A stretch of 64,000 nucleotides of DNA from positions 46,599 through 110,598 of the forward strand of contig JAFTXV010000001.1 in NCBI GenBank assembly GCA_017461505.1, read 5' to 3'. Made by a program: the position numbers and the translations under genes. This document shows positions 1 to 64,000 of this stretch, piece after piece. The DNA is from Paludibacteraceae bacterium. Lineage in GTDB: Bacteria; Bacteroidota; Bacteroidia; Bacteroidales; Paludibacteraceae. How positions within the stretch are numbered: position 1 is the stretch's first letter; each line of letters begins with the position of its first letter. The notes under the pieces are model-generated. The model saw nothing but the letters and a program-made list of their open reading frames with translations. It did not search any database and was not told the origin of the DNA.

Positions 1-92
1 TGTTCGCGCCTTTGAGCAGATACCAATGGCAGTAAGCGAGCCACCTCTTGCTCGCTACATTGTGTCATATCGTCAAAGATTTGATACAGCAT
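1..92 (-). CDS. 4'-phosphopantetheinyl transferase family protein, N-terminal fragment (cut by window edge)
   Basis: A leftward reading frame starts with ATG at 92-90 and runs off the left edge after about 30 codons. The peptide begins MLYQIFDDMTQ and contains LLPLVSAQRRE. That resembles the N-terminus of Bacteroidales Sfp-type phosphopantetheinyl transferases, where a P-x-V-S-x-Q-R-R-E segment precedes the main domain. These enzymes transfer the phosphopantetheine arm of CoA onto acyl carrier proteins. From memory, such a gene often follows rng in Bacteroidales, which fits here. The fragment is too short to show catalytic residues. Confidence 0.5.
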   Translation of the reverse strand, partial: MLYQIFDDMTQCSEQEVARLLPLVSAQRRE

Positions 93-150
93 TTCTTGTT
101 TATACTACACAAATTTCTTGGCAAAGGTAAACATTTTTTGGCAAATGTGC

Positions 151-191
151 AAAAAAAAGCCACCCAATCCTACAAATCAGGTGACTTTTTA
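151..191 (-). terminator. Rho-independent terminator after rng
   Basis: The arms at 154-164 and 180-190 pair over 11 bp with one G-T wobble, around a 15-base loop. On the minus strand a run of eight T follows. It lies just past the rng stop and ahead of the next leftward gene. Confidence 0.6.
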
Positions 192-192
192 A

Positions 193-1776
193 TTAATTTT
201 GCTTTTCTGACGCCTTGTTTTCCTCGTCTGTAGCAGGAATAGTCAATGCTTCGCCTTTTCTATTGTAGAAATGAGTTTCGAGCATTCCTAAACTTTGGTT
301 TTCAATGGTATGGACTCCATATTTGCAACGCCATTGCTTCTTCATGCTCCACATGCCTTTTGATAAATAGGCATATATGTATGGATGCACATGCAGGCGC
401 AAACCTCTGCCATACAGTTGCTTCATTGTTTCTATCTGCTCTTTAAGTTGATCCGTAAAGAGGATAGAGGGCTGAACTTTTCCCTTTCCTAAGCATGTTG
501 GACAGGTCTCCATCACTTGCATTTCCACCGCTGGGCGCACGCGTTGACGCGTGATTTGCATGAGTCCAAACTTACTGAGAGGCAATATGTTATGTTTTGC
601 CCGGTCGTTATCCATCAACTCGCGCATACGGTCATAGAGCGCTTGTTGATTAGCTTTGTCATCCATATCAATGAAATCCACGACAATGATTCCACCAATA
701 TCCCTTAGACGAAGTTGATGCACGATTTCATCTGCTGCGAGCATATTGAAATGAAATGCATTTTGTTCTTGGTCTTCGAAGAGTTTCTTACTTCCAGAAT
801 TGACGTCAATGGAGAAGAGCGCCTCGGTTTTATCCATGATGAGGTATCCGCCTTTTTTGAATCCTACTGTACGTCCCAGCCCCGTTTTCATCTGACGTGT
901 GATGTCAAACTTATCAAAGATAGGTTGGTCACCCGTATGCAGTTTTACCACTTTGGAGGACTCCGGTGCAATGAGATCAAGGTATTGCTTGATTTCTTCG
1001 TACACCTCTTTGTCGTTCACGTGAATACTCTGAAAATTAGGTGAGAATATATCACGAATGATACCGATTGTTCGCCCTAATTCTTCGCTAATGAGGCTAA
1101 CTGGTTCTTTGCGTTGGAGCGTGCGCACACTATCTTCCCAACGCTTCACGAGGACACGCAGTTCATTGTCTAGCTCGGCTACTCGTTTGTCTTTTGCCAC
1201 AGTGCGTACAATCACACCAAATCCCTGAGGCTTAATGGATTGTACGAGTTGTTTAAGACGTCCTTTCTCGGCATTGCTACTGATTTTGCTGCTAACCATC
1301 ACCTTATCTATAAAAGGTATCAACACAAAATTGCGTCCCGTAATAGATATTTCGGCACTCAATCTTGGTCCTTTTGAGTTGATAGGTTCTTTGGTTACTT
1401 GCACCAAAATCGTATCCCCCACTTTCAGGTAGTCGGCTATCTGTCCTTCTTTTCCACAGGCTGGTTGTCGCTCTATTTTATGGATTTCAGGTATTCTCCT
1501 TCGGTCCGAAACCAGTTTTGTAACGTACTTCTGCTGTGTGAGAAACTCAGTTCCTAAATCAAGGTAGTGCAGAAAAGCTTCTTTCTCATGTCCTACATCC
1601 ACAAAGGCTGCATTCAACGCCGGCATAATCTTTTTGACCCGACCATAGTAGATATTTCCTACTGCAAAGGTGTCCACACCGCGTTTCTCGCGATTAACCT
1701 CCATCAGGCGATCATCTTCTGTCAGCGCTATTGCAATCTCTTGTGGGCTTACATCCACAATCAATTCGCTTTTCAT
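193..1776 (-). CDS. rng: Ribonuclease G (RNase E/G family)
   Basis: This is an endoribonuclease for rRNA maturation and mRNA decay in the cytoplasm. The 527-residue protein has an S1-like RNA-binding region near residues 38-130. The RNase E/G catalytic core carries the metal-binding aspartates D324 (in DVNSG) and D367/D370 (in DFIDMD). A CPTC motif at 425-428 matches the zinc-link cysteines. The length is normal for Rng and too short for RNase E with its degradosome scaffold. The start MKSELIVDVSP is typical of Bacteroidales Rng. Terminators lie on both sides (1789-1842 upstream, 151-191 downstream), so it may be a single transcription unit, although no clear promoter was seen directly before it. 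Confidence 0.95.
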   Translation of the reverse strand: MKSELIVDVSPQEIAIALTEDDRLMEVNREKRGVDTFAVGNIYYGRVKKIMPALNAAFVDVGHEKEAFLHYLDLGTEFLTQQKYVTKLVSDRRRIPEIHKIERQPACGKEGQIADYLKVGDTILVQVTKEPINSKGPRLSAEISITGRNFVLIPFIDKVMVSSKISSNAEKGRLKQLVQSIKPQGFGVIVRTVAKDKRVAELDNELRVLVKRWEDSVRTLQRKEPVSLISEELGRTIGIIRDIFSPNFQSIHVNDKEVYEEIKQYLDLIAPESSKVVKLHTGDQPIFDKFDITRQMKTGLGRTVGFKKGGYLIMDKTEALFSIDVNSGSKKLFEDQEQNAFHFNMLAADEIVHQLRLRDIGGIIVVDFIDMDDKANQQALYDRMRELMDNDRAKHNILPLSKFGLMQITRQRVRPAVEMQVMETCPTCLGKGKVQPSILFTDQLKEQIETMKQLYGRGLRLHVHPYIYAYLSKGMWSMKKQWRCKYGVHTIENQSLGMLETHFYNRKGEALTIPATDEENKASEKQN

Positions 1777-1788
1777 ATGTCAATAAAT

Positions 1789-1842
1789 TAAAAAAAATGC
1801 CTTGTGGCAACCTATTTGCGCCCAAATAGGAATGAACCACAA
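1789..1842 (-). terminator. Terminator of the small basic protein gene
   Basis: The perfect arms 1811-1817 and 1824-1830 close a six-base loop. Outer arms 1802-1807 and 1837-1842 extend the stem through internal loops. On the minus strand the structure is followed by GGCA and eight T. It lies between the 29-residue gene and rng. Confidence 0.7.
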
Positions 1843-1865
1843 AGCTGTTAACAGAGCGTCAAAGC

Positions 1866-1955
1866 TTACTTATGCTTATGACGATTCTTGCGCAAACGTT
1901 TTTTACGTTTGTGGGTAGACATCTTATGTCTTTTGTGCTTCTTACCGTTTGGCAT
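1866..1955 (-). CDS. 29-residue highly basic protein, possibly ribosome-associated
   Basis: This short leftward frame encodes MPNGKKHKRHKMSTHKRKK followed by RLRKNRHKHK, 29 residues of which about two thirds are K, R or H. From memory, near-identical tiny proteins are conserved across Bacteroidota at this kind of position and are related to the AURKAIP1/COX24 (mS38-like) family of basic ribosomal peptides. It follows HU with a 21-base gap and ends before a good terminator, so HU and this gene probably share one transcript from the promoter at 2328-2359. The reading frame and ending are clear; the ribosomal role is inferred. Confidence 0.75.
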   Translation of the reverse strand: MPNGKKHKRHKMSTHKRKKRLRKNRHKHK

Positions 1956-1976
1956 AATTGTAAATTTATTAATAGA

Positions 1977-2249
1977 TTATTTTAAAATTTCTGTAAAGCT
2001 ATCAGCTGGTTTGAACGATGGAATCTTGTGCTCTGGAACAAGGATTGATTCGTTCTTAGTGATATTGCGTGCTACCTTAGCAGCGCGAGTCTTTGTAGCG
2101 AAGCTACCGAAGCCACGTAGATAAACTGCCTCACCTTCAGCTACAGTCTTTTTGATGTTGCTCATTGCAGACTCTACCACATTCATGATGGTAGTTTTGT
2201 CATAACCAGTTTGGATTGCAATAGCGTTAACGAGTTCTGCTTTTGTCAT
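1977..2249 (-). CDS. HU/IHF-family DNA-binding protein
   Basis: This 90-residue histone-like protein bends DNA and binds as a dimer. It starts MTKAELVNAIA and holds the family signature around residues 45-64 (YLRGFGSFATK and RAAKVARNI). The beta-arm tip has P69 (VPEHKIPSFKPA), consistent with intercalating HU arms. The start lies about 75 nt downstream of a good -33/-7 promoter. A second HU lineage is encoded at 40413 and 40695. HU versus IHF-like paralogue cannot be settled from sequence alone. Confidence 0.93.
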   Translation of the reverse strand: MTKAELVNAIAIQTGYDKTTIMNVVESAMSNIKKTVAEGEAVYLRGFGSFATKTRAAKVARNITKNESILVPEHKIPSFKPADSFTEILK

Positions 2250-2327
2250 AATAATTTTATATTTAATAAGTTATACTTTTTTCTCTCTAAAAAAGCGAAT
2301 TTGCCCACGTAAAATCGCAAATCGGGT

Positions 2328-2359
2328 GCAAAGGTACTATAAATAAATGAATTATGCAA
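2328..2359 (-). promoter_or_regulatory. Promoter of the HU gene
   Basis: On the minus strand, TTG (2359-2357) is followed after 20 bases by TACCTTTGC (2336-2328), which matches the Bacteroidota -33/-7 consensus. Confidence 0.75.
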
Positions 2360-2419
2360 GAAATTTGATAAAAAAAGTTATTTTTTTTTATTTCTGTAGA
2401 TTTTTATGAAAAAAAGTAG

Positions 2420-2428
2420 TATCTTTGC
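2420..2428 (+). promoter_or_regulatory. -7 element of the mutY promoter
   Basis: TATCTTTGC at 2420-2428 fits TAnnTTTGC and sits 25 bases before the ATG chosen for mutY. It rules out the GTG at 2432 as the start, because transcription should begin near or after that codon. The -33 TTG is not clear. Confidence 0.6.
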
Positions 2429-2452
2429 AGAGTGAAGCATAATGCACTGATT

Positions 2453-3529
2453 ATGAACAAGGAGCTGCTGCATAATAAATTGATTGAGTGGTACGAACAA
2501 AATCATCGTATCCTGCCTTGGCGTGAGACGGATGATCCATACAAGATTTGGATTTCAGAGATTATTCTTCAACAAACTCGTGTGGCTCAAGGTATGGAAT
2601 ACTACCATCGCCTCATCACACGATTCCCTGATATTCAGTCGCTTGCTCAGGCTCATGAGGACGAAGTCTTGCTCTACTGGCAAGGTCTCGGCTACTACTC
2701 GCGTGCTCGCAATCTGCATAAGGCGGCGCAGTTGATGAAAAACCACGCGATTTTTCATCAGGAGATGAGGCTATTAGGCGATAAGGCGAGAGGCGAGGAG
2801 ATATTCGCTGCGCTCAAGAGTATGCCAGGTGTTGGCGATTATACCGCAGGAGCGATTGCTTCCTTTGCTTTCAATCTCCCCTACCCTGCCTTGGACGGCA
2901 ATGTCTATCGCGTTCTCTCGCGACTCTACGACTGTGAAATAGCCTTTGACACCACCCAAGGCAAAAAACATTTTCGCCAATTGGCAGAAGAGTTGTTAGA
3001 TAAAGAGCGTCCTCGTCTCTTTAATTCAGCTATTATGGAGTTGGGTGCCTTGCACTGCGTACCTACCGCACCGGATTGCTCTACTTGTCCGCTCAACACT
3101 TGGTGCAAAGCATTGACTAACAATACGGTAGAACTATTGCCGGTACGCAAGCCTCGTCCAAAAGTGCGAGATAGATACTTGGAGTACACCATATATATCG
3201 CGCGCGATAAGACAACCCTCATCCACCAACGCAAAGAAAACGACATATGGAAACATTTGTGGGAGTTTGTGTGCGCAGAGCGCACAGGCGAAGAGGCGAT
3301 AAGGCGAAAGGTTAAAGGCGAGAAAATATTGGAGCTGACGCATGTGCTTTCGCACCAGAAGTTGCACGCTCGGTTCGTAATAAAAAACGTGTCAGAACTC
3401 CCTGAGATTCCTGACACGGTAGTGGTTAGTTTGTCTGATTTAGATAATTATGCTTTCTCTCGTTTAACGCTGAAAGCGATAGAGAAACTACTCATCCCTC
3501 ATCGTTTATTTCTGCCCCCTAAACAGTAG
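2453..3529 (+). CDS. mutY: A/G-specific adenine DNA glycosylase
   Basis: MutY removes adenine mispaired with 8-oxoguanine. The start ATG at 2453 is preferred over a GTG at 2432 because of the promoter position, giving 358 residues. E36 (in WISEIILQQ) is the catalytic glutamate. A helix-hairpin-helix lies near 121-135 (MPGVGDYTAG) and D148 is the conserved aspartate. Cysteines 202, 209, 212 and 218 (C-x6-C-x2-C-x5-C) form the 4Fe-4S site. The C-terminal NUDIX-like domain ends the protein. Two stretches, about residues 106-116 and 278-290, are encoded by GGCGA-type repeats and look like insertions in variable loops: the first widens the gap before the HhH motif relative to typical MutY. All catalytic residues are kept. 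Confidence 0.95.
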   Translation: MNKELLHNKLIEWYEQNHRILPWRETDDPYKIWISEIILQQTRVAQGMEYYHRLITRFPDIQSLAQAHEDEVLLYWQGLGYYSRARNLHKAAQLMKNHAIFHQEMRLLGDKARGEEIFAALKSMPGVGDYTAGAIASFAFNLPYPALDGNVYRVLSRLYDCEIAFDTTQGKKHFRQLAEELLDKERPRLFNSAIMELGALHCVPTAPDCSTCPLNTWCKALTNNTVELLPVRKPRPKVRDRYLEYTIYIARDKTTLIHQRKENDIWKHLWEFVCAERTGEEAIRRKVKGEKILELTHVLSHQKLHARFVIKNVSELPEIPDTVVVSLSDLDNYAFSRLTLKAIEKLLIPHRLFLPPKQ

Positions 3530-3620
3530 CCCGCAGAACATTCACTAGTTAGTTCGGTGGACGACATAACAAAAGGGGACTGATCATCATACAATCCCAC
3601 ACAAATTAATGTTTAGCGAT

Positions 3621-4448
3621 TTACTTTTGAAACTTACCGACTAGTTTAATTGCCCAGAACACGAGCCAGTCAGGAGTGTGCTTGAGCAATGGCGTTGCCA
3701 GCCAATTGAGGAAACCCGGAGTGTCGGCTTTCTTACCGCGGAACAGTTTCTTCAGGGCGCGCTTCACCAGTTTCTCTGGTGGAATAGATACCGTCAGGTT
3801 GACTGCCAAACGACGCAGATGAGGTGCCAAGCCAAACAAAGCTGTATCTACAGCCCCTGGAGCCATCACGGTGATATTCACGCCTTTAGGTTTGAATTCA
3901 TACCAGAGTGATTTAGAGAAATTGTAGATAAATGCCTTGGTAGCATTGTAGGTCTGAATACCTGGCATAGCCATCCATGCGGACATGGAAGACATATTGA
4001 GGATATATCCTTTTTGGCGTGGTTTGCGGCAGAGTTTTTGCGCTTTTTCCTCCTCGGTGAGTTGACGGTTGATCATCTCCTCGCCAAAGAGACGAGTGAG
4101 TTTAGCTACCGTGATCATATGCAGGTTGAGCATAAGCTCAATGCGCTTCATACTGGTCTCGCAATAAGGGTTGAAGAAGAACACACCTGCATTGTTGATG
4201 AGGATATCCACGACGAGGTTGTTGTCCTTGCAGTATTGGAGCAATTGCTCCGCTGCATCTTGCTTGGAGAGGTCGGCATAAAGAGCAGTAGTCTTTACGC
4301 CATATTGAGCTGCGAGGTCAGCAGCTACTTTCTTTTGTTCCTCCTCTTGGTTGCTAACCAACAGAAGATCAATATGATAATCGCGCGCCAATTGGGTGGC
4401 ATATTGGAGTCCAATACCCGATGATGCGCCTGTAACGAGTGCAAGCAT
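3621..4448 (-). CDS. Short-chain dehydrogenase/reductase, probable hydroxysteroid dehydrogenase
   Basis: This 275-residue classical SDR is last in a three-gene leftward operon. It has the NAD(P)-binding TGASSGIG at 6-13, NNAG at 85-88, the catalytic Ser in NMSS (153/154) and Y167-x3-K171. The C-terminal part is long and hydrophobic and may bind membrane or a lipid substrate. Its neighbours are a 5-beta-reductase-like flavoprotein and a 5-alpha-reductase. Together they match the three-gene set (5AR, 5BR, 3-beta-HSDH) reported in gut Bacteroidota that make isoallolithocholic acid. The hydroxysteroid assignment rests on this context. SDR motifs alone would also fit other ketone or alcohol substrates. 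Confidence 0.85.
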   Translation of the reverse strand: MLALVTGASSGIGLQYATQLARDYHIDLLLVSNQEEEQKKVAADLAAQYGVKTTALYADLSKQDAAEQLLQYCKDNNLVVDILINNAGVFFFNPYCETSMKRIELMLNLHMITVAKLTRLFGEEMINRQLTEEEKAQKLCRKPRQKGYILNMSSMSAWMAMPGIQTYNATKAFIYNFSKSLWYEFKPKGVNITVMAPGAVDTALFGLAPHLRRLAVNLTVSIPPEKLVKRALKKLFRGKKADTPGFLNWLATPLLKHTPDWLVFWAIKLVGKFQK

Positions 4449-4565
4449 ATTTCTTTAAGTTGAAAGTTTATAGTTGAAAGTTTAAAGGCAAGGCGGCTAT
4501 GTCGCAGTACCTCGCCTATAACCTATAGCGTAGCGTCCTATAGCCTCAAAGAGGCGTCCTATAAC
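4449..4565. repeat. Intergenic palindromic repeat cluster
   Basis: This gap inside the steroid operon holds a doubled AGTTGAAAGTTTA motif and several short units of the type CCTATAGCGTAGCGTCCTATAG and CTCAAAGAGGCG. Style and base composition resemble the interspersed repeats found inside genes elsewhere in the window. Confidence 0.5.
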
Positions 4566-5804
4566 CTACTTTTCAGGATACCACATTTGTTCGTACTTGA
4601 GTGCTTCTTTCTTGAGGTACTTAGGGATATCCTTGTCGCACTCGTGGCACTTCATATCAAGGGTGTACATACGCGCTACACAGTAGTTAGAGCGTTTGCA
4701 CTCAGAGTGGTATTGTTCCTCACGCATCTTATTCACGAAGTCGGTGTCGCGCACGAGTGCGTGTCCAATCTGCACAAAATCAAAGCCAGCAGCGAGGGCT
4801 GTCTCTGCATTCTCGCGTCCCATCACACCACCTACATAGATGAGTGGCATCTTGAGCGCCTTGCGGAATTGCTTAGCTGTATCGAGGAAGAAGAGCTCTT
4901 TGAAAGGTACAGTAGGAATCATCAAGTGACCAACAAAGCGCAATGCAAGGCGTAGCCACCAGAAGGTCCAAGGGTTCATGTAGTGAGCGAGTGTCTTGAT
5001 AGGCATCGCACCACCCATGACAGTGAAAGGTGCTTTGCTCACGAAGCCCGCAGTGAGAACGAGTGCGTGAACGCCATGTTTCTCAATCTCTTGTGCGATA
5101 CGGATGCACTCCTCTACTTTCAGTCCCGACTTAAAGCCGTCGTACATATTGGTCTTGACTACCACCGCCATATCGTCGCCTGCGTGCTCCATCACCTCTG
5201 CCATCACTTCGTTCATGAAGCGCATACGATTCTCAAGCGAACCTCCGTACTCATCGTGACGATGGTTGGTATATGGCGAAAGGAATTGCGAAATCAAATA
5301 ACCATGACCTGCATGAATCTCTACGCAGTCGAAACCGCACTCACGGCAGAAGTCCACCGCATGACCAAACGCCTTGACAATATCCTTGATTTCTTCTTTC
5401 TTCAGTGCGCGATGCAAAGTTGGCGAATAGAGGTTGAAACCTGTACTAGCACCAACTGGCATACATTTGCAAGTATAGAAGTGAGTCATATTACCGCAGT
5501 GCCCAAGCTGAATACTTGCTTTTGCTCCCTCAGCATGAATGCCATCGGTGAGTTTTTTGAGGTCTTCCTTGATTTCGTCGTGGATATAGAGTTGACCGTC
5601 GAAAGAGACACCCGAACGAGTGACAGAGCAGTATGCCACCGTGGTCATCGCTGCACCACCGCGTGCTACGGCAGTATGATAATTGTAGAGATCTTGACTA
5701 GGTTTGTTGCCGTATGCCATATTTTCAAAAGCGGCAGAACGGATAGCGCGGTTGCGCAAAGTGATAGGACCGAGTTTGTGCTCAGTGAAGAGGAGGTTGC
5801 TCAT
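4566..5804 (-). CDS. Old Yellow Enzyme family NADH:flavin oxidoreductase, 5-beta-reductase-like
   Basis: This 412-residue FMN-dependent ene-reductase is a single TIM-barrel domain. The motif EIHAGHGYLISQFLSP at 162-177 is diagnostic of the 2,4-dienoyl-CoA reductase/BaiCD branch. Cysteines 369, 375, 386 and 389 near the C-terminus recall that branch's iron-sulfur cluster but with unusual spacing (C-x5-C-x10-C-x2-C). The second FAD/NAD domain of full-length dienoyl-CoA reductases is absent. Relatives reduce the C4-C5 double bond of 3-oxo-4-ene steroids. Placement between the 5-alpha-reductase and the SDR supports a steroid role; another enone substrate remains possible. Confidence 0.85.
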   Translation of the reverse strand: MSNLLFTEHKLGPITLRNRAIRSAAFENMAYGNKPSQDLYNYHTAVARGGAAMTTVAYCSVTRSGVSFDGQLYIHDEIKEDLKKLTDGIHAEGAKASIQLGHCGNMTHFYTCKCMPVGASTGFNLYSPTLHRALKKEEIKDIVKAFGHAVDFCRECGFDCVEIHAGHGYLISQFLSPYTNHRHDEYGGSLENRMRFMNEVMAEVMEHAGDDMAVVVKTNMYDGFKSGLKVEECIRIAQEIEKHGVHALVLTAGFVSKAPFTVMGGAMPIKTLAHYMNPWTFWWLRLALRFVGHLMIPTVPFKELFFLDTAKQFRKALKMPLIYVGGVMGRENAETALAAGFDFVQIGHALVRDTDFVNKMREEQYHSECKRSNYCVARMYTLDMKCHECDKDIPKYLKKEALKYEQMWYPEK

Positions 5805-5854
5805 CGTAGTATAATCTAGTATCGGGAGTCACGAATCGAGAGTCGTGAGTCCAG

Positions 5855-6643
5855 TTAATATATAAACGGAATGATTCGTTTGAGTTTCTTCTCGTCAAAT
5901 TCGTCTGCGAATTCTTGTTTGTAGCGATGATAGATAGAATTCGCACGTGGAACGAGGTTGCAGCATGAGAACCAGAAGAAGCTCAAGCCAGCCCAAGACC
6001 ATGTCAAGATAGCAAAGCCCAACCACTCGGTAATCTCGCCCAAATAGTTAGCACTAGTGACATACTTATACATGCCCTTCTTAGGTAAATAGTGATTGGT
6101 ATCACCTGGTTTGCGTAAATGGCGAATCACATGGTCAGAATGCATATTAATCGCCCAACCACAGATGAAGACAAGTACACCAAGAATAAAACGCCAATCT
6201 GTTAACCAGGAAGTAGCATATGGCGCAAACTGTGGAGCTAAATGGAAGAGCCAATAGCCTTGTATATAACCATTTACGAGATTCCATATAACTGAAAATG
6301 CCATGATAATGATAGGCATCTTGCTATTACCTTTCAGCAGGAATGGGAAAATAAATGAGCGTTGGAAATAGTGGAATTGGAATATCAAAAAGAAAATCAG
6401 ATATGGCAGTTGAAACTTGACTTCTGACATAGCCCAAAGGTACAACATGACCACAAAGACAGGCATCTCCATCAAGCACCACCCTACCTTATTATTGATT
6501 GCTGGTCCCCACTTCTCAGTACGCATCTTACCATAGCCCGCATCTACGAAATAGAGCGCAACAAACACCACTAATCCTACAAGGAAAAGTATAAAAAGGA
6601 AATTATGAAATGATTCCAAAGCAGTAGATATTTCCATAAGCAC
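5855..6643 (-). CDS. 3-oxo-5-alpha-steroid 4-dehydrogenase (5-alpha-reductase) family membrane protein
   Basis: This 262-residue multi-pass membrane protein leads the operon. The C-terminal block at about 161-211 (GWAINMHSD, LRKPGDTNHY, LPKKGMYKYV, ANYLGEITEWLGFA) is the hallmark of the SRD5A family. The family uses NADPH to reduce the C4-C5 double bond of 3-oxo-4-ene steroids to the 5-alpha configuration. About six to seven hydrophobic segments are visible. The start could be residue 1 or M3. The promoter at 6702-6733 fits transcription of this gene and the two downstream. Bacterial homologues are uncommon outside Bacteroidota and Proteobacteria, and the gene set points to bile-acid or steroid-hormone conversion. 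Confidence 0.88.
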   Translation of the reverse strand: MLMEISTALESFHNFLFILFLVGLVVFVALYFVDAGYGKMRTEKWGPAINNKVGWCLMEMPVFVVMLYLWAMSEVKFQLPYLIFFLIFQFHYFQRSFIFPFLLKGNSKMPIIIMAFSVIWNLVNGYIQGYWLFHLAPQFAPYATSWLTDWRFILGVLVFICGWAINMHSDHVIRHLRKPGDTNHYLPKKGMYKYVTSANYLGEITEWLGFAILTWSWAGLSFFWFSCCNLVPRANSIYHRYKQEFADEFDEKKLKRIIPFIY

Positions 6644-6701
6644 TATTTTTTAGGCGGCTAGGCTATGGCGACATGGCAATAGACTAGAAGCAAATTAGGG
6701 C

Positions 6702-6733
6702 ACAAAGATACTAAGATTTTTCGAGATAACCAA
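6702..6733 (-). promoter_or_regulatory. Promoter of the steroid reductase operon
   Basis: On the minus strand TTG (6733-6731), 20 bases, then TATCTTTGT (6710-6702). The likely transcription start lies about 55 bases upstream of the 5-alpha-reductase gene. Confidence 0.65.
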
Positions 6734-6750
6734 ATAAATATTAATTATTG

Positions 6751-7653
6751 TTATATTTTTCGTGTTTTTTGACTGATAAATAAGCCAATAATGATAATAA
6801 TTATACCTACTATTTTCCAAATAGGCAGTATTTCATCAAACAGCATCCACATGAGCAATGCCGTAAAAATAGGGCGCACATTATTGAATACGTTCGCGCG
6901 CGTGACACCTATCTTTCTCACCGTATAGCAAAACAAGATAAACGCTACCACCGACGCAAAGATAGCTAGATAGAGAACGGCTAGCCATGGAGTAGTATGC
7001 TGTAGCCATGGTGTAGCATGGTGTAGAAGTTGATTGCCCTCGGTAAAGCCCCACAATGGATAGAAGAGACATAGCGAAAACAACTGTACATAGAAGACTA
7101 TCGTCAATGGCGAATAATGAGTGGGGATACGGCGCAAAACGATAGAATAACTCACTGACATACTAACCGTTATAATGGCAAGTAATATTCCCCAACGACT
7201 ACCCAATGCAAAATCATCCGACCCTATAAGCAATAGCATCAGCATACCTATCGTGGAGAGCAAAATACCGATAATATTGTTTCGCGTAATATGTTCGCGC
7301 AATAAGACGAACGCAAAGATGGGAGCCAGCACAGGCTGCGTACTCAACAGCGCTTCTGCAATTGTAGGAGAAGCAAAGCTCTGGTAGGTATATGTCTCAA
7401 AGATAAAATACAGAAATGGTTGAAACAATCCACCCAGCATAAAGAGCGGTATATCCCGCTTATCCACTCGCTGTAATCCTACTATATCACTCTTGCGAAA
7501 CACTAATCCCACTAGCAACATCAAGAGAACAGCCAACGTGAATCGTATTACAATCAAGGTCAGCGGTGTGAAGACCAACAATGCCTCTTTCACTGCTATT
7601 CCTGCACCTGCCCAGATGAGCATCGCAATGATAATGGTAAGGTATGGAAGCAT
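6751..7653 (-). CDS. EamA/DMT-family membrane transporter
   Basis: This protein of about 300 residues has some ten hydrophobic segments arranged as two EamA repeats (starts IWAGAGIAVKEALL; second repeat near ILLAIITVSMSVSYSIVLRR). The ATG at 7653 is preferred over one at 7695. It lies one base after the stop of the upstream gene, whereas the longer version would overlap that gene by 41 bases. DMT-family members export amino acids, nucleobases or other metabolites; the substrate here is unknown. It is the last gene of a leftward run. Confidence 0.85.
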   Translation of the reverse strand: MLPYLTIIIAMLIWAGAGIAVKEALLVFTPLTLIVIRFTLAVLLMLLVGLVFRKSDIVGLQRVDKRDIPLFMLGGLFQPFLYFIFETYTYQSFASPTIAEALLSTQPVLAPIFAFVLLREHITRNNIIGILLSTIGMLMLLLIGSDDFALGSRWGILLAIITVSMSVSYSIVLRRIPTHYSPLTIVFYVQLFSLCLFYPLWGFTEGNQLLHHATPWLQHTTPWLAVLYLAIFASVVAFILFCYTVRKIGVTRANVFNNVRPIFTALLMWMLFDEILPIWKIVGIIIIIIGLFISQKTRKI

Positions 7654-7654
7654 A

Positions 7655-8080
7655 CTACTCTCGCTTTTTATCCTTATAGAAAGGTAGCAACACAAAATAA
7701 TTGATCACCCCAGCCAAAGCTATAGCCGCTATTCCAGCCCACTCTTCCGACATATGCAACCAAATCAGTACATTCAAGAATATCAATTGAATAACATAAT
7801 TCAACGCACGTCCAAACAAAAATCCTCCTGCATTCTTCAACGTTGGACGTACACGAAATGTATAAAAACTGGTCATCAGATAGTTATACACCATCTCTAT
7901 CACGAATCCCACAGTGAAAGCAACAGATGTGAGCCACGTATCTTCTGCCCACTTCGTTTGAAAAATCCCCAACAACACGTAATAGATACCATACTGCAAG
8001 CCCGTTCCCAATGCTCCCACGAGCACGAAACGAACGGCAGAACGATATTTCAAAGGCAATCGCCCAGTGAGGGTTTTCAT
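7655..8080 (-). CDS. GtrA-family membrane protein
   Basis: This 141-residue protein has four hydrophobic helices. The GtrA pattern is visible as RFVLVGALGTGLQYGIYY near residues 17-34 and a middle FxxxRxxxY-like block (FGRALNYVIQ). GtrA proteins are thought to flip lipid-linked sugars or take part in polysaccharide modification. It is 8 bases from guaD and 1 base from the EamA gene, so co-transcription is likely, but the neighbours do not reveal a shared pathway. Confidence 0.85.
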   Translation of the reverse strand: MKTLTGRLPLKYRSAVRFVLVGALGTGLQYGIYYVLLGIFQTKWAEDTWLTSVAFTVGFVIEMVYNYLMTSFYTFRVRPTLKNAGGFLFGRALNYVIQLIFLNVLIWLHMSEEWAGIAAIALAGVINYFVLLPFYKDKKRE

Positions 8081-8088
8081 GTTGATAA

Positions 8089-9360
8089 TTATACTTGTTT
8101 TATTTCTTTACCTTGACAGAAACGGTGTTGAATATGGCGGTCATCGCCCAGATAAACAAAACGCTCTAATCGCTCTATAGGCGATGAGGCGATGAGATGA
8201 TGAGGTGAGAGGCAAAGGTCATCAATGACGAGTGCATCGAATGCATATCCTTTTTCAAAACTGCCCACCTTTCCAAAAAGCGAACCTCCAACCTTTGTTG
8301 CCATATAAAAGACCTCTGAAAGTGTCAAGAAAGGATACTTGCCATCAGAAGCTGTATATTGCAACTTGCTCATCTGCACCGCATACTGCATCACACGGAA
8401 CATACTGAGATGATGCCCCCCTGCAATATCCGAACCCAAAGCCACATTCACTCCCTGCTGCAATAACTTGCGCACAGGTGCTATACCAGAAGCCAAATTA
8501 CAATTGGATGTTGGACAATGCACCGCATATACATTCTGCTCACGCATCAACTGGAGTTCTTCGCCATCCGTATAACAACAATGTGCCATCAACGTAGGCG
8601 TCTGACCAAACAATCCATAGCGATAATAGGCATCCCCATAGCATGATGACTCTGGTTCTAACTCTTTGACCCAAGCAATCTCCTGCTTATTTTCGCTTAA
8701 ATGCGATTGAACAGGCAATAACGTCTGCTTTGCCACTTCTCCCATGCATCGCAACATCTCTGGCGTACATGATGGAATGAAACGAGGCGTGATAATCGGC
8801 TTCACCAAAGGCATCGAAGCGAGTGAGTCTATCAAGGTTTGTATGCCAGCCGCCCATTCAGCAGATGTATTGCACAAGTTGGCTGGAGCATGTCGATCCA
8901 TACCCACTAACCCTATCCATGCGCCCATACCTGCCTCATCAAACGTGCGAGCAAGAATATGAGTTGCCAGAGTATGGACAGTGGCAAACACTGCAGCACG
9001 CATAGTACCTTGACGCCACAGTTCCGAAACAAAAGAATGGTAGATTGTTTCGGCATACGCTTCATCTGCAAACTTTGCCTCCTCTGGAAATACATAGGTA
9101 TTGAGCCAAGGTAGCAGTTGCATATCCATAGCCACACCCATATTCGCAAACTGAGGTGCATGCACATGCATATCGTTCATAGCAGGGATCAGAAGCTTAT
9201 CCCCAAAATCCACCAATTGGTCATAGGCAAAATCTTCAGGAAGTGTATGATACACCCCCTGAATGATTCCGCAGTCATCCACTGCTATATATCCTCGCTC
9301 GTACACATCAAAATGTGTAGGTGAGGAGGTAAACAATATGTTTGCTTGATATACTATCAC
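8089..9360 (-). CDS. guaD: Guanine deaminase-like amidohydrolase
   Basis: This 423-residue metal-dependent amidohydrolase has H65-V-H67 followed by APQ, the guanine deaminase form of the HxH motif. SHLSEN, the histidine of LMAHCCY and the aspartate of GSDIAGG supply the other zinc and catalytic ligands. It would deaminate guanine to xanthine in purine salvage. Residues about 383-394, in the C-terminal beta-sandwich, are encoded by a repeat of the GGCGATGAG type, with no key residue affected. It starts three bases after alaS stops. Confidence 0.88.
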   Translation of the reverse strand: MIVYQANILFTSSPTHFDVYERGYIAVDDCGIIQGVYHTLPEDFAYDQLVDFGDKLLIPAMNDMHVHAPQFANMGVAMDMQLLPWLNTYVFPEEAKFADEAYAETIYHSFVSELWRQGTMRAAVFATVHTLATHILARTFDEAGMGAWIGLVGMDRHAPANLCNTSAEWAAGIQTLIDSLASMPLVKPIITPRFIPSCTPEMLRCMGEVAKQTLLPVQSHLSENKQEIAWVKELEPESSCYGDAYYRYGLFGQTPTLMAHCCYTDGEELQLMREQNVYAVHCPTSNCNLASGIAPVRKLLQQGVNVALGSDIAGGHHLSMFRVMQYAVQMSKLQYTASDGKYPFLTLSEVFYMATKVGGSLFGKVGSFEKGYAFDALVIDDLCLSPHHLIASSPIERLERFVYLGDDRHIQHRFCQGKEIKQV

Positions 9361-9363
9361 TAA

Positions 9364-11958
9364 TTACATGATTGCATTGAGCATCTCATCCATGGCAGCA
9401 GCAAGACCTTCTACGTTGCGCCCGCCAGCAGTAGCCATCCATGGTTGACCGCCGCCACCGCCTTGGATATGCTTAGCAGCCGACTTGATGATCTGACCTG
9501 CGTTCTTTCCCGCATCTACCAATGGTTGCGATAGAACCACAGTAATCATGGGTTTGCCTTCCCACTCGGTAGCACCAACGACTGCGAACTTCACATCCGT
9601 AAACTTGCCTTTCAGCAACATGGGCACGTTACGCAGCAAGTTTGCATCTACAGTACCTTCCACGCGCACCAGTTTAATACCATTGTAGTCCTCTGCCTTT
9701 GCAATCAGTTCATCGCGGAAACGCTCTACTTTCTCAGCCATGAAGGCCTCAATCTGCTTCTTCAAGCCCGCGTTCTCATCAATGGCTTTGCGGATAGCGC
9801 CTGCCAAGTCTGGAGCGTTGTTGAACAGCGCACGCAGACCGCCAATCATATCCACTTGTTTGTAGTAGAGTTCATCGGCCTTGGCTGCTGTCACTGCCTC
9901 AATACGGCGAATACCCGCAGCCACACTGGTTTCCATCACAATGCGCACCGCACCAATCTTACCCGTGCTTGCCACGTGGCAACCACCGCACAACTCTGCC
10001 GATGGACCGTACTTGATGACACGTACCTCATCGCCATATTTCTCGCCGAAGAGTGCCATAGCACCCATTTCTTTGGCTTTCTCTATTGGAGTGTTACGAC
10101 ATTCCTCAAGAGGCAAGTCTTGGCGAATCATCTCGTTGGCAAGCATCTCCACTTGGCGAAGCTCCTCCGCACTCACTTTCTGGAAGTGTGAGAAGTCAAA
10201 GCGCAAGCTGTCTGCCGATACGAAGCTACCCTTCTGCTCCACATGCTCGCCCAATACCTGACGCAGAGCGTAGTGTATGATATGCGTAGCAGTGTGGTTG
10301 CAAGCAATGGCTTGACGACGAGCGACATCTACCTCAGCCATCATCTTGCTCTTGATATTCTCAGGCAATTCTGCACAAAGGTGTACTGCCAGATTGTTCT
10401 CACGTTTGGTATCTAACACGCGCACATTACCCAATGTACCCGAATCGCCTACCTCACCACCCATCTCAGCGTAGAATGGGGTTTGGCTGAGCACAACTTG
10501 ATAGAGTTCTTTGCCTTTTTGGTTCACCTTGCGGTAGCGCAGCACTTGTGTCTCGCATTGCAGCACGTCGTATCCATCAAACTCTGTCTCACCTTCGCTA
10601 ATCACTACCCAGTCGCCCAGTTCTTGTTTGTTGGCTTGACGTCCCATCTCTTTTTGGTGCTCCAATGCCTTGTTGTACTCTTCCTCATTGGTTGTAAAGC
10701 CGTTCTCGCTGAGAATCAATTGAGTAAGGTCGAGAGGGAAACCGTATGTATCTTTCAATGTGAACACATCCACACCCGAGATCTCTTTGCCCTTGGCCTC
10801 TTTCATGAGTTTGTCGAGCAAAGAGATACCCTTGTCCAAGGTACGGAGGAAGCCATCCTCCTCGCTCTTGATAACAGGAGTGATTTGTCCTTCTTGTTTC
10901 ACGAGTTCTGGATAAGCTACACCCATGTCGGCAATGAGTTGTGGCACCAGTTTGTACATAAACGCCTCGCGTTGGCCGAGGAAGGTATAGCCATAGCGCA
11001 CAGCACGGCGAAGGATTCGGCGAATCACATAACCTGCCTTCTCGTTGCTTGGCAACTGACCGTCTGCAATAGCAAAAGCGATAGTACGGATATGATCGGC
11101 AATCACGCGCATAGCCACATCCACTTTCTCCTCTTTGCCATATTCAGCACCGCAAATCTCGCCAATCTTCTTCAACATTGGTTGGAATACATCGGTGTCG
11201 TAGTTGGACTGTTTGCCTTGCATGGTGCGCACGAGACGCTCAAAGCCCATACCGGTGTCAATCACGTTGTATGGAAGTGAGTCGAGTGAGCCATCGGCTT
11301 TGCGATTGTATTGCATGAACACGAGGTTCCAAATCTCAATCACTTGTGGGTGATCTTTGTTCACAAGTTCACGACCAGAGATAGCTGCTTTCTCCTCTTC
11401 GCTACGGCTATCCACGTGAATCTCTGAGCAAGGACCACAAGGACCTGTATCGCCCATCTCCCAGAAGTTGTCGTGCTTATTGCCATTGAGGATATGGTCA
11501 GCAGGCAAGTGCTTTGCCCAGATGCTAGCAGCCTCATTATCACGCTCGATGCCTTCCTCTGGCGAACCTTCGAAGACGGTCACATAGAGGTTCTTTGGGT
11601 CAAGTTTGAGCACATCCACAAGGTACTCCCATGCCATGTCGATGGCACCCTGCTTGAAGTAGTCACCAAATGACCAGTTGCCAAGCATCTCGAACATGGT
11701 GTGGTGGTAGGTATCGTGACCTACTTCCTCGAGGTCATTATGCTTACCACTCACGCGGAGGCACTTCTGCGAGTCCGCTACGCGAGGATATTGAATAGGG
11801 TCGTTGCCAAGGATGATACCCTTCCAAGGGTTCATACCTGCATTGGTAAACATCAGTGTTGGGTCATCCTTGATGACCATAGGTGCTGAAGGTACAATCT
11901 TGTGTCCTTTCTTCTCAAAATAATCCAAAAAGGATTGTCTAATCTCTTGACTTGTCAT
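9364..11958 (-). CDS. alaS: Alanine-tRNA ligase
   Basis: This 864-residue class II synthetase charges tRNA-Ala. The N-terminal catalytic domain begins [14 protein letters not shown] and has [15 protein letters not shown]. The editing domain carries the zinc motif HTATH at 555-559 and CGGCH at 657-661, so mischarged Ser/Gly clearance should be intact. The C-Ala domain ends with a GGGGGQP loop near 834-840. The length is typical. It lies 13 bases downstream of pdxA in a leftward operon. Confidence 0.97.
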
Positions 11959-11971
11959 ATATTTTATTATA

Positions 11972-13096
11972 TTAATCTACTGGTACAAATTTCTCAACGT
12001 GATACTCACGCTTCACTTCTTTCACTTCCACTACTAATTGGTTAGCAGTCAGTTCGGTATTTTGTTTGCGTGTCTTCAGCACATCTATTGCGGTATAGAT
12101 TGCGTGCAGCATACTCGTCTCCGATGCCTCGTTCTTGCCAGCGATCGCATAGGCAGTTCCATGGTCTGGGGAGGTGCGAACTACACGCAAACCAGCCGTA
12201 AAGTTCACGCCGCTCATATCCAACGCTTTGAAGGGTGCCAAACCCTGATCATGATACATGGCCAACACCGCATCAAAATGGTTGTATTCACCTGCGCCAA
12301 AGAAGCCATCTGCTGAATAGGGGCCAAATGCCCAGATGCCGGCCTCTTGTGCTTGAGCAAGAGCAGGACGTATCACCTCTTGTTCCTCTTTGCCTATTAA
12401 ACCATTGTCGCCAGCATGTGGATTCAATGCCAACACAGCAATACGAGGTTTGCGACAAGAGAAATCCGTTTGCAAGGTTTTATTCAACACTTGCAATTTG
12501 GCCATGATATTCTCCACAGTCACCTTTTCGCTCACTTGTGCAATAGGGGTATGGTTGCATAGCAATGCAACGCGCATACGGTCGCTAAGCATCATCATTA
12601 GAGAGTCAGTAGATGGTAGATCGCTGCGCTGTAGATCGGCTGCGCCTGTAGATGGTAGGAACAGATGAGTGAGGTACTCGGTATGACCCGAATAGCGGAA
12701 TTGGTCGCATTGGATATTATCCTTATTGATTGGCGCTGTCACCAGGGCGTCCACCAATCCTTGTTGCAAGTCTGCTGTCGCGCGTTGCAAACTCTTCAAC
12801 GCAGCCTGTCCTGCCTCTGGAGTAGCGATACCCAACTGCAATGGCGTATCATCGCTATAACAGGTAATCATATTCAAACGACCATCTTTCGCTTGCTTAG
12901 GGGAGTCTATAATATTCCATTGGATATTATGCAACTCCTCACCGAGGGTCTTTGCATGCAGGCGTGCCACTTTGGCATTGCCGTATACGATAGGGCGACA
13001 TATCTCGCAGATATGAGGATTAATCAAACTCTTGAGGATAATCTCATACCCTACTCCATTGATATCACCCGCTGTAATTGCTATAATCGGTTTCAT
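11972..13096 (-). CDS. pdxA: 4-hydroxythreonine-4-phosphate dehydrogenase with a repeat-encoded insertion
   Basis: PdxA makes the aminoacetone phosphate precursor of pyridoxal phosphate. The 374-residue protein starts [19 protein letters not shown]. It keeps metal-site H138 (YSGHTEY), the histidine in NPHAGDNG and the later [10 protein letters not shown], plus the cofactor loop [11 protein letters not shown]. Residues about 147-165 ([17 protein letters not shown]) do not fit the family. They fall between conserved blocks and are encoded by an interspersed repeat at 12608-12658, and a nearly identical peptide occurs in the GH2 protein at 23075-25522. The insertion is in frame and likely a surface loop, so the enzyme is presumably functional. 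Confidence 0.93.
12608..12658. repeat. Family B interspersed repeat inside pdxA
   Basis: The plus strand carries TAGATGGTAGATCGCTGCGC followed by TGTAGATCGGCTGCGCCTG and TAGATGGTAG. The same unit occurs at 25191-25250 and, rearranged, at 39006-39067. It is translated in frame on the minus strand. Confidence 0.85.
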
Positions 13097-13121
13097 ATGC
13101 CTTGCCTTTAAACTCTAAACT

Positions 13122-13631
13122 CTAATCTATCTGCGTAACTTTATCGTATTGCAGTTTTTCGAAATCAAATGGCTTACGCTCTTCATTCTTGTAGCCTAGC
13201 GACATCACGCACAGCACAGTGAGGTCCTCTGGCAGATTAGTCAACTTGCGTACCAAGTCCTCAGCGCCTTCTCTTTGATACACATGGCACCAACATGCAC
13301 CCAGTCCTTGGTCTGCAGCAGCGAGCCAGATATTTTGCGCAGCAATAGCCGCATCGCATTGCCATGTGTCAATCACGCTCGTGTCCGCAGCTACTACGAT
13401 ACCCGCCATAGCGGTATCAAACATACCACTGCCATACGTACGGCAACCGGCTAACTGACGCAATATCTCTTGATTGGTTATCACTACAAAACGCCAAGGG
13501 TTCATACGTTTGCCCGCTGGCGACATCAGCGCACAACGAACTATATAATCCAATTTCTCTTGCTCTACAGGTTGGTCTGTATATTTCCTATACGAACGAC
13601 GTTCTTGGCATAAACTTTGAAAATCACGCAT
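13122..13631 (-). CDS. Nitroreductase-family FMN protein
   Basis: This 169-residue protein has the nitroreductase fold signature: RRSYRKYTDQPV near 11-22 for FMN phosphate binding, SPAGKRMNPWRFVVI near 37-51, and a C-terminal LGYKNEERKP. The length fits the short Bacteroidota nitroreductases, which act as dimers with flavin at the interface. The natural substrate is unknown. It is first in a leftward run with pdxA, alaS, guaD, the GtrA gene and the EamA gene, with gaps of 25 bases or less. Confidence 0.9.
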   Translation of the reverse strand: MRDFQSLCQERRSYRKYTDQPVEQEKLDYIVRCALMSPAGKRMNPWRFVVITNQEILRQLAGCRTYGSGMFDTAMAGIVVAADTSVIDTWQCDAAIAAQNIWLAAADQGLGACWCHVYQREGAEDLVRKLTNLPEDLTVLCVMSLGYKNEERKPFDFEKLQYDKVTQID

Positions 13632-13656
13632 AATTAGTCAATTTAACATTTGGGCG

Positions 13657-13688
13657 ACAAAGGTACTAATTTTTTCTCAAATACACAA
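13657..13688 (-). promoter_or_regulatory. Promoter of the nitroreductase-pdxA-alaS operon
   Basis: On the minus strand TTG (13688-13686), 20 bases, then TACCTTTGT (13665-13657), about 20 bases upstream of the nitroreductase start. Confidence 0.65.
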
Positions 13689-13794
13689 ATAAAATCGAAG
13701 ATTTTGGCAAAATCTGACAACAAAGTTTTAGCAGTCGTAAAGCATACAACCATTTTTCCAAGAAGGCAGCATTTTCTAGGAGAAGCTTGAAAAC

Positions 13795-13823
13795 AAAAAA
13801 GGCAGCTCGTAACGAGCTGCCTT
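13795..13823 (-). terminator. Terminator of the carboxyltransferase-serC operon
   Basis: The arms 13799-13809 and 13813-13823 form a perfect 11-bp stem with a three-base loop. On the minus strand the stem is followed by a run of T broken by one G. It lies 22 bases past the serC stop. Confidence 0.85.
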
Positions 13824-13844
13824 AAACTTAATCTTGTGTACTAT

Positions 13845-14936
13845 TTAAAGCACCGATTGTTCATACTCCTTCATGCAGTCTACAAGAGCTTGTACTCCTT
13901 CTAAAGTCATTGCATTATAGGTACTTGCGCGGAAGCCACCTACCAATCGGTGCCCCTTGATACCCACCATACCTTTGGCTGTAGCAAACTTGAAGAAGTC
14001 ATCTTGCAAATGTGCATACTCAGGCTTCAACACAAAGCAGATATTCATCATTGAGCGGTCCTCCGCCTTAGCTGTACCCTCAAAGATCTTGCTCTCATCA
14101 ATAGCCTTGTAGAGCAATTCTGCTTTAGCCACATTACGCTCCAATGCAGCCTCCAATCCACCATTAGCCTTCAACCAACGAAGAGTCAACATAGCGGTAT
14201 AGATTGGCAATACAGGAGGGGTATTGAACATACTGCCATTCTCTACGTGAGTGCGGTAATCCAACATTGTTGGGATATAGCGACTCACCTTACCAAGGAA
14301 CTCCTCTTTTACTATCACGAAAGTCACACCAGCAGGTGCCAAGTTCTTTTGTGCACCACCGTAGATGATGTCATATTTGCTTACATCAATTGGGCGAGAG
14401 AGGATATCCGAAGACATATCTGCAATCAAAGGCACATTGCCTTTTTTCTCGTAGATAGCTTGGAGTTTCTCGTCAGAGATCTCAGTACCATAGATAGTAT
14501 TATTAGTAGTAATATGCAAATAATCAGCATCTTGTGGCACTTCGAAGTCCATAGGGATATTATTGAAATTATCGGCAGCTGAGGTTGCCACCTCTACCAC
14601 TTCGCCAAAAGCTTTTGCCTCTTTGATGGCTTTCTTGGACCACACACCCGTATTGAGGTAAGCAGCTTTCTTCTCAAGGCAGTTGAATGGCACCATGCAG
14701 AATTGCAAACTAGCACCACCACCCACGAAAATCACGCGGTAGCCCTCTGGAATATTCAATAGTTCCTTCATCAAAGCTTCTGCCTCATCCACAACAGGTT
14801 GGAAATACTTAGCACGGTGAGAAATCTCAAGGATACTCAACCCTTCGCCTTGGAAATCAATAACAGCCTCTGCTGTTTGTTTAATCACTTCTGCTGGCAG
14901 GATACTTGGTCCCGCATTAAAATTGTATTTTTTCAT
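13845..14936 (-). CDS. serC: Phosphoserine aminotransferase
   Basis: This PLP-dependent class V aminotransferase converts 3-phosphohydroxypyruvate to phosphoserine, with a second role in pyridoxal phosphate synthesis. The 363-residue protein has the N-terminal [10 protein letters not shown] and the Schiff-base lysine K197 in [11 protein letters not shown]. The ending [13 protein letters not shown] matches the phosphate-binding region. It starts four bases after the carboxyltransferase gene and ends at a strong terminator. pdxA, in the same B6 pathway, lies in the next operon. Confidence 0.96.
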
Positions 14937-14940
14937 GGTT

Positions 14941-16857
14941 TTATTTATGATTTTTCGTCATTTTCCAATTACTTTTTGTGCCTTCAATGATCTCGCTGTC
15001 AGCTTTCTTTACTGCCTCTTTGATTGCAGCTTTTACTTTCTTAGCAGCACCTTTGACATCGGTAATAAATTCCTCTACGAGGTCGGCTTTCTCTACCCAG
15101 CAGAGTGCATCTCCCTTCACAGCGGTAGCACCTTGTTCCTTCTCAATAGAAACGACACGGCAATGCTCAAACGCACGAATTGGCTCGATGCCATGAGGTG
15201 TTTGCAGGTAGCATACTACATCGCCTTGTTTGTAGAAAGTACCCAAAGCAGGTGCTTTGCTGTCCTCGTTGAAGTCCAACTCCCACATTACTTTACCAGA
15301 GAGAGTTGCCTCCAATGGCTCAGCATTAGGATGAAGGATGGCACGTTTGTCAGCCGCGGTTAGCACCTTCACGGGTTGACCACTAGCTGCCGCTTTCTCT
15401 ATGCGCTCAAAGAGATCCTTATTGAATTGCTCTTTGGCTTGACCTGACTTATACTCGCGATATTGTTTCTCGTGCATAGCGAACTCAAAGAGTTCCTCAT
15501 CATCTTGACCGCGATCCCAACCATTCTTCTCCATCTCTGCGATGAATTGTGGGAGGACATCAGGATAGAGGGCTTGTGGATCATCGGTATAGAACTCCAT
15601 ATTCTTCTCTTTGGCGAGTTCGATAATCTCTGGTGCCAATGTACCAGGGAGTTTACCTGACTTACCAAGAATCATGCCCCACATAGCAGGGTCCATACGA
15701 GTGAATGGTTTCTCACCCATAGACTTGCTATAGAGGTTCATCAGGGCAGCGTTCTTCACATATTGTGAGAATGGAGTTACGAGACATGGTGTACCGAGCA
15801 TAGGCCAGATACGTTGTACCTCGTCGAAGAGCTCTACGAGGAGTTCATCTTCGCTGAGGGCCGCTTGTCCGCGCTTCACAAGATTGGCGTTGATAGCCGC
15901 ATGCATACCTTTCAAGTCTGCCATGAGCGAACCCATCATACCGCCAGGAAGGCCGCAACCTACCAGCAGAGAAGTCATCTTGGAGTTACGAGGGTCAATC
16001 CAATAGCCGAGGAAGTCGTCAATAAACTCTTGGGTTAATGAGCGTGCTTCCATATATGCTTTCATATTGATATCCTTCACTAGGAAGCCCGCATCCTTGA
16101 GCATGGATTGGATGGTGATCACGTCTGGGTGCACCATACCCCAACTGAGTGGCTCCATGGCTACGTCCAACACGTCACCACCTGCTTTTGCTACCTCTAG
16201 CATACTAGCTACAGAGAAACCAGGTCCCGAGTGACCGTGGTATTGGATGATGATATCAGGATGTTTCTCTTTGATAGCAGCAACAATAGTACCTAGCATC
16301 GCTGGACGACCAATACCTGCCATATCCTTCAGACAGATTTCTTGTGCGCCATTGGCGATAAGTTCCTCTGCAAGGTTGATATAATATTCAGCATTGTGTA
16401 CCTCAGAATAGGTGATACACATGGTAGCTTGGGCGGTCATGCCCGCCTCTTTTGCCCATTTGATAGAAGGGATAATATTGCGAGGGTCGTTCAAGCCGCA
16501 GAAGATACGGGTGATATCTACACCTTGTGCGTGCTTTACCTTATACATCAACTTGCGCACATCAGCAGGCACAGGGTTCATACGCAGTGCGTTGAGACCA
16601 CGGTCGAGCATGTGGGTTTTGATACCTGCCTCGTTGAAGGGCTTGGTAAAGGTGCGTACTGCTATATTGGGATTCTCGCCGTAGAGTAGATTCACTTGTT
16701 CGCTAGCACCGCCATTGGTCTCAACGCGGTCGAAACAGCCCATGTCAATAATCACAGGCGCAATCTTAGCCAACTGATCTTTGCGTGGTACATACTTACC
16801 ACTACTCTGCCACATGTCGCGATAGACAAGGGAGAATTGAATTTCTTTTTTTGCCAT
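14941..16857 (-). CDS. Pyruvate/oxaloacetate carboxyltransferase subunit (PycB/OadA-like) lacking the usual biotin motif
   Basis: The 638-residue protein has the DRE-TIM-barrel carboxyltransferase domain of PycB/OadA. Metal-site and catalytic residues are visible as K177 (CLKDMAG) and H207/H209 (QYHGHSGPG). The following conserved domain reaches about residue 480. The C-terminal domain at about 515-590 has the biotinyl fold pattern, but where AMKM is expected it reads [10 protein letters not shown] (551-560), so no standard biotinylation lysine is present. A long K/E-rich tail follows. Either a separate biotin carrier is used or the domain is structural. It would exchange carboxyl groups between a biotin carrier and pyruvate or oxaloacetate. 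Confidence 0.85.
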
Positions 16858-16928
16858 AATGGTTCTTCGTTTGTATGGTATTTTTAATTAATTTAATTCT
16901 TGATTAAGCGTTGCCATTGAACGCGACT

Positions 16929-16960
16929 GCAAAGTTACGCTTTATTTCGCACATACGCAA
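16929..16960 (-). promoter_or_regulatory. Promoter of the carboxyltransferase-serC operon
   Basis: On the minus strand TTG (16960-16958), 20 bases, then TAACTTTGC (16937-16929), giving a leader of about 70 bases. Confidence 0.7.
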
Positions 16961-16997
16961 GCAAAAGACGAAAAATAATAAGAAAATTTCAAAATCG

Positions 16998-17029
16998 TTG
17001 TATATATGGAATATTTTTTGTAATTTTGC
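16998..17029 (+). promoter_or_regulatory. Promoter of the AI-2E-family permease operon
   Basis: TTG (16998-17000), 20 bases, then TAATTTTGC (17021-17029). It is back to back with the leftward promoter at 16929-16960. Confidence 0.7.
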
Positions 17030-17079
17030 ACCAAATTTGGCTCATTATAGCCATAATGACCTCTCATTTGCATTGAAAT

Positions 17080-18231
17080 ATGGCAAAGCAAGAAGTAAAC
17101 GAGAATCAAACCATGAAGAATCGTCAGACGATTGTTCGTAGTGTTGTTACTGTGGTAGTACTAGTAGCATTATACCTACTAATACGCCGCTTAAGCGGAG
17201 TATTACTACCTTTCCTTATTAGTTTCGTAATAGCCTATATATTGGCTCCTATCGTCAATTTCTTTCAGCATAAATGCCGATTGAAGAATCGCGTATTATC
17301 GGTGATTGTCACCATATTATTGGTATTGGGCGTACTGACAGGTCTTGTTGCAGCATTGGTGCCTGCCATCAGTAAGCAGGCTACATCGCTCTCCAATAGT
17401 GTCAAGACTTATGTTGCTCAATGGAATGGTAATGAATACTTCTCTGCTGAAACCAACCAACGCATTGAGGAGTTGATTAGAAGTCTTGATATCAAAGCGC
17501 TCTTGCAATCCGATGAAGTGCAACAAGGGTTAAGCAAGGTAGCAAACTTCCTAGGAGATGGACTATTGGCAATTGGCAATAGCGTACTAAGTTTGGCAAT
17601 CGTATTTGTGTGCATCATGTATATCATTTTCCTTCTCATTGATTATGAGAAGATTACACTGAATTGGCACAAGTATATCCCTGCACGTTTTAGCGAAACG
17701 ATGCAAATGCTGCTTCAAGATTTAGATCGCAACATGAATGCCTATTTCCGTGGTCAAGCACTCATTGCAGCCATCAACGGGTTATTGTTTGCCATTGGTT
17801 TTCAAATCATTGGTTTACCAATGGGCATTGGTTTGGGCATTATGATTGGCATACTCAATCTGGTGCCTTATATGCAGATATTAGGTGCTTTTCCTGCCGT
17901 GCTATTAGGATTGATTCAAGCCGCAGAGACAGGTCGTCCATTTTGGGTGATATTGCTCTGTATAGCCGCTGTATTTGCCATCGTACAAATTGTTGAGAAT
18001 ATGGTACTTACGCCTACAATTATGGGTGAAGTGACAGGTATGGGACCTGCCTGGATATTGCTCAGTTTATCCATCTGGGGTTCGCTACTTGGTTTTGTGG
18101 GAATGATTATCGCGTTGCCACTCACCACACTGCTCATATCCTACTACAAGCGGTTTGTACTGAACCTATCTGATGACATGACACGCACCATATCCACACG
18201 AAGAAAATGGTGGTGGAATAAGAAAAAATAA
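17080..18231 (+). CDS. AI-2E family transporter (PF01594-type permease)
   Basis: This 383-residue membrane protein has a pair of N-terminal helices (residues about 18-60), a soluble middle stretch and a C-terminal group of helices with PMGIGLGIMIGILNLVPYMQILG, the conserved core of the family. Members include the TqsA/PerM type and Na+/H+ antiporter-like proteins; the substrate cannot be told. The start could be 17080 or the ATG at 17113. The stop overlaps the start of the next gene (TAATG), suggesting coupled translation. Confidence 0.88.
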   Translation: MAKQEVNENQTMKNRQTIVRSVVTVVVLVALYLLIRRLSGVLLPFLISFVIAYILAPIVNFFQHKCRLKNRVLSVIVTILLVLGVLTGLVAALVPAISKQATSLSNSVKTYVAQWNGNEYFSAETNQRIEELIRSLDIKALLQSDEVQQGLSKVANFLGDGLLAIGNSVLSLAIVFVCIMYIIFLLIDYEKITLNWHKYIPARFSETMQMLLQDLDRNMNAYFRGQALIAAINGLLFAIGFQIIGLPMGIGLGIMIGILNLVPYMQILGAFPAVLLGLIQAAETGRPFWVILLCIAAVFAIVQIVENMVLTPTIMGEVTGMGPAWILLSLSIWGSLLGFVGMIIALPLTTLLISYYKRFVLNLSDDMTRTISTRRKWWWNKKK

Positions 18232-19154
18232 TGGATATGAAGATAGCTTTCACCACATCATTACCTGCAGAAGGATTTGTTCGATTGGAGCAACATACAC
18301 TCTACGCACCATTGGAAGAGGCGGATGTTTTAGTCAGCACATTCGACAAGCCAGTGATGCGGGAGATGATTATGTCAGCCCCTCATCTACAGTTGGTTAC
18401 AAACTTTGGTGTCGGCTTTAATAATATCGACCTTGAGGCCTGTCGCGAACGCGGTATTCGTGTCACCAATACTCCCCAACCCGTGATTGAGCCTACTGCC
18501 GAACTAGCATTTGCTCTCATGCACGATGTGGCAAGGCGCACGGCAGAGTTCGACCGCAAGTTGCGACAAGGCAAAGCCGAGGCATTTGGGGTGATGAACA
18601 ACCTTAGTCATTCGCTCTATGGCAAGACCTTAGGTATTATTGGAATGGGACGTATCGGACAAGCACTAGCCCGCAGAGCAGTGGCATCGGGAATGAGCAT
18701 CATTTATCATAATCGCCGTCCGTTAGGCGATGAGGATATAAGGCGATTAGGCTATGAGGCGAGATATATGAGCAAAGAGGAATTGTTGGAAACGGCTGAT
18801 TTTGTGAGTCTTAACCTACCCTATACACCAGAGGTGAAGCACTTGATAGGAGAACGTGAACTGAAGATGATGAAGAATAGTGCATACCTTATCAACACCG
18901 CGCGCGGCGCGCACGTGGACGAAGAGGCACTAGTGGAAGCCCTCAAAGGAGGCGTGATTGCAGGCGCTGCGATGGATGTATATGAACACGAGCCACAGAT
19001 TCATCCCGAGCTGCTCACGTTAGACAATGTAGTTCTCTCGCCTCATACGGGTACAGGCACGTGGGAAGGTCGCATCGCCATGTGCGAGAATGTTTGTGAC
19101 AATATTCTTGCGTGGGAGAGAAAGGACATTGATAGTATGGATATCGTCCTTTGA
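18231..19154 (+). CDS. D-2-hydroxyacid dehydrogenase (glyoxylate/hydroxypyruvate reductase-like)
   Basis: The 307-residue enzyme has the Rossmann motif GIIGMGRIGQA at 135-145 and the catalytic set R225 (INTAR), E254 (YEHEP) and H272 (LSPHTG). The spacing is that of the D-isomer-specific dehydrogenases. The sequence LVTNFGVGFNNID resembles glyoxylate and hydroxypyruvate reductases. Residues about 164-178 are encoded by a GGCGATGAG/TTAGGCGAT-type repeat in the variable linker after the cofactor-specificity strand. N161-R-R may favour NADP. Its start overlaps the permease stop by one base. Confidence 0.88.
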   Translation: MDMKIAFTTSLPAEGFVRLEQHTLYAPLEEADVLVSTFDKPVMREMIMSAPHLQLVTNFGVGFNNIDLEACRERGIRVTNTPQPVIEPTAELAFALMHDVARRTAEFDRKLRQGKAEAFGVMNNLSHSLYGKTLGIIGMGRIGQALARRAVASGMSIIYHNRRPLGDEDIRRLGYEARYMSKEELLETADFVSLNLPYTPEVKHLIGERELKMMKNSAYLINTARGAHVDEEALVEALKGGVIAGAAMDVYEHEPQIHPELLTLDNVVLSPHTGTGTWEGRIAMCENVCDNILAWERKDIDSMDIVL

Positions 19155-19164
19155 TTATACAGCG

Positions 19165-19208
19165 AGGTTCCAATCAGGTTCCAATCAGGTTCCAATCAGG
19201 TTCCAATG
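19165..19208. repeat. Four tandem copies of an 11-bp unit
   Basis: AGGTTCCAATC occurs four times head to tail, the last ending in G. It is followed by three AAGGGGC units and AATTAAGAATT repeats up to about 19288. Together they fill the gap between the dehydrogenase gene and pepT. Confidence 0.9.
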
Positions 19209-19291
19209 GAAATAAGGGGCGAGTAAGGGGCAACTAAGGGGCATATAATGGGGAATTAAGAATTAAGAATTTTGAATTAAGAATTAAAGAT

Positions 19292-20503
19292 ATGAATATT
19301 ACAGAGAGATTTTTGAAGTATGTGAGTTTTTGCACAACTTCGGATGAAGAGACCAACATGACGCCCTCAACTCCTGGGCAGATGGAGTTTGCTAAGTACC
19401 TTGCAGCTGAGCTCAAAGAGATTGGTATGCAAGAGGTTACATTGGATGAGAATGGTTATGTGATGGCCACCCTACCCGCTAATGTAGAAGGCAAACCAAC
19501 TATCGGTTTTATTGCTCACATGGATACCGCTCCTGATGCCAGCGGCAAAAATGTGAAAGCACGTATCGTAGAAAACTACGACGGACAAGATATTGTACTC
19601 AATGCAGAGAAGAATATCGTATTTGAAGTAGCGAAATACCCAGAGATCTTGGATTACAAAGGTCAAGATATTATCGTGACGGATGGAACAACACTACTCG
19701 GAGCAGATGATAAAGCGGGCTTGGCAGAGATTGTAACTGCGTGTGAATATCTGATTCAACACCCTGAGATTCAGCACGGTAAGATTCGCGTAGGCTTTAC
19801 TCCAGATGAGGAGATCGGTCAAGGGGCAGACCACTTCGATGTAGAGAAGTTCGGTTGCGACTTTGCCTATACCATGGACGGTGGTGCTGTGGGCGAATTA
19901 GAATACGAAAACTTCAACGCGGCAGGTTGCAAGGTGAAAGTGCATGGTGTGAATGTGCACCCTGGTTATGGCTACCACAAGATGATCAACTCGATGCGTA
20001 TCGCTAACCATTTTGCGACGATGTTACCTCGTTGGGAAACCCCAGAGCATACACAAGGCTACGAAGGCTTCTACCATTTGATTGCTATGAATGGTAGTGT
20101 AGAAGAGACCACTTTGCAATATATCATCCGTGACCACGACCGCGCACGCTTTGAGAGCCGTAAGCGCGAGATAGAGCACTTGGCGCGCAAGATTAACCAA
20201 GAGTATGGCGAAGGTACTGTAGAAGTAGAGATACGTGACCAATACTATAATATGCGCGAGAAAGTAGAACCTGTAATGCATATCGTCACCCTCGTGGAGG
20301 AAGCGATGAAAGAGGTGGGTGTGACACCTAAGGTGCAACCTATCCGTGGTGGTACAGATGGTGCACGCCTCTCCTTCGAGGGACTACCCTGCCCTAATAT
20401 CTTCGCTGGTGGTGTGAACTTCCACAGCCGATTTGAATATCTACCTATTCCATCCATGGAGAAGGCGATGGAAGTGATCTTGCAAATCGTCGCTAAAGCG
20501 TAA
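19292..20503 (+). CDS. pepT: Peptidase T (tripeptide aminopeptidase)
   Basis: This 403-residue M20-family zinc aminopeptidase releases the N-terminal residue of tripeptides in the cytoplasm. H76-x-D78 (AHMDTAPD), D139/D140 (LLGADDKAG) and E173/E174 (TPDEEIG) are the zinc and catalytic residues. The C-terminal [19 protein letters not shown] and [10 protein letters not shown] complete the family pattern. The length matches PepT. It is flanked by tandem repeats on both sides. Confidence 0.95.
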
Positions 20504-20519
20504 CAATTTTCGTAAATAG

Positions 20520-20698
20520 CGGCAGAGCCGCGAAAGTGGCTAAAGCGAAAATGGTCTTCGACGAAAGTGGTACCTTCGGTACGTAAATAACGCAAAGCCA
20601 TTAACGTGAAACCACTTTCGTGAGCGCAGCGAACCATCTTCGTGAGCGAAGCGAACCACCTTCGTGAGCGAAGCGAACCACCTTCGTGAGCGAAGCGA
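20520..20698. repeat. 22-bp tandem repeat array with hairpin units
   Basis: Four consecutive 22-bp copies begin at 20611, 20633, 20655 and 20677. Each contains CTTCGTGAGCGAAG, which can fold as a five-bp hairpin; the last two copies are identical. More degenerate pieces of the same type lie from about 20520 to 20610. There are no variable spacers, so it is not a CRISPR. Confidence 0.9.
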
Positions 20699-20734
20699 AC
20701 CAATAACGTAAACAAAGTGAACTAAAAGAATTAT

Positions 20735-21802
20735 ATGAAAACTACTCCATTTACAGACATCCATATCGCTCTAGGAGCGAAGATGGCAGATTTTGCGGGC
20801 TTTAATATGCCTATTCAATACCCTACGGGTATCAACCAAGAACACATGATTGTGCGTGAAGGCGTAGGTGTGTTTGATGTGAGCCATATGGGCGAGTTTT
20901 GGGTGAAAGGTGAGAAGGCACTCGACTTCTTGCAATACATCACTACCAACGATGTGAGCAAATTGGAAGCTGGCAAAGCACAATATACTTGTTTCCCTAA
21001 CGGCAAAGGTGGTATTGTAGATGACTTGATTATTTACAAATACTCTACCACAAAGTATCTGCTTGTAGTGAATGCAGGCAATATAGACAAGGACTGGGCA
21101 TGGGTGAATGAGCAAAACACCTTTGGTGTACAACTGGAGAATGCAAGCGACCGCTACGGTCAATTGGCTGTCCAAGGACCCAAAGCCACAGAGATGCTGC
21201 AATTACTCACCGATGCAGATTTGAGCGCGATTCCCTATTACGCTTTCCGCGAATGGTCATTCGCAGGCGTGCAAGGCGTAATTCTAAGTAATACAGGTTA
21301 TACCGGCGCTGGCGGATTTGAATTGTATTTCCCTAAAGAGTACAGCCAACAAATCTGGGATGCTCTCTTCGAAGTAGGTAAAGACTTTGGTTTGGCTCCT
21401 ATCGGACTCGGCGCACGCGATAGCTTGCGTTTGGAGAAATGGTATTGCCTCTATGGTCATGATATTGATGACACCACCTCTCCATTGGAAGCAGGACTTG
21501 GCTGGATTACCAAGTTTGATGCTAAAGACTTCATTGACAAAGAGTTCTTGCTCAAGCAAAAAGCGGAAGGCGTACAACGTAAGTTGGTACACTTTGAATG
21601 CCAAGAGCGTGCTATCCCACGCTGTGGTTATGAGATCTGCGATGCAGAGGGCACAGTGATTGGTAATGTGACAAGTGGTATCATGCTACCAACCACCAAG
21701 ATTGGTGTAGGTATGGGTTACGTGAAGACTGCTTTTGCCAAGAAAGAGACCATCATCTATATCAAGATTCGTGAGAAGTTGATTCCAGCGAAGATTGTAT
21801 AA
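20735..21802 (+). CDS. gcvT: Aminomethyltransferase (glycine cleavage system T protein)
   Basis: The T protein transfers the methylene group from aminomethyl-lipoyl-H protein to tetrahydrofolate, releasing ammonia. The 355-residue protein begins [20 protein letters not shown] and has FDVSHMGEF near 44-52 and [11 protein letters not shown] near 189-199, all typical. The C-terminal barrel ends with a lysine-rich IPAKIV. gcvH and gcvP are not in the window. Folate-dependent relatives such as YgfZ are less likely, given the complete T-protein pattern. Confidence 0.93.
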
Positions 21803-21840
21803 GAAAGCATATCGTCTTTCTATGTGAGAAAGACATTATT

Positions 21841-21883
21841 AAATAGCACCCCTTGCGCTACCTTTGCGCAAGGGGTGCTATTT
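21841..21883. terminator. Bidirectional terminator between gcvT and galK
   Basis: The arms 21841-21858 and 21866-21883 form a perfect 18-bp stem with a seven-base loop. A/T-rich outer pairs give T runs on either strand. It separates convergent genes. Confidence 0.8.
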
Positions 21884-21901
21884 AGATATTGACTGAATGT
21901 C

Positions 21902-23065
21902 TTACTCTACCCTATGAGCACCATCGCCAATTTCTGCGATATAGAAATCAGCCTTCAAACCGGTTTTCTCAGTATATTCTCTACCTACTTGCTCAATGAA
22001 GGTAGGAATAGCTTCCTCGCGCACTAATGATACGGTGCAACCACCAAAGCCACCACCTGTCATACGGCTACCGATTACGCCTTCCACTTTCCATGCTGCT
22101 TCCGCAAGGGCATCCAATTGAGGACCTGTCACCTCATAATCATCGCGCAGAGAAATATGACTTTGATTCATCAATACGCCAAACTTCTCAATATCTCCTT
22201 TTTGCAGCGCCTCTACGGCATCCACTGTACGTTGTACTTCACCAACTACGTGACGAGCACGGCGGTGTGCTACTTCATCGGTAATAGCATCTTTGACTTG
22301 CTCAAATTCAGATTGTGAGAGTTCTGCTAGATATTGGATTGGGCGTACCGCATTAATTTGCTCTACTGCTAATTGACATTGACGAACACGATCATTGAAA
22401 GATCCCGAATCAAGTTTGTGAGGCGAGTGAGTATTGGTGACTACGACCTTAATACCATCTAATTTAACTGGCACTAAGTCATACTCCAATGTGTCGCAAT
22501 TTAAATAGATGGCGTGATCTGCTTTGCCATGCGCAGAAGCAAATTGATCCATGATACCGCACATTACACCAGCAAACTCATGTTCGGATGCACGGCCAAT
22601 CTTGGCTAATTCAGTAAGTGGGTATCCTGTGCCAAGCAAATCGTTTAGTGCATAAGCGGTTACAACCTCCATTGCAGCACTACTGCTCAAACCCGCACCT
22701 GCAGGTACATTACCCCAGAAGAGGATATCGTATCCTTGAGTAATGGCTATGCCACGTTTGATAAATTGAGCAAAGACTCCTAATGGATAATTTGCCCATG
22801 CTTTGTCAGGAAGTGGAGCAGTCAGTTCGTCCAAACCTAAGGTATATACTGCCTCCATATTCAAGGAACGGAAATTGATTTTTTGCTCGTTGTTAGGAGA
22901 GAGCAAGAGATAGGTACCAAAGCTGAGTGCGCAAGGGAACACAAAACCACCGTTGTAGTCGGTATGCTCACCTATTAAGTTAACACGACCAGGGGAAAAG
23001 AATATGTCGGTTGCTGGTTTTTGATAAACTGCTTCGTAAGCAGATTTTAATTCTTCGAGTTTCAT
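21902..23065 (-). CDS. galK: Galactokinase
   Basis: This GHMP-family kinase phosphorylates galactose at C1 in the Leloir pathway. The 387-residue protein has the galactokinase signature GRVNLIGEHTDYNGG at 26-40 and the ATP loop PAGAGLSSSAAM at 121-132. CGIMDQFAS holds the catalytic aspartate, and GGGFGGCTVSL lies near the C-terminus. It is the last gene after the GH53 and GH2 genes, 9 bases from the GH2 gene, which ties it to use of galactose released from galactan. Confidence 0.96.
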   Translation of the reverse strand: MKLEELKSAYEAVYQKPATDIFFSPGRVNLIGEHTDYNGGFVFPCALSFGTYLLLSPNNEQKINFRSLNMEAVYTLGLDELTAPLPDKAWANYPLGVFAQFIKRGIAITQGYDILFWGNVPAGAGLSSSAAMEVVTAYALNDLLGTGYPLTELAKIGRASEHEFAGVMCGIMDQFASAHGKADHAIYLNCDTLEYDLVPVKLDGIKVVVTNTHSPHKLDSGSFNDRVRQCQLAVEQINAVRPIQYLAELSQSEFEQVKDAITDEVAHRRARHVVGEVQRTVDAVEALQKGDIEKFGVLMNQSHISLRDDYEVTGPQLDALAEAAWKVEGVIGSRMTGGGFGGCTVSLVREEAIPTFIEQVGREYTEKTGLKADFYIAEIGDGAHRVE

Positions 23066-23074
23066 GGTATGTAT

Positions 23075-25522
23075 TTATTGAATGGTTATTATTGCTTTTT
23101 TTAGTCCTTTCGCAGTAGCGGTTAGCGTACAATTTCCTTCTACAATAGCAGTCAATTCACCTGCAAAGGCATGATGCTGAGGCAAGTGGAAGAGGTCTAG
23201 ATTAGCCGCATCTCCATTGGCAGCAGCTCTGAATGTACCCTCGCCTTTTGTGGTAAATTGGATCAAGTTATCGGCATGCGGACAAAGATTACCACTCGCA
23301 TCGCAGACACGTACTCGCACAAAGTGAAGAGGCTTGCCGTCTGTTGCTGGTATGTCTTCTAAGTACATCTCAATATGATGAGGTTTTCCTGCAGTCTGGC
23401 GTACAGCTTCGCCATAGGGAGTAACTACTTTCAGTTCACCTGCCTCGTATGGGATATTATCCCAGATAAGGCGATAGCGGCGTTGCAAGCCCAATGGATC
23501 ACCTGCTTGGATAGCGGCTTCCGACTCTTCGCGGGTGAGTTTGCGCACCTTACCCATACTCTTTCCGTTGACAAAGAGTTCGCCTTCAGCGGCATCGGTG
23601 TATGCCATAACTGGGAGAGTATCACCCTCGTTCCAATTCCAATGAGGAAGGAGATGGACAGTATGTACATCCTTGCGCCACATAGAGCGATAGAGGTAGT
23701 AGCGATCTTTAGGAATACCCGCAAGGTCAATGATACCGAAGTAGGAAGAGTGACTTGGCCAAGCATCCGTATCCCATGGAGAGGGCTCGCCTAGATAATC
23801 AAAACCAGTCCAAACAAACTGTCCAATAGTCCAAGCATAGTCATCCATATTTCGGAAATCATCATCCGGAAGATTACTCCAAGGGCAATATTGCAGGTCA
23901 TAACTAGAGCATTGATTGGTTTGGCTATTGCCACCCGGATGATTCATATTAGTGATATGATCGGTATCATCGGGCAATGCAGGTAATAGATATACACCAC
24001 GAGAAGAAACGGTAGAGGCAGTCTCCGAGCCAAGAATTAGGTGTTGAGGTGTACGTTGGTAGGATTCCAAATAGCGATGAGGACGGTAATTGAGTCCAAC
24101 TATTTGCAGAACACTAGCAAAACCGTTCTCCAAAACGCATGTCACTTGATCCATACCCGCCGTACATGGACGTGTTCCATCCTCACGAACGCATATATCT
24201 TGCAACATTTTTGCAGTTTTATATCCCTGTGGGTCACATTGCGTAGGTACTTCGTTGCCAATAGACCACATGATGATACTTGGGTTGTTGCGGAAATGAT
24301 GTAGCATATTCACCATATCGCGCTCTGCCCATTCATTGAAGAAGCGACTATAACCATTTTTACATTTTGCCCAATCCCACTCATCGAATGGTTCACACAT
24401 CACCATAAGTCCGAGTTCATCGCAAAGTTCGATTTGTTCGGGCGCAGGCATATTGTGGGAAGTACGAATAGCATCGCATCCCATCTCCTTGAGTATCAAT
24501 AACTGACGGCGTAGTGCATCTTTGTTAATTGCCGAGCCTAGAGGACCAAGATCATGGTGCAAGCAAACACCTTGAATCTTACGCACTTTGCCATTCAAGA
24601 GGAAGCCAACATTAGGAACGATTTGTACGCTACGCACGCCAAAAGTGGTTTCTACCTCTTCTTGATATACATCGTCTGCATATACACTTGTGCGTGCAAT
24701 ATATAAATTAGGCGTCTCAGGCGACCAGAGAGCAGGATTGTGGAGGGTGATGTTTTGCTCAAGAGGTAGATTATGCTTTACATCATACGTACTCACCAAC
24801 GAATCTACCACCTCGCCTGTAGATTTGAGTATCAACGTCGTATGCAAACGAATTTGCTTATTGAGTGCATTCTCTACACGTGTCTTGATGTTCACGCTGG
24901 CTAATTGCTCTGTTACATAAGGCGTTGTGATATGTGTACCCCAGATAGGTACATATACCGATGGCTTTTGAATAAGATGCACATTGCGATATAAACCTGC
25001 ACCAGGATACCAACGGCTACTCTGCTCGCGGTTTTGAAGGCGAACAGCAATTTCGTTGTCGCCAGCGTGGAGAGCAGATGTAATGTCACAGTGAAAAGCA
25101 TTGTAGCCATATGGCCAGAAGCATACTTTCTGTCCATTGATAAAGACCTCTGCCTCGCTCATGGCTCCATCGAAGAGGAGGAAATAATTGGTAGATGTAG
25201 ATGGTAGATCGCTTCGCTGTAGATCGGCGCAAGCGCCTGTAGTTGGTAGAGTGACATTGGTTTTATACCATGCGCTACCCATGTATGGAAGTCCACCCGT
25301 GCGACCAGTCTTGATAGATGGGAAGGTCTCCCCATTTTGCCAAACGGTAACGTTCTGCAAGTCGTTGGCGCGGTCGAATGGTCCGTAGATCGCCCAATCG
25401 TGAGGGATAGTTACTTGCTGCCATGATTTTGCATTAGATGCTGGCATTTCATGATTATTCTGCTCCATTGAGAATTGCCACGAAGTGAGCAGAGAAGTGA
25501 TGGCTAAAATCAGGAGAGTCAT
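23075..25522 (-). CDS. Glycoside hydrolase family 2 beta-galactosidase with a repeat-encoded insertion
   Basis: The 815-residue protein has the GH2 order: sugar-binding jelly roll (to about 185), Ig-like domain, TIM barrel, then a DUF4982-like and further C-terminal Ig-like domain. E424 (WSIGNEVP) is the acid/base and E500 (LGSETAS) the nucleophile. A short hydrophobic N-terminus suggests export to the periplasm. Residues about 92-109 ([18 protein letters not shown]) interrupt the jelly roll at a normally short loop. They are encoded by the interspersed repeat at 25191-25250 and nearly match the insertion in PdxA. The setting beside GH53 and galK points to cleavage of beta-1,4-galacto-oligosaccharides. 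Confidence 0.9.
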   Translation of the reverse strand: MTLLILAITSLLTSWQFSMEQNNHEMPASNAKSWQQVTIPHDWAIYGPFDRANDLQNVTVWQNGETFPSIKTGRTGGLPYMGSAWYKTNVTLPTTGACADLQRSDLPSTSTNYFLLFDGAMSEAEVFINGQKVCFWPYGYNAFHCDITSALHAGDNEIAVRLQNREQSSRWYPGAGLYRNVHLIQKPSVYVPIWGTHITTPYVTEQLASVNIKTRVENALNKQIRLHTTLILKSTGEVVDSLVSTYDVKHNLPLEQNITLHNPALWSPETPNLYIARTSVYADDVYQEEVETTFGVRSVQIVPNVGFLLNGKVRKIQGVCLHHDLGPLGSAINKDALRRQLLILKEMGCDAIRTSHNMPAPEQIELCDELGLMVMCEPFDEWDWAKCKNGYSRFFNEWAERDMVNMLHHFRNNPSIIMWSIGNEVPTQCDPQGYKTAKMLQDICVREDGTRPCTAGMDQVTCVLENGFASVLQIVGLNYRPHRYLESYQRTPQHLILGSETASTVSSRGVYLLPALPDDTDHITNMNHPGGNSQTNQCSSYDLQYCPWSNLPDDDFRNMDDYAWTIGQFVWTGFDYLGEPSPWDTDAWPSHSSYFGIIDLAGIPKDRYYLYRSMWRKDVHTVHLLPHWNWNEGDTLPVMAYTDAAEGELFVNGKSMGKVRKLTREESEAAIQAGDPLGLQRRYRLIWDNIPYEAGELKVVTPYGEAVRQTAGKPHHIEMYLEDIPATDGKPLHFVRVRVCDASGNLCPHADNLIQFTTKGEGTFRAAANGDAANLDLFHLPQHHAFAGELTAIVEGNCTLTATAKGLKKAIITIQ
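25191..25250. repeat. Family B interspersed repeat inside the GH2 gene
   Basis: The plus strand carries TAGATGGTAGATCGCTTCGC, TGTAGATCGGCGCAAGCGCC and TGTAGTTGGTAG. It is the same unit as in pdxA and is read in the same frame on the minus strand. Confidence 0.85.
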
Positions 25523-25540
25523 TGAATTATGAATTTTGAA

Positions 25541-26608
25541 TTATCTTTTCCACAGTTGTTTTAGAGCGTCATTGGGTTGTCCTTCTGTGGTGAATGCGCC
25601 CATATGGTAGGAGCCCCACCCTAATGGAATATATTCTTGTGGACGCCAGCCATTATATACTTGAGGTTCCCAATAGAAGATTCCTTTCATATACTCCATA
25701 GTGTCCACACGTTGGCGGAAATCGGTTATAACATCCACGGAGTTAGAATCATTGGCATAGGTACCTATTTCCACCACCATCACAGGGCATTGAAACTCGT
25801 TATGCAGATTAACGATGTTTTGTGCCGCCAATTGATTCATCTCCTGCCAGTCTTTGCCTGACCATTGCTTCATCATTGGGTAGTGGCTAAGACCTATCAT
25901 GTCAAATTTACCTCCATATTGCAATAGATTGCGATAAAACCAGTTATTATCCAGATATGCATTATCAATATGTACAATCACTTGGGCATTTGGGAATACT
26001 GCTTTACATGCGTTATAGCCAGCGGTGGTGAGTTGTGCATAACGGCTCCACCCACCTTCTATCTCGCCGTTCTCACCTTGGAAACGTCCCATTGGCCAGA
26101 GCATACCACTACGCGTCTCATTGCCCACTTGAATCCATTCAGGGCTGACGCCCTCGGCTTTGAGTGCAGATAGTAGATCGGTAGTATGATTAGCCACTGC
26201 TTGCTTCATTTGCTCAAGGTCATAGTCTGCCCACGCAACAGGAATATTCTGACGGCTAGGGTCTGCAAAGAAGTCGGAATAATGGAAATCTATCATTACG
26301 CGCAGTTTGAGCGAGTCCGCACGACGAGCATTACGAATGACATCCTCTTTGTTGCTCCACCCAGTAGAATGGTTTACCCACACACGAAAACGCACAGCGT
26401 TCATACCAGCATCACGCATCACGTGCATACCATCTTTGGCAACACCAAGGGAATCGTAGAAAAGTACTCCATCTGCTTCTTGCTCACTAATCCATGAGCA
26501 ATCAGCACCATAGGCATAGCTACCAATTATAGGATCGGGATATGTGTCTTTTGGAGCGTTGCACGCGATAAGCGACAGCACAACGAAGAGTAAAAGCAGT
26601 TTTTTCAT
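25541..26608 (-). CDS. Endo-beta-1,4-galactanase (GH53), lipoprotein
   Basis: This endo-acting enzyme attacks the beta-1,4-galactan side chains of pectin. The start ATG at 26608 (MKKLLLLFVV) replaces a longer frame because it gives a lipoprotein signal ending LSLIAC with C16 lipidated, and it sits 25 bases from the promoter. The GH53 barrel shows GADCSWISEQE near 35-45, E164 (VGNETRSG) as acid/base and E280 (VVEIGTY) as nucleophile. The 355 residues form a single catalytic domain. Surface anchoring fits a role in making oligosaccharides for the neighbouring SusC/SusD pair. Confidence 0.92.
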   Translation of the reverse strand: MKKLLLLFVVLSLIACNAPKDTYPDPIIGSYAYGADCSWISEQEADGVLFYDSLGVAKDGMHVMRDAGMNAVRFRVWVNHSTGWSNKEDVIRNARRADSLKLRVMIDFHYSDFFADPSRQNIPVAWADYDLEQMKQAVANHTTDLLSALKAEGVSPEWIQVGNETRSGMLWPMGRFQGENGEIEGGWSRYAQLTTAGYNACKAVFPNAQVIVHIDNAYLDNNWFYRNLLQYGGKFDMIGLSHYPMMKQWSGKDWQEMNQLAAQNIVNLHNEFQCPVMVVEIGTYANDSNSVDVITDFRQRVDTMEYMKGIFYWEPQVYNGWRPQEYIPLGWGSYHMGAFTTEGQPNDALKQLWKR

Positions 26609-26632
26609 GGTTGGTATATTTAATAAATCGCT

Positions 26633-26664
26633 GCAAAGGTAGTAAAAATAATTGAAATATACAA
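26633..26664 (-). promoter_or_regulatory. Promoter of the GH53-GH2-galK operon
   Basis: On the minus strand TTG (26664-26662), 20 bases, then TACCTTTGC (26641-26633). The terminator at 26684-26708 lies just upstream, so this operon is uncoupled from the Sus genes. Confidence 0.75.
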
Positions 26665-26678
26665 ATATATTAGGTATA

Positions 26679-26708
26679 AAAAAGAAGCGTCCAACTCGTG
26701 GACGCTTC
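26679..26708 (-). terminator. Terminator of the SusC/SusD operon
   Basis: The perfect 10-bp arms 26684-26693 and 26699-26708 have a five-base loop. On the minus strand they are followed by TTTTTTATACC. Confidence 0.85.
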
Positions 26709-26737
26709 CCATTATTTGAATAGATTGTATTCAAAAA

Positions 26738-27730
26738 TTATTTTACCTCAGCACCAAGGATGTTGAAGAGTTTGCCGTTCATCTCAATAACCAATTGGCC
26801 ATCTTTGATAGTCTTAACAGCAGTTTTCTCTACTACAACCTCTTCTACGTCAGTAGTACCTTCAACACAAAGAGTGAAACGACCTGCAGAATAGTCAATA
26901 GAGATAGTGGTCTCATCACCTAAAGTAAGGTTTGGATTGTCGTACCACTTCTCTGCACCATTCTCATCCAATACAGGGTTACCATTCTCATCAACTTCTT
27001 GAAGTTGAATTTGGTTGCTCCAGTCTGTATCGCCAAGAGCTTTAAATTTGAAAGCTTTGGTCTTCTCAGCTTGTTTGAGTTCGAATACATATTCGAAAGT
27101 AGTTTCATCTACATAGTTAGCAGCAACACCCTCTGACCAAGTATTGAAATCACCAATGATAGCAGGATCGTAGTATGTACCATCAGCACCAGCGCAGAAA
27201 GGAGCGTTAAGGCGGATAGTGTAATCTGCATACTCAGCAACATAAGAGCAAAGGTCTTTGTGATTCTTGAAATACTTAGAAATCAAGATAACTGGCTCTG
27301 CAGTAGAATAACCCTTAAGGTTAGACTCACCATCGTAACCTGCTTCAATGTTTACAGTACCTGCGACAAGTTCCCAAGAAGCCACATCACCTGTTTGGTT
27401 ATCCCAAGAGAAAGAACCATCAGCAGTCAATTGAACTGGTTTACCTTCGATATTCGCACATGTATCGGTAACAGCTACATAGTACCAACCCTCGAAGCCC
27501 TCGAGTGGAGAGAATTTAGCCATAGAGGCAGGATTTGAAGAATCCCAGTTGTTGTAGGTACCAATAAATACAACATCGTTGCAAATCTCAGCCTCGAAGT
27601 AAATGCAAACGCACAATTGACCTGGCTCGTAATAGTCAGCGAGATCATTCTTAGTAGGAGTGGTTGCAGGAGCTGCGAAAGAAGCCACTGCTACTACCAA
27701 TGCTGCAAAAAACATAGAAATTTTTTTCAT
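26738..27730 (-). CDS. Secreted protein with two carbohydrate-binding-like modules (SusE/F position)
   Basis: The 330-residue protein has a signal peptide (MKKISMFFAALVVAVASFAA). Two modules each contain a GxYNNW or GDFNTW motif (about residues 57-62 and 192-197), as seen in E-set/CBM-like glycan-binding domains. An acidic loop lies near 240-260. The last 25 residues (about KDGQLVIEMNGKLFNILGA) resemble the short C-terminal motif seen on many secreted Bacteroidales proteins, possibly a sorting or anchoring signal. It follows SusD in the locus, the place of a surface glycan-binding protein. No lipobox is visible, unlike typical SusE/F. Confidence 0.7.
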   Translation of the reverse strand: MKKISMFFAALVVAVASFAAPATTPTKNDLADYYEPGQLCVCIYFEAEICNDVVFIGTYNNWDSSNPASMAKFSPLEGFEGWYYVAVTDTCANIEGKPVQLTADGSFSWDNQTGDVASWELVAGTVNIEAGYDGESNLKGYSTAEPVILISKYFKNHKDLCSYVAEYADYTIRLNAPFCAGADGTYYDPAIIGDFNTWSEGVAANYVDETTFEYVFELKQAEKTKAFKFKALGDTDWSNQIQLQEVDENGNPVLDENGAEKWYDNPNLTLGDETTISIDYSAGRFTLCVEGTTDVEEVVVEKTAVKTIKDGQLVIEMNGKLFNILGAEVK

Positions 27731-27784
27731 AATTGATAAAATTTTAAAAGTTAATAAATAAAGATTGTTAATGATATAATGGGA

Positions 27785-29434
27785 TTAATATCCGTCACCT
27801 TGTGTTTTCTTATAATTTGTATTGGATGCTTTATCATCGTTTGGAATAGGGAACCAATTGAATTTCTCCTCCATAGGTTTATATCCAGCAGTAGAAGATT
27901 GTCCGTTACGTCCCTCCCATGTGTATGAGAGTTTGTCAGCTTGTTCACCAGCAAACATACCAAAGCGAACCAAATCAGAGCGACGACGACCTTCTTGGAA
28001 GAACTCGCGGCACCACTCATCGCACAATGTCTTATCATCCAATTTAGCGAGAGGCTCAGCATTTGCACGTTTGCGGATAACGTTGTTGATGATATCCAAC
28101 GCTTCAGCCGCTTTACCTTGACGATAGAGAGCCTCTGCTTGGATCATGTATGCCTCTGCCAAACGAATCAATGGAATATTTACATCAGGCCATGATTTAT
28201 CAGAGCAGTATTGCTCAGAATCAGCAGGAGATTTGCTCTTAGAGTACACATTGGTAAACTTAGGCGCTGCCCAACATTTGAGCCAACCAGCATCTTCTAC
28301 AGCCATGCTACCGTCAATTGCAAAGTTCTTACCATCGTAGGTAGAACATAGGATTGCGCGATCATCCTTAAGAATCTTAGGCATCTCGTACTCGTTTGCT
28401 TTGATAGTATCAGCAACCTCCTTGGTAGTAAACTTATAAACAAACTCAGGACTTGTTCGGAAGCACTTCCAGTTAGCATCTGAACCCCACTTCACGAAAC
28501 CATTATCACGTGTAGCCGCAATAATCATTTGACCAGAATAACTGCGTGAGAAAGCACCATCTTGATAGATTAGGAGCAGAGCCTCATCTTGCGCACCATT
28601 GCTGCGGTTGTCACCCATGAAGAGTTGTTGGTAAGCAGAATAATACCAACCTTCAGATGTTGTGATTGAGTTTGTATGCAATTTGTAAGGGCCTTTCAAA
28701 GCCTCTTCCGCAGCCATTTGTGCTTTATCCCAAGCTGGAGTACCCGTGTACACTTCTGCATTGAGATATAGACGTGCGAGAAGCAACCATGCCGCATATT
28801 TATCTACGCGGTATTGGTTGATACGCTTCTCTGGAAGGTCTGTGATAGCCGCTTCCAATTCGCCCTCCAACCACTCATACATTTTTGGACGCTCTACAAA
28901 CTCTGGCAACTCTGAACTCTCTTTCGCATTAAAAGGAATGAGTTTGAACATATCCAGCATGTACCAAGAGAACAAAGCTCTCAAGAAGCGTACTTCGGCA
29001 CGTTGTTGTACAGTCACTTCATCGGTCTTACCTTCCGTACGATTGAGGAAGTGGTTGCAGAAACGGATGTTAATATTCAAACGGTAGTACAAACCTTTAA
29101 CAAGAATGTTATCGCCGTTCCAGTTGTGTGTAAGCACGTCCTTGTGACCAGGGTCGTTCGCCCAAATCCACCAACCTTCTTCCGTTGGGAATTCGTTTAC
29201 GTACCAAGTGATACGATAGAATGATGATTGACCTTCATCAATATCATCTACGTCACCATTACCTGTTGCACCTGTTTGTCCAGACAATGCAAGCGAAGCA
29301 TAACATTTCGCAAAAACAGCGTCTTGATTGAATCCAGTAGTGGAGTTTTTATCAATAGGCTCCAAATCTAGACAAGCAGTAAAGCCTATCATCAAGAAGC
29401 AAATTATTGATGTATGTTTAAGAAACTTCTTCAT
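27785..29434 (-). CDS. SusD/RagB-family outer-membrane glycan-binding lipoprotein
   Basis: The 549-residue lipoprotein has a signal ending MIGFTAC with the lipid cysteine followed by LDLEPIDKNS. TPR-like helices follow (KYAAWLLLARLYLNAEVYTG near 210-229). The C-terminal region contains IPLIRLAEAYMIQAEALYRQ and EFFQEGRRRSDLVRFGMF, both diagnostic for SusD/RagB. The protein caps the SusC channel and binds the oligosaccharide. Aromatic-rich stretches such as EGWWIWANDPG may form the ligand site. It is 28 bases from susC. Confidence 0.95.
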   Translation of the reverse strand: MKKFLKHTSIICFLMIGFTACLDLEPIDKNSTTGFNQDAVFAKCYASLALSGQTGATGNGDVDDIDEGQSSFYRITWYVNEFPTEEGWWIWANDPGHKDVLTHNWNGDNILVKGLYYRLNINIRFCNHFLNRTEGKTDEVTVQQRAEVRFLRALFSWYMLDMFKLIPFNAKESSELPEFVERPKMYEWLEGELEAAITDLPEKRINQYRVDKYAAWLLLARLYLNAEVYTGTPAWDKAQMAAEEALKGPYKLHTNSITTSEGWYYSAYQQLFMGDNRSNGAQDEALLLIYQDGAFSRSYSGQMIIAATRDNGFVKWGSDANWKCFRTSPEFVYKFTTKEVADTIKANEYEMPKILKDDRAILCSTYDGKNFAIDGSMAVEDAGWLKCWAAPKFTNVYSKSKSPADSEQYCSDKSWPDVNIPLIRLAEAYMIQAEALYRQGKAAEALDIINNVIRKRANAEPLAKLDDKTLCDEWCREFFQEGRRRSDLVRFGMFAGEQADKLSYTWEGRNGQSSTAGYKPMEEKFNWFPIPNDDKASNTNYKKTQGDGY

Positions 29435-29462
29435 ATTATTAGTATATTTTATAGGTTACTTA

Positions 29463-32400
29463 TTAAAATTGCAAGCTCAAACCGATCAATGAAGTCATAG
29501 AGCGTGGGTAGATATTGTTGTCAATACCACCGAACACCTCTGGGTCAAGACCAGAATATGAAGAGAAGACGCATGGGTTTTGTACAGTTAGGTATGCACG
29601 ACCAGAAACCTTGTTACCTTTGAAGGAATAACCCAAGGTGATGTTGTCGATACGTACAAAAGATGCATTCTCTACGAAGTAGTCTAAACGGAAGAAATCG
29701 GTGAATGTAGATCCAGTACCATCAGCACTGGTATAAACCTTGTTGCTTTGCATACCTTTGTTGTAGTGTGTATCATAAACAGACTTCATGACATTATAGA
29801 AACCGTTACGATAGATTTCACCAGGGTTAGCGTAGCGCAAGTTACCCGCCAATACGTCGTTGTAAACATAGTTACCTACGTTAGAACGGAGTGAGATACC
29901 CAAGTCAAATCCATAGAATTGGAATTTGGTTTGGAAGCCCATTGTGATAGGTGCATTAGGACTCTTATAGTAGTATTGGTCGTCCTCAGTAATCTTACCA
30001 TCTTCACTGCGGTCAACTACGTAGTAGTATTTCTCGCCATTCTCGCGTGTACCTACACCTGTTTCGTACACATAGAAAGATGAAGTAGGAAGACCAACAG
30101 CATGACGTTGGATAGTATTACCAGTACCGTTAGAGATACCACCAGTAGGGATAGGAGTCTCATCTTCACCAGTGTTAAGACGGATAATCTTATTCTCATT
30201 GTAAGTGAAGTTGAATCCAAGATCCCACTTGAAGTTCTTTTTGTCGATAGCTACCGCATTGATAGAGAACTCAGCACCTTGGTTGGTGAGTGAACCTACG
30301 TTAGAAATCACCTTGTTACGGAAGTTGGTACCAACAGCCACAGGAACAACGTTCAAGAGGTCGTCTGTTTGACGGAAATAGTAGTCGATGCTACCCGATA
30401 CACGGTTGTTGAGGAAACCGAAGTCAAGACCTGCGTTGTAGGTGGTAGTTTTCTCCCAAGTGATATCAGGGTTGTAGGCATTAGGACGATAAGTCATATA
30501 GATAGGATTACCACTTGCATCGTACATTGGTGCACCTGTGTTATCCTTCAATACACTATTTTCGCCACCCACTGGATAATATGCATAATCTTGTGAGATA
30601 GCATATTGTGCCATGTATGGATAATCACCTTGGTTAATCTCTTGTTGACCAGTGATACCATAACCAAGACGAAGTTTGAGGTCATTGATTTCGTTCACAT
30701 CTTGCAAGAAGGTCTCTTTGATCTTCCAACCGAGTGCCACAGAAGGGAAGATACCCCAACGGTGGTCAGGAGCGAAGCGTGAAGAACCATCGGCACGTAC
30801 AGTGGCTGTGAGCATGAGTTGGTTCCAACCAATATAGTTAGCACGACCGAAGAAAGACATCAAACGGCTCTCTGTTTTGAAAGAACTCTCTGCATAGTTA
30901 TATGGTTTACCACGCAAGTCAGCATTGTTGTTGGTCATTGGCATGATACCATTTCCTTCGTTGAAGAAGTCGTTGTAGAAATGTTGTAACTCAAAACCGG
31001 CCATGATGTCGAAGTGTTGGTCGTCAGAGAAGTCCTTATAATATTGCGCGTACGCGTTGAATTGGAGGTTGTATTTGTTCTTCACATCGTAACCATCCCA
31101 TCCATAGTAGTGTCCAGCCACACCATACATGCTATTTTGGTAACGTTGGTGACCATAGCTGTAGTCCACACCAAAGTTAGCATGGAGGCGCAAATCTTCG
31201 AAACCGTGGATTTGGTAATCAGCCTCGATATTACCAACAAATGAAGCAGAGTTTGCTTTAGATGATTGTTGGTTGAGCGCAGCAACAGGGTTGTTGGTTG
31301 TATTAGGGTCGAAAGTGAGTGTCCATTCAGGGTCGTTGTAGTTAGCACCTGTAGTAGGTTGGTTGTAACCCCCAAAGAACTTATCCATAGCGTCTTTAGA
31401 GAAGTACTCTTCGCCATAGATATTGGTAGCACCGCCCTTGATAGGCAATGTAGGATCCATAGACAACGCCGATCCTACTACGCCAGCAGGATAGCTATTG
31501 TGGATATACAAACCTTTAGCATTGAAGTTGATATTGAGGTGCTTGTCAAAGAAGCTAGGTGATAGGTTGATAGCCGCAGTAACACGTTGCATTTGGCTAG
31601 TCTTGATAATACCGTTACCCAAAGTATAGCCGATAGATGCACGATAAGGCATATTCTTAGTACCACCCGTGATAGAGATATTGTGGTCGGTAGAAATAGC
31701 AGCACGGTAGATTTGTCCTTGCCAATCGGTATTTGCAGTTCCTAACTTAGACATGTAGTCGTGACCCAATCCGATAGCGGATGCGTATGCGCGCAACTCA
31801 TCACCGCTAAATACTTCCATACGATTTACGAGGTTGCTCATAGAGACATTACCTTCGTAAGACACTTTAGGTCCAGAACCCGCTTTACCCTTCTTGGTAG
31901 TGATGATGATGACACCGTTAGAAGCACGGCTACCGTAGATAGCAGTAGCAGAAGCGTCTTTGAGTACGGTGAAAGTCTCGATATCGTTAGGGTTAACCAT
32001 AGAGAGAGGGTTGGCAGCACCAGGGATACCGTTGTTATCCATAGCAAGACCGTCGATCACGATGAGTGGGCTATTGCTAGCAGAGAGTGAAGATCCACCA
32101 CGGATACGGATGTTAGCACCTGCACCAGGAGCACCGTCGTTAGAGGTAACAACCACACCAGCAATCTTACCTTGCATCATCTCTTGTGCGTTGGTGTTAA
32201 GACCCTTATTCATATCATCTGGTTTGATAGCAGTAACAGAACCAGTAGCGTCGTTTTTCTTAACTACACCATAACCCACAACTACGACTTCGTCGAGCAA
32301 CTCGGTATCCTCTCCCAATTGCACTTGCATGCCATCAGTAGCCGCTACCTCAAGTGTCTTATAACCCATGTAACTAATTTCAAGGGTTGCACCCGCTTGA

Positions 32401-32603
32401 ACATTCAGCATGAAGTTACCATCGAAGTCAGTGATTGTACCATTAGTAGTACCCTTTTCGATTACGTTCGCACCAATAATGGCTTCTCCCGTAGCCGCAT
32501 CTGTCACAACACCATTGATCATGGTTTGTGCATACGTGAACATCGAAGCAGCCAACATAAAGAAGGCGAACAATGTTTTTGTCAGAAAATTATTATTTTT
32601 CAT
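29463..32603 (-). CDS. SusC/RagA-family TonB-dependent transporter
   Basis: The 1046-residue outer-membrane protein has a signal peptide (to about residue 25, YAQ). A carboxypeptidase-regulatory-like domain (NGVVTDAATGEAIIGANV) is followed by a TonB-box-like DEVVVVGYG. The plug domain carries LKDASATAIYGSRASNGVI and a large beta-barrel ends in GLSLQF. It imports oligosaccharides with SusD, driven by TonB. The locus suggests beta-1,4-galacto-oligosaccharides or related pectic fragments. The length and domain order are complete. Confidence 0.96.
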   Translation of the reverse strand: MKNNNFLTKTLFAFFMLAASMFTYAQTMINGVVTDAATGEAIIGANVIEKGTTNGTITDFDGNFMLNVQAGATLEISYMGYKTLEVAATDGMQVQLGEDTELLDEVVVVGYGVVKKNDATGSVTAIKPDDMNKGLNTNAQEMMQGKIAGVVVTSNDGAPGAGANIRIRGGSSLSASNSPLIVIDGLAMDNNGIPGAANPLSMVNPNDIETFTVLKDASATAIYGSRASNGVIIITTKKGKAGSGPKVSYEGNVSMSNLVNRMEVFSGDELRAYASAIGLGHDYMSKLGTANTDWQGQIYRAAISTDHNISITGGTKNMPYRASIGYTLGNGIIKTSQMQRVTAAINLSPSFFDKHLNINFNAKGLYIHNSYPAGVVGSALSMDPTLPIKGGATNIYGEEYFSKDAMDKFFGGYNQPTTGANYNDPEWTLTFDPNTTNNPVAALNQQSSKANSASFVGNIEADYQIHGFEDLRLHANFGVDYSYGHQRYQNSMYGVAGHYYGWDGYDVKNKYNLQFNAYAQYYKDFSDDQHFDIMAGFELQHFYNDFFNEGNGIMPMTNNNADLRGKPYNYAESSFKTESRLMSFFGRANYIGWNQLMLTATVRADGSSRFAPDHRWGIFPSVALGWKIKETFLQDVNEINDLKLRLGYGITGQQEINQGDYPYMAQYAISQDYAYYPVGGENSVLKDNTGAPMYDASGNPIYMTYRPNAYNPDITWEKTTTYNAGLDFGFLNNRVSGSIDYYFRQTDDLLNVVPVAVGTNFRNKVISNVGSLTNQGAEFSINAVAIDKKNFKWDLGFNFTYNENKIIRLNTGEDETPIPTGGISNGTGNTIQRHAVGLPTSSFYVYETGVGTRENGEKYYYVVDRSEDGKITEDDQYYYKSPNAPITMGFQTKFQFYGFDLGISLRSNVGNYVYNDVLAGNLRYANPGEIYRNGFYNVMKSVYDTHYNKGMQSNKVYTSADGTGSTFTDFFRLDYFVENASFVRIDNITLGYSFKGNKVSGRAYLTVQNPCVFSSYSGLDPEVFGGIDNNIYPRSMTSLIGLSLQF

Positions 32604-32612
32604 TGCGATAGA

Positions 32613-33551
32613 TTATTTTTTCAGTTTAAACTCTGTTGTACCACCCACTTTCAAAGTACCACCTTTCAAGTCGTAGAGTGAGATAGCGAGGTCCTCTTGT
32701 TGTTTTTTGTCTTCAGAAACCATTCTCACACCAAAACGGCGAGCGGTAGTAAGTGAATAAAGTCCCCAGCGTGCATCAAAATCTTTGAGTGTAGAGAGTG
32801 AATCAATCTTCACAGCCTCTCTATCATACATAGAATACTCATAGTAGTAATGACCTGTATTAGCTAAGGTTTTGTCATCACGATTCACCGTAAACTCCAC
32901 CTTGGTGTACATCATAGTACCAATCGTATCATACAACTCATATTGAACAGTATCATAAACTGTATCCTTAACGATAGTAGGTCTTCCTGTAACAGGATCT
33001 GGTATACGAGAAGAGGTAATAGTTACCTTTACACTGTCCAACTTGGTAGTATCAATCCAAAGTTTAGAATCCTCATAGCTCCATGTAGTATTAGGCAGGT
33101 CAGCCATCACCTTTTCCAAGTTGGCCAACTTAGCCATAACATCAGGCAATGTGTCTGTACCATTTTCTACGATGACATTCTCATTGAAATACACCACAAA
33201 TGGCTCATTCTCTGCATTTTCTGGAGTGAAAGTAATGTTGAGACCAACATAATCTTTAGCATACTCCATCTCATAAGAGAGATTCATTGAAACAGGCGCC
33301 TCATAGAGACCATCACCAAACGTACTTACGGTACGTACCGCCTTGTTCTCAGACAAGAACTTGTACTCAACAACCTTCATCGTTGTACCAGAAACGATAG
33401 CGCCTGAGCGTACAGAATCTGTACCAATCAAAGTTGCGTTAGCAATTTTCTCGCTTGACTCAAACGTCTCAACTTCAGGCTGACAAGCAACCAATGCCAA
33501 GCCAAGAGTTAGTGAGCAAAGCAAAGAAACAAAAAGTTTGTTTTTCATCAT
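32613..33551 (-). CDS. Lipoprotein of unknown function in the galactan locus
   Basis: The 312-residue protein starts MMKNKLFVSLLCSLTLG with a lipobox LALVAC (cysteine about residue 23). No family is recognised. It is rich in beta-strand-like segments and has a central heptad-like stretch (VMAKLANLEKVMADLP, about 139-154). A repeated VYDTVQYELYDTIGTMMY segment follows. It sits between the MFS transporter and susC, 9 bases from susC, so it is probably co-expressed and may be a surface or periplasmic partner of the transporter. The start could be M1 or M2. Confidence 0.75.
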   Translation of the reverse strand: MMKNKLFVSLLCSLTLGLALVACQPEVETFESSEKIANATLIGTDSVRSGAIVSGTTMKVVEYKFLSENKAVRTVSTFGDGLYEAPVSMNLSYEMEYAKDYVGLNITFTPENAENEPFVVYFNENVIVENGTDTLPDVMAKLANLEKVMADLPNTTWSYEDSKLWIDTTKLDSVKVTITSSRIPDPVTGRPTIVKDTVYDTVQYELYDTIGTMMYTKVEFTVNRDDKTLANTGHYYYEYSMYDREAVKIDSLSTLKDFDARWGLYSLTTARRFGVRMVSEDKKQQEDLAISLYDLKGGTLKVGGTTEFKLKK

Positions 33552-33583
33552 TGTTTGATTGTTATTAGTTATTAATATGTTGT

Positions 33584-35203
33584 TTATTTTTTGCCTTCTT
33601 TGATGAGGACTACGCTGATTGCGCCGAGGATAAGCAGTATGCCAGCAATCACTAACATATATGGTTGGTACACTACTCCATCTCTCAATTCAAATAAGCT
33701 CAACACACCACCTCCCACTAAAGCCGCAACAATTTGTGGCAAACAGATGGTACAATTGAACAAGCCTAAATAAGAGCCTATATGATTTTTCAACGAATTG
33801 GTAAAGATGGTAAACGGAATAGCTAACATTGCAGCCCAAGCACATCCTACTAAGAAGAAACTAATACCCAAAAGCCATTTATTGGTAATAAAAATGGTTG
33901 AAATAAAACCTACAGCTCCTATCAACAAACTTAAACTATAGCACCATTTACGACGACGGAAATATGGGATTACCAATGCCCAAACAATAGAGCCTATCGC
34001 TTGAATAGCAAATAATACACCACACCAGTTTCCTGCTTTTCCATATTCCTCTGAAGTCACATCAATATCCAACTTGGTTGTCAACACTGTACCTTCCTTG
34101 ACAATATACTCTTTTGGATGTGACAACTCTTCACCATCCATAGCAGTAGCGATTTGTAAACTAGCACCTGGTGTTTGCAGAATAGCACAAGCAGAATCTG
34201 ATTTTAAAACTTTTTTCTCCACAATGAGTACAGAATCATACATTATATATCCGCACGCGATATCACCATCTTCATCGGTATAAGAATCAATCATCTGAGC
34301 AATTGGAGCAATATTAGTAGTTGCATCACGGAACGCCAATTGCGTAGTAGCACCCGTGGTATATGTCCACATATACAAGAATGCAGCCCAACAAAAGAAT
34401 TGAACAAGACCTACCGTCCAGAAAGTAGAGGGAGCTTTCACCAAGAGCTTCAACAACCCTGGTGCTTCATCTTTCTTAGCATTAGGATCGATATCATGGA
34501 ACTCAGCATACTCCTCGGGATTCATCTCCTTAACTGCAAAGAAAGTATACAACACGCAAAGCATCAATATTGCAGCTCCGAGATAAAATGCCCATTGTAC
34601 CGAAGGAGCAACTTCCCCCACTTGTCCCGAAGCAGGGACTCCCAAGACCTCAGTTAAGAAGATAGGCAACAAGTATCCTACTAAACTACCTGCATTGCAG
34701 AGAAAAGATTGGATAGAGTACGCCAAACCTTTTTGCTTCTCATTAACCATATCGCCTACCATCATTTTGAAAGGCTGCATGGCTATATTAATGGATGTAT
34801 CCAAAAATATGAGCGCAAAAATACCAAACCAAATAACTGCATAAAAGGACAATAATCCCCATCCTACTACCTTCTGCCCTACCTCACCTGGGAAGAACAT
34901 ACCTGCATTAGGAAGCAAAATCATTACCGCCACAGCAATAATAGCACCAATCAACAAATATGGTTTGCGACGTCCTAATTTACACCACGTCCTATCAGAG
35001 TACTTACCTATCAATGGTTGAACAATCATACCCATCAATGGAGGTAAGACCCAAAAAAACGAAAGATCATGAGGATCTGCGCCAAGTGTGGCAAAAATAC
35101 GAGAGATATTAGCACTCTGAAGTGCATACGCGATTTGGACTCCAAAGAATCCAAAACTAAGGTTAAAGAGCTGTCCAAAGGACAAGTTGCGTTTTTCTGT
35201 CAT
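33584..35203 (-). CDS. MFS sugar transporter (GPH/SLC45-like) with a large extra loop
   Basis: The 539-residue inner-membrane protein has twelve hydrophobic segments. It shows the MFS motif GKYSDRTWCKLGRRKPY near 66-82 and LDTSINIAMQPFKMMVGD in the fifth helix, as in sucrose/maltose symporters of the SLC45 type. Between TM7 and TM8 the usual short loop is replaced by about 90 residues (about 293-384), predicted soluble and outside the membrane. It is first in the Sus operon and probably carries galactose or short galactosides into the cytoplasm for galK. Confidence 0.9.
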   Translation of the reverse strand: MTEKRNLSFGQLFNLSFGFFGVQIAYALQSANISRIFATLGADPHDLSFFWVLPPLMGMIVQPLIGKYSDRTWCKLGRRKPYLLIGAIIAVAVMILLPNAGMFFPGEVGQKVVGWGLLSFYAVIWFGIFALIFLDTSINIAMQPFKMMVGDMVNEKQKGLAYSIQSFLCNAGSLVGYLLPIFLTEVLGVPASGQVGEVAPSVQWAFYLGAAILMLCVLYTFFAVKEMNPEEYAEFHDIDPNAKKDEAPGLLKLLVKAPSTFWTVGLVQFFCWAAFLYMWTYTTGATTQLAFRDATTNIAPIAQMIDSYTDEDGDIACGYIMYDSVLIVEKKVLKSDSACAILQTPGASLQIATAMDGEELSHPKEYIVKEGTVLTTKLDIDVTSEEYGKAGNWCGVLFAIQAIGSIVWALVIPYFRRRKWCYSLSLLIGAVGFISTIFITNKWLLGISFFLVGCAWAAMLAIPFTIFTNSLKNHIGSYLGLFNCTICLPQIVAALVGGGVLSLFELRDGVVYQPYMLVIAGILLILGAISVVLIKEGKK

Positions 35204-35225
35204 GACATATATTTTAGAATCGGCT

Positions 35226-35257
35226 GCAAAGGTACTACTTATTTTTCACGTGCGCAA
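35226..35257 (-). promoter_or_regulatory. Promoter of the MFS-SusC/D operon
   Basis: On the minus strand TTG (35257-35255), 20 bases, then TACCTTTGC (35234-35226), about 22 bases upstream of the MFS start. Confidence 0.75.
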
Positions 35258-35650
35258 GAGCATGGTGCATTTTTCCTAAAAAAATCTTCGCAAACGTTTT
35301 CGTATAGCTACAAAATCTATCGGTGATACTAGAGGGAATATTAAGAGTTTATCGGTATTTCTTCGGTAATGGTTCGGGAATCACTAACTAATAACTAACT
35401 AATCACTAACTAATCACTAAGTAAAGGTAGGGTTTAGAGATATTAGATATTAGATATTAGAGGTTAGAGGTTAAAGGTTAGAGGTTAGAGGTTAGAGGTT
35501 AAAGGTTAGAGGCGAAAGGTTAGAGGTTAGAGGTTAGAGGCTAGAGGTTAGTGGTTAGTGTAGGATTTTATCGTTGAAATCGGGGAAGTTTTGATTATTA
35601 GGCAGTTATGAATATTTATTAAAAAAAAGAAACTTTTTTTATAAAAAGAT
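35258..35650. repeat. Repeat-rich intergenic region with TTAGAGG heptamer array
   Basis: No gene was seen here. AACTAATCACT-type repeats lie at about 35382-35420, ATTAGAT repeats at 35441-35460, and an array of about fifteen TTAGAGG heptamers with TTAAAGG and similar variants runs from about 35458 to 35560. The array looks prone to slippage. It lies upstream of the promoter for the next gene. Confidence 0.9.
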
Positions 35651-35682
35651 TTGTGCATATAAAAAAAAAGTTGTACTTTTGC
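35651..35682 (+). promoter_or_regulatory. Promoter of the lipoprotein gene at 35712
   Basis: TTG (35651-35653), 20 bases, then TACTTTTGC (35674-35682). The ATG follows about 30 bases later. Confidence 0.75.
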
Positions 35683-35711
35683 AGATAATTTACTCAAAAA
35701 ACACATTCAAC

Positions 35712-36776
35712 ATGAAAACAACCTTTTTCAGTGCGCTACTTATATTGTGTAGCATTATGGTGGTTGGGTGCGAGCCTATCTCCAACGAAGAGCCCAACAA
35801 CGACAACCCTCAAACAGACACCATAACCACACCATCGGATACGATATCCGAACCAGAGCCAGAGCCAGTGGATCCCAATGTGGCAAAAGCATTGCAGCTG
35901 GACAGTACATTCACTCGTAAAAGAGCAGGTACAGCTTATGGAAAAGACTTGGCCGAGATTTCGGGTATGGTATGTAGCCGCGTAACTCCAGGATACTTGT
36001 GGGTGCAAGGCGATGATAGTTATAAAGTGCGTGCTATGACACCAGAAGGTACTTTCACAACGACTATTAAGCTGCACAATACTTATCGCGATTGGGAAGG
36101 ACTGAGTGGCGGCGTGTACAACGACACAAACTACTTGTTTGTTGGTGTATTTGGCGACAATGGCTTAAGTTACAAGGATAAATACTATATATATTACTTT
36201 GCAGAGCCCGAAGTGGTGGATGGCGAAGTGACGGTAGAGAAAAAAATTATTCACTTTGGTTACCCAGACCACAAAGCACACAATGCAGAGGTGATTATGT
36301 ATGACAATATAGAAGAGAAAATCTATATTGTGGATAAGTGGAACACATTTAATAGTACAGGTATGGTGTACAGTATGCCATTTAGTACAGATATGAATTT
36401 GGACACGATGCAAGTGCTGACAGAGGAATGTCAATTGGGTGGCAGCGATATGTATGTATTGACTCCAGACGGAAAAAAAGCTGGTTTGTTCCAAAACCCT
36501 ACTGGAGGTGACATTTCTCCAGATGGCAAATACATTATGATTAAGAATGAGGCGTTTATGTTGATTTGGACTCGCGAAAGTGTAGATGGCCAATTGGAAA
36601 GCGTAGGTAAGACTTTGGCTCGCAGTCCAAAGAAAGTGACAGCATACAAAAGAGAGCCTCAAGGTGAAGCGATAGCCTGGCTAGACAGCACCACCTGCTA
36701 CACTACTAGCGACGTCTATAGCGATGGAAGTGCGCCAATATGGATGTACACCAGAGAGATGAACACCGCAGAATAA
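35712..36776 (+). CDS. Lipoprotein with beta-propeller-like sequence, function unknown
   Basis: The 354-residue protein starts MKTTFFSALLILCSIMVVGC with a lipid cysteine at residue 20. A Thr/Pro/Glu/Asp-rich linker follows (about 21-55). The rest has repeated strand-loop units with WEGLSGG, AEVIMYD, GGDISPDGKYIMI and GEAIAWLD. These look like blades of a propeller of the phytase-like or YncE kind. The start was moved to the ATG at 35712 because the promoter overlaps the longer frame. No partner gene is evident. Binding or hydrolysis of a surface ligand is possible but not shown. Confidence 0.75.
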   Translation: MKTTFFSALLILCSIMVVGCEPISNEEPNNDNPQTDTITTPSDTISEPEPEPVDPNVAKALQLDSTFTRKRAGTAYGKDLAEISGMVCSRVTPGYLWVQGDDSYKVRAMTPEGTFTTTIKLHNTYRDWEGLSGGVYNDTNYLFVGVFGDNGLSYKDKYYIYYFAEPEVVDGEVTVEKKIIHFGYPDHKAHNAEVIMYDNIEEKIYIVDKWNTFNSTGMVYSMPFSTDMNLDTMQVLTEECQLGGSDMYVLTPDGKKAGLFQNPTGGDISPDGKYIMIKNEAFMLIWTRESVDGQLESVGKTLARSPKKVTAYKREPQGEAIAWLDSTTCYTTSDVYSDGSAPIWMYTREMNTAE

Positions 36777-36824
36777 GTGTAACCATTAATAAAAAAATAG
36801 AAAGAAACAAAAAGTACCGTTCGT

Positions 36825-39008
36825 ATGACACGACATGAACAACTGATTGAAGCATTACAACATCATTTTGGATTTGATTCCTTCAAGGGTAATCAAGAGG
36901 CAATCATTAACAACCTTATGGATGGCAAAGATACCTTCGTATTGATGCCAACGGGTGGAGGTAAGAGTTTGTGTTACCAATTGCCATCATTGTTGATGGA
37001 CGGCGTGGCTATTGTAATTTCTCCGCTGATTGCGTTGATGAAGAATCAAGTGGACGCCATGCGCAACTACTCGGAAGAGGATGGCGTGGCCCATTTCTTG
37101 AACTCATCGCTATCCCGCCCAGAAATTCATGCAGTGAAAGCAGATGTGCTGAGTGGCAAGACGAAATTGCTGTACGTAGCTCCAGAGTCGCTGAACAAGG
37201 ATGAGAACGTGGACTTTTTGAAGGATGTGAAGATCTCGTTCTATGCGGTGGATGAGGCGCACTGTATCTCCGAGTGGGGACATGATTTCCGCCCTGAATA
37301 CAGACGTATTCACCCTATCGTGGAGCGAATAGGCAAAGCACCTATCATTGCGCTGACCGCTACTGCGACCCCAAAAGTGCAAAGCGATATTCAGAAGAAC
37401 TTAGATATGATGGATGCGACGGTGTTTAAATCGTCGTTCAACCGTTCGAATCTATATTACGAAGTACGCCAGAAGACCGATGATGTGGACAAAGATTTGG
37501 TTCGCTATATCAAAGGAATGGACGGCAAATCGGGTATTGTATATTGTTTGAGCCGTAAGACAGTAGAAGATTTGGCAGAGACCTTACGCGTGAACAACAT
37601 CCCTGCGCTGGCGTATCATGCTGGTATGGATGCAGCCACTCGTAGTGCGAATCAAGATGCGTTCTTGATGGAGCAAGTGCAAGTGATCGTGGCGACGATT
37701 GCGTTTGGTATGGGTATTGACAAGCCCGATGTGCGCTTTGTGGTACACTACGATATTCCAAAATCGTTAGAGGGCTACTACCAAGAGACAGGTCGTGCGG
37801 GTCGTGACGGCGGTGAAGGACAATGTATTTGTTTCTACTCGCCTAAAGATATTGAGCGTTTGCGCAAATTCCAGCAAGGCAAGCCCGTTTCGGAGCAAGA
37901 GATTAGTAATCAGTTGCTCTTTGAGACACAGTCGTATGCGGAGAGTTCGATTTGTCGCAGAAAATTGCTATTGCACTATTTTGGCGAGGAATACAAGACT
38001 GATAATTGTGGCAGCTGCGACAATTGCCGCAAGACATACAAGATGGTGGAAGCGACCGAATTGCTGGGCTTGATACTGGAAACTATCCACCAATTGAACG
38101 AGAAATTCCGTGCTGAGCATATCGTAGATATCATTCGCGGTAAAGAGTCGGCAGGAGTGTTGGCATATAAGCATACGGAATTGGAGAATTTCGGTTGTGC
38201 TGAAGATGAGAACGAAGCCAACTTGCATGCCATCATTCGTCAGGCCATGGTGAGCGGTTATCTGAAGAAAGATATAGAGTCATACGGCGACTTGAAGTTG
38301 ACCTCTGCAGGTAAGAAATTTATGAAACGCCCTACTCGCTTTGAGGTGCCCATAGAGGTGCATAATGAGGATGAAGACGGGGATTTGGGTGCAGGTATGG
38401 CTACGTGCGCTGCTGCAGATGATGTATTGTTCTCTATTCTAAAAGACCTGCGCAAGAAGTTGAGCAAGCGCTTGAACGTGCCACCTTTTGTAATCTTCCA
38501 AGATGGCAGTCTGGAGGCAATGGCTACCTCCTATCCTATCACTTTGGAGGAGATGCAGAATATCCCTGGTGTGGGTGTGGGAAAAGCTAAACGTTATGGC
38601 GATGAGTTTATCCGCGTAATCAAAGAATACGTGGAAGAAAATGATGTGATTCGCCCAGAAGACTTGCGTGTGCGCACTGTGGCAAAGAACTCTGCGAGAA
38701 AGATTGCGATTATTCAAGCCATTGACCGCCGCGTGGCATTGGATGATTTGGCAGAGCGTTTGGGAATGTCGATGGAAGAGATGCTGGAGGAGATTGAGGC
38801 CATTGTGTATTCAGGTACTAAACTGAATATCAAGTACTTTATCGAAGAAGTAGTGGATCCAGATGAGGAGGCAGACATTTACTATTATTTCCGTCACGCA
38901 GAGAATGACAGCATCAAACTAGCAATGCAAGAACTAGGCGAAGACGACTACGACGAGATAAATGTGCGATTGGTGAGAATTAAGTTCCATAGTGAGCTGG
39001 GGAATTAG
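36825..39008 (+). CDS. recQ: ATP-dependent DNA helicase RecQ
   Basis: This 3'-5' helicase acts in recombination and repair. The 727-residue protein has Walker A PTGGGKS at 42-48, DEAH at 143-146, and helicase motifs V-VI (ATIAFGMGIDKPDVRFV, YYQETGRAGRDG). The RQC zinc cysteines appear in CRRKLLLHYF and CGSCDNC. An HRDC domain lies near 530-620. A C-terminal extension of about 100 residues beyond HRDC (helix-turn-helix-like) is normal for the Bacteroidales form. Confidence 0.96.
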   Translation: MTRHEQLIEALQHHFGFDSFKGNQEAIINNLMDGKDTFVLMPTGGGKSLCYQLPSLLMDGVAIVISPLIALMKNQVDAMRNYSEEDGVAHFLNSSLSRPEIHAVKADVLSGKTKLLYVAPESLNKDENVDFLKDVKISFYAVDEAHCISEWGHDFRPEYRRIHPIVERIGKAPIIALTATATPKVQSDIQKNLDMMDATVFKSSFNRSNLYYEVRQKTDDVDKDLVRYIKGMDGKSGIVYCLSRKTVEDLAETLRVNNIPALAYHAGMDAATRSANQDAFLMEQVQVIVATIAFGMGIDKPDVRFVVHYDIPKSLEGYYQETGRAGRDGGEGQCICFYSPKDIERLRKFQQGKPVSEQEISNQLLFETQSYAESSICRRKLLLHYFGEEYKTDNCGSCDNCRKTYKMVEATELLGLILETIHQLNEKFRAEHIVDIIRGKESAGVLAYKHTELENFGCAEDENEANLHAIIRQAMVSGYLKKDIESYGDLKLTSAGKKFMKRPTRFEVPIEVHNEDEDGDLGAGMATCAAADDVLFSILKDLRKKLSKRLNVPPFVIFQDGSLEAMATSYPITLEEMQNIPGVGVGKAKRYGDEFIRVIKEYVEENDVIRPEDLRVRTVAKNSARKIAIIQAIDRRVALDDLAERLGMSMEEMLEEIEAIVYSGTKLNIKYFIEEVVDPDEEADIYYYFRHAENDSIKLAMQELGEDDYDEINVRLVRIKFHSELGN

Positions 39009-39067
39009 ATCGCTACGCTGTAGATGGTAGATCGCTGCGCTATAGATGGTAGATTGATACGCTGTAG
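39006..39067. repeat. Family B repeat units between recQ and rimO
   Basis: Three imperfect copies of TAGATCGCTGCGCTGTAGATGG lie between the recQ stop and the rimO start. This is the intergenic form of the repeat found in frame inside pdxA and the GH2 gene. Confidence 0.85.
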
Positions 39068-39069
39068 AT

Positions 39070-40416
39070 ATGAGAAAAGGTGAGATAGATATTATCACAT
39101 TGGGTTGCTCAAAGAATCTGGTGGATGCCGAGCGGCTGATGCGTCAATTGGAATTGGCGGGCTATCGTTGTGTGCATGACTCAGCTGCCCCTAGAGGTGA
39201 GATAGCTATTATCAATACCTGTGGTTTTATCGGTGATGCGAAAGAGGAAAGTATTGAAGTAATTCTACAATTCGCAGAACGCAAGACAAAAGGCAAACTA
39301 CGCAAACTGTATGTAATGGGCTGTCTGTCACAGCGTTATAGAGACGAACTGCCAACAGAGATACCTGAGGTGGATAAGTGGTTTGGGAAGTTTGATTATC
39401 TGGGAATCGTTGAGGAGGTTGGGCGATTAGGCGATAAGGCAATTGGGCGATTAGGCGCAGATTATGAGCGTTCGCTCACAACACCAAAGCATTATGCGTA
39501 TTTGAAGATTGCAGAGGGGTGCAATAGGTATTGTTCGTACTGCGCGATACCGTTGATTACGGGGAAATTTACATCTCGCCCCATGGAGGAGATTTTGGAA
39601 GAAGTGCGCTGGTTGGTGAGTGAAGGTGTGAAAGAATTTAATGTGATTGCACAAGACCTTTCCAGCTATGGATTAGACCTTTACGGAGGGCATCGGTTGG
39701 CTGAGCTAGTCGATGAAATGGCGCAGATTGAGGGTGTGGAGTGGATACGATTGCACTATACCTACCCTACTGATTTTCCATATGATTTGCTGCCTGTGAT
39801 GGCCAAACATAAGAATGTGTGCAAGTATATGGATATTGCGCTACAACACTGTTCGGATAACATGCTGAAGAAAATGCATCGCCATATCACTCGTGAAGAA
39901 CAAGATGCAGTGATTAGACGTATTCGAGCGGAAGTGCCAGGTATATGCATACGCACAACACTACTAGTGGGACATCCTGGTGAAACGGAAGAGGATTTTA
40001 ACGAGCTGTGTGAGTGGGTGAAAGAGATGAAGTTTGAGCGATTGGGAGCTTTTGCATATAGTGAGGAAGAAGGGACTTTTGCAGCAAAGCACTACACAGA
40101 TGATATCCCACAAGAGGAAAAAGAGCGTCGTGTAGATACGATTATGGCAATACAACAGTCGATTTCATCGGAACTTTTGAGCCAGATGGTAGGCACAGAA
40201 CAACGCGTGATGATAGATAGGGAGGAAGAGGAGTATTATATAGGACGCACGCAGTATGACTCGCCAGAAGTGGATTGTGAGGTGCTGATTGAGAAGGAAG
40301 GCAATGAGGCAATGAGGCGACAAGGCGATGAGGCAATGGGAGAATTAAAAATAGGAGAATTTTACAACGTAACTATCATAAAATCAGAGGATTTTGACCT
40401 CTACGCAACATTATGA
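39070..40416 (+). CDS. rimO: Ribosomal protein uS12 methylthiotransferase RimO
   Basis: This radical-SAM enzyme adds a methylthio group to an aspartate of ribosomal protein S12. The 448-residue protein has the N-terminal cluster cysteines C13, C51 and C85 and the radical-SAM C151-x3-C155-x2-C158 (CNRYCSYC). A C-terminal TRAM domain follows. Two stretches are encoded by GGCGAT/GGCAATGAG repeats: residues about 116-134, in the linker before the SAM domain, and 411-424, inside the TRAM domain between VLIEK and LKIGEF, which are adjacent in relatives. The last four bases overlap the next gene (ATGA). Confidence 0.95.
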   Translation: MRKGEIDIITLGCSKNLVDAERLMRQLELAGYRCVHDSAAPRGEIAIINTCGFIGDAKEESIEVILQFAERKTKGKLRKLYVMGCLSQRYRDELPTEIPEVDKWFGKFDYLGIVEEVGRLGDKAIGRLGADYERSLTTPKHYAYLKIAEGCNRYCSYCAIPLITGKFTSRPMEEILEEVRWLVSEGVKEFNVIAQDLSSYGLDLYGGHRLAELVDEMAQIEGVEWIRLHYTYPTDFPYDLLPVMAKHKNVCKYMDIALQHCSDNMLKKMHRHITREEQDAVIRRIRAEVPGICIRTTLLVGHPGETEEDFNELCEWVKEMKFERLGAFAYSEEEGTFAAKHYTDDIPQEEKERRVDTIMAIQQSISSELLSQMVGTEQRVMIDREEEEYYIGRTQYDSPEVDCEVLIEKEGNEAMRRQGDEAMGELKIGEFYNVTIIKSEDFDLYATL

Positions 40417-40691
40417 AAACAAAAGAACTAATCCAACACATTGCGAGCAGCACTTCCCTGACCAAGACACGCACAGAGGAGTTGCTAAATGCAACCGTGG
40501 CTGTGTTGCAAAAAGAATTGCTTGCAGGCAAAAGCGTGCAGTTGCAGAATTTTGGTACCATGGAGATAAAGCGCAAAAACGCTCGCGAAGTGGTTCACCC
40601 ACAAACTAAAGAGCGTACCATTGTGCCAGAGAAGATGCAACTGACCTTCAAACCTAATCAGTCCACCAAAGAACAACTCAAAAACGTATAA
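40413..40691 (+). CDS. HU-family DNA-binding protein
   Basis: The 92-residue protein starts MKTKELIQHIAS and has the HU signature VQLQNFGTMEIKRK near 49-62. The arm residue P (VPEKMQLTFKPN) is present. It overlaps rimO by four bases and lies three bases before a second HU-like gene, so the three are probably co-transcribed. This pair is distinct from the HU at 1977. It may form heterodimers with the membrane-anchored neighbour, which would carry it to the envelope; that is inference. Confidence 0.9.
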   Translation: MKTKELIQHIASSTSLTKTRTEELLNATVAVLQKELLAGKSVQLQNFGTMEIKRKNAREVVHPQTKERTIVPEKMQLTFKPNQSTKEQLKNV

Positions 40692-40694
40692 GCT

Positions 40695-41762
40695 ATGGCA
40701 AATGATAAACTGACATGGGTTGAACTACGCAAGGTTGTAGCAGAAACCGCACATATTTCAGAGCAAGAAGCAGGACAATTTTTGAATGCCCTGTTAGAAG
40801 GCGTTATGGAAGGTTTGAAGGCAGATAAACAAGTGAAAATCAAAGGTATTGGCACATTTGCACTGAAGGCAGTAGCCCCTCGTAAGAGTGTGAATATCGC
40901 TACAGGTGAGAGTATTACCATCGAAGGATACAACAAACTGACATTCAACGCAGAGTCTGTGCTGAAGGAGAATGTAGAGAAACGTTTGGAACAACCAAAG
41001 ACTGAAGCAGTTGTGGCAGAATTGGTCAATGATCCTATCAAAAAATTAGGAGAACAAGCCGATGAAATCGTAGATATCTTGGCTGAGCTGGGGCAGGCGG
41101 TGCAAACTGAAAACGGAAAGGTGAAAACGGGAAACGAAGAGGTGAAAACTGAAAACGAAGAAATAGAGCCTGTAGAGGAGCCAGTGGAGAAAACTATAGA
41201 GGAACCTACAGAAGAAACTGTAGGGGAGTCAGTTGAGAAAGTTGTGGAGGAAGAAAAGCCTATCGCTGAGGAGCCAATAAACAAACCAACATGTAAACCG
41301 ACATGCAAATGCCATAAGTGGGTATGCTGGGTGATAGGTGTACTCTTATTGCTGGGCATCGTGGGAGTAGGTATATATTTTCGCGCTACCTTGATACAAT
41401 GGTGGCAATGTATGCAAGATTGCAGACCTGTGGCAGAGAATGTAGAAGAGGTTCTAGAGGTGGAAGAAGTTCCAGAGGTAGTTACTTTGGCAGATAAACC
41501 CCGTGAGTATGTGAATTTTATGAAGATTGAGGAGGTTGGCAAAGATAGTCGTTTGGCTTGGATTGCCTATAAGTACTATGGTCAAAAAGACTTATGGGTA
41601 TTCATCTATGAAGCCAATCGCGATATCATCTCTCATCCAAGCAAAGTAAGACCAGGACAATACATCCGTATTCCAGAGTTGAGCGAAGAATATAGAAATC
41701 TGTACAACCCAGAATTGAGAGAATTGGTGGATAGTTTGGCAGTTGAGTATTTGAAGAAATAA
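40695..41762 (+). CDS. HU-domain protein fused to a membrane anchor and LysM-like domain
   Basis: The 355-residue protein has four parts. Residues 1-95 are an HU/IHF-like DNA-binding domain (VKIKGIGTFALK at about 47-58). Residues 100-195 form an acidic Glu/Val/Lys linker with internal near-repeats. Residues 209-229 are a single transmembrane helix after a Cys/Lys-rich stretch. Residues 278-329 match LysM, with SRLAWIAYKYYG, WVFIYEANRD and VRPGQYIRIP. The topology puts the DNA-binding part in the cytoplasm and LysM in the periplasm, so it could link nucleoid and peptidoglycan. Similar fusions exist in Bacteroidales, with function unproven as far as I know. Confidence 0.88.
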   Translation: MANDKLTWVELRKVVAETAHISEQEAGQFLNALLEGVMEGLKADKQVKIKGIGTFALKAVAPRKSVNIATGESITIEGYNKLTFNAESVLKENVEKRLEQPKTEAVVAELVNDPIKKLGEQADEIVDILAELGQAVQTENGKVKTGNEEVKTENEEIEPVEEPVEKTIEEPTEETVGESVEKVVEEEKPIAEEPINKPTCKPTCKCHKWVCWVIGVLLLLGIVGVGIYFRATLIQWWQCMQDCRPVAENVEEVLEVEEVPEVVTLADKPREYVNFMKIEEVGKDSRLAWIAYKYYGQKDLWVFIYEANRDIISHPSKVRPGQYIRIPELSEEYRNLYNPELRELVDSLAVEYLKK

Positions 41763-41805
41763 AAGCCTACCCCCACCCCGCCCTAAAGGGCAGGGAGACA
41801 GTAAA
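41763..41805. repeat. Intergenic GC-rich hairpin
   Basis: CTACCCCCACCCCGCCCT followed by AAAGGGCAGGG can fold through GCCCT/AGGGC. This type of C-rich element is common between Bacteroidota genes. It may act as a weak terminator or repeat. Confidence 0.45.
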
Positions 41806-41810
41806 AGACA

Positions 41811-44645
41811 TTGAACGAGGATGTAATACATATTCATAGGGCTCGCACGCACAACCTGAAAGACATCACCGTAGATATACCACGCAACAAGTTGGTAGTC
41901 ATCTCGGGTGTTAGCGGTAGCGGCAAGTCATCTTTGGCCTTCGACACATTGTTTGCCGAAGGTCAAAGGCGTTATGTAGAGAGTCTGAGTGCATATGCTC
42001 GCCAGTTTCTAGGGCGAATGCAGAAGCCAGATGTGGACTTAATCGATGGTATTCCTCCCGCAATTGCCATTGAGCAGAAAGTCACGAACCGCAATCCACG
42101 CAGTACAGTGGGCACAGTGACAGAGATTTACGAATATCTCAAATTGCTATACGCGCGCGCAGGCAAGACGATCTCTCCTATCACAGGTCAAGAGGTAAAA
42201 CGACATAGCATTCATGATGTAGTGGAGTGTCTGCGCCAGTTACCTATCGGAGCAAAAGTGATGTTGCTATCGCCTATTGTGGCGGAAAACATCAAACAGC
42301 AACTCGCTATATGGCAACAGCAAGGTTTTTCACGTCTATACCGAAGGGATACCGAAGGGATATCAAAAGTCTTGCGCATAGATTCTACAACTGAAGTGGA
42401 TGAGTACACCTATCTACTCGTTGATCGAATTGTCGCAGATGGGGAGCCAAGTACACTCAACCGTTTTGCCGACTCAGTACAAACGGCATTTTTTGAGGGT
42501 AAAGGGGAATGTACCCTCGCTATTAGCCCCGCAGCAGTCTTGTCGCCCAATGGGAAAGGTGATGTCCTTGCAGGAGGTGAAGGCTCGCAAGCGAGCAGTG
42601 GTGGCGGCAATACAGCAGTAACATCGGCAGAGACTAAGATTATTACATTCTCGCAACGATTTGAAGCAGATGGGATTACGTTTGTAGAGCCCACTGAGCA
42701 TTTGTTTGACTTCAATAATCCGCTTGGTGCTTGTCCTACTTGTGGCGGATATGGCAATGTGATAGGCATTGACCCAGACTTGGTGGTGCCCGACAAGACC
42801 AAAACTATTTACGAAGGGGCTATTGCATGTTGGAGAGGGGAGAAGATGAGCCAATGGAACGATGCACTGATATACGCAGCGGATAAGTTTGACTTCCCAA
42901 TTCATACGCCTTTTTATGCGCTCACAAACGAGCAAAAGCAATTGCTATGGCTCGGAAATGAATATTTCCACGGGCTCAATGACTTTTTCCACGAATTAGA
43001 AAGCAAACAATATGCCAAGATTCAATACCGAGTGATGCTCAGTCGCTATCGCGGTAAGGCAATATGTCCAGACTGTCTTGGCAAACGCCTACGCAAAGAG
43101 GCAGAGTATGTATTGGTGGGTGGCAAATCTATCACGGAGCTCTGCCAAATGCCAATCACCCAATTAGCAGATTGGTTTGAGCATTTACAGATGCCCGAGG
43201 CATTTGCTCCACTACTTATAGAGATTCGTTCACGCTTACAATTTATGCTAGATGTGGGATTGGGCTACCTAACACTGAGTCGCATGTCTGCTACACTTTC
43301 GGGTGGTGAAGGTCAGCGTATCAATTTGGCTAAATCATTGGGTAGCAGTTTGGTAGGTTCGCTCTATGTATTGGACGAGCCCAGTATAGGTCTGCATCCA
43401 CGCGACACACAACGCTTGATCCATGTGCTGAAGCAGCTACGAGATCTAGGTAATACGATAGTGGTCGTAGAGCACGATGATGAGATACAGAAAGCAGCGG
43501 ATTATACCATTGAGATTGGCCCTAAGGCTGGTCGCCATGGCGGAGAAGTAGTGTATGCTGGTGCACCAAAGATTGAGAAGTTTACATATGCTATTCCTCC
43601 TATCCGTCGTAGTTGGAACAACTATATAGAGGTAATCGGTGCCACCGAAAACAATCTGAAGAATATCAATGTCCGTTTCCCACTGAACGTGATGACCGTG
43701 GTGACTGGCGTTAGCGGTAGTGGCAAATCATCGCTTATCAGTAAGGTATTCTACCCTGCTCTGAAAAAACATTATGGCGGCATTGCGGAGCGGACTGGTG
43801 ATTTTGGTAGTCTGCGCGGCAGTCTGCATCTGATTCATAATGTGGAGTTTGTGGATCAAAACCCACTAACCAAGTCTTCGCGCTCGAATCCTGTGACCTA
43901 CCTTAAGGCATACGACGAGATTCGAAAATTGTACGCCGAACAACAACTGAGCAAGCAGATGGGCTTTACTCCTGCACACTTCTCGTTCAACACAGTAGGT
44001 GGACGTTGCGAAGCATGCCAAGGCGAAGGTATGGTGACCATTGAGATGCAGTTCATGGCTGATATCACATTGGAGTGCGAACACTGCCATGGCAAACGCT
44101 TTAAGCAAGAAGTCTTGGATGTCCTCTACCGCGAAAAAAGCATTTATGATATTCTGGAAATGACTGTTAATCAAGCGATTGAATTCTTCTCAGAAGACAC
44201 AGCTTGCAAGAAGATTGTCAATCGCCTACGTCCATTGCAAGACGTGGGTATAGGCTATGTGAAATTAGGTCAAGCAGGTAGTACATTGTCTGGTGGCGAG
44301 AGTCAGCGTGTGAAATTGGCTTCATTCTTGGCACAGGAGAACGCTAGTCCAACGCTCTTCATTTTTGATGAACCCACTACGGGCTTGCACCACCATGATG
44401 TGACTACTTTGCTGAAGGCACTAAACGCATTGATTAGCAGAGGGCATACTGTACTAATCATTGAACATAATCCATCGGTTATCTTATCGGCAGACCATAT
44501 CATCGACCTTGGCAAAGAGGGTGGTGATGAAGGCGGATATATCGTAGCCGAAGGTACTCCTGAGGATATTATGCAATGCAAAGATAGTTACACTGGTAAA
44601 GCGTTGAATGATTTAAAGGATAGTTTTGTATCTAACACAATATAG
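41811..44645 (+). CDS. uvrA: Excinuclease ABC subunit A
   Basis: UvrA is the damage-recognition ATPase of nucleotide excision repair. The 944-residue protein has Walker A GVSGSGKSS at 33-41 and again near 632-640, two ABC signatures (LSGGEGQRINLA, LSGGESQRVKLA) and the zinc modules CPTCGGYG, CPDCLGKR and CEACQGEG with CEHC. The start is TTG at 41811; no in-frame ATG fits upstream of the conserved RARTHNLKDI. Residues about 239-275 form a Gly/Ser/Ala-rich stretch that replaces a short strand connection before FSQRFEADGITF. This looks like an insertion of about 30-35 residues. Confidence 0.95.
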   Translation: MNEDVIHIHRARTHNLKDITVDIPRNKLVVISGVSGSGKSSLAFDTLFAEGQRRYVESLSAYARQFLGRMQKPDVDLIDGIPPAIAIEQKVTNRNPRSTVGTVTEIYEYLKLLYARAGKTISPITGQEVKRHSIHDVVECLRQLPIGAKVMLLSPIVAENIKQQLAIWQQQGFSRLYRRDTEGISKVLRIDSTTEVDEYTYLLVDRIVADGEPSTLNRFADSVQTAFFEGKGECTLAISPAAVLSPNGKGDVLAGGEGSQASSGGGNTAVTSAETKIITFSQRFEADGITFVEPTEHLFDFNNPLGACPTCGGYGNVIGIDPDLVVPDKTKTIYEGAIACWRGEKMSQWNDALIYAADKFDFPIHTPFYALTNEQKQLLWLGNEYFHGLNDFFHELESKQYAKIQYRVMLSRYRGKAICPDCLGKRLRKEAEYVLVGGKSITELCQMPITQLADWFEHLQMPEAFAPLLIEIRSRLQFMLDVGLGYLTLSRMSATLSGGEGQRINLAKSLGSSLVGSLYVLDEPSIGLHPRDTQRLIHVLKQLRDLGNTIVVVEHDDEIQKAADYTIEIGPKAGRHGGEVVYAGAPKIEKFTYAIPPIRRSWNNYIEVIGATENNLKNINVRFPLNVMTVVTGVSGSGKSSLISKVFYPALKKHYGGIAERTGDFGSLRGSLHLIHNVEFVDQNPLTKSSRSNPVTYLKAYDEIRKLYAEQQLSKQMGFTPAHFSFNTVGGRCEACQGEGMVTIEMQFMADITLECEHCHGKRFKQEVLDVLYREKSIYDILEMTVNQAIEFFSEDTACKKIVNRLRPLQDVGIGYVKLGQAGSTLSGGESQRVKLASFLAQENASPTLFIFDEPTTGLHHHDVTTLLKALNALISRGHTVLIIEHNPSVILSADHIIDLGKEGGDEGGYIVAEGTPEDIMQCKDSYTGKALNDLKDSFVSNTI

Positions 44646-44655
44646 TAGCATATAC

Positions 44656-46521
44656 ATGGTTAGCGTAGAACATCTCGGCATAGAATATTCATCACGTCCG
44701 ATATTGGACGATATTACATTTTTGATTAATCCCCGTGATCGCATTGCTCTCGTGGGCAAGAATGGTGCAGGTAAGACTACCCTACTCCGCTTGTTGGCTG
44801 GCGTAGAGACACCTAGCTCTGGACGCATCTCGAAGATGGGCGATATAACCATCGGCTACCTACCACAGGTGATGATGCACGTGGATGGAAAGACGCTGCG
44901 GGAGGATGTGATGTCGGTCATCGCTCGCAAGAACGATAGTTTAGAGAACGCTTCGCTACAGGACGGCGCAAGCGCCTACAGTTTAGAAGCAGGGATATCA
45001 GGCGAGGAGGCGAGGTTTATTGCAGAGATGGATCGTACGATTATCGGTTTGGGCTTTGAAAGAAAGGACTTTGATCGCCCTTGCTCGGAGTTCTCGGGCG
45101 GATGGCGCATGCGTATTGAGTTAGCCAAGATATTGTTACAACATCCTGATTTACTGCTTCTTGACGAGCCTACTAACCACCTTGATATTGAGTCGATCCA
45201 ATGGTTGGAGGAGTTTCTCAAGACCAATGGTAGTGCACTTGTATTGGTGAGCCACGACCGTGCTTTCCTCGACAATGTTACCACACGAACCATTGAGATT
45301 ACACTGGGACGGATATATGACTATAATGTGCCTTATACCCAATTTAAGGTACTGCGCCAAGAGCGCCATGAACAACAAGTGCGCGCCTATCTGAATCAAC
45401 AAAAGATGATTCAAGAGACTGAGGAGTTTATCGAGCGTTTTCGTTATAAAGCAACTAAGGCAGTACAGGTACAGTCACGTATCAAGCAGCTGGAGAAACT
45501 GGAACGCCTAGAGGTAGATATAGAAGACAACTCACGACTGAGCTTGCGTTTTCCACCGGCACCACGAAGCGGCGACTTTCCTGTGATAGTGGAAGATCTG
45601 CGTAAGGATTTTGGAGAGCACATGGTCTTCCAAAATGCTACCTTCACCATCCGTCGTGGAGAGAAAGTGGCGTTTGTAGGAAAGAATGGTGAGGGTAAGA
45701 CCACCTTGGTGCGCTGTATCATGGGGCAATTGGATTATATGGGGACGCTGAAGATTGGGCATAATGTCAAGATTGGGTATTTCGCGCAAAACCAAGCTGC
45801 ATTGTTGGATGGTGAACTGACCGTATTTCAAACTATTGACAATGTAGCTGTTGGCAATATTCGCACACAGATACGCAACATATTGGGCGCATTTATGTTC
45901 GGTGGCGAGGCATCGGAAAAGAAAGTAAAAGTGCTTTCTGGTGGCGAGCGCAGTCGTCTCGCTATGATTCGTTTGCTACTAGACCCCTGCAACCTATTGA
46001 TTCTTGATGAGCCAACCAACCACCTCGACATGCAATCGAAGGATGTGCTAAAAGCAGCATTGAAGGAGTTTAATGGTACGGTAATCTGCGTGAGTCACGA
46101 CCGTGATTTCTTGGACGGATTGGTGGACAAGGTGTATGAGTTTGGTGGCGGAAAAGTAAAAGAACACCTTGGTGGTATTTACGATTTCTTGCGTAGTAAG
46201 AGAATTGATACCCTCCAAGAACTGGAGAGGAAGAACGATGAGGCGATGAGGCGAAAAGGCGATGAGGCGAAAGGCGAGAACTCTTCTGCGAAGTTGGACT
46301 ATGCGGCACAAAAAGCAGCCGCAGCAGCACGCCGCAAGAAAGAGAAACAGATTGCTGATATAGAAGCAGCTATTGCTAAATTGGAACAAGAGCAACAAGA
46401 GATGGAGATGCTACTTACAGATGTTGCACACCAAACTAGCGAAAACTTCCAACGCTATGAACATATCAAGCATGAGATGGAGCAACGTCTCTATGAATGG
46501 GAGATTTTAAGCGAAGAGTAA
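44656..46521 (+). CDS. ABC-F family ATPase (ribosome-associated) with two repeat-encoded stretches
   Basis: The 621-residue protein has no membrane domain. It carries two ATP-binding cassettes with Walker A GKNGAGKTT (34-42) and GKNGEGKTT, signatures FSGGWRMR and LSGGERSRL, and the DEPTNHLD motif twice. A charged coiled-coil tail follows. ABC-F proteins act in translation at the ribosomal E site (Uup/EttA/YheS type). The start ATG at 44656 follows the uvrA stop; a longer frame would overlap uvrA. Residues about 99-110 (ASLQDGASAYSL) come from a family B-like repeat. Residues about 527-541 (NDEAMRRKGDEAKGE) come from a family A repeat and nearly match an insertion in RimO. Confidence 0.93.
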   Translation: MVSVEHLGIEYSSRPILDDITFLINPRDRIALVGKNGAGKTTLLRLLAGVETPSSGRISKMGDITIGYLPQVMMHVDGKTLREDVMSVIARKNDSLENASLQDGASAYSLEAGISGEEARFIAEMDRTIIGLGFERKDFDRPCSEFSGGWRMRIELAKILLQHPDLLLLDEPTNHLDIESIQWLEEFLKTNGSALVLVSHDRAFLDNVTTRTIEITLGRIYDYNVPYTQFKVLRQERHEQQVRAYLNQQKMIQETEEFIERFRYKATKAVQVQSRIKQLEKLERLEVDIEDNSRLSLRFPPAPRSGDFPVIVEDLRKDFGEHMVFQNATFTIRRGEKVAFVGKNGEGKTTLVRCIMGQLDYMGTLKIGHNVKIGYFAQNQAALLDGELTVFQTIDNVAVGNIRTQIRNILGAFMFGGEASEKKVKVLSGGERSRLAMIRLLLDPCNLLILDEPTNHLDMQSKDVLKAALKEFNGTVICVSHDRDFLDGLVDKVYEFGGGKVKEHLGGIYDFLRSKRIDTLQELERKNDEAMRRKGDEAKGENSSAKLDYAAQKAAAAARRKKEKQIADIEAAIAKLEQEQQEMEMLLTDVAHQTSENFQRYEHIKHEMEQRLYEWEILSEE

Positions 46522-46564
46522 AAATAAAAGATAGAAAAACCGAACAAAACTTAGATATTATATT

Positions 46565-49500
46565 ATGACCTTCACACACTTACACGTTCACTCGCATTAC
46601 TCTGTGTTGGATGGAATGAGCAAAGTGCCCGACTTGGTGGATAAAGCCATCAAGATGGGTATGCCAGCTATTGCACTGACAGACCACGGATGTATGTACG
46701 GCATCAAAGAGCTATTGGACTATACGAAGAAAGCCAATAAAAAACTCAAAGAGAAAGCGAAAGAGGAAGGCATAGAGTATGTGCCCTTTAAGCCCATCGT
46801 AGGTGTAGAAGCCTATTGTGCACGTCGTGGACGTTTGTTACGCGACAAAGATCTGAAGGCTCCGAACACGGAAGGTAAGTCCTATATCGTGGATCAAAGT
46901 GGTTGGCACTTGATTCTGCTGGCTAAGAATATGCAAGGCTATCGCAACCTGTGCAAGATTGTTAGTGCCAGTTTTATGGAAGATAGTTATTATCGCCGTC
47001 CGCGTATTGACCGTGAGTTGCTAGAACAATACCACGAAGGATTGATTTGTTGTTCTGCTTGCCTTGGTGGCGAGTTGCCACAGAAGATTATGGCAACTAT
47101 GACTTGGGGGGATGGTGCTACCGTGTATGGTACGCCACGCAAAGGCGAAGTTCTGGAAGGTGTACCTGAAATAGGCGAAGGTCAATGGGCTGCAGTAGAG
47201 GAAACTATCCAATGGTATAAAAATCTATTTGGGGAGGATTATTACATTGAAATTCAACGCCATCAAACGACAAAAGACGGAGCTGACCAACAAGTATATC
47301 AAGTGCAGAAAGAGGTAAACCCTATGTTGGTAGAGTTTGCCAAGAAGTATGGCGTAAAGGTGATTGCTACCAACGATGTACACTTTGTGGAAGAGGAGCA
47401 CGCCGAAGCACACGACCATTTGGTATGCGTGAGCACTAACCACTTTATTGACGATGAGAATCGTATGCACTACACCAAGCAAGAATGGCTGAAGTCGCCT
47501 GAACAAATGGCAGAAATATTCAGTGATATTCCAGAGGCATTGGAGAATACACAAGAGATTGTGGATAAGGTGGAAATATACGATATTGATTCGGGTCCTA
47601 TCATGCCGAAATTCCCTATTCCAGAAGAGTTTGGCACCGAGGAGAGTTATCGTGAGAAGTTCACTGAGCAAGACCTATTTGAAGAGTTCACACGCGATGA
47701 GCACGGCAATGTGGTACTCAGCGAGGAGCAAGCCAATGAGAAAATAAAAAAACTAGGCGGATATGACAAACTATACCGCATTAAGTTGGAAGCAGATTAC
47801 TTGGCACACTTAGCATACAAAGGTGCTCATGAACGCTATGGTGAGACCCTGACTGAGGAGCAAGAAGAACGTATTAAATTTGAGTTGCATATCATGAAGA
47901 CGATGGGTTTCCCTGGATACTTCTTGATTGTAATGGACTTTATCCGTGCAGCGCGTGAAGAATTGGGTGTGAGTGTCGGCCCTGGTCGTGGTAGTGCAGC
48001 AGGATCGGTAGTTGCCTACTGCCTAAGAATCACCGACTTAGATCCTCTAAAGTACGATCTACTGTTTGAGCGTTTCTTGAACCCCGATCGTATCTCACTG
48101 CCCGATATTGATACCGACTTTGATGATGCCGGTCGTGGTAAAGTACTAGATTGGGTAAGCGATAAGTATGGTCATACACAAGTGGCACATATCATCACCT
48201 ATGGTACCATGGCTACTAAATCTGCCATTGCGGATGTAGGACGTGTGCAGCGTATCCCTTTGCCTCGTGTGAATGAGATTAAGAGTTATATCCCTGATCG
48301 CAGTTTCCCAGATAATATCAAAGATGAGAAAGGCAAATCGCCAAAGGTGAACCTGAAGAACTGCTACAAGTATGTAGATGAATTGCGCATGCTGCTGAAT
48401 GGCGATGAGCCACAGATTCGCAATATGCTCACCTACGCAGCGCAGTTGGAAGATACCATCCGTCAGGTAGGTGTACACGCTTGTGGTGTAATTATTGGTG
48501 CGGATGACCTGACAAAGTTTGCTCCGCTAAGTACAGTGGAAGATCGAGAGTCGGGCAAGCGCGTATTGGTGACAGAGTATGATGGGCACGTGGTAGAGAG
48601 TGTAGGATTGATTAAGATGGACTTCTTAGGTTTGAAGACATTGACTATCATCAAAGAGTGTTTGCAAAACATCTACAAAGCCCATGGCATCAGTATAGAT
48701 ATTGACCATATTCCAATTGATGATGCGGAGACATACAAGCTCTTCCAAGAAGGCCGAACAGTGGGTGTCTTCCAATTTGAGTCGGCAGGTATGCGCAAGT
48801 ATATGAAGGAATTGAAGCCTACTGTGATTGGTGACTTGATTGCGATGAACGCGCTCTATCGTCCTGGTCCAATGGATTATATTCCGCAGTTTATCCGTCG
48901 TAAGCATGGTCGAGAGCCCGTAACATACGATATCCCTGTGATGGAGAAATACCTGAAGGACACATACGGTGTGACGGTATATCAAGAGCAGGTGATGTTG
49001 CTGTCACGTTTGTTGGCTAACTTCACCCGTGGCGAGAGCGACCAGCTGCGCAAGGCGATGGGAAAGAAGATCATGGCCATGCTGGCCGAATTGAAACCTA
49101 AGTTCATCAATGGTGGTAAGAGCAACGGACATGATGAGAAGGTACTGGAGAAGATTTGGGCAGACTGGGAGAAGTTTGCATCGTATGCATTCAACAAATC
49201 GCACGCAGCTTGCTACTCGTGGGTGGCATACCAGACAGCCTATCTGAAAGCCCACTACCCTGCCGAGTTTATGGCAGCCAACTTGACTGTAGCAAAAGAT
49301 GACATCAAGGATGTGACGAAGTTCATGGACGAGTGCAAAGCGATGAAGATTAGCGTATTAGCACCTGATGTGAATGAGTCGGAAATGAACTTTACGGTGA
49401 ATAGCAAAGGAGATGTGCGCTTTGGTTTGGGTGGAGTGAAAGGTGTAGGTGAAGGTGCTGTAGAAGCTATTATCAATGAGCGTGCAAAGAATGGTAAGTA

Positions 49501-50566
49501 CAAAGATTTGTTTGATTTCTTAGAGCGTGTCAATCTACAATCTTGCAATCGCAAGACTGTGGAGAGTTTGGCATTAGCAGGTGCGTTTGATTGCTTTGAG
49601 GGTTTCTATCGTGAGCAGCTCTTTGGTAGTAACACCAAAGGCGAGAATATGCTAGAAGTAGTTATGCGCTATGGTAACCGTTATCAACAAGATAAGCAAG
49701 AGCAATCTATAACCCTATTTGATGGTTTTGGTGATTTAGGAATAGAGGTGCAACGCCCTGAATTGCCCATAGTGCCACGATGGACAGCCATTGAACGACT
49801 GAACAAAGAGAAGGAGCTAATAGGCATCTTCCTTTCTGCTCACCCGTTGGATGAATGGGAATTTGAGGTTCGTGAGATGTGTAATATCACTGCTGAAGAG
49901 ATGAATCAGTTTGATGCTTGGAGTTCACCTGCCGCGCGTGCTGCAGCAAACACTAAGAGCGATGAGGAGAGTGAAGAAGAGGAAACAGAAGAGAAACTCA
50001 CTCCTAATCAATGGATTGAAAAACATGCAGGACAACCATTGCATATAGGTGGAATTGTAGTGGCAACGGAAGATCGTATGTCACAAAAGGGCAATCCATG
50101 GGGTAAATATACTATTGAAGACTATACAGGAAGTTATCAGTTTAGTGCATTTGGCGAGACATACCAACGTTTCGCAGCATTGCTTAAGCCCAACGTATAT
50201 GTATATCTATCAGGCGTAATGCAGCAACGAGGTGCACATATGAAATGGTTTAAGCCCAAACCAGTGGAAGAAGCAGAGTATGAGTTTGCTCTGCAACAAG
50301 TGCAACTAATACAAGATGCGCAGAAGGATTTGCAAAGCGTTACGTTGCAGATACCTATTGAGAATGTACAACCTGATTTGATTGATAGTTTATCAGATAT
50401 GACTCAACAATATCCTGGTACAACTCCATTGCGTGTGCAGATATTTGATACCATCAAACAGAATGTGATTACGTTTAATGCTAGTCCAATCCGTATGAAT
50501 CATGCATTCTATCATTGGTTAAAAGAACTGGAAGCGGATGAAGTGTTGCAGTATAAGGTGAATTAG
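46565..50566 (+). CDS. dnaE: DNA polymerase III subunit alpha
   Basis: This is the replicative polymerase. The 1333-residue protein has an N-terminal PHP domain (HLHVHSHYSVLDG) and the DnaE polymerase core with PDIDTDFDD for metal binding (PGRGSAAGS upstream, KSHAACYSWVAY downstream). The helix-hairpin-helix region and a C-terminal OB domain follow. A Glu-rich linker (about 1130-1145) precedes the OB part. Length and order fit Bacteroidales DnaE. It ends at a clear terminator, after which the phage-like region begins. Confidence 0.97.
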   Translation: MTFTHLHVHSHYSVLDGMSKVPDLVDKAIKMGMPAIALTDHGCMYGIKELLDYTKKANKKLKEKAKEEGIEYVPFKPIVGVEAYCARRGRLLRDKDLKAPNTEGKSYIVDQSGWHLILLAKNMQGYRNLCKIVSASFMEDSYYRRPRIDRELLEQYHEGLICCSACLGGELPQKIMATMTWGDGATVYGTPRKGEVLEGVPEIGEGQWAAVEETIQWYKNLFGEDYYIEIQRHQTTKDGADQQVYQVQKEVNPMLVEFAKKYGVKVIATNDVHFVEEEHAEAHDHLVCVSTNHFIDDENRMHYTKQEWLKSPEQMAEIFSDIPEALENTQEIVDKVEIYDIDSGPIMPKFPIPEEFGTEESYREKFTEQDLFEEFTRDEHGNVVLSEEQANEKIKKLGGYDKLYRIKLEADYLAHLAYKGAHERYGETLTEEQEERIKFELHIMKTMGFPGYFLIVMDFIRAAREELGVSVGPGRGSAAGSVVAYCLRITDLDPLKYDLLFERFLNPDRISLPDIDTDFDDAGRGKVLDWVSDKYGHTQVAHIITYGTMATKSAIADVGRVQRIPLPRVNEIKSYIPDRSFPDNIKDEKGKSPKVNLKNCYKYVDELRMLLNGDEPQIRNMLTYAAQLEDTIRQVGVHACGVIIGADDLTKFAPLSTVEDRESGKRVLVTEYDGHVVESVGLIKMDFLGLKTLTIIKECLQNIYKAHGISIDIDHIPIDDAETYKLFQEGRTVGVFQFESAGMRKYMKELKPTVIGDLIAMNALYRPGPMDYIPQFIRRKHGREPVTYDIPVMEKYLKDTYGVTVYQEQVMLLSRLLANFTRGESDQLRKAMGKKIMAMLAELKPKFINGGKSNGHDEKVLEKIWADWEKFASYAFNKSHAACYSWVAYQTAYLKAHYPAEFMAANLTVAKDDIKDVTKFMDECKAMKISVLAPDVNESEMNFTVNSKGDVRFGLGGVKGVGEGAVEAIINERAKNGKYKDLFDFLERVNLQSCNRKTVESLALAGAFDCFEGFYREQLFGSNTKGENMLEVVMRYGNRYQQDKQEQSITLFDGFGDLGIEVQRPELPIVPRWTAIERLNKEKELIGIFLSAHPLDEWEFEVREMCNITAEEMNQFDAWSSPAARAAANTKSDEESEEEETEEKLTPNQWIEKHAGQPLHIGGIVVATEDRMSQKGNPWGKYTIEDYTGSYQFSAFGETYQRFAALLKPNVYVYLSGVMQQRGAHMKWFKPKPVEEAEYEFALQQVQLIQDAQKDLQSVTLQIPIENVQPDLIDSLSDMTQQYPGTTPLRVQIFDTIKQNVITFNASPIRMNHAFYHWLKELEADEVLQYKVN

Positions 50567-50620
50567 TTTTGACTCTGTCTCCCCTTGAGGGGAGGCGATG
50601 AGGGGAGAAGACAAAAAGAA

Positions 50621-50647
50621 AAGAGACTCAATTGAGTCTCTTTTTTT
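50621..50647 (+). terminator. Terminator of dnaE
   Basis: The perfect palindrome AAGAGACTCAATTGAGTCTC followed by TTTTTTT ends the dnaE unit. A CTCCCCTTGAGGGGAG hairpin lies 27 bases upstream at 50579-50594. Confidence 0.85.
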
Positions 50648-50931
50648 GGTTAGTCGGGATGGCGAGAGTCTTGGTGGAAAGACTACTCGGCAAGTTACCA
50701 GCAAGTTATTTCTATGTATCCTGTGAGTGTGTGAGCGGTGAGTGCGCCCGCTCACATTTTCAAATCAGTTCTCAAAAAATGTCTCTAATATGCAATAAAA
50801 TGTCCTATATATGTCGCATATTTGTACATACCTTTTATATATCATACATACGCACATGTGCACATGTATTTTGCACTCGCACCGTCCCGTGCGCATTATG
50901 CGCAGGGGACTAATGCGCGTGCGCATGCGAA
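50648..50931. other. Gene-free junction between dnaE and the phage-like region
   Basis: No convincing gene was seen. It contains an imperfect 24-bp palindrome at 50845-50868 (TACAT, two bases, GCACATGTGC, two bases, ATGTA) and an alternating GC-rich stretch at 50880-50931 with GCGCATTATGCGC and GCGCGTGCGCATGCG. It may hold the left attachment site of the element, but the right end lies outside the window, so this cannot be tested here. Confidence 0.5.
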
Positions 50932-51366
50932 CTATAGCAACGGAGCAAGGAACTTCTTGGTTGCCTCCAAGTGACGGCGCTGCACATATCCTGGATCGGC
51001 ATACCCCGAACGATGGATATATACTGTGCTTTTGTTCTGGCGCTTCATGGAAGTCTCGCTGTCAATGGTATAAATCTCTCCTTTATTGCCATTGTCCAAG
51101 ACATTAAGCAAAGCATCAACCGATTGCATTGCTTCCTGTGGCGAGTGCCCCAATACTAGTGTGAAAGTAGCAGGATTGTACATATCCGCGCATTTGAGAA
51201 TAAAAGCATAGTATGAGCCGTCCGTGGCGTAGCTTAGTTTGACATAGATGTCAGACAAGCCGCCAATGTGCTCCACTTTGTAAGTTCCTTGGCTTACCGG
51301 ATTGATCTGCGCACTTGCGCCAACTGCTCCCACGAGGAGCATTATTGCAAATAAGATTTTCTTCAT
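50932..51366 (-). CDS. Small exported protein next to the phage repressor
   Basis: The 144-residue protein starts at the ATG at 51366 (MKKILFAIMLLVGAVGASAQ, a clear signal peptide cut after ASA). A longer frame was dropped because it would overlap the upstream gene. The mature part (about 120 residues) has no recognised domain; it contains FTLVLGHSPQEAMQSVDALLNVLDNG and a conserved-looking C-terminal HLEATKKFLAPLL. It lies one base after the repressor gene, so it is probably expressed in the lysogenic state. An exported product made with a repressor could alter the cell surface or block superinfection; this is inference. Confidence 0.75.
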   Translation of the reverse strand: MKKILFAIMLLVGAVGASAQINPVSQGTYKVEHIGGLSDIYVKLSYATDGSYYAFILKCADMYNPATFTLVLGHSPQEAMQSVDALLNVLDNGNKGEIYTIDSETSMKRQNKSTVYIHRSGYADPGYVQRRHLEATKKFLAPLL

Positions 51367-51367
51367 G

Positions 51368-51691
51368 TTACTTTTTCTTTTTGGCTTCTGTTTTATATAC
51401 TCGTAGGAGTTCGGTGAGGTTCTCAATAATCTCATCCTTGCGCCTACATTCCTCGCAAGCAGGGTTCGCTTGGTTCTCAGGGATGTACTTTTCGGGATAA
51501 GTAAACACATCAACTACGGGAATGTTGAATACTTCACACATATGTGTAATTCGGCTGACCTTTACATCCTTTGGACTGTTGAACCAATTGCTCACAGCTT
51601 GGTCAGAAATGCCCAACCTTTGGGCTACTTGTTTTTGCAGAATCCCCCTCTCGTCGAGGATTGCCTTTAGATTTCGCTTAATGTCAATCAT
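51368..51691 (-). CDS. XRE-type helix-turn-helix regulator, probable phage repressor
   Basis: The 107-residue protein has an N-terminal helix-turn-helix (LQKQVAQRLGISDQAVSNW, about residues 18-36) of the Cro/CI family. A C-terminal helical tail follows, with CEECRRKDEIIENLTELL that could be a dimer coil. It is divergent from the rightward early operon, the classical place of a lysogeny repressor. Two inverted repeats of the same design lie in between (51769-51784, 51801-51816). A -7 element at 51695-51703 ends four bases before the ATG, suggesting a leaderless or near-leaderless transcript. Confidence 0.88.
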   Translation of the reverse strand: MIDIKRNLKAILDERGILQKQVAQRLGISDQAVSNWFNSPKDVKVSRITHMCEVFNIPVVDVFTYPEKYIPENQANPACEECRRKDEIIENLTELLRVYKTEAKKKK

Positions 51692-51694
51692 AGT

Positions 51695-51703
51695 GCAAAA
51701 TTA
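51695..51703 (-). promoter_or_regulatory. Possible -7 element of the repressor gene
   Basis: TAATTTTGC on the minus strand ends four bases before the start codon. No -33 TTG is found at the usual distance, so it is less certain. A second leftward -7-like TACCTTTGT lies at 51887-51879. Confidence 0.45.
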
Positions 51704-51768
51704 CTTAAAATTGTTGATATAAATGGTTTACTTGAACAGTTATTTTTCCACCCTTATTTTTAATAAAA

Positions 51769-51816
51769 TACATACATAAATGTACTATTTTACGAAAAAA
51801 TACACTTTTTTGTGTA
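51769..51816. promoter_or_regulatory. Pair of candidate operators
   Basis: TACAT-N6-ATGTA at 51769-51784 and TACAC-N6-GTGTA at 51801-51816 share spacing and form. Their starts are 32 bp apart, about three helical turns. The right one ends seven bases before the -33 of the early promoter. Confidence 0.55.
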
Positions 51817-51822
51817 AAAAAT

Positions 51823-51855
51823 TTGGTGGTATCAAATATTTGTTGTACTTTTGCA
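51823..51855 (+). promoter_or_regulatory. Rightward early promoter of the phage-like region
   Basis: TTG (51823-51825), 21 bases, then TACTTTTGC (51847-51855). The first gene starts at 51916. Confidence 0.65.
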
Positions 51856-51915
51856 GCGCAAAATAAACTTTGCGGGCACAAAGGTAGTTATAAATACACA
51901 AAACAACAAATTAAA

Positions 51916-52113
51916 ATGACAACATTTCAAAAATTTTATCAGAATGTGCGAGTGTGTGACGCTCAAACTGTTCGTCAGGAAGTAGAAAAAATGGTTTCTT
52001 CCGTTACTTTCCTCAATTGGCAGCGTGGTAAATTTGAACCAGCAGCTCAGTACTGGGGAAATATCAACCGCATAGCCGACAGTCTTGGCTATGAAAAACC
52101 ATACAAAGTTTAA
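51916..52113 (+). CDS. 65-residue protein, first gene of the early operon
   Basis: It starts MTTFQKFYQNVRVCDAQTVR and ends LGYEKPYKV. The start was set at 51916, downstream of the promoter; the longer open frame begins inside the -33 region. A helical protein is likely. The stretch VRQEVEKMVSSVTFLNWQRG could form a helix-turn-helix-like unit, as in small Cro- or excisionase-like proteins, but no family is recognised. As the first early gene, facing a repressor, a regulatory role is plausible. Confidence 0.65.
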   Translation: MTTFQKFYQNVRVCDAQTVRQEVEKMVSSVTFLNWQRGKFEPAAQYWGNINRIADSLGYEKPYKV

Positions 52114-52138
52114 TCACAAAATTAAGGAGGGCAAAAAA

Positions 52139-52456
52139 ATGAAAGACAAAGAAAAACCAGAAGCAATTATCACCGTTAATGGTCTTGATCCTATTCAATG
52201 GCAAGAAGAGAAAGAGGGTCGTGTAGCCGTTTTGTTTGTTAGTGAACCCGTAGACGAAGATGAGAATTGTCTCAATGGGTGTATTGTGGGAAATGGTGCT
52301 AGAATGGCGTCAATGATGAAACATGTATTGAAAGATCATCCTGATTTTAGAGATATCATGATTCTTGTATTGAAAAGATATATTAAAGAGCACTTAGCAT
52401 CCGATGTAATGGATTTCGTAAAGAGATATTCTAAAGAACCAAGTAAGGAGGAGTGA
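52139..52456 (+). CDS. Small acidic early protein, function unknown
   Basis: The 105-residue protein starts MKDKEKPEAIITVNGLDP. A strong Shine-Dalgarno site AAGGAGGG (52124-52131) lies seven bases upstream and decides this ATG over an upstream one. It is rich in D/E/K, with a helical C-terminal half (ILVLKRYIKEHLASDVMDFVKRY). No domain is recognised. The stop codon lies inside the Shine-Dalgarno junction of the next gene. Confidence 0.75.
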   Translation: MKDKEKPEAIITVNGLDPIQWQEEKEGRVAVLFVSEPVDEDENCLNGCIVGNGARMASMMKHVLKDHPDFRDIMILVLKRYIKEHLASDVMDFVKRYSKEPSKEE

Positions 52457-52458
52457 TT

Positions 52459-52728
52459 ATGGAAAGAGAATTAGCAAAGCAGAAACTGCAAGAGGCATTG
52501 GAAGGAATGACCCGTGAGGAGAAGTTCCAAGCATTATTGGATGTACTCGACGAGCGAGAGGTAGTGCTCATCCCTGCCTGGATACTTGCCAACGCCGCCG
52601 TTGGTATTGGCGCAAAGAAAGTAGTGGTAAATGTCGATGCGAAAAACAACATTTATAAATTGCAATTTGTCGCTGGCAGAGGTAAAGTATACGAACTAAC
52701 AGAGGAGGAGACAATAAAGGAGGTGTGA
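52459..52728 (+). CDS. 89-residue early protein, function unknown
   Basis: It starts MERELAKQKLQEALEGMTRE. The Shine-Dalgarno AAGGAGGAG overlaps the end of the previous gene. Residues 1-35 are helical, followed by a strand-rich part with VVLIPAWILANAAVGIGAKKVVVNVDA. No family is recognised. It is co-directional and translationally coupled with its neighbours. Confidence 0.75.
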   Translation: MERELAKQKLQEALEGMTREEKFQALLDVLDEREVVLIPAWILANAAVGIGAKKVVVNVDAKNNIYKLQFVAGRGKVYELTEEETIKEV

Positions 52729-52730
52729 TT

Positions 52731-53156
52731 ATGAAAAAGTGGTATATATTTTTACACATGTCTAATGCCGTTATGATAGGCAGTATTCTTGCTCCTATAT
52801 GGTTAGATGAATTTTGGTGGTTTTATATGGATTTATTGCACATTGTGGCTCTATTGTTATTTGTATTATTTTTTTGTATCCTAAGCAAGAAGCAAATAAA
52901 AGAGTTTGAAAGACTCAGTAAAGAGGCGATAATAACCCATAAGACTCTTGAATTTCACTCTAGACTACTTCCATGGATAAGTGTGGACAAAGATCTTCCT
53001 AAAGAAGGTGAAGTCGTATATATCGCATTCCGTGATAAGACTGGCTTTGGTGTTAATGTAGCTACATTTGAGAACGGCGTGTTTAATAGTTATAGTACCA
53101 ACAAACCCGACTATTGGATGCATGTTCCAGTACTGCCAAAAGTTGAGGAGGAGTGA
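52731..53156 (+). CDS. Two-helix membrane protein with a DUF551-like domain
   Basis: The 142-residue protein starts MKKWYIFLHMSNAVMIGSIL. Two hydrophobic helices (about residues 6-24 and 32-55) precede a cytoplasmic part. The C-terminal segment has WISVDKDLPKEGEVVYIAF and PDYWMHVPVLPK, matching the DUF551 pattern often found in phage genes, of unknown function. The next gene has the same N-terminal design but a different C-terminus, suggesting duplication with domain exchange. Shine-Dalgarno AAGGAGG precedes the start. Confidence 0.75.
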   Translation: MKKWYIFLHMSNAVMIGSILAPIWLDEFWWFYMDLLHIVALLLFVLFFCILSKKQIKEFERLSKEAIITHKTLEFHSRLLPWISVDKDLPKEGEVVYIAFRDKTGFGVNVATFENGVFNSYSTNKPDYWMHVPVLPKVEEE

Positions 53157-53158
53157 TT

Positions 53159-53578
53159 ATGAAAAAGTGGACTATCATTCAATTTGTATCGATATTCGTT
53201 ATGATGACGAGTTCTATCGTTGATTTTTTTGTGGAAGACGCTTCTTGGAGTTTCGCTCTCGATATGCTTTATTGCGTTGCATTGTTGCTGGTGATTGTCA
53301 TGATGCTTGTGAGGTTCAAAGCTGAAGAGAAAGAGTTGAAATTCTGGCTTAATGATGTGAGGTGTGAGCGTCAAAAGTATCTTTCAATATTAAAGGATAT
53401 GAATACAATGTTTCCTTGGCATTATGACGAACCAACAGACGATGCAATCTTTGCCCATTTCGAAGGATGTCGCTATGAGGTATTAAGGAAAAGCAACAGT
53501 GACCCTGATTGCTATATGGACAAAGACCATCGTTTCATTAAAAAAGGCAGTATCAATCGCTATATGCCATTGAAATAA
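53159..53578 (+). CDS. Two-helix membrane protein, paralogue of the previous gene
   Basis: The 139-residue protein starts MKKWTIIQFVSIFVMMTSSI. It shares the MKKW start, the paired helices (about 5-23, 31-56) and the tryptophan-containing loop between them with the gene before it. After the membrane part it diverges: a charged helical stretch (EEKELKFWLNDVRCERQK) and a C-terminus ending INRYMPLK without the DUF551 pattern. Shine-Dalgarno GAGGAG lies in the end of the upstream gene. No function is known. Confidence 0.72.
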   Translation: MKKWTIIQFVSIFVMMTSSIVDFFVEDASWSFALDMLYCVALLLVIVMMLVRFKAEEKELKFWLNDVRCERQKYLSILKDMNTMFPWHYDEPTDDAIFAHFEGCRYEVLRKSNSDPDCYMDKDHRFIKKGSINRYMPLK

Positions 53579-53590
53579 GGAGGAGTGAGT

Positions 53591-54187
53591 ATGAAAAAGA
53601 TAATGTTTGACGATAGGTTTGACCTCACAAAAAGAGTTCTCCGTCACACAAAGACCATGACCAGGCGCATTGTTAAGTTCGCTAATGGCTTTGACTATAA
53701 GTCGGTGCAACAACTAGATATGGTGCTTGACGATAAGACTGGTCAAGTTGTTATTAAGAATGGCACTGCCGTTGTAGCTCGTTCTCCATATAATGTCGGC
53801 GAGGTTGTTGCAATTGCGCAATCGTACAAAGATATTTACCTTAACAGCGGTAGTTTATATAAAATCGGGATACTTGGTAGAACTGCTGGTTGGAGAAACA
53901 AGATGTTTGTTTGTGCTGATGATATGCCCCACCATATCAAGATTACAGGTGTTAATATCGAGCACTTACAGAACATAACCGAAGAGGATTGCTCAAAAGA
54001 AGGCATACGCATATGGGATCACGACTACAACCCGTTTCCTCCCGCATATGATTTTGTACATTCTCCTAAGAGTTGCTACGAAACGGCACGCGAAGCCTTT
54101 GCATCCCTCATAGATCTTGTGTCGGGCAAAGGCACATGGGATAGTAATCCGCTTGTGTGGGTGTACTCGTTTGAATTGATTAGTTAA
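53591..54187 (+). CDS. Phage protein with ASCH-like fold
   Basis: The 198-residue protein starts MKKIMFDDRFDLTKRVLRHTK. The pattern TMTRRIV, then PYNVGEVVAIAQSY, then KMFVCADDMPHHIKITGV, NITEEDCSKEGI and NPLVWVYSFE matches phage ASCH-domain proteins (PUA-related beta-barrel, often RNA- or nucleotide-binding). In phages this family sits among early or morphogenesis genes and its exact role is unclear. Shine-Dalgarno AAGGAGGAG precedes the start. Confidence 0.8.
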   Translation: MKKIMFDDRFDLTKRVLRHTKTMTRRIVKFANGFDYKSVQQLDMVLDDKTGQVVIKNGTAVVARSPYNVGEVVAIAQSYKDIYLNSGSLYKIGILGRTAGWRNKMFVCADDMPHHIKITGVNIEHLQNITEEDCSKEGIRIWDHDYNPFPPAYDFVHSPKSCYETAREAFASLIDLVSGKGTWDSNPLVWVYSFELIS

Positions 54188-54211
54188 TCTTAAAGCAAAG
54201 GAGAAGTGATT

Positions 54212-54484
54212 ATGTACACAAGAGAGAAGCTTAAACAAGACGCAAAGAACTTTGCTCGTGTCCTGGAGTGGAAGCTAGGCAACGAGGCTTTCAAGAAGGA
54301 GAATGTCAATGCGATTATTGATTCTATCCAAGAGATATGCAACGAAGCAATGCAATCAATTCTCCTTCACGCATACTTCAAAGGCATAAATGATGCAATC
54401 CAGTTCTACCAAGAGAAAGAAGATGTGGAAGCGCTCAGAAAGATATTCTATGCGCTTCACGACGAATTAAAACAATCTAAGTAA
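54212..54484 (+). CDS. 90-residue helical early protein, function unknown
   Basis: It starts MYTREKLKQDAKNFARVLEW and appears all-helical to its end DELKQSK. Shine-Dalgarno AAAGGAGAAG lies upstream of the ATG at 54212. No family is recognised. It is the last gene with the shared GTGATTATG junction sequence. Confidence 0.7.
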   Translation: MYTREKLKQDAKNFARVLEWKLGNEAFKKENVNAIIDSIQEICNEAMQSILLHAYFKGINDAIQFYQEKEDVEALRKIFYALHDELKQSK

Positions 54485-54501
54485 ACGCAATGATTTATTA
54501 G

Positions 54502-54735
54502 ATGCTTAAAAATCTGCAAGAAATAAAGGAGTACTTTCCTCGGTACTTTGATCATGGGTTCGCTGAGTTTTATGATGGTATCTTGTCTGTCGTATTTGGT
54601 CGAGTAATGATTGACCTTCCGAAGTTTAGTGCTTGGTTGGATGCTCCAGACGGGGTTTCCGATATTGAGTATATTGAGCTGACATATGGTAAGGATGCAG
54701 CGCAATGGTTTATTAAAATGTTTATAGAGATATGA
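54502..54735 (+). CDS. 77-residue acidic protein upstream of the recombinase
   Basis: It starts MLKNLQEIKEYFPRYFDHGF and ends IKMFIEI. It is aromatic- and acid-rich with no recognised family. Its last four bases overlap the recombinase start (ATGA), implying coupled translation and perhaps control of recombinase amount. It lacks the strong Shine-Dalgarno of the preceding genes. Confidence 0.65.
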   Translation: MLKNLQEIKEYFPRYFDHGFAEFYDGILSVVFGRVMIDLPKFSAWLDAPDGVSDIEYIELTYGKDAAQWFIKMFIEI

Positions 54736-55628
54736 TATACGGTTATCTGCGAGTTTCATCTGATGAGCAGGATGTAAACTCACAAAAACAGGGCGTGGAT
54801 GCTTTTGCTAAAAAGGAGGGGATGACTATCGACGAATATATCACCGATGAGGGAGTATCCGGAGGAAAAAAACCCGATAAGCGCAACCTCGGTCCTTTGC
54901 TCAAGAAAATCAGTAAAGGCGATGTGATTATAGCCTCGGAGATTTCTCGTCTTGGTCGCGACTTATATATGGTAATGGATATCCTTCATTTCTGCATGGA
55001 ACGGGAGTGCGTTATCTATACGGTTAAAGATAAGTTCACCTTGGGGACGGACATCCAGAGCAAAGTGCTTGCTTTCGCTTTTGGTCTGTCGGCTGAGATT
55101 GAGCGTCAGATGATACAGCAGCGGACACGAGAGGGTTTGAAGCTGAGAGTAAAGCTCGGTGTCCTGCTTGGTCGGTGTCCGAGGGAAGACATCAAGTACA
55201 CGCCCTTGATTCACGAAGACTTGGAGCGCGATAAGGAACAAATCCTTTGGGCAATGGAGAATGGTCTAACCAACTTGCGGATGCTCGCTTCCAAGTACGG
55301 CTATGATAGAGATACGATTGCACGGCAGTTGCAGATATGGGGGTGCTCGAAGATAAACAGAGATATGGAGCGATATATCAAGACTGCTCGCAAACATGCT
55401 GAGAAAGCTCGTGAGTCTTTGCGGTATAAGGATGGCAAGTTCTGCATTGTGTCTATCGAGGATAGTGAGATTGTTCCGTTGATAGAAGCGGACTTGACTA
55501 TTCCGGAGATACATGAAAAACTAAACTCATATACCTACGAGCAGATATATGATACCATTCTTTGTTCTGCACACCTCAATGCCTTATATCGCAAACATGG
55601 ACAAAAGAGAGTTGTGAAGAAAAAGTAA
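54732..55628 (+). CDS. Serine recombinase (DNA invertase/resolvase family)
   Basis: The 298-residue protein has an N-terminal resolvase domain with YLRVSSDEQ (catalytic S9), a conserved SRLGRD block and the long helix LAFAFGLSAEIERQMIQQRT. The sequence is close in style to the Bacteroides master invertase Mpi. The C-terminal part (about 190-298) is longer than in small invertases and holds a helix-turn-helix-like LRMLASKYGYDRDTIARQLQ plus a second basic region. It lacks the large zinc/coiled-coil domains of large serine integrases. It may invert a phage or host segment, or act in integration. Confidence 0.9.
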   Translation: MIYGYLRVSSDEQDVNSQKQGVDAFAKKEGMTIDEYITDEGVSGGKKPDKRNLGPLLKKISKGDVIIASEISRLGRDLYMVMDILHFCMERECVIYTVKDKFTLGTDIQSKVLAFAFGLSAEIERQMIQQRTREGLKLRVKLGVLLGRCPREDIKYTPLIHEDLERDKEQILWAMENGLTNLRMLASKYGYDRDTIARQLQIWGCSKINRDMERYIKTARKHAEKARESLRYKDGKFCIVSIEDSEIVPLIEADLTIPEIHEKLNSYTYEQIYDTILCSAHLNALYRKHGQKRVVKKK

Positions 55629-55747
55629 GTGATCTTTGACAAACTATAGCAGATAGCGTCCTATTAAGACGGACTGATAACTATTCTGCGCGGATAAACA
55701 GACAGAATCGGACACTACAAACAACAACCCTTAAAAATCATAGCAAA

Positions 55748-56104
55748 ATGTCAAAAACTAAGTCAAAATTAACTCAAGAACAAATCACTCAGCTCGTCAA
55801 CGCCACGGCTACCTATCAGCCCGAGGAGTTGATTAGCGAGATGGAACAAAATCCCTACGGCAAACTCGCAGTCAACATCTGCGTGGATGTCAATTGGAAG
55901 CAATTCGAGCATTATTTCCCTAAGCCACAACGCCCTCACGGTATGACCGACGAGGAGTACGATGAGGAGTTGGCTGCTCAGGAACGGTTCATCGCCACAC
56001 AGAAGCGTTTTGCGGGCTACTGGTACACTCTCGGCATGAACCACGACAAGAGCATGGAGAATGTGCTCGAGTGGCTCCACGAAGACCGACCTGAGGGCAA
56101 GTGA
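55748..56104 (+). CDS. 118-residue acidic protein, function unknown
   Basis: It starts MSKTKSKLTQEQITQLVNAT and is rich in Glu and Gln, mostly helical, with PQRPHGMTDEEYDEELAAQE. It ends EWLHEDRPEGK before a good terminator. The 119-base gap upstream suggests a separate transcript from the recombinase. No family is recognised. Confidence 0.7.
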   Translation: MSKTKSKLTQEQITQLVNATATYQPEELISEMEQNPYGKLAVNICVDVNWKQFEHYFPKPQRPHGMTDEEYDEELAAQERFIATQKRFAGYWYTLGMNHDKSMENVLEWLHEDRPEGK

Positions 56105-56129
56105 CGGGTCACAGCGGTTATGGTTACAA

Positions 56130-56158
56130 GGGGGTGTGCCCTCCACCCCCGATTTTTT
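56130..56158 (+). terminator. Terminator between the 118-residue gene and the primase module
   Basis: The arms 56130-56136 (GGGGGTG) and 56144-56150 (CACCCCC) have a seven-base loop and are followed by GATTTTTT. Confidence 0.75.
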
Positions 56159-56174
56159 GTAAACTCACAGAATT

Positions 56175-56474
56175 ATGATATCAGATGTAACATTAGTAGA
56201 TGTACGCGCTCGTCAAGTGTTCGACGAAGTTGCGTTTCAAGCCACCTTGCGCTGCCATAGCGATGCCGACCGCCGTGTCATTGTTTCCGCCGTGGAGCAT
56301 GCAGGCGAAGCCTCTGGATTTAAGTTCAGTGGCTGGGAGAAAAAGAATGTGTGTATGTACAATCGTGTACAGCAGAGCTTTGTCATCGTGCCTTGCCTCG
56401 TGATTGAGGTGGACGCTCCAAGCGGCACGAGCATCACCGACATTGCATCGCATTTTATTAAGATTATTAGTTAA
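56175..56474 (+). CDS. 99-residue protein preceding the primase-helicase
   Basis: It starts MISDVTLVDVRARQVFDEVA and ends ITDIASHFIKIIS. An alternating strand/helix pattern suggests a compact alpha/beta domain. No family is recognised. It is 11 bases upstream of the primase-helicase gene and probably co-transcribed, so a replication accessory role is possible. Confidence 0.65.
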   Translation: MISDVTLVDVRARQVFDEVAFQATLRCHSDADRRVIVSAVEHAGEASGFKFSGWEKKNVCMYNRVQQSFVIVPCLVIEVDAPSGTSITDIASHFIKIIS

Positions 56475-56485
56475 TACTTAGCACT

Positions 56486-59194
56486 ATGGAGGAGAAGAAA
56501 TCATACTTACAGCAGCGCGTTTATGACCTGCTGGGACTAACTGAAGAACAATGCAGCGTGCCACTATACATAGGCAAACATCCTGCTCGTACCAAGATGA
56601 TAAGATGGGAGAACGAGAAAGGAGAGAAGTGCTGCAAGCCCGAACTGGATGCTGAAGGCAAGGAGATTGCATTGCCGTTCCCACTGTTCCAGTCCGACGA
56701 CAAGGACAATATTCGCATGTTCCCCTACACCTTGGACGGTCAGCTTATTCGCTACGAACGCGACAAGCAGCCCAAGTACTCGGATTTCATAGTGGAAGAA
56801 AACTACTTCATCACTCGTATGAATCCTGAGTATTTGGCAGCCAACCCAGAGCAGCCCAAATACAAGTTCCCTGGCGGAGAGACTAAGAAAGGTACATACC
56901 CGTTCTTCCCTCCTACCCTGTATGAGTCTTTCCGCAAGGGGGAACATATCGATACGGTCGTCCTCACCGAGGGCTATATGAAGGCCATGGTTGCCAGTGT
57001 GCACGGCATGGCAGTGGTAGGGCTCGGCTCTATCACCCTCTTTGCCGACAGCAAGAGCAAGCAGCTCTATCCGGATATCGTGCGACTGCTCAATACCGTC
57101 AAGCCAAACAATATCGTCATCCTCTACGACGGCGACTGCACCGACCTTGGCAAGGATGCCGTCATTGATCTGCAAGAGGGCAGAGAGCCAAACTTGAGCA
57201 AGCGGCCATATTCGTTCATGAACTCGCTGCTCAAGCTCAAGGACATGCTCTTGGAGTTTAAGAACCAAAAGGGCGAGCCATGTGAGTTGTTCTTTGCCTA
57301 TGTCAATAAGATGCGTGAGGATAAGGATATCATTGACGAGAAGACGGGCAAGGCTCGCACCGTCAATGACAGTCCTAAGGGCTTAGATGACCTGCTCGTG
57401 GATCCAGAGTTCTGCGACCATACCGCCAAGATTGCCGAAGATCTGAATAACCCTGGTCGCCCTGGTATATACTTCAAGAAAACCAATCTCCGCACTTGCA
57501 ACGACACGAAGATCCGTGGCGTGTTCAATTGCTCCAACCCCGAGCAGTTCTATACCGCTTGGCAACATGTGATTGGCTCAAGCCGCTTCAAGTACAACGG
57601 TGGCGTGTACTTCTACAATGCGGCCGAAAAGAAACTGGTGCAAGCCCTCGACAATACCCTGAAGGATTATGTAGCGATTGGCTCGGAGATTGTGTTGGTG
57701 ACAGAGGAGCCTATCCCCAACGCTAATGGTAGCCGCATTGAGTTCTATCCGCAAGCAGATAAGGTCATCAATGCGAGATATGGAGATGGCACAAGCAAAC
57801 GCCTGTACCAATACAAGCACTACATTGACTACACCATCCAGCCCAGCCACGAGAACTTCTCGCAGGAGATAATCAATCCCGCTGGATATCGCTTCTTCAA
57901 TATGTATAGCCCACTCAACTATAAGCCCATCGAGGGCAAGTGGCCAACCATTAAGAAGCTACTCCGCCAAATCACCAAGGAGTATCCAGAGGAGCAGTTC
58001 CACTACTATGAGATGCTGCTCGATTGGATAACTCTCACTTACTTCCGTCCGTTGCAGTTCTTGCCAATCCTCATGTTCGTGAGCAAGGAACGCAAAACTG
58101 GAAAAACTAGTTTCCTCAACTTGCTCAAGGACATCTATGGCAATAACGCTGTGATAGGTGGCAACGACCTCATCATGTCCAAGTTCAACGCTTTGCTCGC
58201 TGGTAAGCTCATCGTCGGAGTGGATGAGTCCACGCTCGGTGATAACAAGGAGGTCGGTGAAGCCCTCAAGTATATGTCAACGGCTCGCACCATGCACATC
58301 GAGAAGAAAGGTAAGGATAAGAAGGAGGTGCCTGCGTTCTGCAAGTTCGTGCTTTGCTCCAACGAGATTAAGAAAGGTGTGTTCATCGCCAAGGACGAGG
58401 TGCGCTTTTGGGTCATGCGCCTCACGCCCTGGGCAGCTGATGACGAGTTTGATCAGAACTTCGAGGATAATATCGAGAGCGAGGTGCAAGCCTTCCTATT
58501 CTATCTCAAGCAACGCTGGGAGCGTGGCCAGATGTTTGTTAAGGAAAAGGAGGATCGTATGTGGTTCCACAGTAGCCGTCTAGCCAACGAAGATCTCTAC
58601 AAGATGATGGAGGGCACCAGTTCTAACTTCGAGAGCTCGTTGTGTGACTTTCTCCATGAGATGTTTATGGACACGGGCAAGCTCAAGTTGCATTTCGATG
58701 TGGCGTATATTTGGGATAATGTGCCCGATGCCAAACGCAAAGACCAGAACTATATACACAATATATTAAAAGAGATGAAGGGCGTTACTCAAGTCGCAGA
58801 GAGTGGCAAGCACAAGATGCCATTCCGTGTCACTAAGGAGATAAAACGCATGGATCCAAACCTCACTCAGTTTGGCATTGCGAGCACCCAAACGATTGAC
58901 GAGGGTGAAGTAATATGGCCAACACGCGGCAAGCAGTGCCGACCATACGAGTTCGATGCCATGGCGTTCGTCACATCGGCGGAGTATGAGAAGCTGAAGG
59001 AGAATAAGAAAACCGCCGACGAAAAAAATACCACCTCCAAGGTCAATACTCCTGCCCCAACCCTCTTTACATCACCATCCACCGCTTCAAATCCATCCAC
59101 ATACAGCGCTTCGCCTGGTACTAGCACTATTATTAGCCCCGCTTCTGAGATGTCTCCGGACATGCGGGTGGATGATTCTGTTGATATCTACTAA
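56486..59194 (+). CDS. Phage replication protein: TOPRIM (DUF3854-like) plus SF3-type helicase
   Basis: The 902-residue protein has a TOPRIM-like region with VVLTEGYMKA (E162) and LYDGD (D215/D217), as in DUF3854 and primases. Residues about 500-690 form a DUF5906/superfamily 3-like ATPase with Walker A ERKTGKTS (535-542) and Walker B LIVGVDE (575-581). A helical C-terminal domain follows. The last 60 residues are Thr/Ser/Pro-rich and disordered. Such fusions start replication of phages and plasmids. The iteron-like repeats just downstream may be its origin. No zinc-binding primase module was seen. Confidence 0.85.
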   Translation: MEEKKSYLQQRVYDLLGLTEEQCSVPLYIGKHPARTKMIRWENEKGEKCCKPELDAEGKEIALPFPLFQSDDKDNIRMFPYTLDGQLIRYERDKQPKYSDFIVEENYFITRMNPEYLAANPEQPKYKFPGGETKKGTYPFFPPTLYESFRKGEHIDTVVLTEGYMKAMVASVHGMAVVGLGSITLFADSKSKQLYPDIVRLLNTVKPNNIVILYDGDCTDLGKDAVIDLQEGREPNLSKRPYSFMNSLLKLKDMLLEFKNQKGEPCELFFAYVNKMREDKDIIDEKTGKARTVNDSPKGLDDLLVDPEFCDHTAKIAEDLNNPGRPGIYFKKTNLRTCNDTKIRGVFNCSNPEQFYTAWQHVIGSSRFKYNGGVYFYNAAEKKLVQALDNTLKDYVAIGSEIVLVTEEPIPNANGSRIEFYPQADKVINARYGDGTSKRLYQYKHYIDYTIQPSHENFSQEIINPAGYRFFNMYSPLNYKPIEGKWPTIKKLLRQITKEYPEEQFHYYEMLLDWITLTYFRPLQFLPILMFVSKERKTGKTSFLNLLKDIYGNNAVIGGNDLIMSKFNALLAGKLIVGVDESTLGDNKEVGEALKYMSTARTMHIEKKGKDKKEVPAFCKFVLCSNEIKKGVFIAKDEVRFWVMRLTPWAADDEFDQNFEDNIESEVQAFLFYLKQRWERGQMFVKEKEDRMWFHSSRLANEDLYKMMEGTSSNFESSLCDFLHEMFMDTGKLKLHFDVAYIWDNVPDAKRKDQNYIHNILKEMKGVTQVAESGKHKMPFRVTKEIKRMDPNLTQFGIASTQTIDEGEVIWPTRGKQCRPYEFDAMAFVTSAEYEKLKENKKTADEKNTTSKVNTPAPTLFTSPSTASNPSTYSASPGTSTIISPASEMSPDMRVDDSVDIY

Positions 59195-59255
59195 CCCATC
59201 GGCCAGTGGCATCAAAGCGACCGCTCTGCTGACCGCTTGGAAACATCAAAATCTT

Positions 59256-59283
59256 AAAAAACGGCACTTTTGCCGTTTTTTTT
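59256..59283 (+). terminator. Terminator of the primase-helicase gene
   Basis: The arms 59257-59266 and 59271-59280 (AAAAACGGCA/TGCCGTTTTT) have a four-base loop and a T8 run. Confidence 0.85.
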
Positions 59284-59344
59284 ATGTCCGCCGATGAGTA
59301 TGGGGAAGGAGTAGAAGCGGAGCAAAAATTGTCGCGATGCAAAA

Positions 59345-59515
59345 ATTTTGTTTCTTTTTGCTGCGAATGGGGTTATTTTGTTACTATTCAGCGAATTATC
59401 GCGAAACAATAGGCAGGAAATTTGTTTCTTTTTGTTTCTTTTTGTTTCCAAATGTTTCTCGCTTTGTTTCTATACAAATAACTATAAATCAAGAAAATAA
59501 CACAAAAGAAACAAA
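59345..59515. repeat. TTTGTTTC iteron-like cluster, candidate replication origin or operator
   Basis: Perfect TTTGTTTC copies start at 59347, 59421, 59431, 59441 and 59463. The middle three are exactly 10 bp apart. A near copy lies at 59451, an inverted perfect copy at 59508-59515 and an inverted near copy at 59403. No gene lies in the 59195-59667 gap. A/T-rich DNA follows to the next promoter. Confidence 0.65.
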
Positions 59516-59577
59516 ATCAATATGTTTTTCCACTTCTTAGATTTTGCATATAATTTTCTGCAATTTGTGAGCTAAGT

Positions 59578-59609
59578 TTGGTCATGTGGCAAAAAAATCG
59601 TACCTTTGC
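59578..59609 (+). promoter_or_regulatory. Promoter of the gene at 59668
   Basis: TTG (59578-59580), 20 bases, then TACCTTTGC (59601-59609). Confidence 0.75.
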
Positions 59610-59667
59610 AGTCGCAACCATGACCGCTGTCTTATTTTAATAATTGTACATTTTAGGAGAGGCAGCT

Positions 59668-59934
59668 ATGAGTGGCATTCCCAAAGATTACTTAAATGAA
59701 TACAATGCCCTTCCTTCTAAAACGAGGAAGCGCATTATGAGTACCCTAAAGTATTGGGGTGGATGGACCAAAACTTCGGTCTATCGCAAATTGGCATGTC
59801 CGAATCTTTCGCCAATCGAACGCATCTTAATTGATGGCGTAATGCAGCATGCTACCGCTTCTGTGCAAGAAGGAAAACAATTAGAGATAGCTTTTGATTG
59901 GAATGAAAAAGATGGGTTTATCTTGTGCCTGTAA
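59668..59934 (+). CDS. 88-residue phage protein, function unknown
   Basis: It starts MSGIPKDYLNEYNALPSKTR at an ATG preceded by the Shine-Dalgarno AGGAGAGG, which decides this start. The N-terminal half is basic and helical with KRIMSTLKYWGGWTKTSVYRK; the rest ends WNEKDGFILCL. A DNA-binding or late-regulator role would fit the position between replication and structural genes, but no family is recognised. Confidence 0.68.
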   Translation: MSGIPKDYLNEYNALPSKTRKRIMSTLKYWGGWTKTSVYRKLACPNLSPIERILIDGVMQHATASVQEGKQLEIAFDWNEKDGFILCL

Positions 59935-59938
59935 TTAT

Positions 59939-59970
59939 TTGGTTATTCCTACAAAAAACCGTACCTTTGC
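59939..59970 (+). promoter_or_regulatory. Promoter of the leaderless gene at 59974
   Basis: TTG (59939-59941), 20 bases, then TACCTTTGC (59962-59970). The GTG start lies only three bases later, so the transcript should begin at or next to the start codon. Confidence 0.7.
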
Positions 59971-59973
59971 ACC

Positions 59974-60546
59974 GTGAAAAATCGCAAAAATTCATACTTC
60001 CTATATCTGGACTGGCCAGTGTATTTGGCACAGTGGTATGCTCATGAGATGTACCGCCTGCAGCACTCTGAAGAGGAGCATATTACTCCATACATATACG
60101 ACTGCAGCGTTCCTGTCACTGCATTGGAACCAGTGTACACTCGTCGCGGTTCTGCAGAGCGTAATATATTAGAGATGTGCCTATCCAAGCAGCCAGATAC
60201 TATTCGCGTCCTTCCAAGCAGGGAAGCGACAATTTGCCTGGTTATCCCCAATTTTGTTCATAAGCCAGCAGCTACATACAACTATCTATTTCCAAAGAGT
60301 GAATCCTTATTGGAGCAAACTGCTCGAAATCATTTCAAGATGGAACTCACGAAATACATCAATAAGATTTACTTCGCTTCTGAACAAAAAGGATCTTATA
60401 AACCTTCGCGAGAACTGACCGTTCAAGCGTTCATGGAGAACAATGGCATCGAATGTACAGAAACTAATATCGAGGCCATTAAAAAAATCTGGAGCCGCTT
60501 GTATGACCTTTGCTATAAATCCAAATCTAAAAATAAAACCGAATGA
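59974..60546 (+). CDS. Phage-associated protein, start codon GTG, probably leaderless
   Basis: The 190-residue protein starts with GTG (MKNRKNSYFLYLDWPVYLAQ). It contains LPSREATICLVIPNFVHKPAATYNYLF in short blocks and a C-terminal basic helical region with VQAFMENNGIECTETNIEAIKKIW. From memory, similar proteins occur in Bacteroidota temperate phages without assigned function. The C-terminal part looks like a DNA-binding helical bundle, so a regulator of late genes is possible. Its end overlaps the next gene by four bases (ATGA). Confidence 0.7.
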   Translation: MKNRKNSYFLYLDWPVYLAQWYAHEMYRLQHSEEEHITPYIYDCSVPVTALEPVYTRRGSAERNILEMCLSKQPDTIRVLPSREATICLVIPNFVHKPAATYNYLFPKSESLLEQTARNHFKMELTKYINKIYFASEQKGSYKPSRELTVQAFMENNGIECTETNIEAIKKIWSRLYDLCYKSKSKNKTE

Positions 60547-61046
60547 GAGTACCTGGAATAAAATCGATAGCATTTATATCTGCTTTGGATATCGACTCAA
60601 GTATTGAACTACAGGCGATGTCTGGTATATCACCGGACATTACTCACCTGCAGTTCACCCCATTTTCATTTGTCGGTGATCCAAAGCTGGAGATAAGCGA
60701 TAGCAATGAAAACAACGGAAGCAACCGTAAAGTATTGCTATCCTTTATTGTTCCGTTTTCATTTCGGGAGCGAAAGTGCGCATTTATAGTTACGGCATCA
60801 TCTGGTGCTATATATTTGATTGGCTCTGTTAACAATGTTCCTGCTATTTCGACCAAAGACATTACTGCAGGGCCATCTACTACCAACCATGTAGAAGTAA
60901 CTGTTGAGTTATCTTCTCCTATGGCTTGGATTGAAGTTTCTGGAGTAATAGCATTAGGAGAAGAATACCCACCTGTAGGTTGGGATGTCTTCCGTGAAAT
61001 CACCGAAGAGGAAATAGATGATATCATTAACAATTTACCGTCTTAG
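60543..61046 (+). CDS. Phage structural-module protein, beta-rich
   Basis: The 167-residue protein starts MRVPGIKSIAFISALDID. It has strand-rich repeats such as RKVLLSFIVPFSFRERKCAF and AIYLIGSVNNVPAISTKD, and an acidic end EEEIDDIINNLPS. The pattern resembles small tail or baseplate-associated proteins of Bacteroidota phages, but I recognise no named family. It is coupled to the gene before it and immediately followed by a fibre-like gene. Confidence 0.6.
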   Translation: MRVPGIKSIAFISALDIDSSIELQAMSGISPDITHLQFTPFSFVGDPKLEISDSNENNGSNRKVLLSFIVPFSFRERKCAFIVTASSGAIYLIGSVNNVPAISTKDITAGPSTTNHVEVTVELSSPMAWIEVSGVIALGEEYPPVGWDVFREITEEEIDDIINNLPS

Positions 61047-61049
61047 TTT

Positions 61050-62204
61050 ATGTTAGTTATTGTTACAATGCGACGCCTCGATAGAGCTCTACAGCAGCTA
61101 TGGAAGAATGTCAAAGATGCTATTTTAGGCGTTCAAGAGATTGTGCATCCAAGCGAAAAGGAAATAGTAAATGCTATCTCCATCGCTTCTATTGATAATG
61201 TAGAAGCACCACAAGAGGGAGCACTTTATATGATAGAACCAACTTCATCAGATGGAGTAGATGGTGTCCTGTTCCTCTATCAAAATGGAGTATTTGATGA
61301 GGTTACTCCTGAAAAAGGTATCATCTATATTGTTAATAGTCCAGACAAATCCCGCATATACATATATAATGCTCCATTATGGGAAGATGTTACTGGACAG
61401 CCTGTAGATAATACCCTCTATATTACTAATACCACTACCGACCTCGAGAGTTATACAGATAAAGGAATGTATAGTGTATGTTTAAGTATTCCATTAAGAA
61501 ATACTGAGTGGTATACCTTTACTGTATCTTTCAATCGTGTTCTTCATATGATAGGAAGACCATCCACAAACACATATATTCAAACGCTTATCAATAACGA
61601 TGGTTGGAAACGACGTACTAAGGTGGGAGATAATAGTTGGAGTGAGTGGGAGGAACATTGCTATGTATATCCAGAAAATCTCAACTCTAAGCAAGATAAA
61701 TCAGATGCTTCGCTACAGACTACAGCAAAAGATGTGGTTGAAGCTATTAATGAAGTCAATACCAAAGCCAATAATATTGAGCAAACCATAGGTAATGAGG
61801 ACATGTCAGCAGAACACGCTCAATCTGTTAAAGGTGCAATTGCTGAAATTAATTATTGGAAAGGTAATGCAAGTCAAGATATTGAGCATGCAATCGGTGA
61901 TATTAAAGAGTTGCAAGCATCGGTCAATTCTAAGCAGCCTATTGGCGACTATGCCCAGGCACAACATACCCATGTCTTCGCTGATATTACAGATGTGAGT
62001 ATTCTCCCTGATAACGATGCTCAGATTATCATACCTATTGATGATGATATCCTTACGAGCATTGTTAATCAAACATACTCTCCTGAAGACACAGCTATGT
62101 TCTCTGGGCACTCTGAATACCTTCCTCTTTCTGATGAGGAAGTTACTCGTCTCGTAGATCTAACGATAGAAACATATCGACAAGCAATCAATTTGAATAA
62201 CTAA
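61050..62204 (+). CDS. Phage tail-fibre-like protein
   Basis: The protein has up to 384 residues (MLVIVTMRRLDRALQ; a start at the ATG at 61068 is also possible). It has an N-terminal helix, a strand-rich part with GALYMIEPTSSDG, then YTDKGMYSVCLSIPL and WYTFTVSFNRVLHMIGRP. A coiled region follows, with NSKQDKSDASLQTTAKDVVEAINEVN, the kind of repeat common in tail fibres. The C-terminal domain ends EVTRLVDLTIETYRQAINLNN. The architecture fits a trimeric fibre or fibre-attachment protein. The acidic C-terminal part might bind the next protein in the fibre. Confidence 0.75.
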   Translation: MLVIVTMRRLDRALQQLWKNVKDAILGVQEIVHPSEKEIVNAISIASIDNVEAPQEGALYMIEPTSSDGVDGVLFLYQNGVFDEVTPEKGIIYIVNSPDKSRIYIYNAPLWEDVTGQPVDNTLYITNTTTDLESYTDKGMYSVCLSIPLRNTEWYTFTVSFNRVLHMIGRPSTNTYIQTLINNDGWKRRTKVGDNSWSEWEEHCYVYPENLNSKQDKSDASLQTTAKDVVEAINEVNTKANNIEQTIGNEDMSAEHAQSVKGAIAEINYWKGNASQDIEHAIGDIKELQASVNSKQPIGDYAQAQHTHVFADITDVSILPDNDAQIIIPIDDDILTSIVNQTYSPEDTAMFSGHSEYLPLSDEEVTRLVDLTIETYRQAINLNN

Positions 62205-62223
62205 CCAAAAAAAAATTAACCTT

Positions 62224-62847
62224 ATGGCAGAAACAGTAGCAACCCCCGACAATCTGAATAAATTTGCTAAAGAGCTTGGTGATCGTCTTGCACAAGAAGC
62301 TGCAGGTGGAAACAGCAATTTAGTTTTCATTGATAGCTACATTTCCAAGAATGTAACTACCAATGACGATATTTCTCATGTTTATCTGGTTATTGACAAG
62401 GATTTTGATTTGTCTAATGTATCCTTACAATATCAACGTAAAAAGCGCGTAAAAGTACGCCGAAACAATAATAGTCCATACTATGATAACGATGAGAATC
62501 ATCGAGCACATACCACTGGTTGGCATGAAGTGTTGCGTTTGCCAATCAGCAATCGCGAACCTCTTATCCGCCCTATATTGAAGTCTACAACTCCTGATTT
62601 TATTTTAGGCGGAAATGCGTACTATGAAATCACCGTAGATGGCTACGAACAATTTATTGACTTCGTAACAGACGATTCTTTCGATACTGGTTATTGTGAT
62701 CAAGAAGGTTCACCTGTTCCTATCTCCGCTATTCTACGAAAAAATGGTGGTGTCTGTCTTATCAAAGACGGTAAGCAGATATCCAACTTCGCCATGTTCC
62801 GAGCTCAGTATGACGATACAAATAATGTTTGGAATATGGGTAAATAA
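62224..62847 (+). CDS. Phage structural protein near the fibre genes, function unknown
   Basis: The 207-residue protein starts MAETVATPDNLNKFAKELGD, an N-terminal helix like those used to dock fibre subunits. A beta-rich body follows with KKRVKVRRNNNSPYY and a C-terminal VPISAILRKNGGVCLIKDGK. No family is recognised. Its stop codon lies within the terminator of the leftward small RNA candidate (62846-62926). It stands between two fibre-like genes and is probably part of the same structure. Confidence 0.68.
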   Translation: MAETVATPDNLNKFAKELGDRLAQEAAGGNSNLVFIDSYISKNVTTNDDISHVYLVIDKDFDLSNVSLQYQRKKRVKVRRNNNSPYYDNDENHRAHTTGWHEVLRLPISNREPLIRPILKSTTPDFILGGNAYYEITVDGYEQFIDFVTDDSFDTGYCDQEGSPVPISAILRKNGGVCLIKDGKQISNFAMFRAQYDDTNNVWNMGK

Positions 62848-62926
62848 AAAAATGCCACTACGATAGCATCGTAATGGCGCAATTCCGATAGCATCGAATT
62901 GGATACTTCCGATAGCATCAGGAAAC
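62846..62926 (-). ncRNA. Candidate small RNA with three hairpins sharing one apical loop
   Basis: A leftward promoter at 62930-62961 would start a transcript near 62925 that ends at a hairpin plus U7 (62846-62852), about 80 nt long. Three consecutive hairpins occupy 62907-62924, 62881-62900 and 62854-62878. Each has the same apex, GAU-GCU-AUC on the RNA, with a GCU triloop. The lower stems differ in sequence yet stay paired: TTCC with GGAA; AATTC with GAATT; and an 11-bp stem with one G-U. This pattern of changing but compensated stems under a fixed loop argues for selection on RNA structure. Its role is unknown. It reads away from the fibre gene at 62975. Confidence 0.6.
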
Positions 62927-62929
62927 GGT

Positions 62930-62961
62930 GCAAAGGTACTGCTTTTTTTTGAAATTACCAA
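62930..62961 (-). promoter_or_regulatory. Promoter of the candidate small RNA
   Basis: On the minus strand TTG (62961-62959), 20 bases, then TACCTTTGC (62938-62930). No leftward protein-coding gene follows. Confidence 0.65.
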
Positions 62962-62974
62962 ATTTTTTACTAAA

Positions 62975-64000
62975 ATGATATTTCTTGTTACAAAAACATA
63001 TCTGTCCAAGAAGATATCCGAGTGGATGGAAGTGGTTGCTTATAAAATGGCAAAGCAAGCTAAAGCGAATTTAGAGAAAGTTCAGAATGATATTGATAAT
63101 CTTCGTTCTGAAATACCGAATATCCAATTATATCATTCTGTAACATACTCCCAACTAGTCCAATTACGCAATAATTCTAAACTTGTGCCTGGCGCGTGGT
63201 ATAGAATTATTGATTATATAACTAAAGTAGCCAATGATCCTGAAGCTCAAAGCGCAGGTCATCCATTTGATTTATTGGTTATGGCTACTTCTATTAATTC
63301 CATTTCTGAAGAAGCTCGAGCTATTAAAACATCGCGCAATTCAGGTAGTTATTTCAAAAATAGTAATCTTAGTGCCTGGCGAGTATGGTACTGTCTTAAT
63401 AATGATAGTACACGCTTTATGTGGGCTAGTTCAACTGGGACTGGCGTTATTTATCGCCTTATTGACGAATGGGGGAATGATTTCCCATATGACTTCAAGA
63501 ATATACAATTTAAGAGGTATTATACTTATGATGAATGTGGGTTGCACGATGATATAGAAGGAACATATGCAGGAATAAATGCTCCTATGATGAATTTATC
63601 TATTGACGAATCTGATAGTATTTTTTGTTACACCATATCATTGGGTGATAGAACTACATCTCCTACTGATGCATCACTAATTGGTTTTAATAGTTCAAAC
63701 ATTGGAGAAGGATATGGTGAAAAAGGATATTTCGGCAATATGTCTTTAAAGCCAGCTACCTGCATACAAACCATTGACAATGATATCAATTCTTGTTTTT
63801 GTCTTAACAATATAGTGTTATTTGTTAATAATGCAAGATATCGTGCTTTAGGTTCTACACATATTGATGGAGAATGCATAAATATGACTCTTTCATGCAT
63901 TCACTCCTCAATAGGTTCTGATAATAGAAATATCATTATGGCAGACCGTTGTTATAATATTTCCATAGACCAAGGATGTGATGCACTTACATTCTCACAA
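62975..64000 (+). CDS. Phage receptor-binding/tail-fibre-like protein, 3' end cut by window edge
   Basis: An open frame from ATG at 62975 runs to the window end without a stop (342 codons). It starts MIFLVTKTYLSKKISEWMEV and continues with a helical AKQAKANLEKVQNDIDNLRS, suitable for a trimeric coil. A domain follows with LVPGAWYRIIDYIT, HPFDLLVMATSINSISEEAR, WYCLNNDTRF-like blocks (WYCLNNDSTRFMWASS) and DFPYDFKNIQFKRYYTYDE. From memory this block recurs in fibre proteins of gut Bacteroidota phages. The last 130 residues contain repeated short strands (NNIVLFVNNARYRALG) like a beta-helix. It is probably the host-recognition protein. Confidence 0.75.
   Translation, partial: MIFLVTKTYLSKKISEWMEVVAYKMAKQAKANLEKVQNDIDNLRSEIPNIQLYHSVTYSQLVQLRNNSKLVPGAWYRIIDYITKVANDPEAQSAGHPFDLLVMATSINSISEEARAIKTSRNSGSYFKNSNLSAWRVWYCLNNDSTRFMWASSTGTGVIYRLIDEWGNDFPYDFKNIQFKRYYTYDECGLHDDIEGTYAGINAPMMNLSIDESDSIFCYTISLGDRTTSPTDASLIGFNSSNIGEGYGEKGYFGNMSLKPATCIQTIDNDINSCFCLNNIVLFVNNARYRALGSTHIDGECINMTLSCIHSSIGSDNRNIIMADRCYNISIDQGCDALTFSQ

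Follow-up and report, generated by a model that had tools for sequence, protein, structure and literature searches.

In this study, we analysed a modular repeat in a 64,000-nucleotide stretch of DNA from a Paludibacteraceae bacterium, referred to here as the window, and in the genome to which it belongs. The genes and repeat copies of the window are given below, with C and T denoting the two orientations of the repeat.

4524-4562, minus strand: modules with a third linker (GTCC/TATA) and the hairpins GCGTAGC and GCCTCAAAGAGGC
11972-13096, minus strand: pdxA, host gene, 374 aa (Pfam PdxA, 2.7e-103)
12608-12658, minus strand: in-frame repeat of pdxA encoding a 17-residue peptide, C orientation in sense; modules GGCGCAGCC (12638-12646) and GCGCAGC (12623-12629), with CTAC/GATC linkers on either side
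20620-20700, plus strand: four tandem-GA hairpins, GTGAGCGNAGCGAAC, with a different linker (CAYCTTC) and a period of 22
23075-25522, minus strand: GH2 beta-galactosidase-like host gene, 815 aa (Pfam GH2 domains)
about 25191-25250, minus strand: in-frame repeat of the GH2 gene encoding an 18-residue peptide, C orientation in sense; modules GGCGCTTGCGCC (25226-25237) and GCGAAGC (25211-25217)
36825-39008 and 39070-40416: recQ and rimO, on either side of a three-module array
39006-39069, plus strand: recQ-rimO intercistronic array, T orientation; GCGTAGC, GCGCAGC and a degenerate third module
44656-46521, plus strand: ABC-F, host gene; the listed ORF starts at 44626
about 44945-44983, plus strand: T-orientation copy within ABC-F, altered; peptide ENASLQDGASAYS

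A preliminary description of this DNA stated that PdxA and the unrelated GH2 protein contain the same 17-18-residue peptide because a single repeat is read in the same frame in both genes. A direct reading of the sequence confirmed that the peptides are near-identical and that they stem from the same repeat, the codon phases being identical. The related units that it reported between recQ and rimO and, in altered form, in the ABC-F gene are also present at the positions listed above. What it described as one 48-bp unit is instead a variable string of modules. Each module has the form CTACA-(short palindrome)-GATC, in which the linker, CTACA before and GATC after the hairpin and often doubled as GATCTACCATCTACA, is constant and the palindromes vary and covary. 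The hairpins are of the types GC-GNA-GC, GGC-GNA-GCC, GCCC-NNN-GGGC and GGCGC-NNN-GCGCC, with a further type that has a tandem-G.A stem, for example GCGAGC-NNN-GCGAGC. Stems are mostly 2-6 bp long, and a palindrome-filtered scan gave 81 distinct inserts in 177 modules, varying within one genome. At least two terminal Watson-Crick pairs are present in 111 of the 126 inter-linker segments of this genome's loci, versus 11 after shuffling, and at least four in 35 of the 126, versus 0.5; at least two pairs were likewise seen in 141/157 segments from the named loci of other genomes and in 10/16 from relatives' stretches. Among 32 distinct 15-mers, 29 start with R-Y-G-A, with the pair 2-14 being CG in 16, TA in eight, TG in three and CA in two, and all 29 have a 3' GA, which was not demanded by the filter.

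Further copies, for which the preliminary description proposed a whole-genome search, are numerous. Linker-hairpin-linker modules of the form CTACAGN{4,30}GATCTA were found 148 times genome-wide compared with four times in a reversed control, and TAGATCGCTNCGCTGTAGAT with up to three mismatches was found at 70 places compared with one, and therefore the repeat is not a product of chance. Across the 61 genomes of the genus that were searched, many copies are present in only a few. These counts overstate independence because copies and loci have a common ancestry, several sites being shared between this genome, G118 and G197. In addition, 24 of the 25 loci of this genome, though neither L107 nor the window, were chosen with one linker pattern, and the sample is biased towards that linker.

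PdxA, GH2 and ABC-F are the three host proteins that were compared with relatives; the inserts are predicted to lie in loops, and in each case a repeat stands in frame in an unrelated gene and is missing from at least some relatives. The PdxA peptide is unique within an alignment of 30 loci, all 29 of the others lacking it. For GH2 the expected absence from homologues holds only in part, since the insert is common to G118, degenerate in G197 and replaced by an unrelated repeat at the orthologous loci of G201 and G183. The GH2 insert is flanked by a short ACCAAT, a candidate only; a convincing target-site duplication was not found. The suggestion that the inserts fall at normally short loops agrees with the alignment of PdxA and GH2 to solved relatives over most of their length, in which the repeat peptides stand opposite gaps; however, judged by its sequence the PdxA repeat is not a clean insertion, with 51 bp in place of the ~12-bp loop of close relatives, a net change of +39 bp. 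Among 20 aligned loci, the ABC-F copy is common only to G201, and its frame stays open because the in-frame stop codons have been altered, TGTAG having become TACAG.

The comparison with the ORF-invading palindromic elements (RPE) of Rickettsia holds on the functional but not on the familial level. In the loci of this genome that were examined, we found 14 in-ORF arrays in unrelated proteins, one of which, a compound array directly before a VapE-like domain (L100), is probably an artefact. As reported for RPE, the copies lie in frame in unrelated, often conserved genes, where they are apparently tolerated, and intergenic copies occur too (PMC2229807). Yet an RPE measures 105-146 bp and ends in inverted repeats of 12 bp (PMC2229807), whereas the present repeat is a mosaic of short modules in variable number, with interchangeable hairpins and a polarity to transcription. 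In 41 of the 48 in-ORF arrays the sense strand carries the C orientation, and only 3 of 43 use codon phase 2. Simulated C arrays were always open, while simulated T arrays were open in 21%, 12% and 6% of cases for two, three and four modules. The in-gene copies also show how repeats provide conserved enzymes with new loops.

Most arrays in the loci of this genome lie between genes, the in-ORF arrays being a minority, and here the orientation is strongly polar with respect to genes called as simple longest-ATG ORFs. Near stops, 67 modules are in T and seven in C orientation, and near starts 37 are in C and four in T; in other genomes the corresponding numbers are 40 and six near stops and 44 and six near starts. 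The 32 co-directional arrays comprise 19 of TC, one of TCTC, eight of T only and four of C only, and none begins with C and ends with T. The two sides also differ in hairpin class, with perfect palindromes at the upstream stop and tandem-G.A hairpins at the downstream start. In sister species the orthologous gaps can be empty (4-13 nt) or contain other repeats, some of which have the same hairpins on other linkers. One gap of L105 measures 181 nt in this genome compared with 13 nt in G118, G183 and G201, another measures 178 nt compared with 4 nt in G183 and G201, the ychF gaps of G183 are 5 and 11 nt, and the recQ-rimO gap is ~19 nt in G118, 22 nt in G191 and 0 in G142. Neutral spread alone hardly accounts for such strong polarity, which speaks for a function.

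This function might be that of a cis-acting operon RNA, in which the filler would form a rod that brings the stop near the start and leaves the leader free, so that translation stays coupled, the in-gene copies being strays. The polarity, the split in hairpin class and the shortness of the empty orthologous gaps would be consistent with this idea, as would the folding of fillers of different sequence from six species: in a hand-picked set of 16, one closed helix was obtained for 13, and z was < -2.1 for 15. Furthermore, a single exterior helix is predicted for 18 of 29 CTACA gaps compared with 48 of 137 other gaps, and a -7 TAnnTTTG box was found in 1 of the 29 compared with 46 of the 137, which also rejects the view that these are promoter-bearing gaps. 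However, the median energy z is -1.58 for the 29 CTACA gaps and -2.06 for the 137 others, many of which have terminators and score equally, and structure stability is therefore unsupported as a hallmark of fillers across all gaps. Relative to shuffled sequence, there was no shortening of the length outside the helix or of the distance from stop to start, some sister species lack any filler, and pairing alone does not require T before C. We consider this account fairly unlikely. Intrinsic terminators were rejected for the gaps that were read, where the hairpins are followed by an A-rich leader and not by a run of T. A known RNA family was not matched either, as Rfam 15 gave only two tRNAs in five loci at gathering score and no match up to E=5 for one filler.

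In another model, the repeats would be REP/BIME-type elements, GTAG-tagged palindromes mobile as single-stranded DNA and moved by a RAYT (Y1) transposase. The modules on the T strand indeed have at their borders GTAG, which is also the tag of the GTAG REPs. A GNA loop closed by a C-G pair, as found in the modules, is well suited to hairpins in single-stranded DNA. Y1_Tnp matches are present in 22 of the 61 genus genomes, RAYT subclass 2.6 occurs mostly in Bacteroidetes, with atypical structures (PMC6006769), and GTAG REPs too are located downstream of genes and at times within them (PMC3733652). On the other hand, a search with PF01797 found no Y1_Tnp in G000, G118, G183, G197 and G201, that is in five of the six repeat-carrying genomes, of which one relative is 98% complete and the present genome, at 82%, could miss one; G171 has one match below the cut-off. 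RAYT mobilization was for this reason rejected as the main reading, and we regard it as very improbable. The linker of G191, moreover, lacks a CTAC/GTAG motif.

Features in common with REPs are many-copy short palindromes with GTAG beside the hairpin, a position downstream of or between co-directional ORFs, the site just downstream being the one that the stop-proximal T modules occupy, and in-frame intragenic copies (PMC3733652). According to the published rule, GTAG lies 0-2 nt 5' of the hairpin (PMC6006769), but here ATC separates the two and, to judge from where the arrays end, GTAG belongs 3' of the hairpin in the T-strand unit. The stems of REPs measure 5-13 bp, their sequences group into families and most copies form opposed dimers (PMC3733652), whereas here the stems are shorter and sequence-variable, unrelated hairpins share one linker, and the arrays run head-to-tail. 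Starts, too, are preceded by arrays here, whose hairpins belong to another class; such start-proximal C modules are not among the REP features described there. As in REPINs and BIMEs, palindromes and short linkers form a mosaic in extragenic space; however, a BIME unit consists of two inverted REP copies (PMC6006769), whereas the two arms of the filler are different hairpin classes in an order fixed relative to transcription. The family thus resembles REP and RPE elements in the way it works but, as tested, is a member of neither. The remark that no such family was known in Bacteroidota needs care, since CGTC-tagged repeats have been reported from Bacteroidetes, a group not named for GTAG repeats in the account of phyla (PMC3733652).

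It could also be envisaged that mutation by itself, through slippage and quasi-palindrome template switching, builds and homogenizes the arrays at each site, with neither selection nor any spread from locus to locus. Tandem arrays reach 18 units, an in-frame array of L031 encodes 116 aa compared with 14-17 aa in L032 and L048, and several unrelated low-complexity families are also present in the 64-kb window. The same linker and hairpin set is nevertheless found at many unlinked loci, near-identical compounds lie in neighbouring gaps and the polarity is strong; copying between loci and a filter are therefore needed, and a purely mutational origin is highly improbable.

We favour, with a probability of roughly 0.55, the view that the modules form a single family of small palindromic repeats, dispersed over the whole genome, which lacks a transposase and is filtered by selection. 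Modules with a constant linker and one of several short hairpins, strung into arrays, would multiply as DNA without a RAYT-type transposase. The likeliest route would be template switching or else non-reciprocal recombination, in either case between copies that form hairpins, and selection would then set where the modules persist. In tight operon gaps they would be kept as a bipartite filler, with palindromes at the stop and tandem-G.A hairpins at the start, which may act as RNA. In genes, presumably as neutral copies, they would persist mostly in the orientation that is free of stop codons in all frames, and mostly in those two codon phases out of three whose peptide is hydrophilic; the PdxA and GH2 peptides would be by-products of such landings. 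The interpretation given in the preliminary description is in this sense partly supported.

The usual definition of a small palindromic repeat rests on a single sequence and, in the case of GTAG REPs, also on a single type of transposase. In the present family it is the linker that stays constant, the hairpins are interchangeable and the orientation follows transcription with few exceptions. The small dispersed repeats of cyanobacteria are likewise very small, lie in genes and in gaps and also occur inside other repeats. As one and the same operon gap can be empty, filled in another way or filled anew in sister species, two old questions, spread without a transposase and selection on intergenic repeats at the mRNA level, can now be tested with isolates.

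An extension of the selection-filtered family to related species of one gut genus, with linker 'dialects' of a shared operon spacer, conserved hairpins and polarity, concerted linker evolution, an mRNA rod, gain and loss, and spill into protein loops, seems fairly unlikely to us. The hairpin set in question consists of GC-GNA-GC, GT-GNA-AC, AC-GNA-GT and tandem-G.A stems. In the sampled stretches, the prevailing linkers are GATCTACA in this genome, GGTCRGACA in G191 and GATCTAACA/GGTCTAA in G201, but the dialects are not exclusive, because G197 has both GATCTACA and CTAACA forms. Within the window, the GTCC/TATA modules begin at most 10 nt from the stop at 4566, and the orthologous gap holds more units in G118. 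The CAYCTTC hairpins occupy the start-side half of a 231-nt gap between the ORFs at 19292-20503 and 20735-21802.

The preliminary description had proposed that one interspersed repeat encodes the same inserted peptide in PdxA and in a GH2 galactosidase, with related copies between recQ and rimO and in an ABC-F gene, and direct reading of the sequence agrees with it on the peptides, their coordinates, the common repeat and both further copies. The four sites are:

12608..12658, minus strand: insert in PdxA
25191..25250, minus strand: insert in the GH2 galactosidase
39006..39069, plus strand: array in the gap between recQ and rimO
44945..44983, plus strand: copy in the ABC-F gene

Two repeat families detected in the window (D5 and D6) are recurrences of this repeat. 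The genome-wide count that had been named as a check revealed many further copies: with up to three mismatches, TAGATCGCTNCGCTGTAGAT is found at 70 places and the reversed pattern at one, and the general form CTACAGN{4,30}GATCTA occurs at 148 places versus 4 for the reversed control. The draft assembly amounts to 1.74 Mb in 22 contigs and is 82% complete. Hairpins mainly of the form GGCRYAGCC, repeated every 24 bp, make up an array at the end of contig C7 (46560-46799) and at the start of contig C9 (12-127); since the same array lies at both contig ends, it probably broke the assembly there. The window also holds adjoining minisatellites of 11-bp AATCACTAACT and 7-bp TTAGAGG units (35379-35563), upstream of a plus-strand ORF.

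The repeat is built of modules in which the linkers CTACA and GATC enclose a short palindrome; we call the strand reading CTACA...GATC C, its complement T, and a string of modules an array. In an own-genome sample of 25 stretches and the window (about 239 kb), a palindrome-filtered scan gave 81 different inserts among 177 modules, a few of them visibly spurious. With no selection for palindromes, at least two terminal Watson-Crick pairs were present in 111 of 126 CTACA-to-GA[TA]CTA segments of the own loci (11 expected from letter shuffles) and at least four in 35 (0.5 expected); two or more were also found in 141 of 157 segments from 52 named loci of other genomes (15 expected) and in 10 of 16 from relatives' stretches. 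The insert classes are GC-GNA-GC, with the compensated forms GT-GNA-AC and AC-GNA-GT; GGC-GNA-GCC; GCCC-NNN-GGGC and GGGC-NNN-GCCC; GGCGC-NNN-GCGCC and GCCAC-NNN-GTGGC; and 15-mers with two G.A pairs within the stem. GNA loops with a C-G closing pair are unusually stable DNA minihairpins. Of the 32 distinct 15-mers, covariation was tabulated for the 29 starting R-Y-G-A; all 29 have the 3' GA partner, though the filter did not require it, and pair 2-14 is CG in 16, TA in 8, TG in 3 and CA in 2.

In a collection of 84,980 genomes, where by our own arithmetic about two matches are expected by chance, an exact 20-mer of the repeat occurs in 52 stretches, titled as Paludibacteraceae (39), other Bacteroidota (12) and Lentisphaera (1). 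Misassigned bins may explain some of the non-Paludibacteraceae matches, because near-identical arrays lie on contigs binned as Tidjanibacter (L036) and as Paludibacteraceae (L082). Of 150 genomes sampled from the family, 3 have the 20-mer with at most one mismatch, and all of these are among the 13 that belong to the genus. Among 61 genomes of the genus, the general form is most frequent in the present one (G000, 148), followed by G118 (60), G197 (41), G183 (22), G201 (11, reversed control 3) and G171 (9, control 1); the others have 0-5, as does their reversed control. A search for the Y1 transposase that mobilises REP elements, which gave a match in E. coli as positive control, found none in G000 (82% complete), G118 (98% complete), G183, G197 or G201. 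In G171 there is one match below the cut-off, and 22 of the 61 genomes have some match. We read these elements as modular palindromic repeats without a transposase, which probably spread by being copied when copies able to form hairpins recombine or switch templates with one another. As far as passages of PMC3733652 and PMC6006769 describe them, GTAG REPs have in common with the CTACA repeat the tag, a preference for the 3' side of genes and the occurrence of copies within genes. The differences concern the length of the stem, the orientation of dimers, the enzyme and the arrays on the start side. The likeness to Rickettsia palindromic elements that had been drawn holds for the in-frame landings and not for the anatomy, to judge from passages of PMC2229807. 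Bacteroides and Porphyromonas go unmentioned in passages of a survey of stem-loop families (PMC2267715), our search of the Bacteroidetes literature for such repeats turned up only the two REP papers, and the Paludibacteraceae titles found concern other matters.

Within genes, the PdxA and GH2 peptides lie opposite gaps in alignments to solved structures. A pdxA match was obtained in 59 of the 61 genus genomes, and in an alignment of 30 loci from these matches the peptide is confined to the own locus, with 51 bp in place of about 12 bp in close relatives. For GH2 (20 aligned loci) the insert is common to G000 and G118, where its DNA is identical, and degenerate in G197. At the same site the GH2 loops of G201 (L147) and G183 (L148) carry an unrelated palindromic repeat (CCCCTTCAGGGG / CCCCTTCAGGGGGAGTTAGAGGGGG); the other 15 loci have neither. 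The ABC-F insert is common to G000 and G201 only (20 aligned loci), and the same loop has other repeat-like sequence in G171, G183 and G197/G118. A second in-gene repeat, the octamer AGGCGATR, occurs in the window at 39397-39449 and 40291-40343 (rimO) and 46225-46277 (ABC-F) and encodes alike peptides, NEAMRRQGDEAMGE in RimO and NDEAMRRKGDEAKGE in ABC-F.

Further own hosts include AroA, a U32 peptidase, glycogen synthase, aldehyde dehydrogenase, NlpC/P60, RNase H and radical SAM proteins, as well as LpxB, where residue 172 is the last of the best Pfam stretch and the insert occupies residues 174-194. Counting orthologous hosts more than once, the loci examined hold 48 in-ORF arrays. Of the 14 at own loci, 12 are C in sense, 1 is T and 1, which is likely an artefact, is mixed; the 34 elsewhere divide into 29 C and 5 T. 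Simulated C arrays are stop-free in all frames, and T arrays lacked a stop in 21% of trials with two modules, 12% with three and 6% with four. The codon-phase table covers 47 of these 48 arrays, and a CTACA-like linker could be placed in 43; because just 3 of the 43 use phase 2, we suggest that a filter acts on the encoded peptide. In another genome, a DHH-family protein contains about 116 residues from 18 modules (L031, 3722-5113); the corresponding stretch has 17 and 14 residues at the similar loci L048 and L032.

Read in gene direction, the 32 co-directional gap arrays (15 own, 17 from others) are ordered TC in 19 cases, TCTC in one, T only in eight and C only in four, and none of the 32 starts with C and ends with T. 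Stop-proximal modules are T in 67 and C in 7 cases at own loci, which were selected by linker with orientation ignored, and T in 40 and C in 6 elsewhere; start-proximal ones are C in 37 and T in 4, and C in 44 and T in 6, respectively. Some of the loci behind the gap counts are orthologues or copies of each other, so that these counts are not independent. Perfect palindromes are found mostly at stops and tandem-G.A hairpins mostly at starts. Outside CTACA gaps the tandem-G.A hairpin has nine sense copies, confined to 3 of 162 gaps, and one antisense copy (0.1 expected from shuffles). It could instead be argued that the gap fillers act in RNA. Among 16 hand-picked fillers, 15 have z < -2.1 against dinucleotide shuffles (the exception, the G118 pdxA gap, has -1.65) and 13 form one exterior helix, but the length outside the helix is no shorter than in shuffles. 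Over all gaps, median z is -1.58 for the 29 with CTACA versus -2.06 for the 137 others, so that stability alone fails to single out the former; 18 of the 29 and 48 of the 137 fold with just one exterior helix. Given the folding results on both sets, we therefore keep a role in RNA as a rival to the reading as transposase-less repeats.

Orthologous gaps differ among the genomes in whether and how they are filled. Before the gene that we take to be ychF (the names at the compared gaps were assigned from the sequence), G000, G118 and G197 have a compound of CTACA modules, G201 and G171 other repeats, and G183 5 nt from stop to ATG; after it, the same three have a CTACA compound, G201 and G171 an octamer-type filler, and G183 11 nt. 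At locus L105, which has no match in G171, the first gap measures 181 nt in G000 versus 13 nt in G201, G118 and G183 (in G197 it is not measurable), and the second 178 nt in G000, 185 in G197, 161 in G118 and 4 in G201 and G183. In G191 both gaps are filled (132 and 174 nt); the 7-mer hairpins there are the same, but the linker differs (GACC.../...GGTC). The L102 gap contains a CTACA compound in G000 and G197, the same hairpins on a third linker in G201, an unrelated 107-nt filler in G118 and 19 nt in G191, with only weak matches in G183 and G171. The gap after pdxA has a 203-nt filler in G118 and 1-14 nt in G000, G201 and G197. In fetched DNA, 7-mers flanked by ACA and GNYC are absent from eight of 13 sampled genomes; they use GATC in 51 of 61 cases at own loci, a figure biased by locus choice, in 6 of 6 in G118 and in 5 of 8 in G197, whose other forms include the CTAACA form of G201, and in GGTC in 5 of 5 in G191, while G201 has GATC, GGTC and GCTC once each. 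Octamers similar to AGGCGATR also serve as filler between operon genes in G171 and G201. Other fillers, at L231 and L081 (6174-6306), have self-complementary TTTTAA-type arms round one hairpin and are alike in shape, with unrelated sequences.
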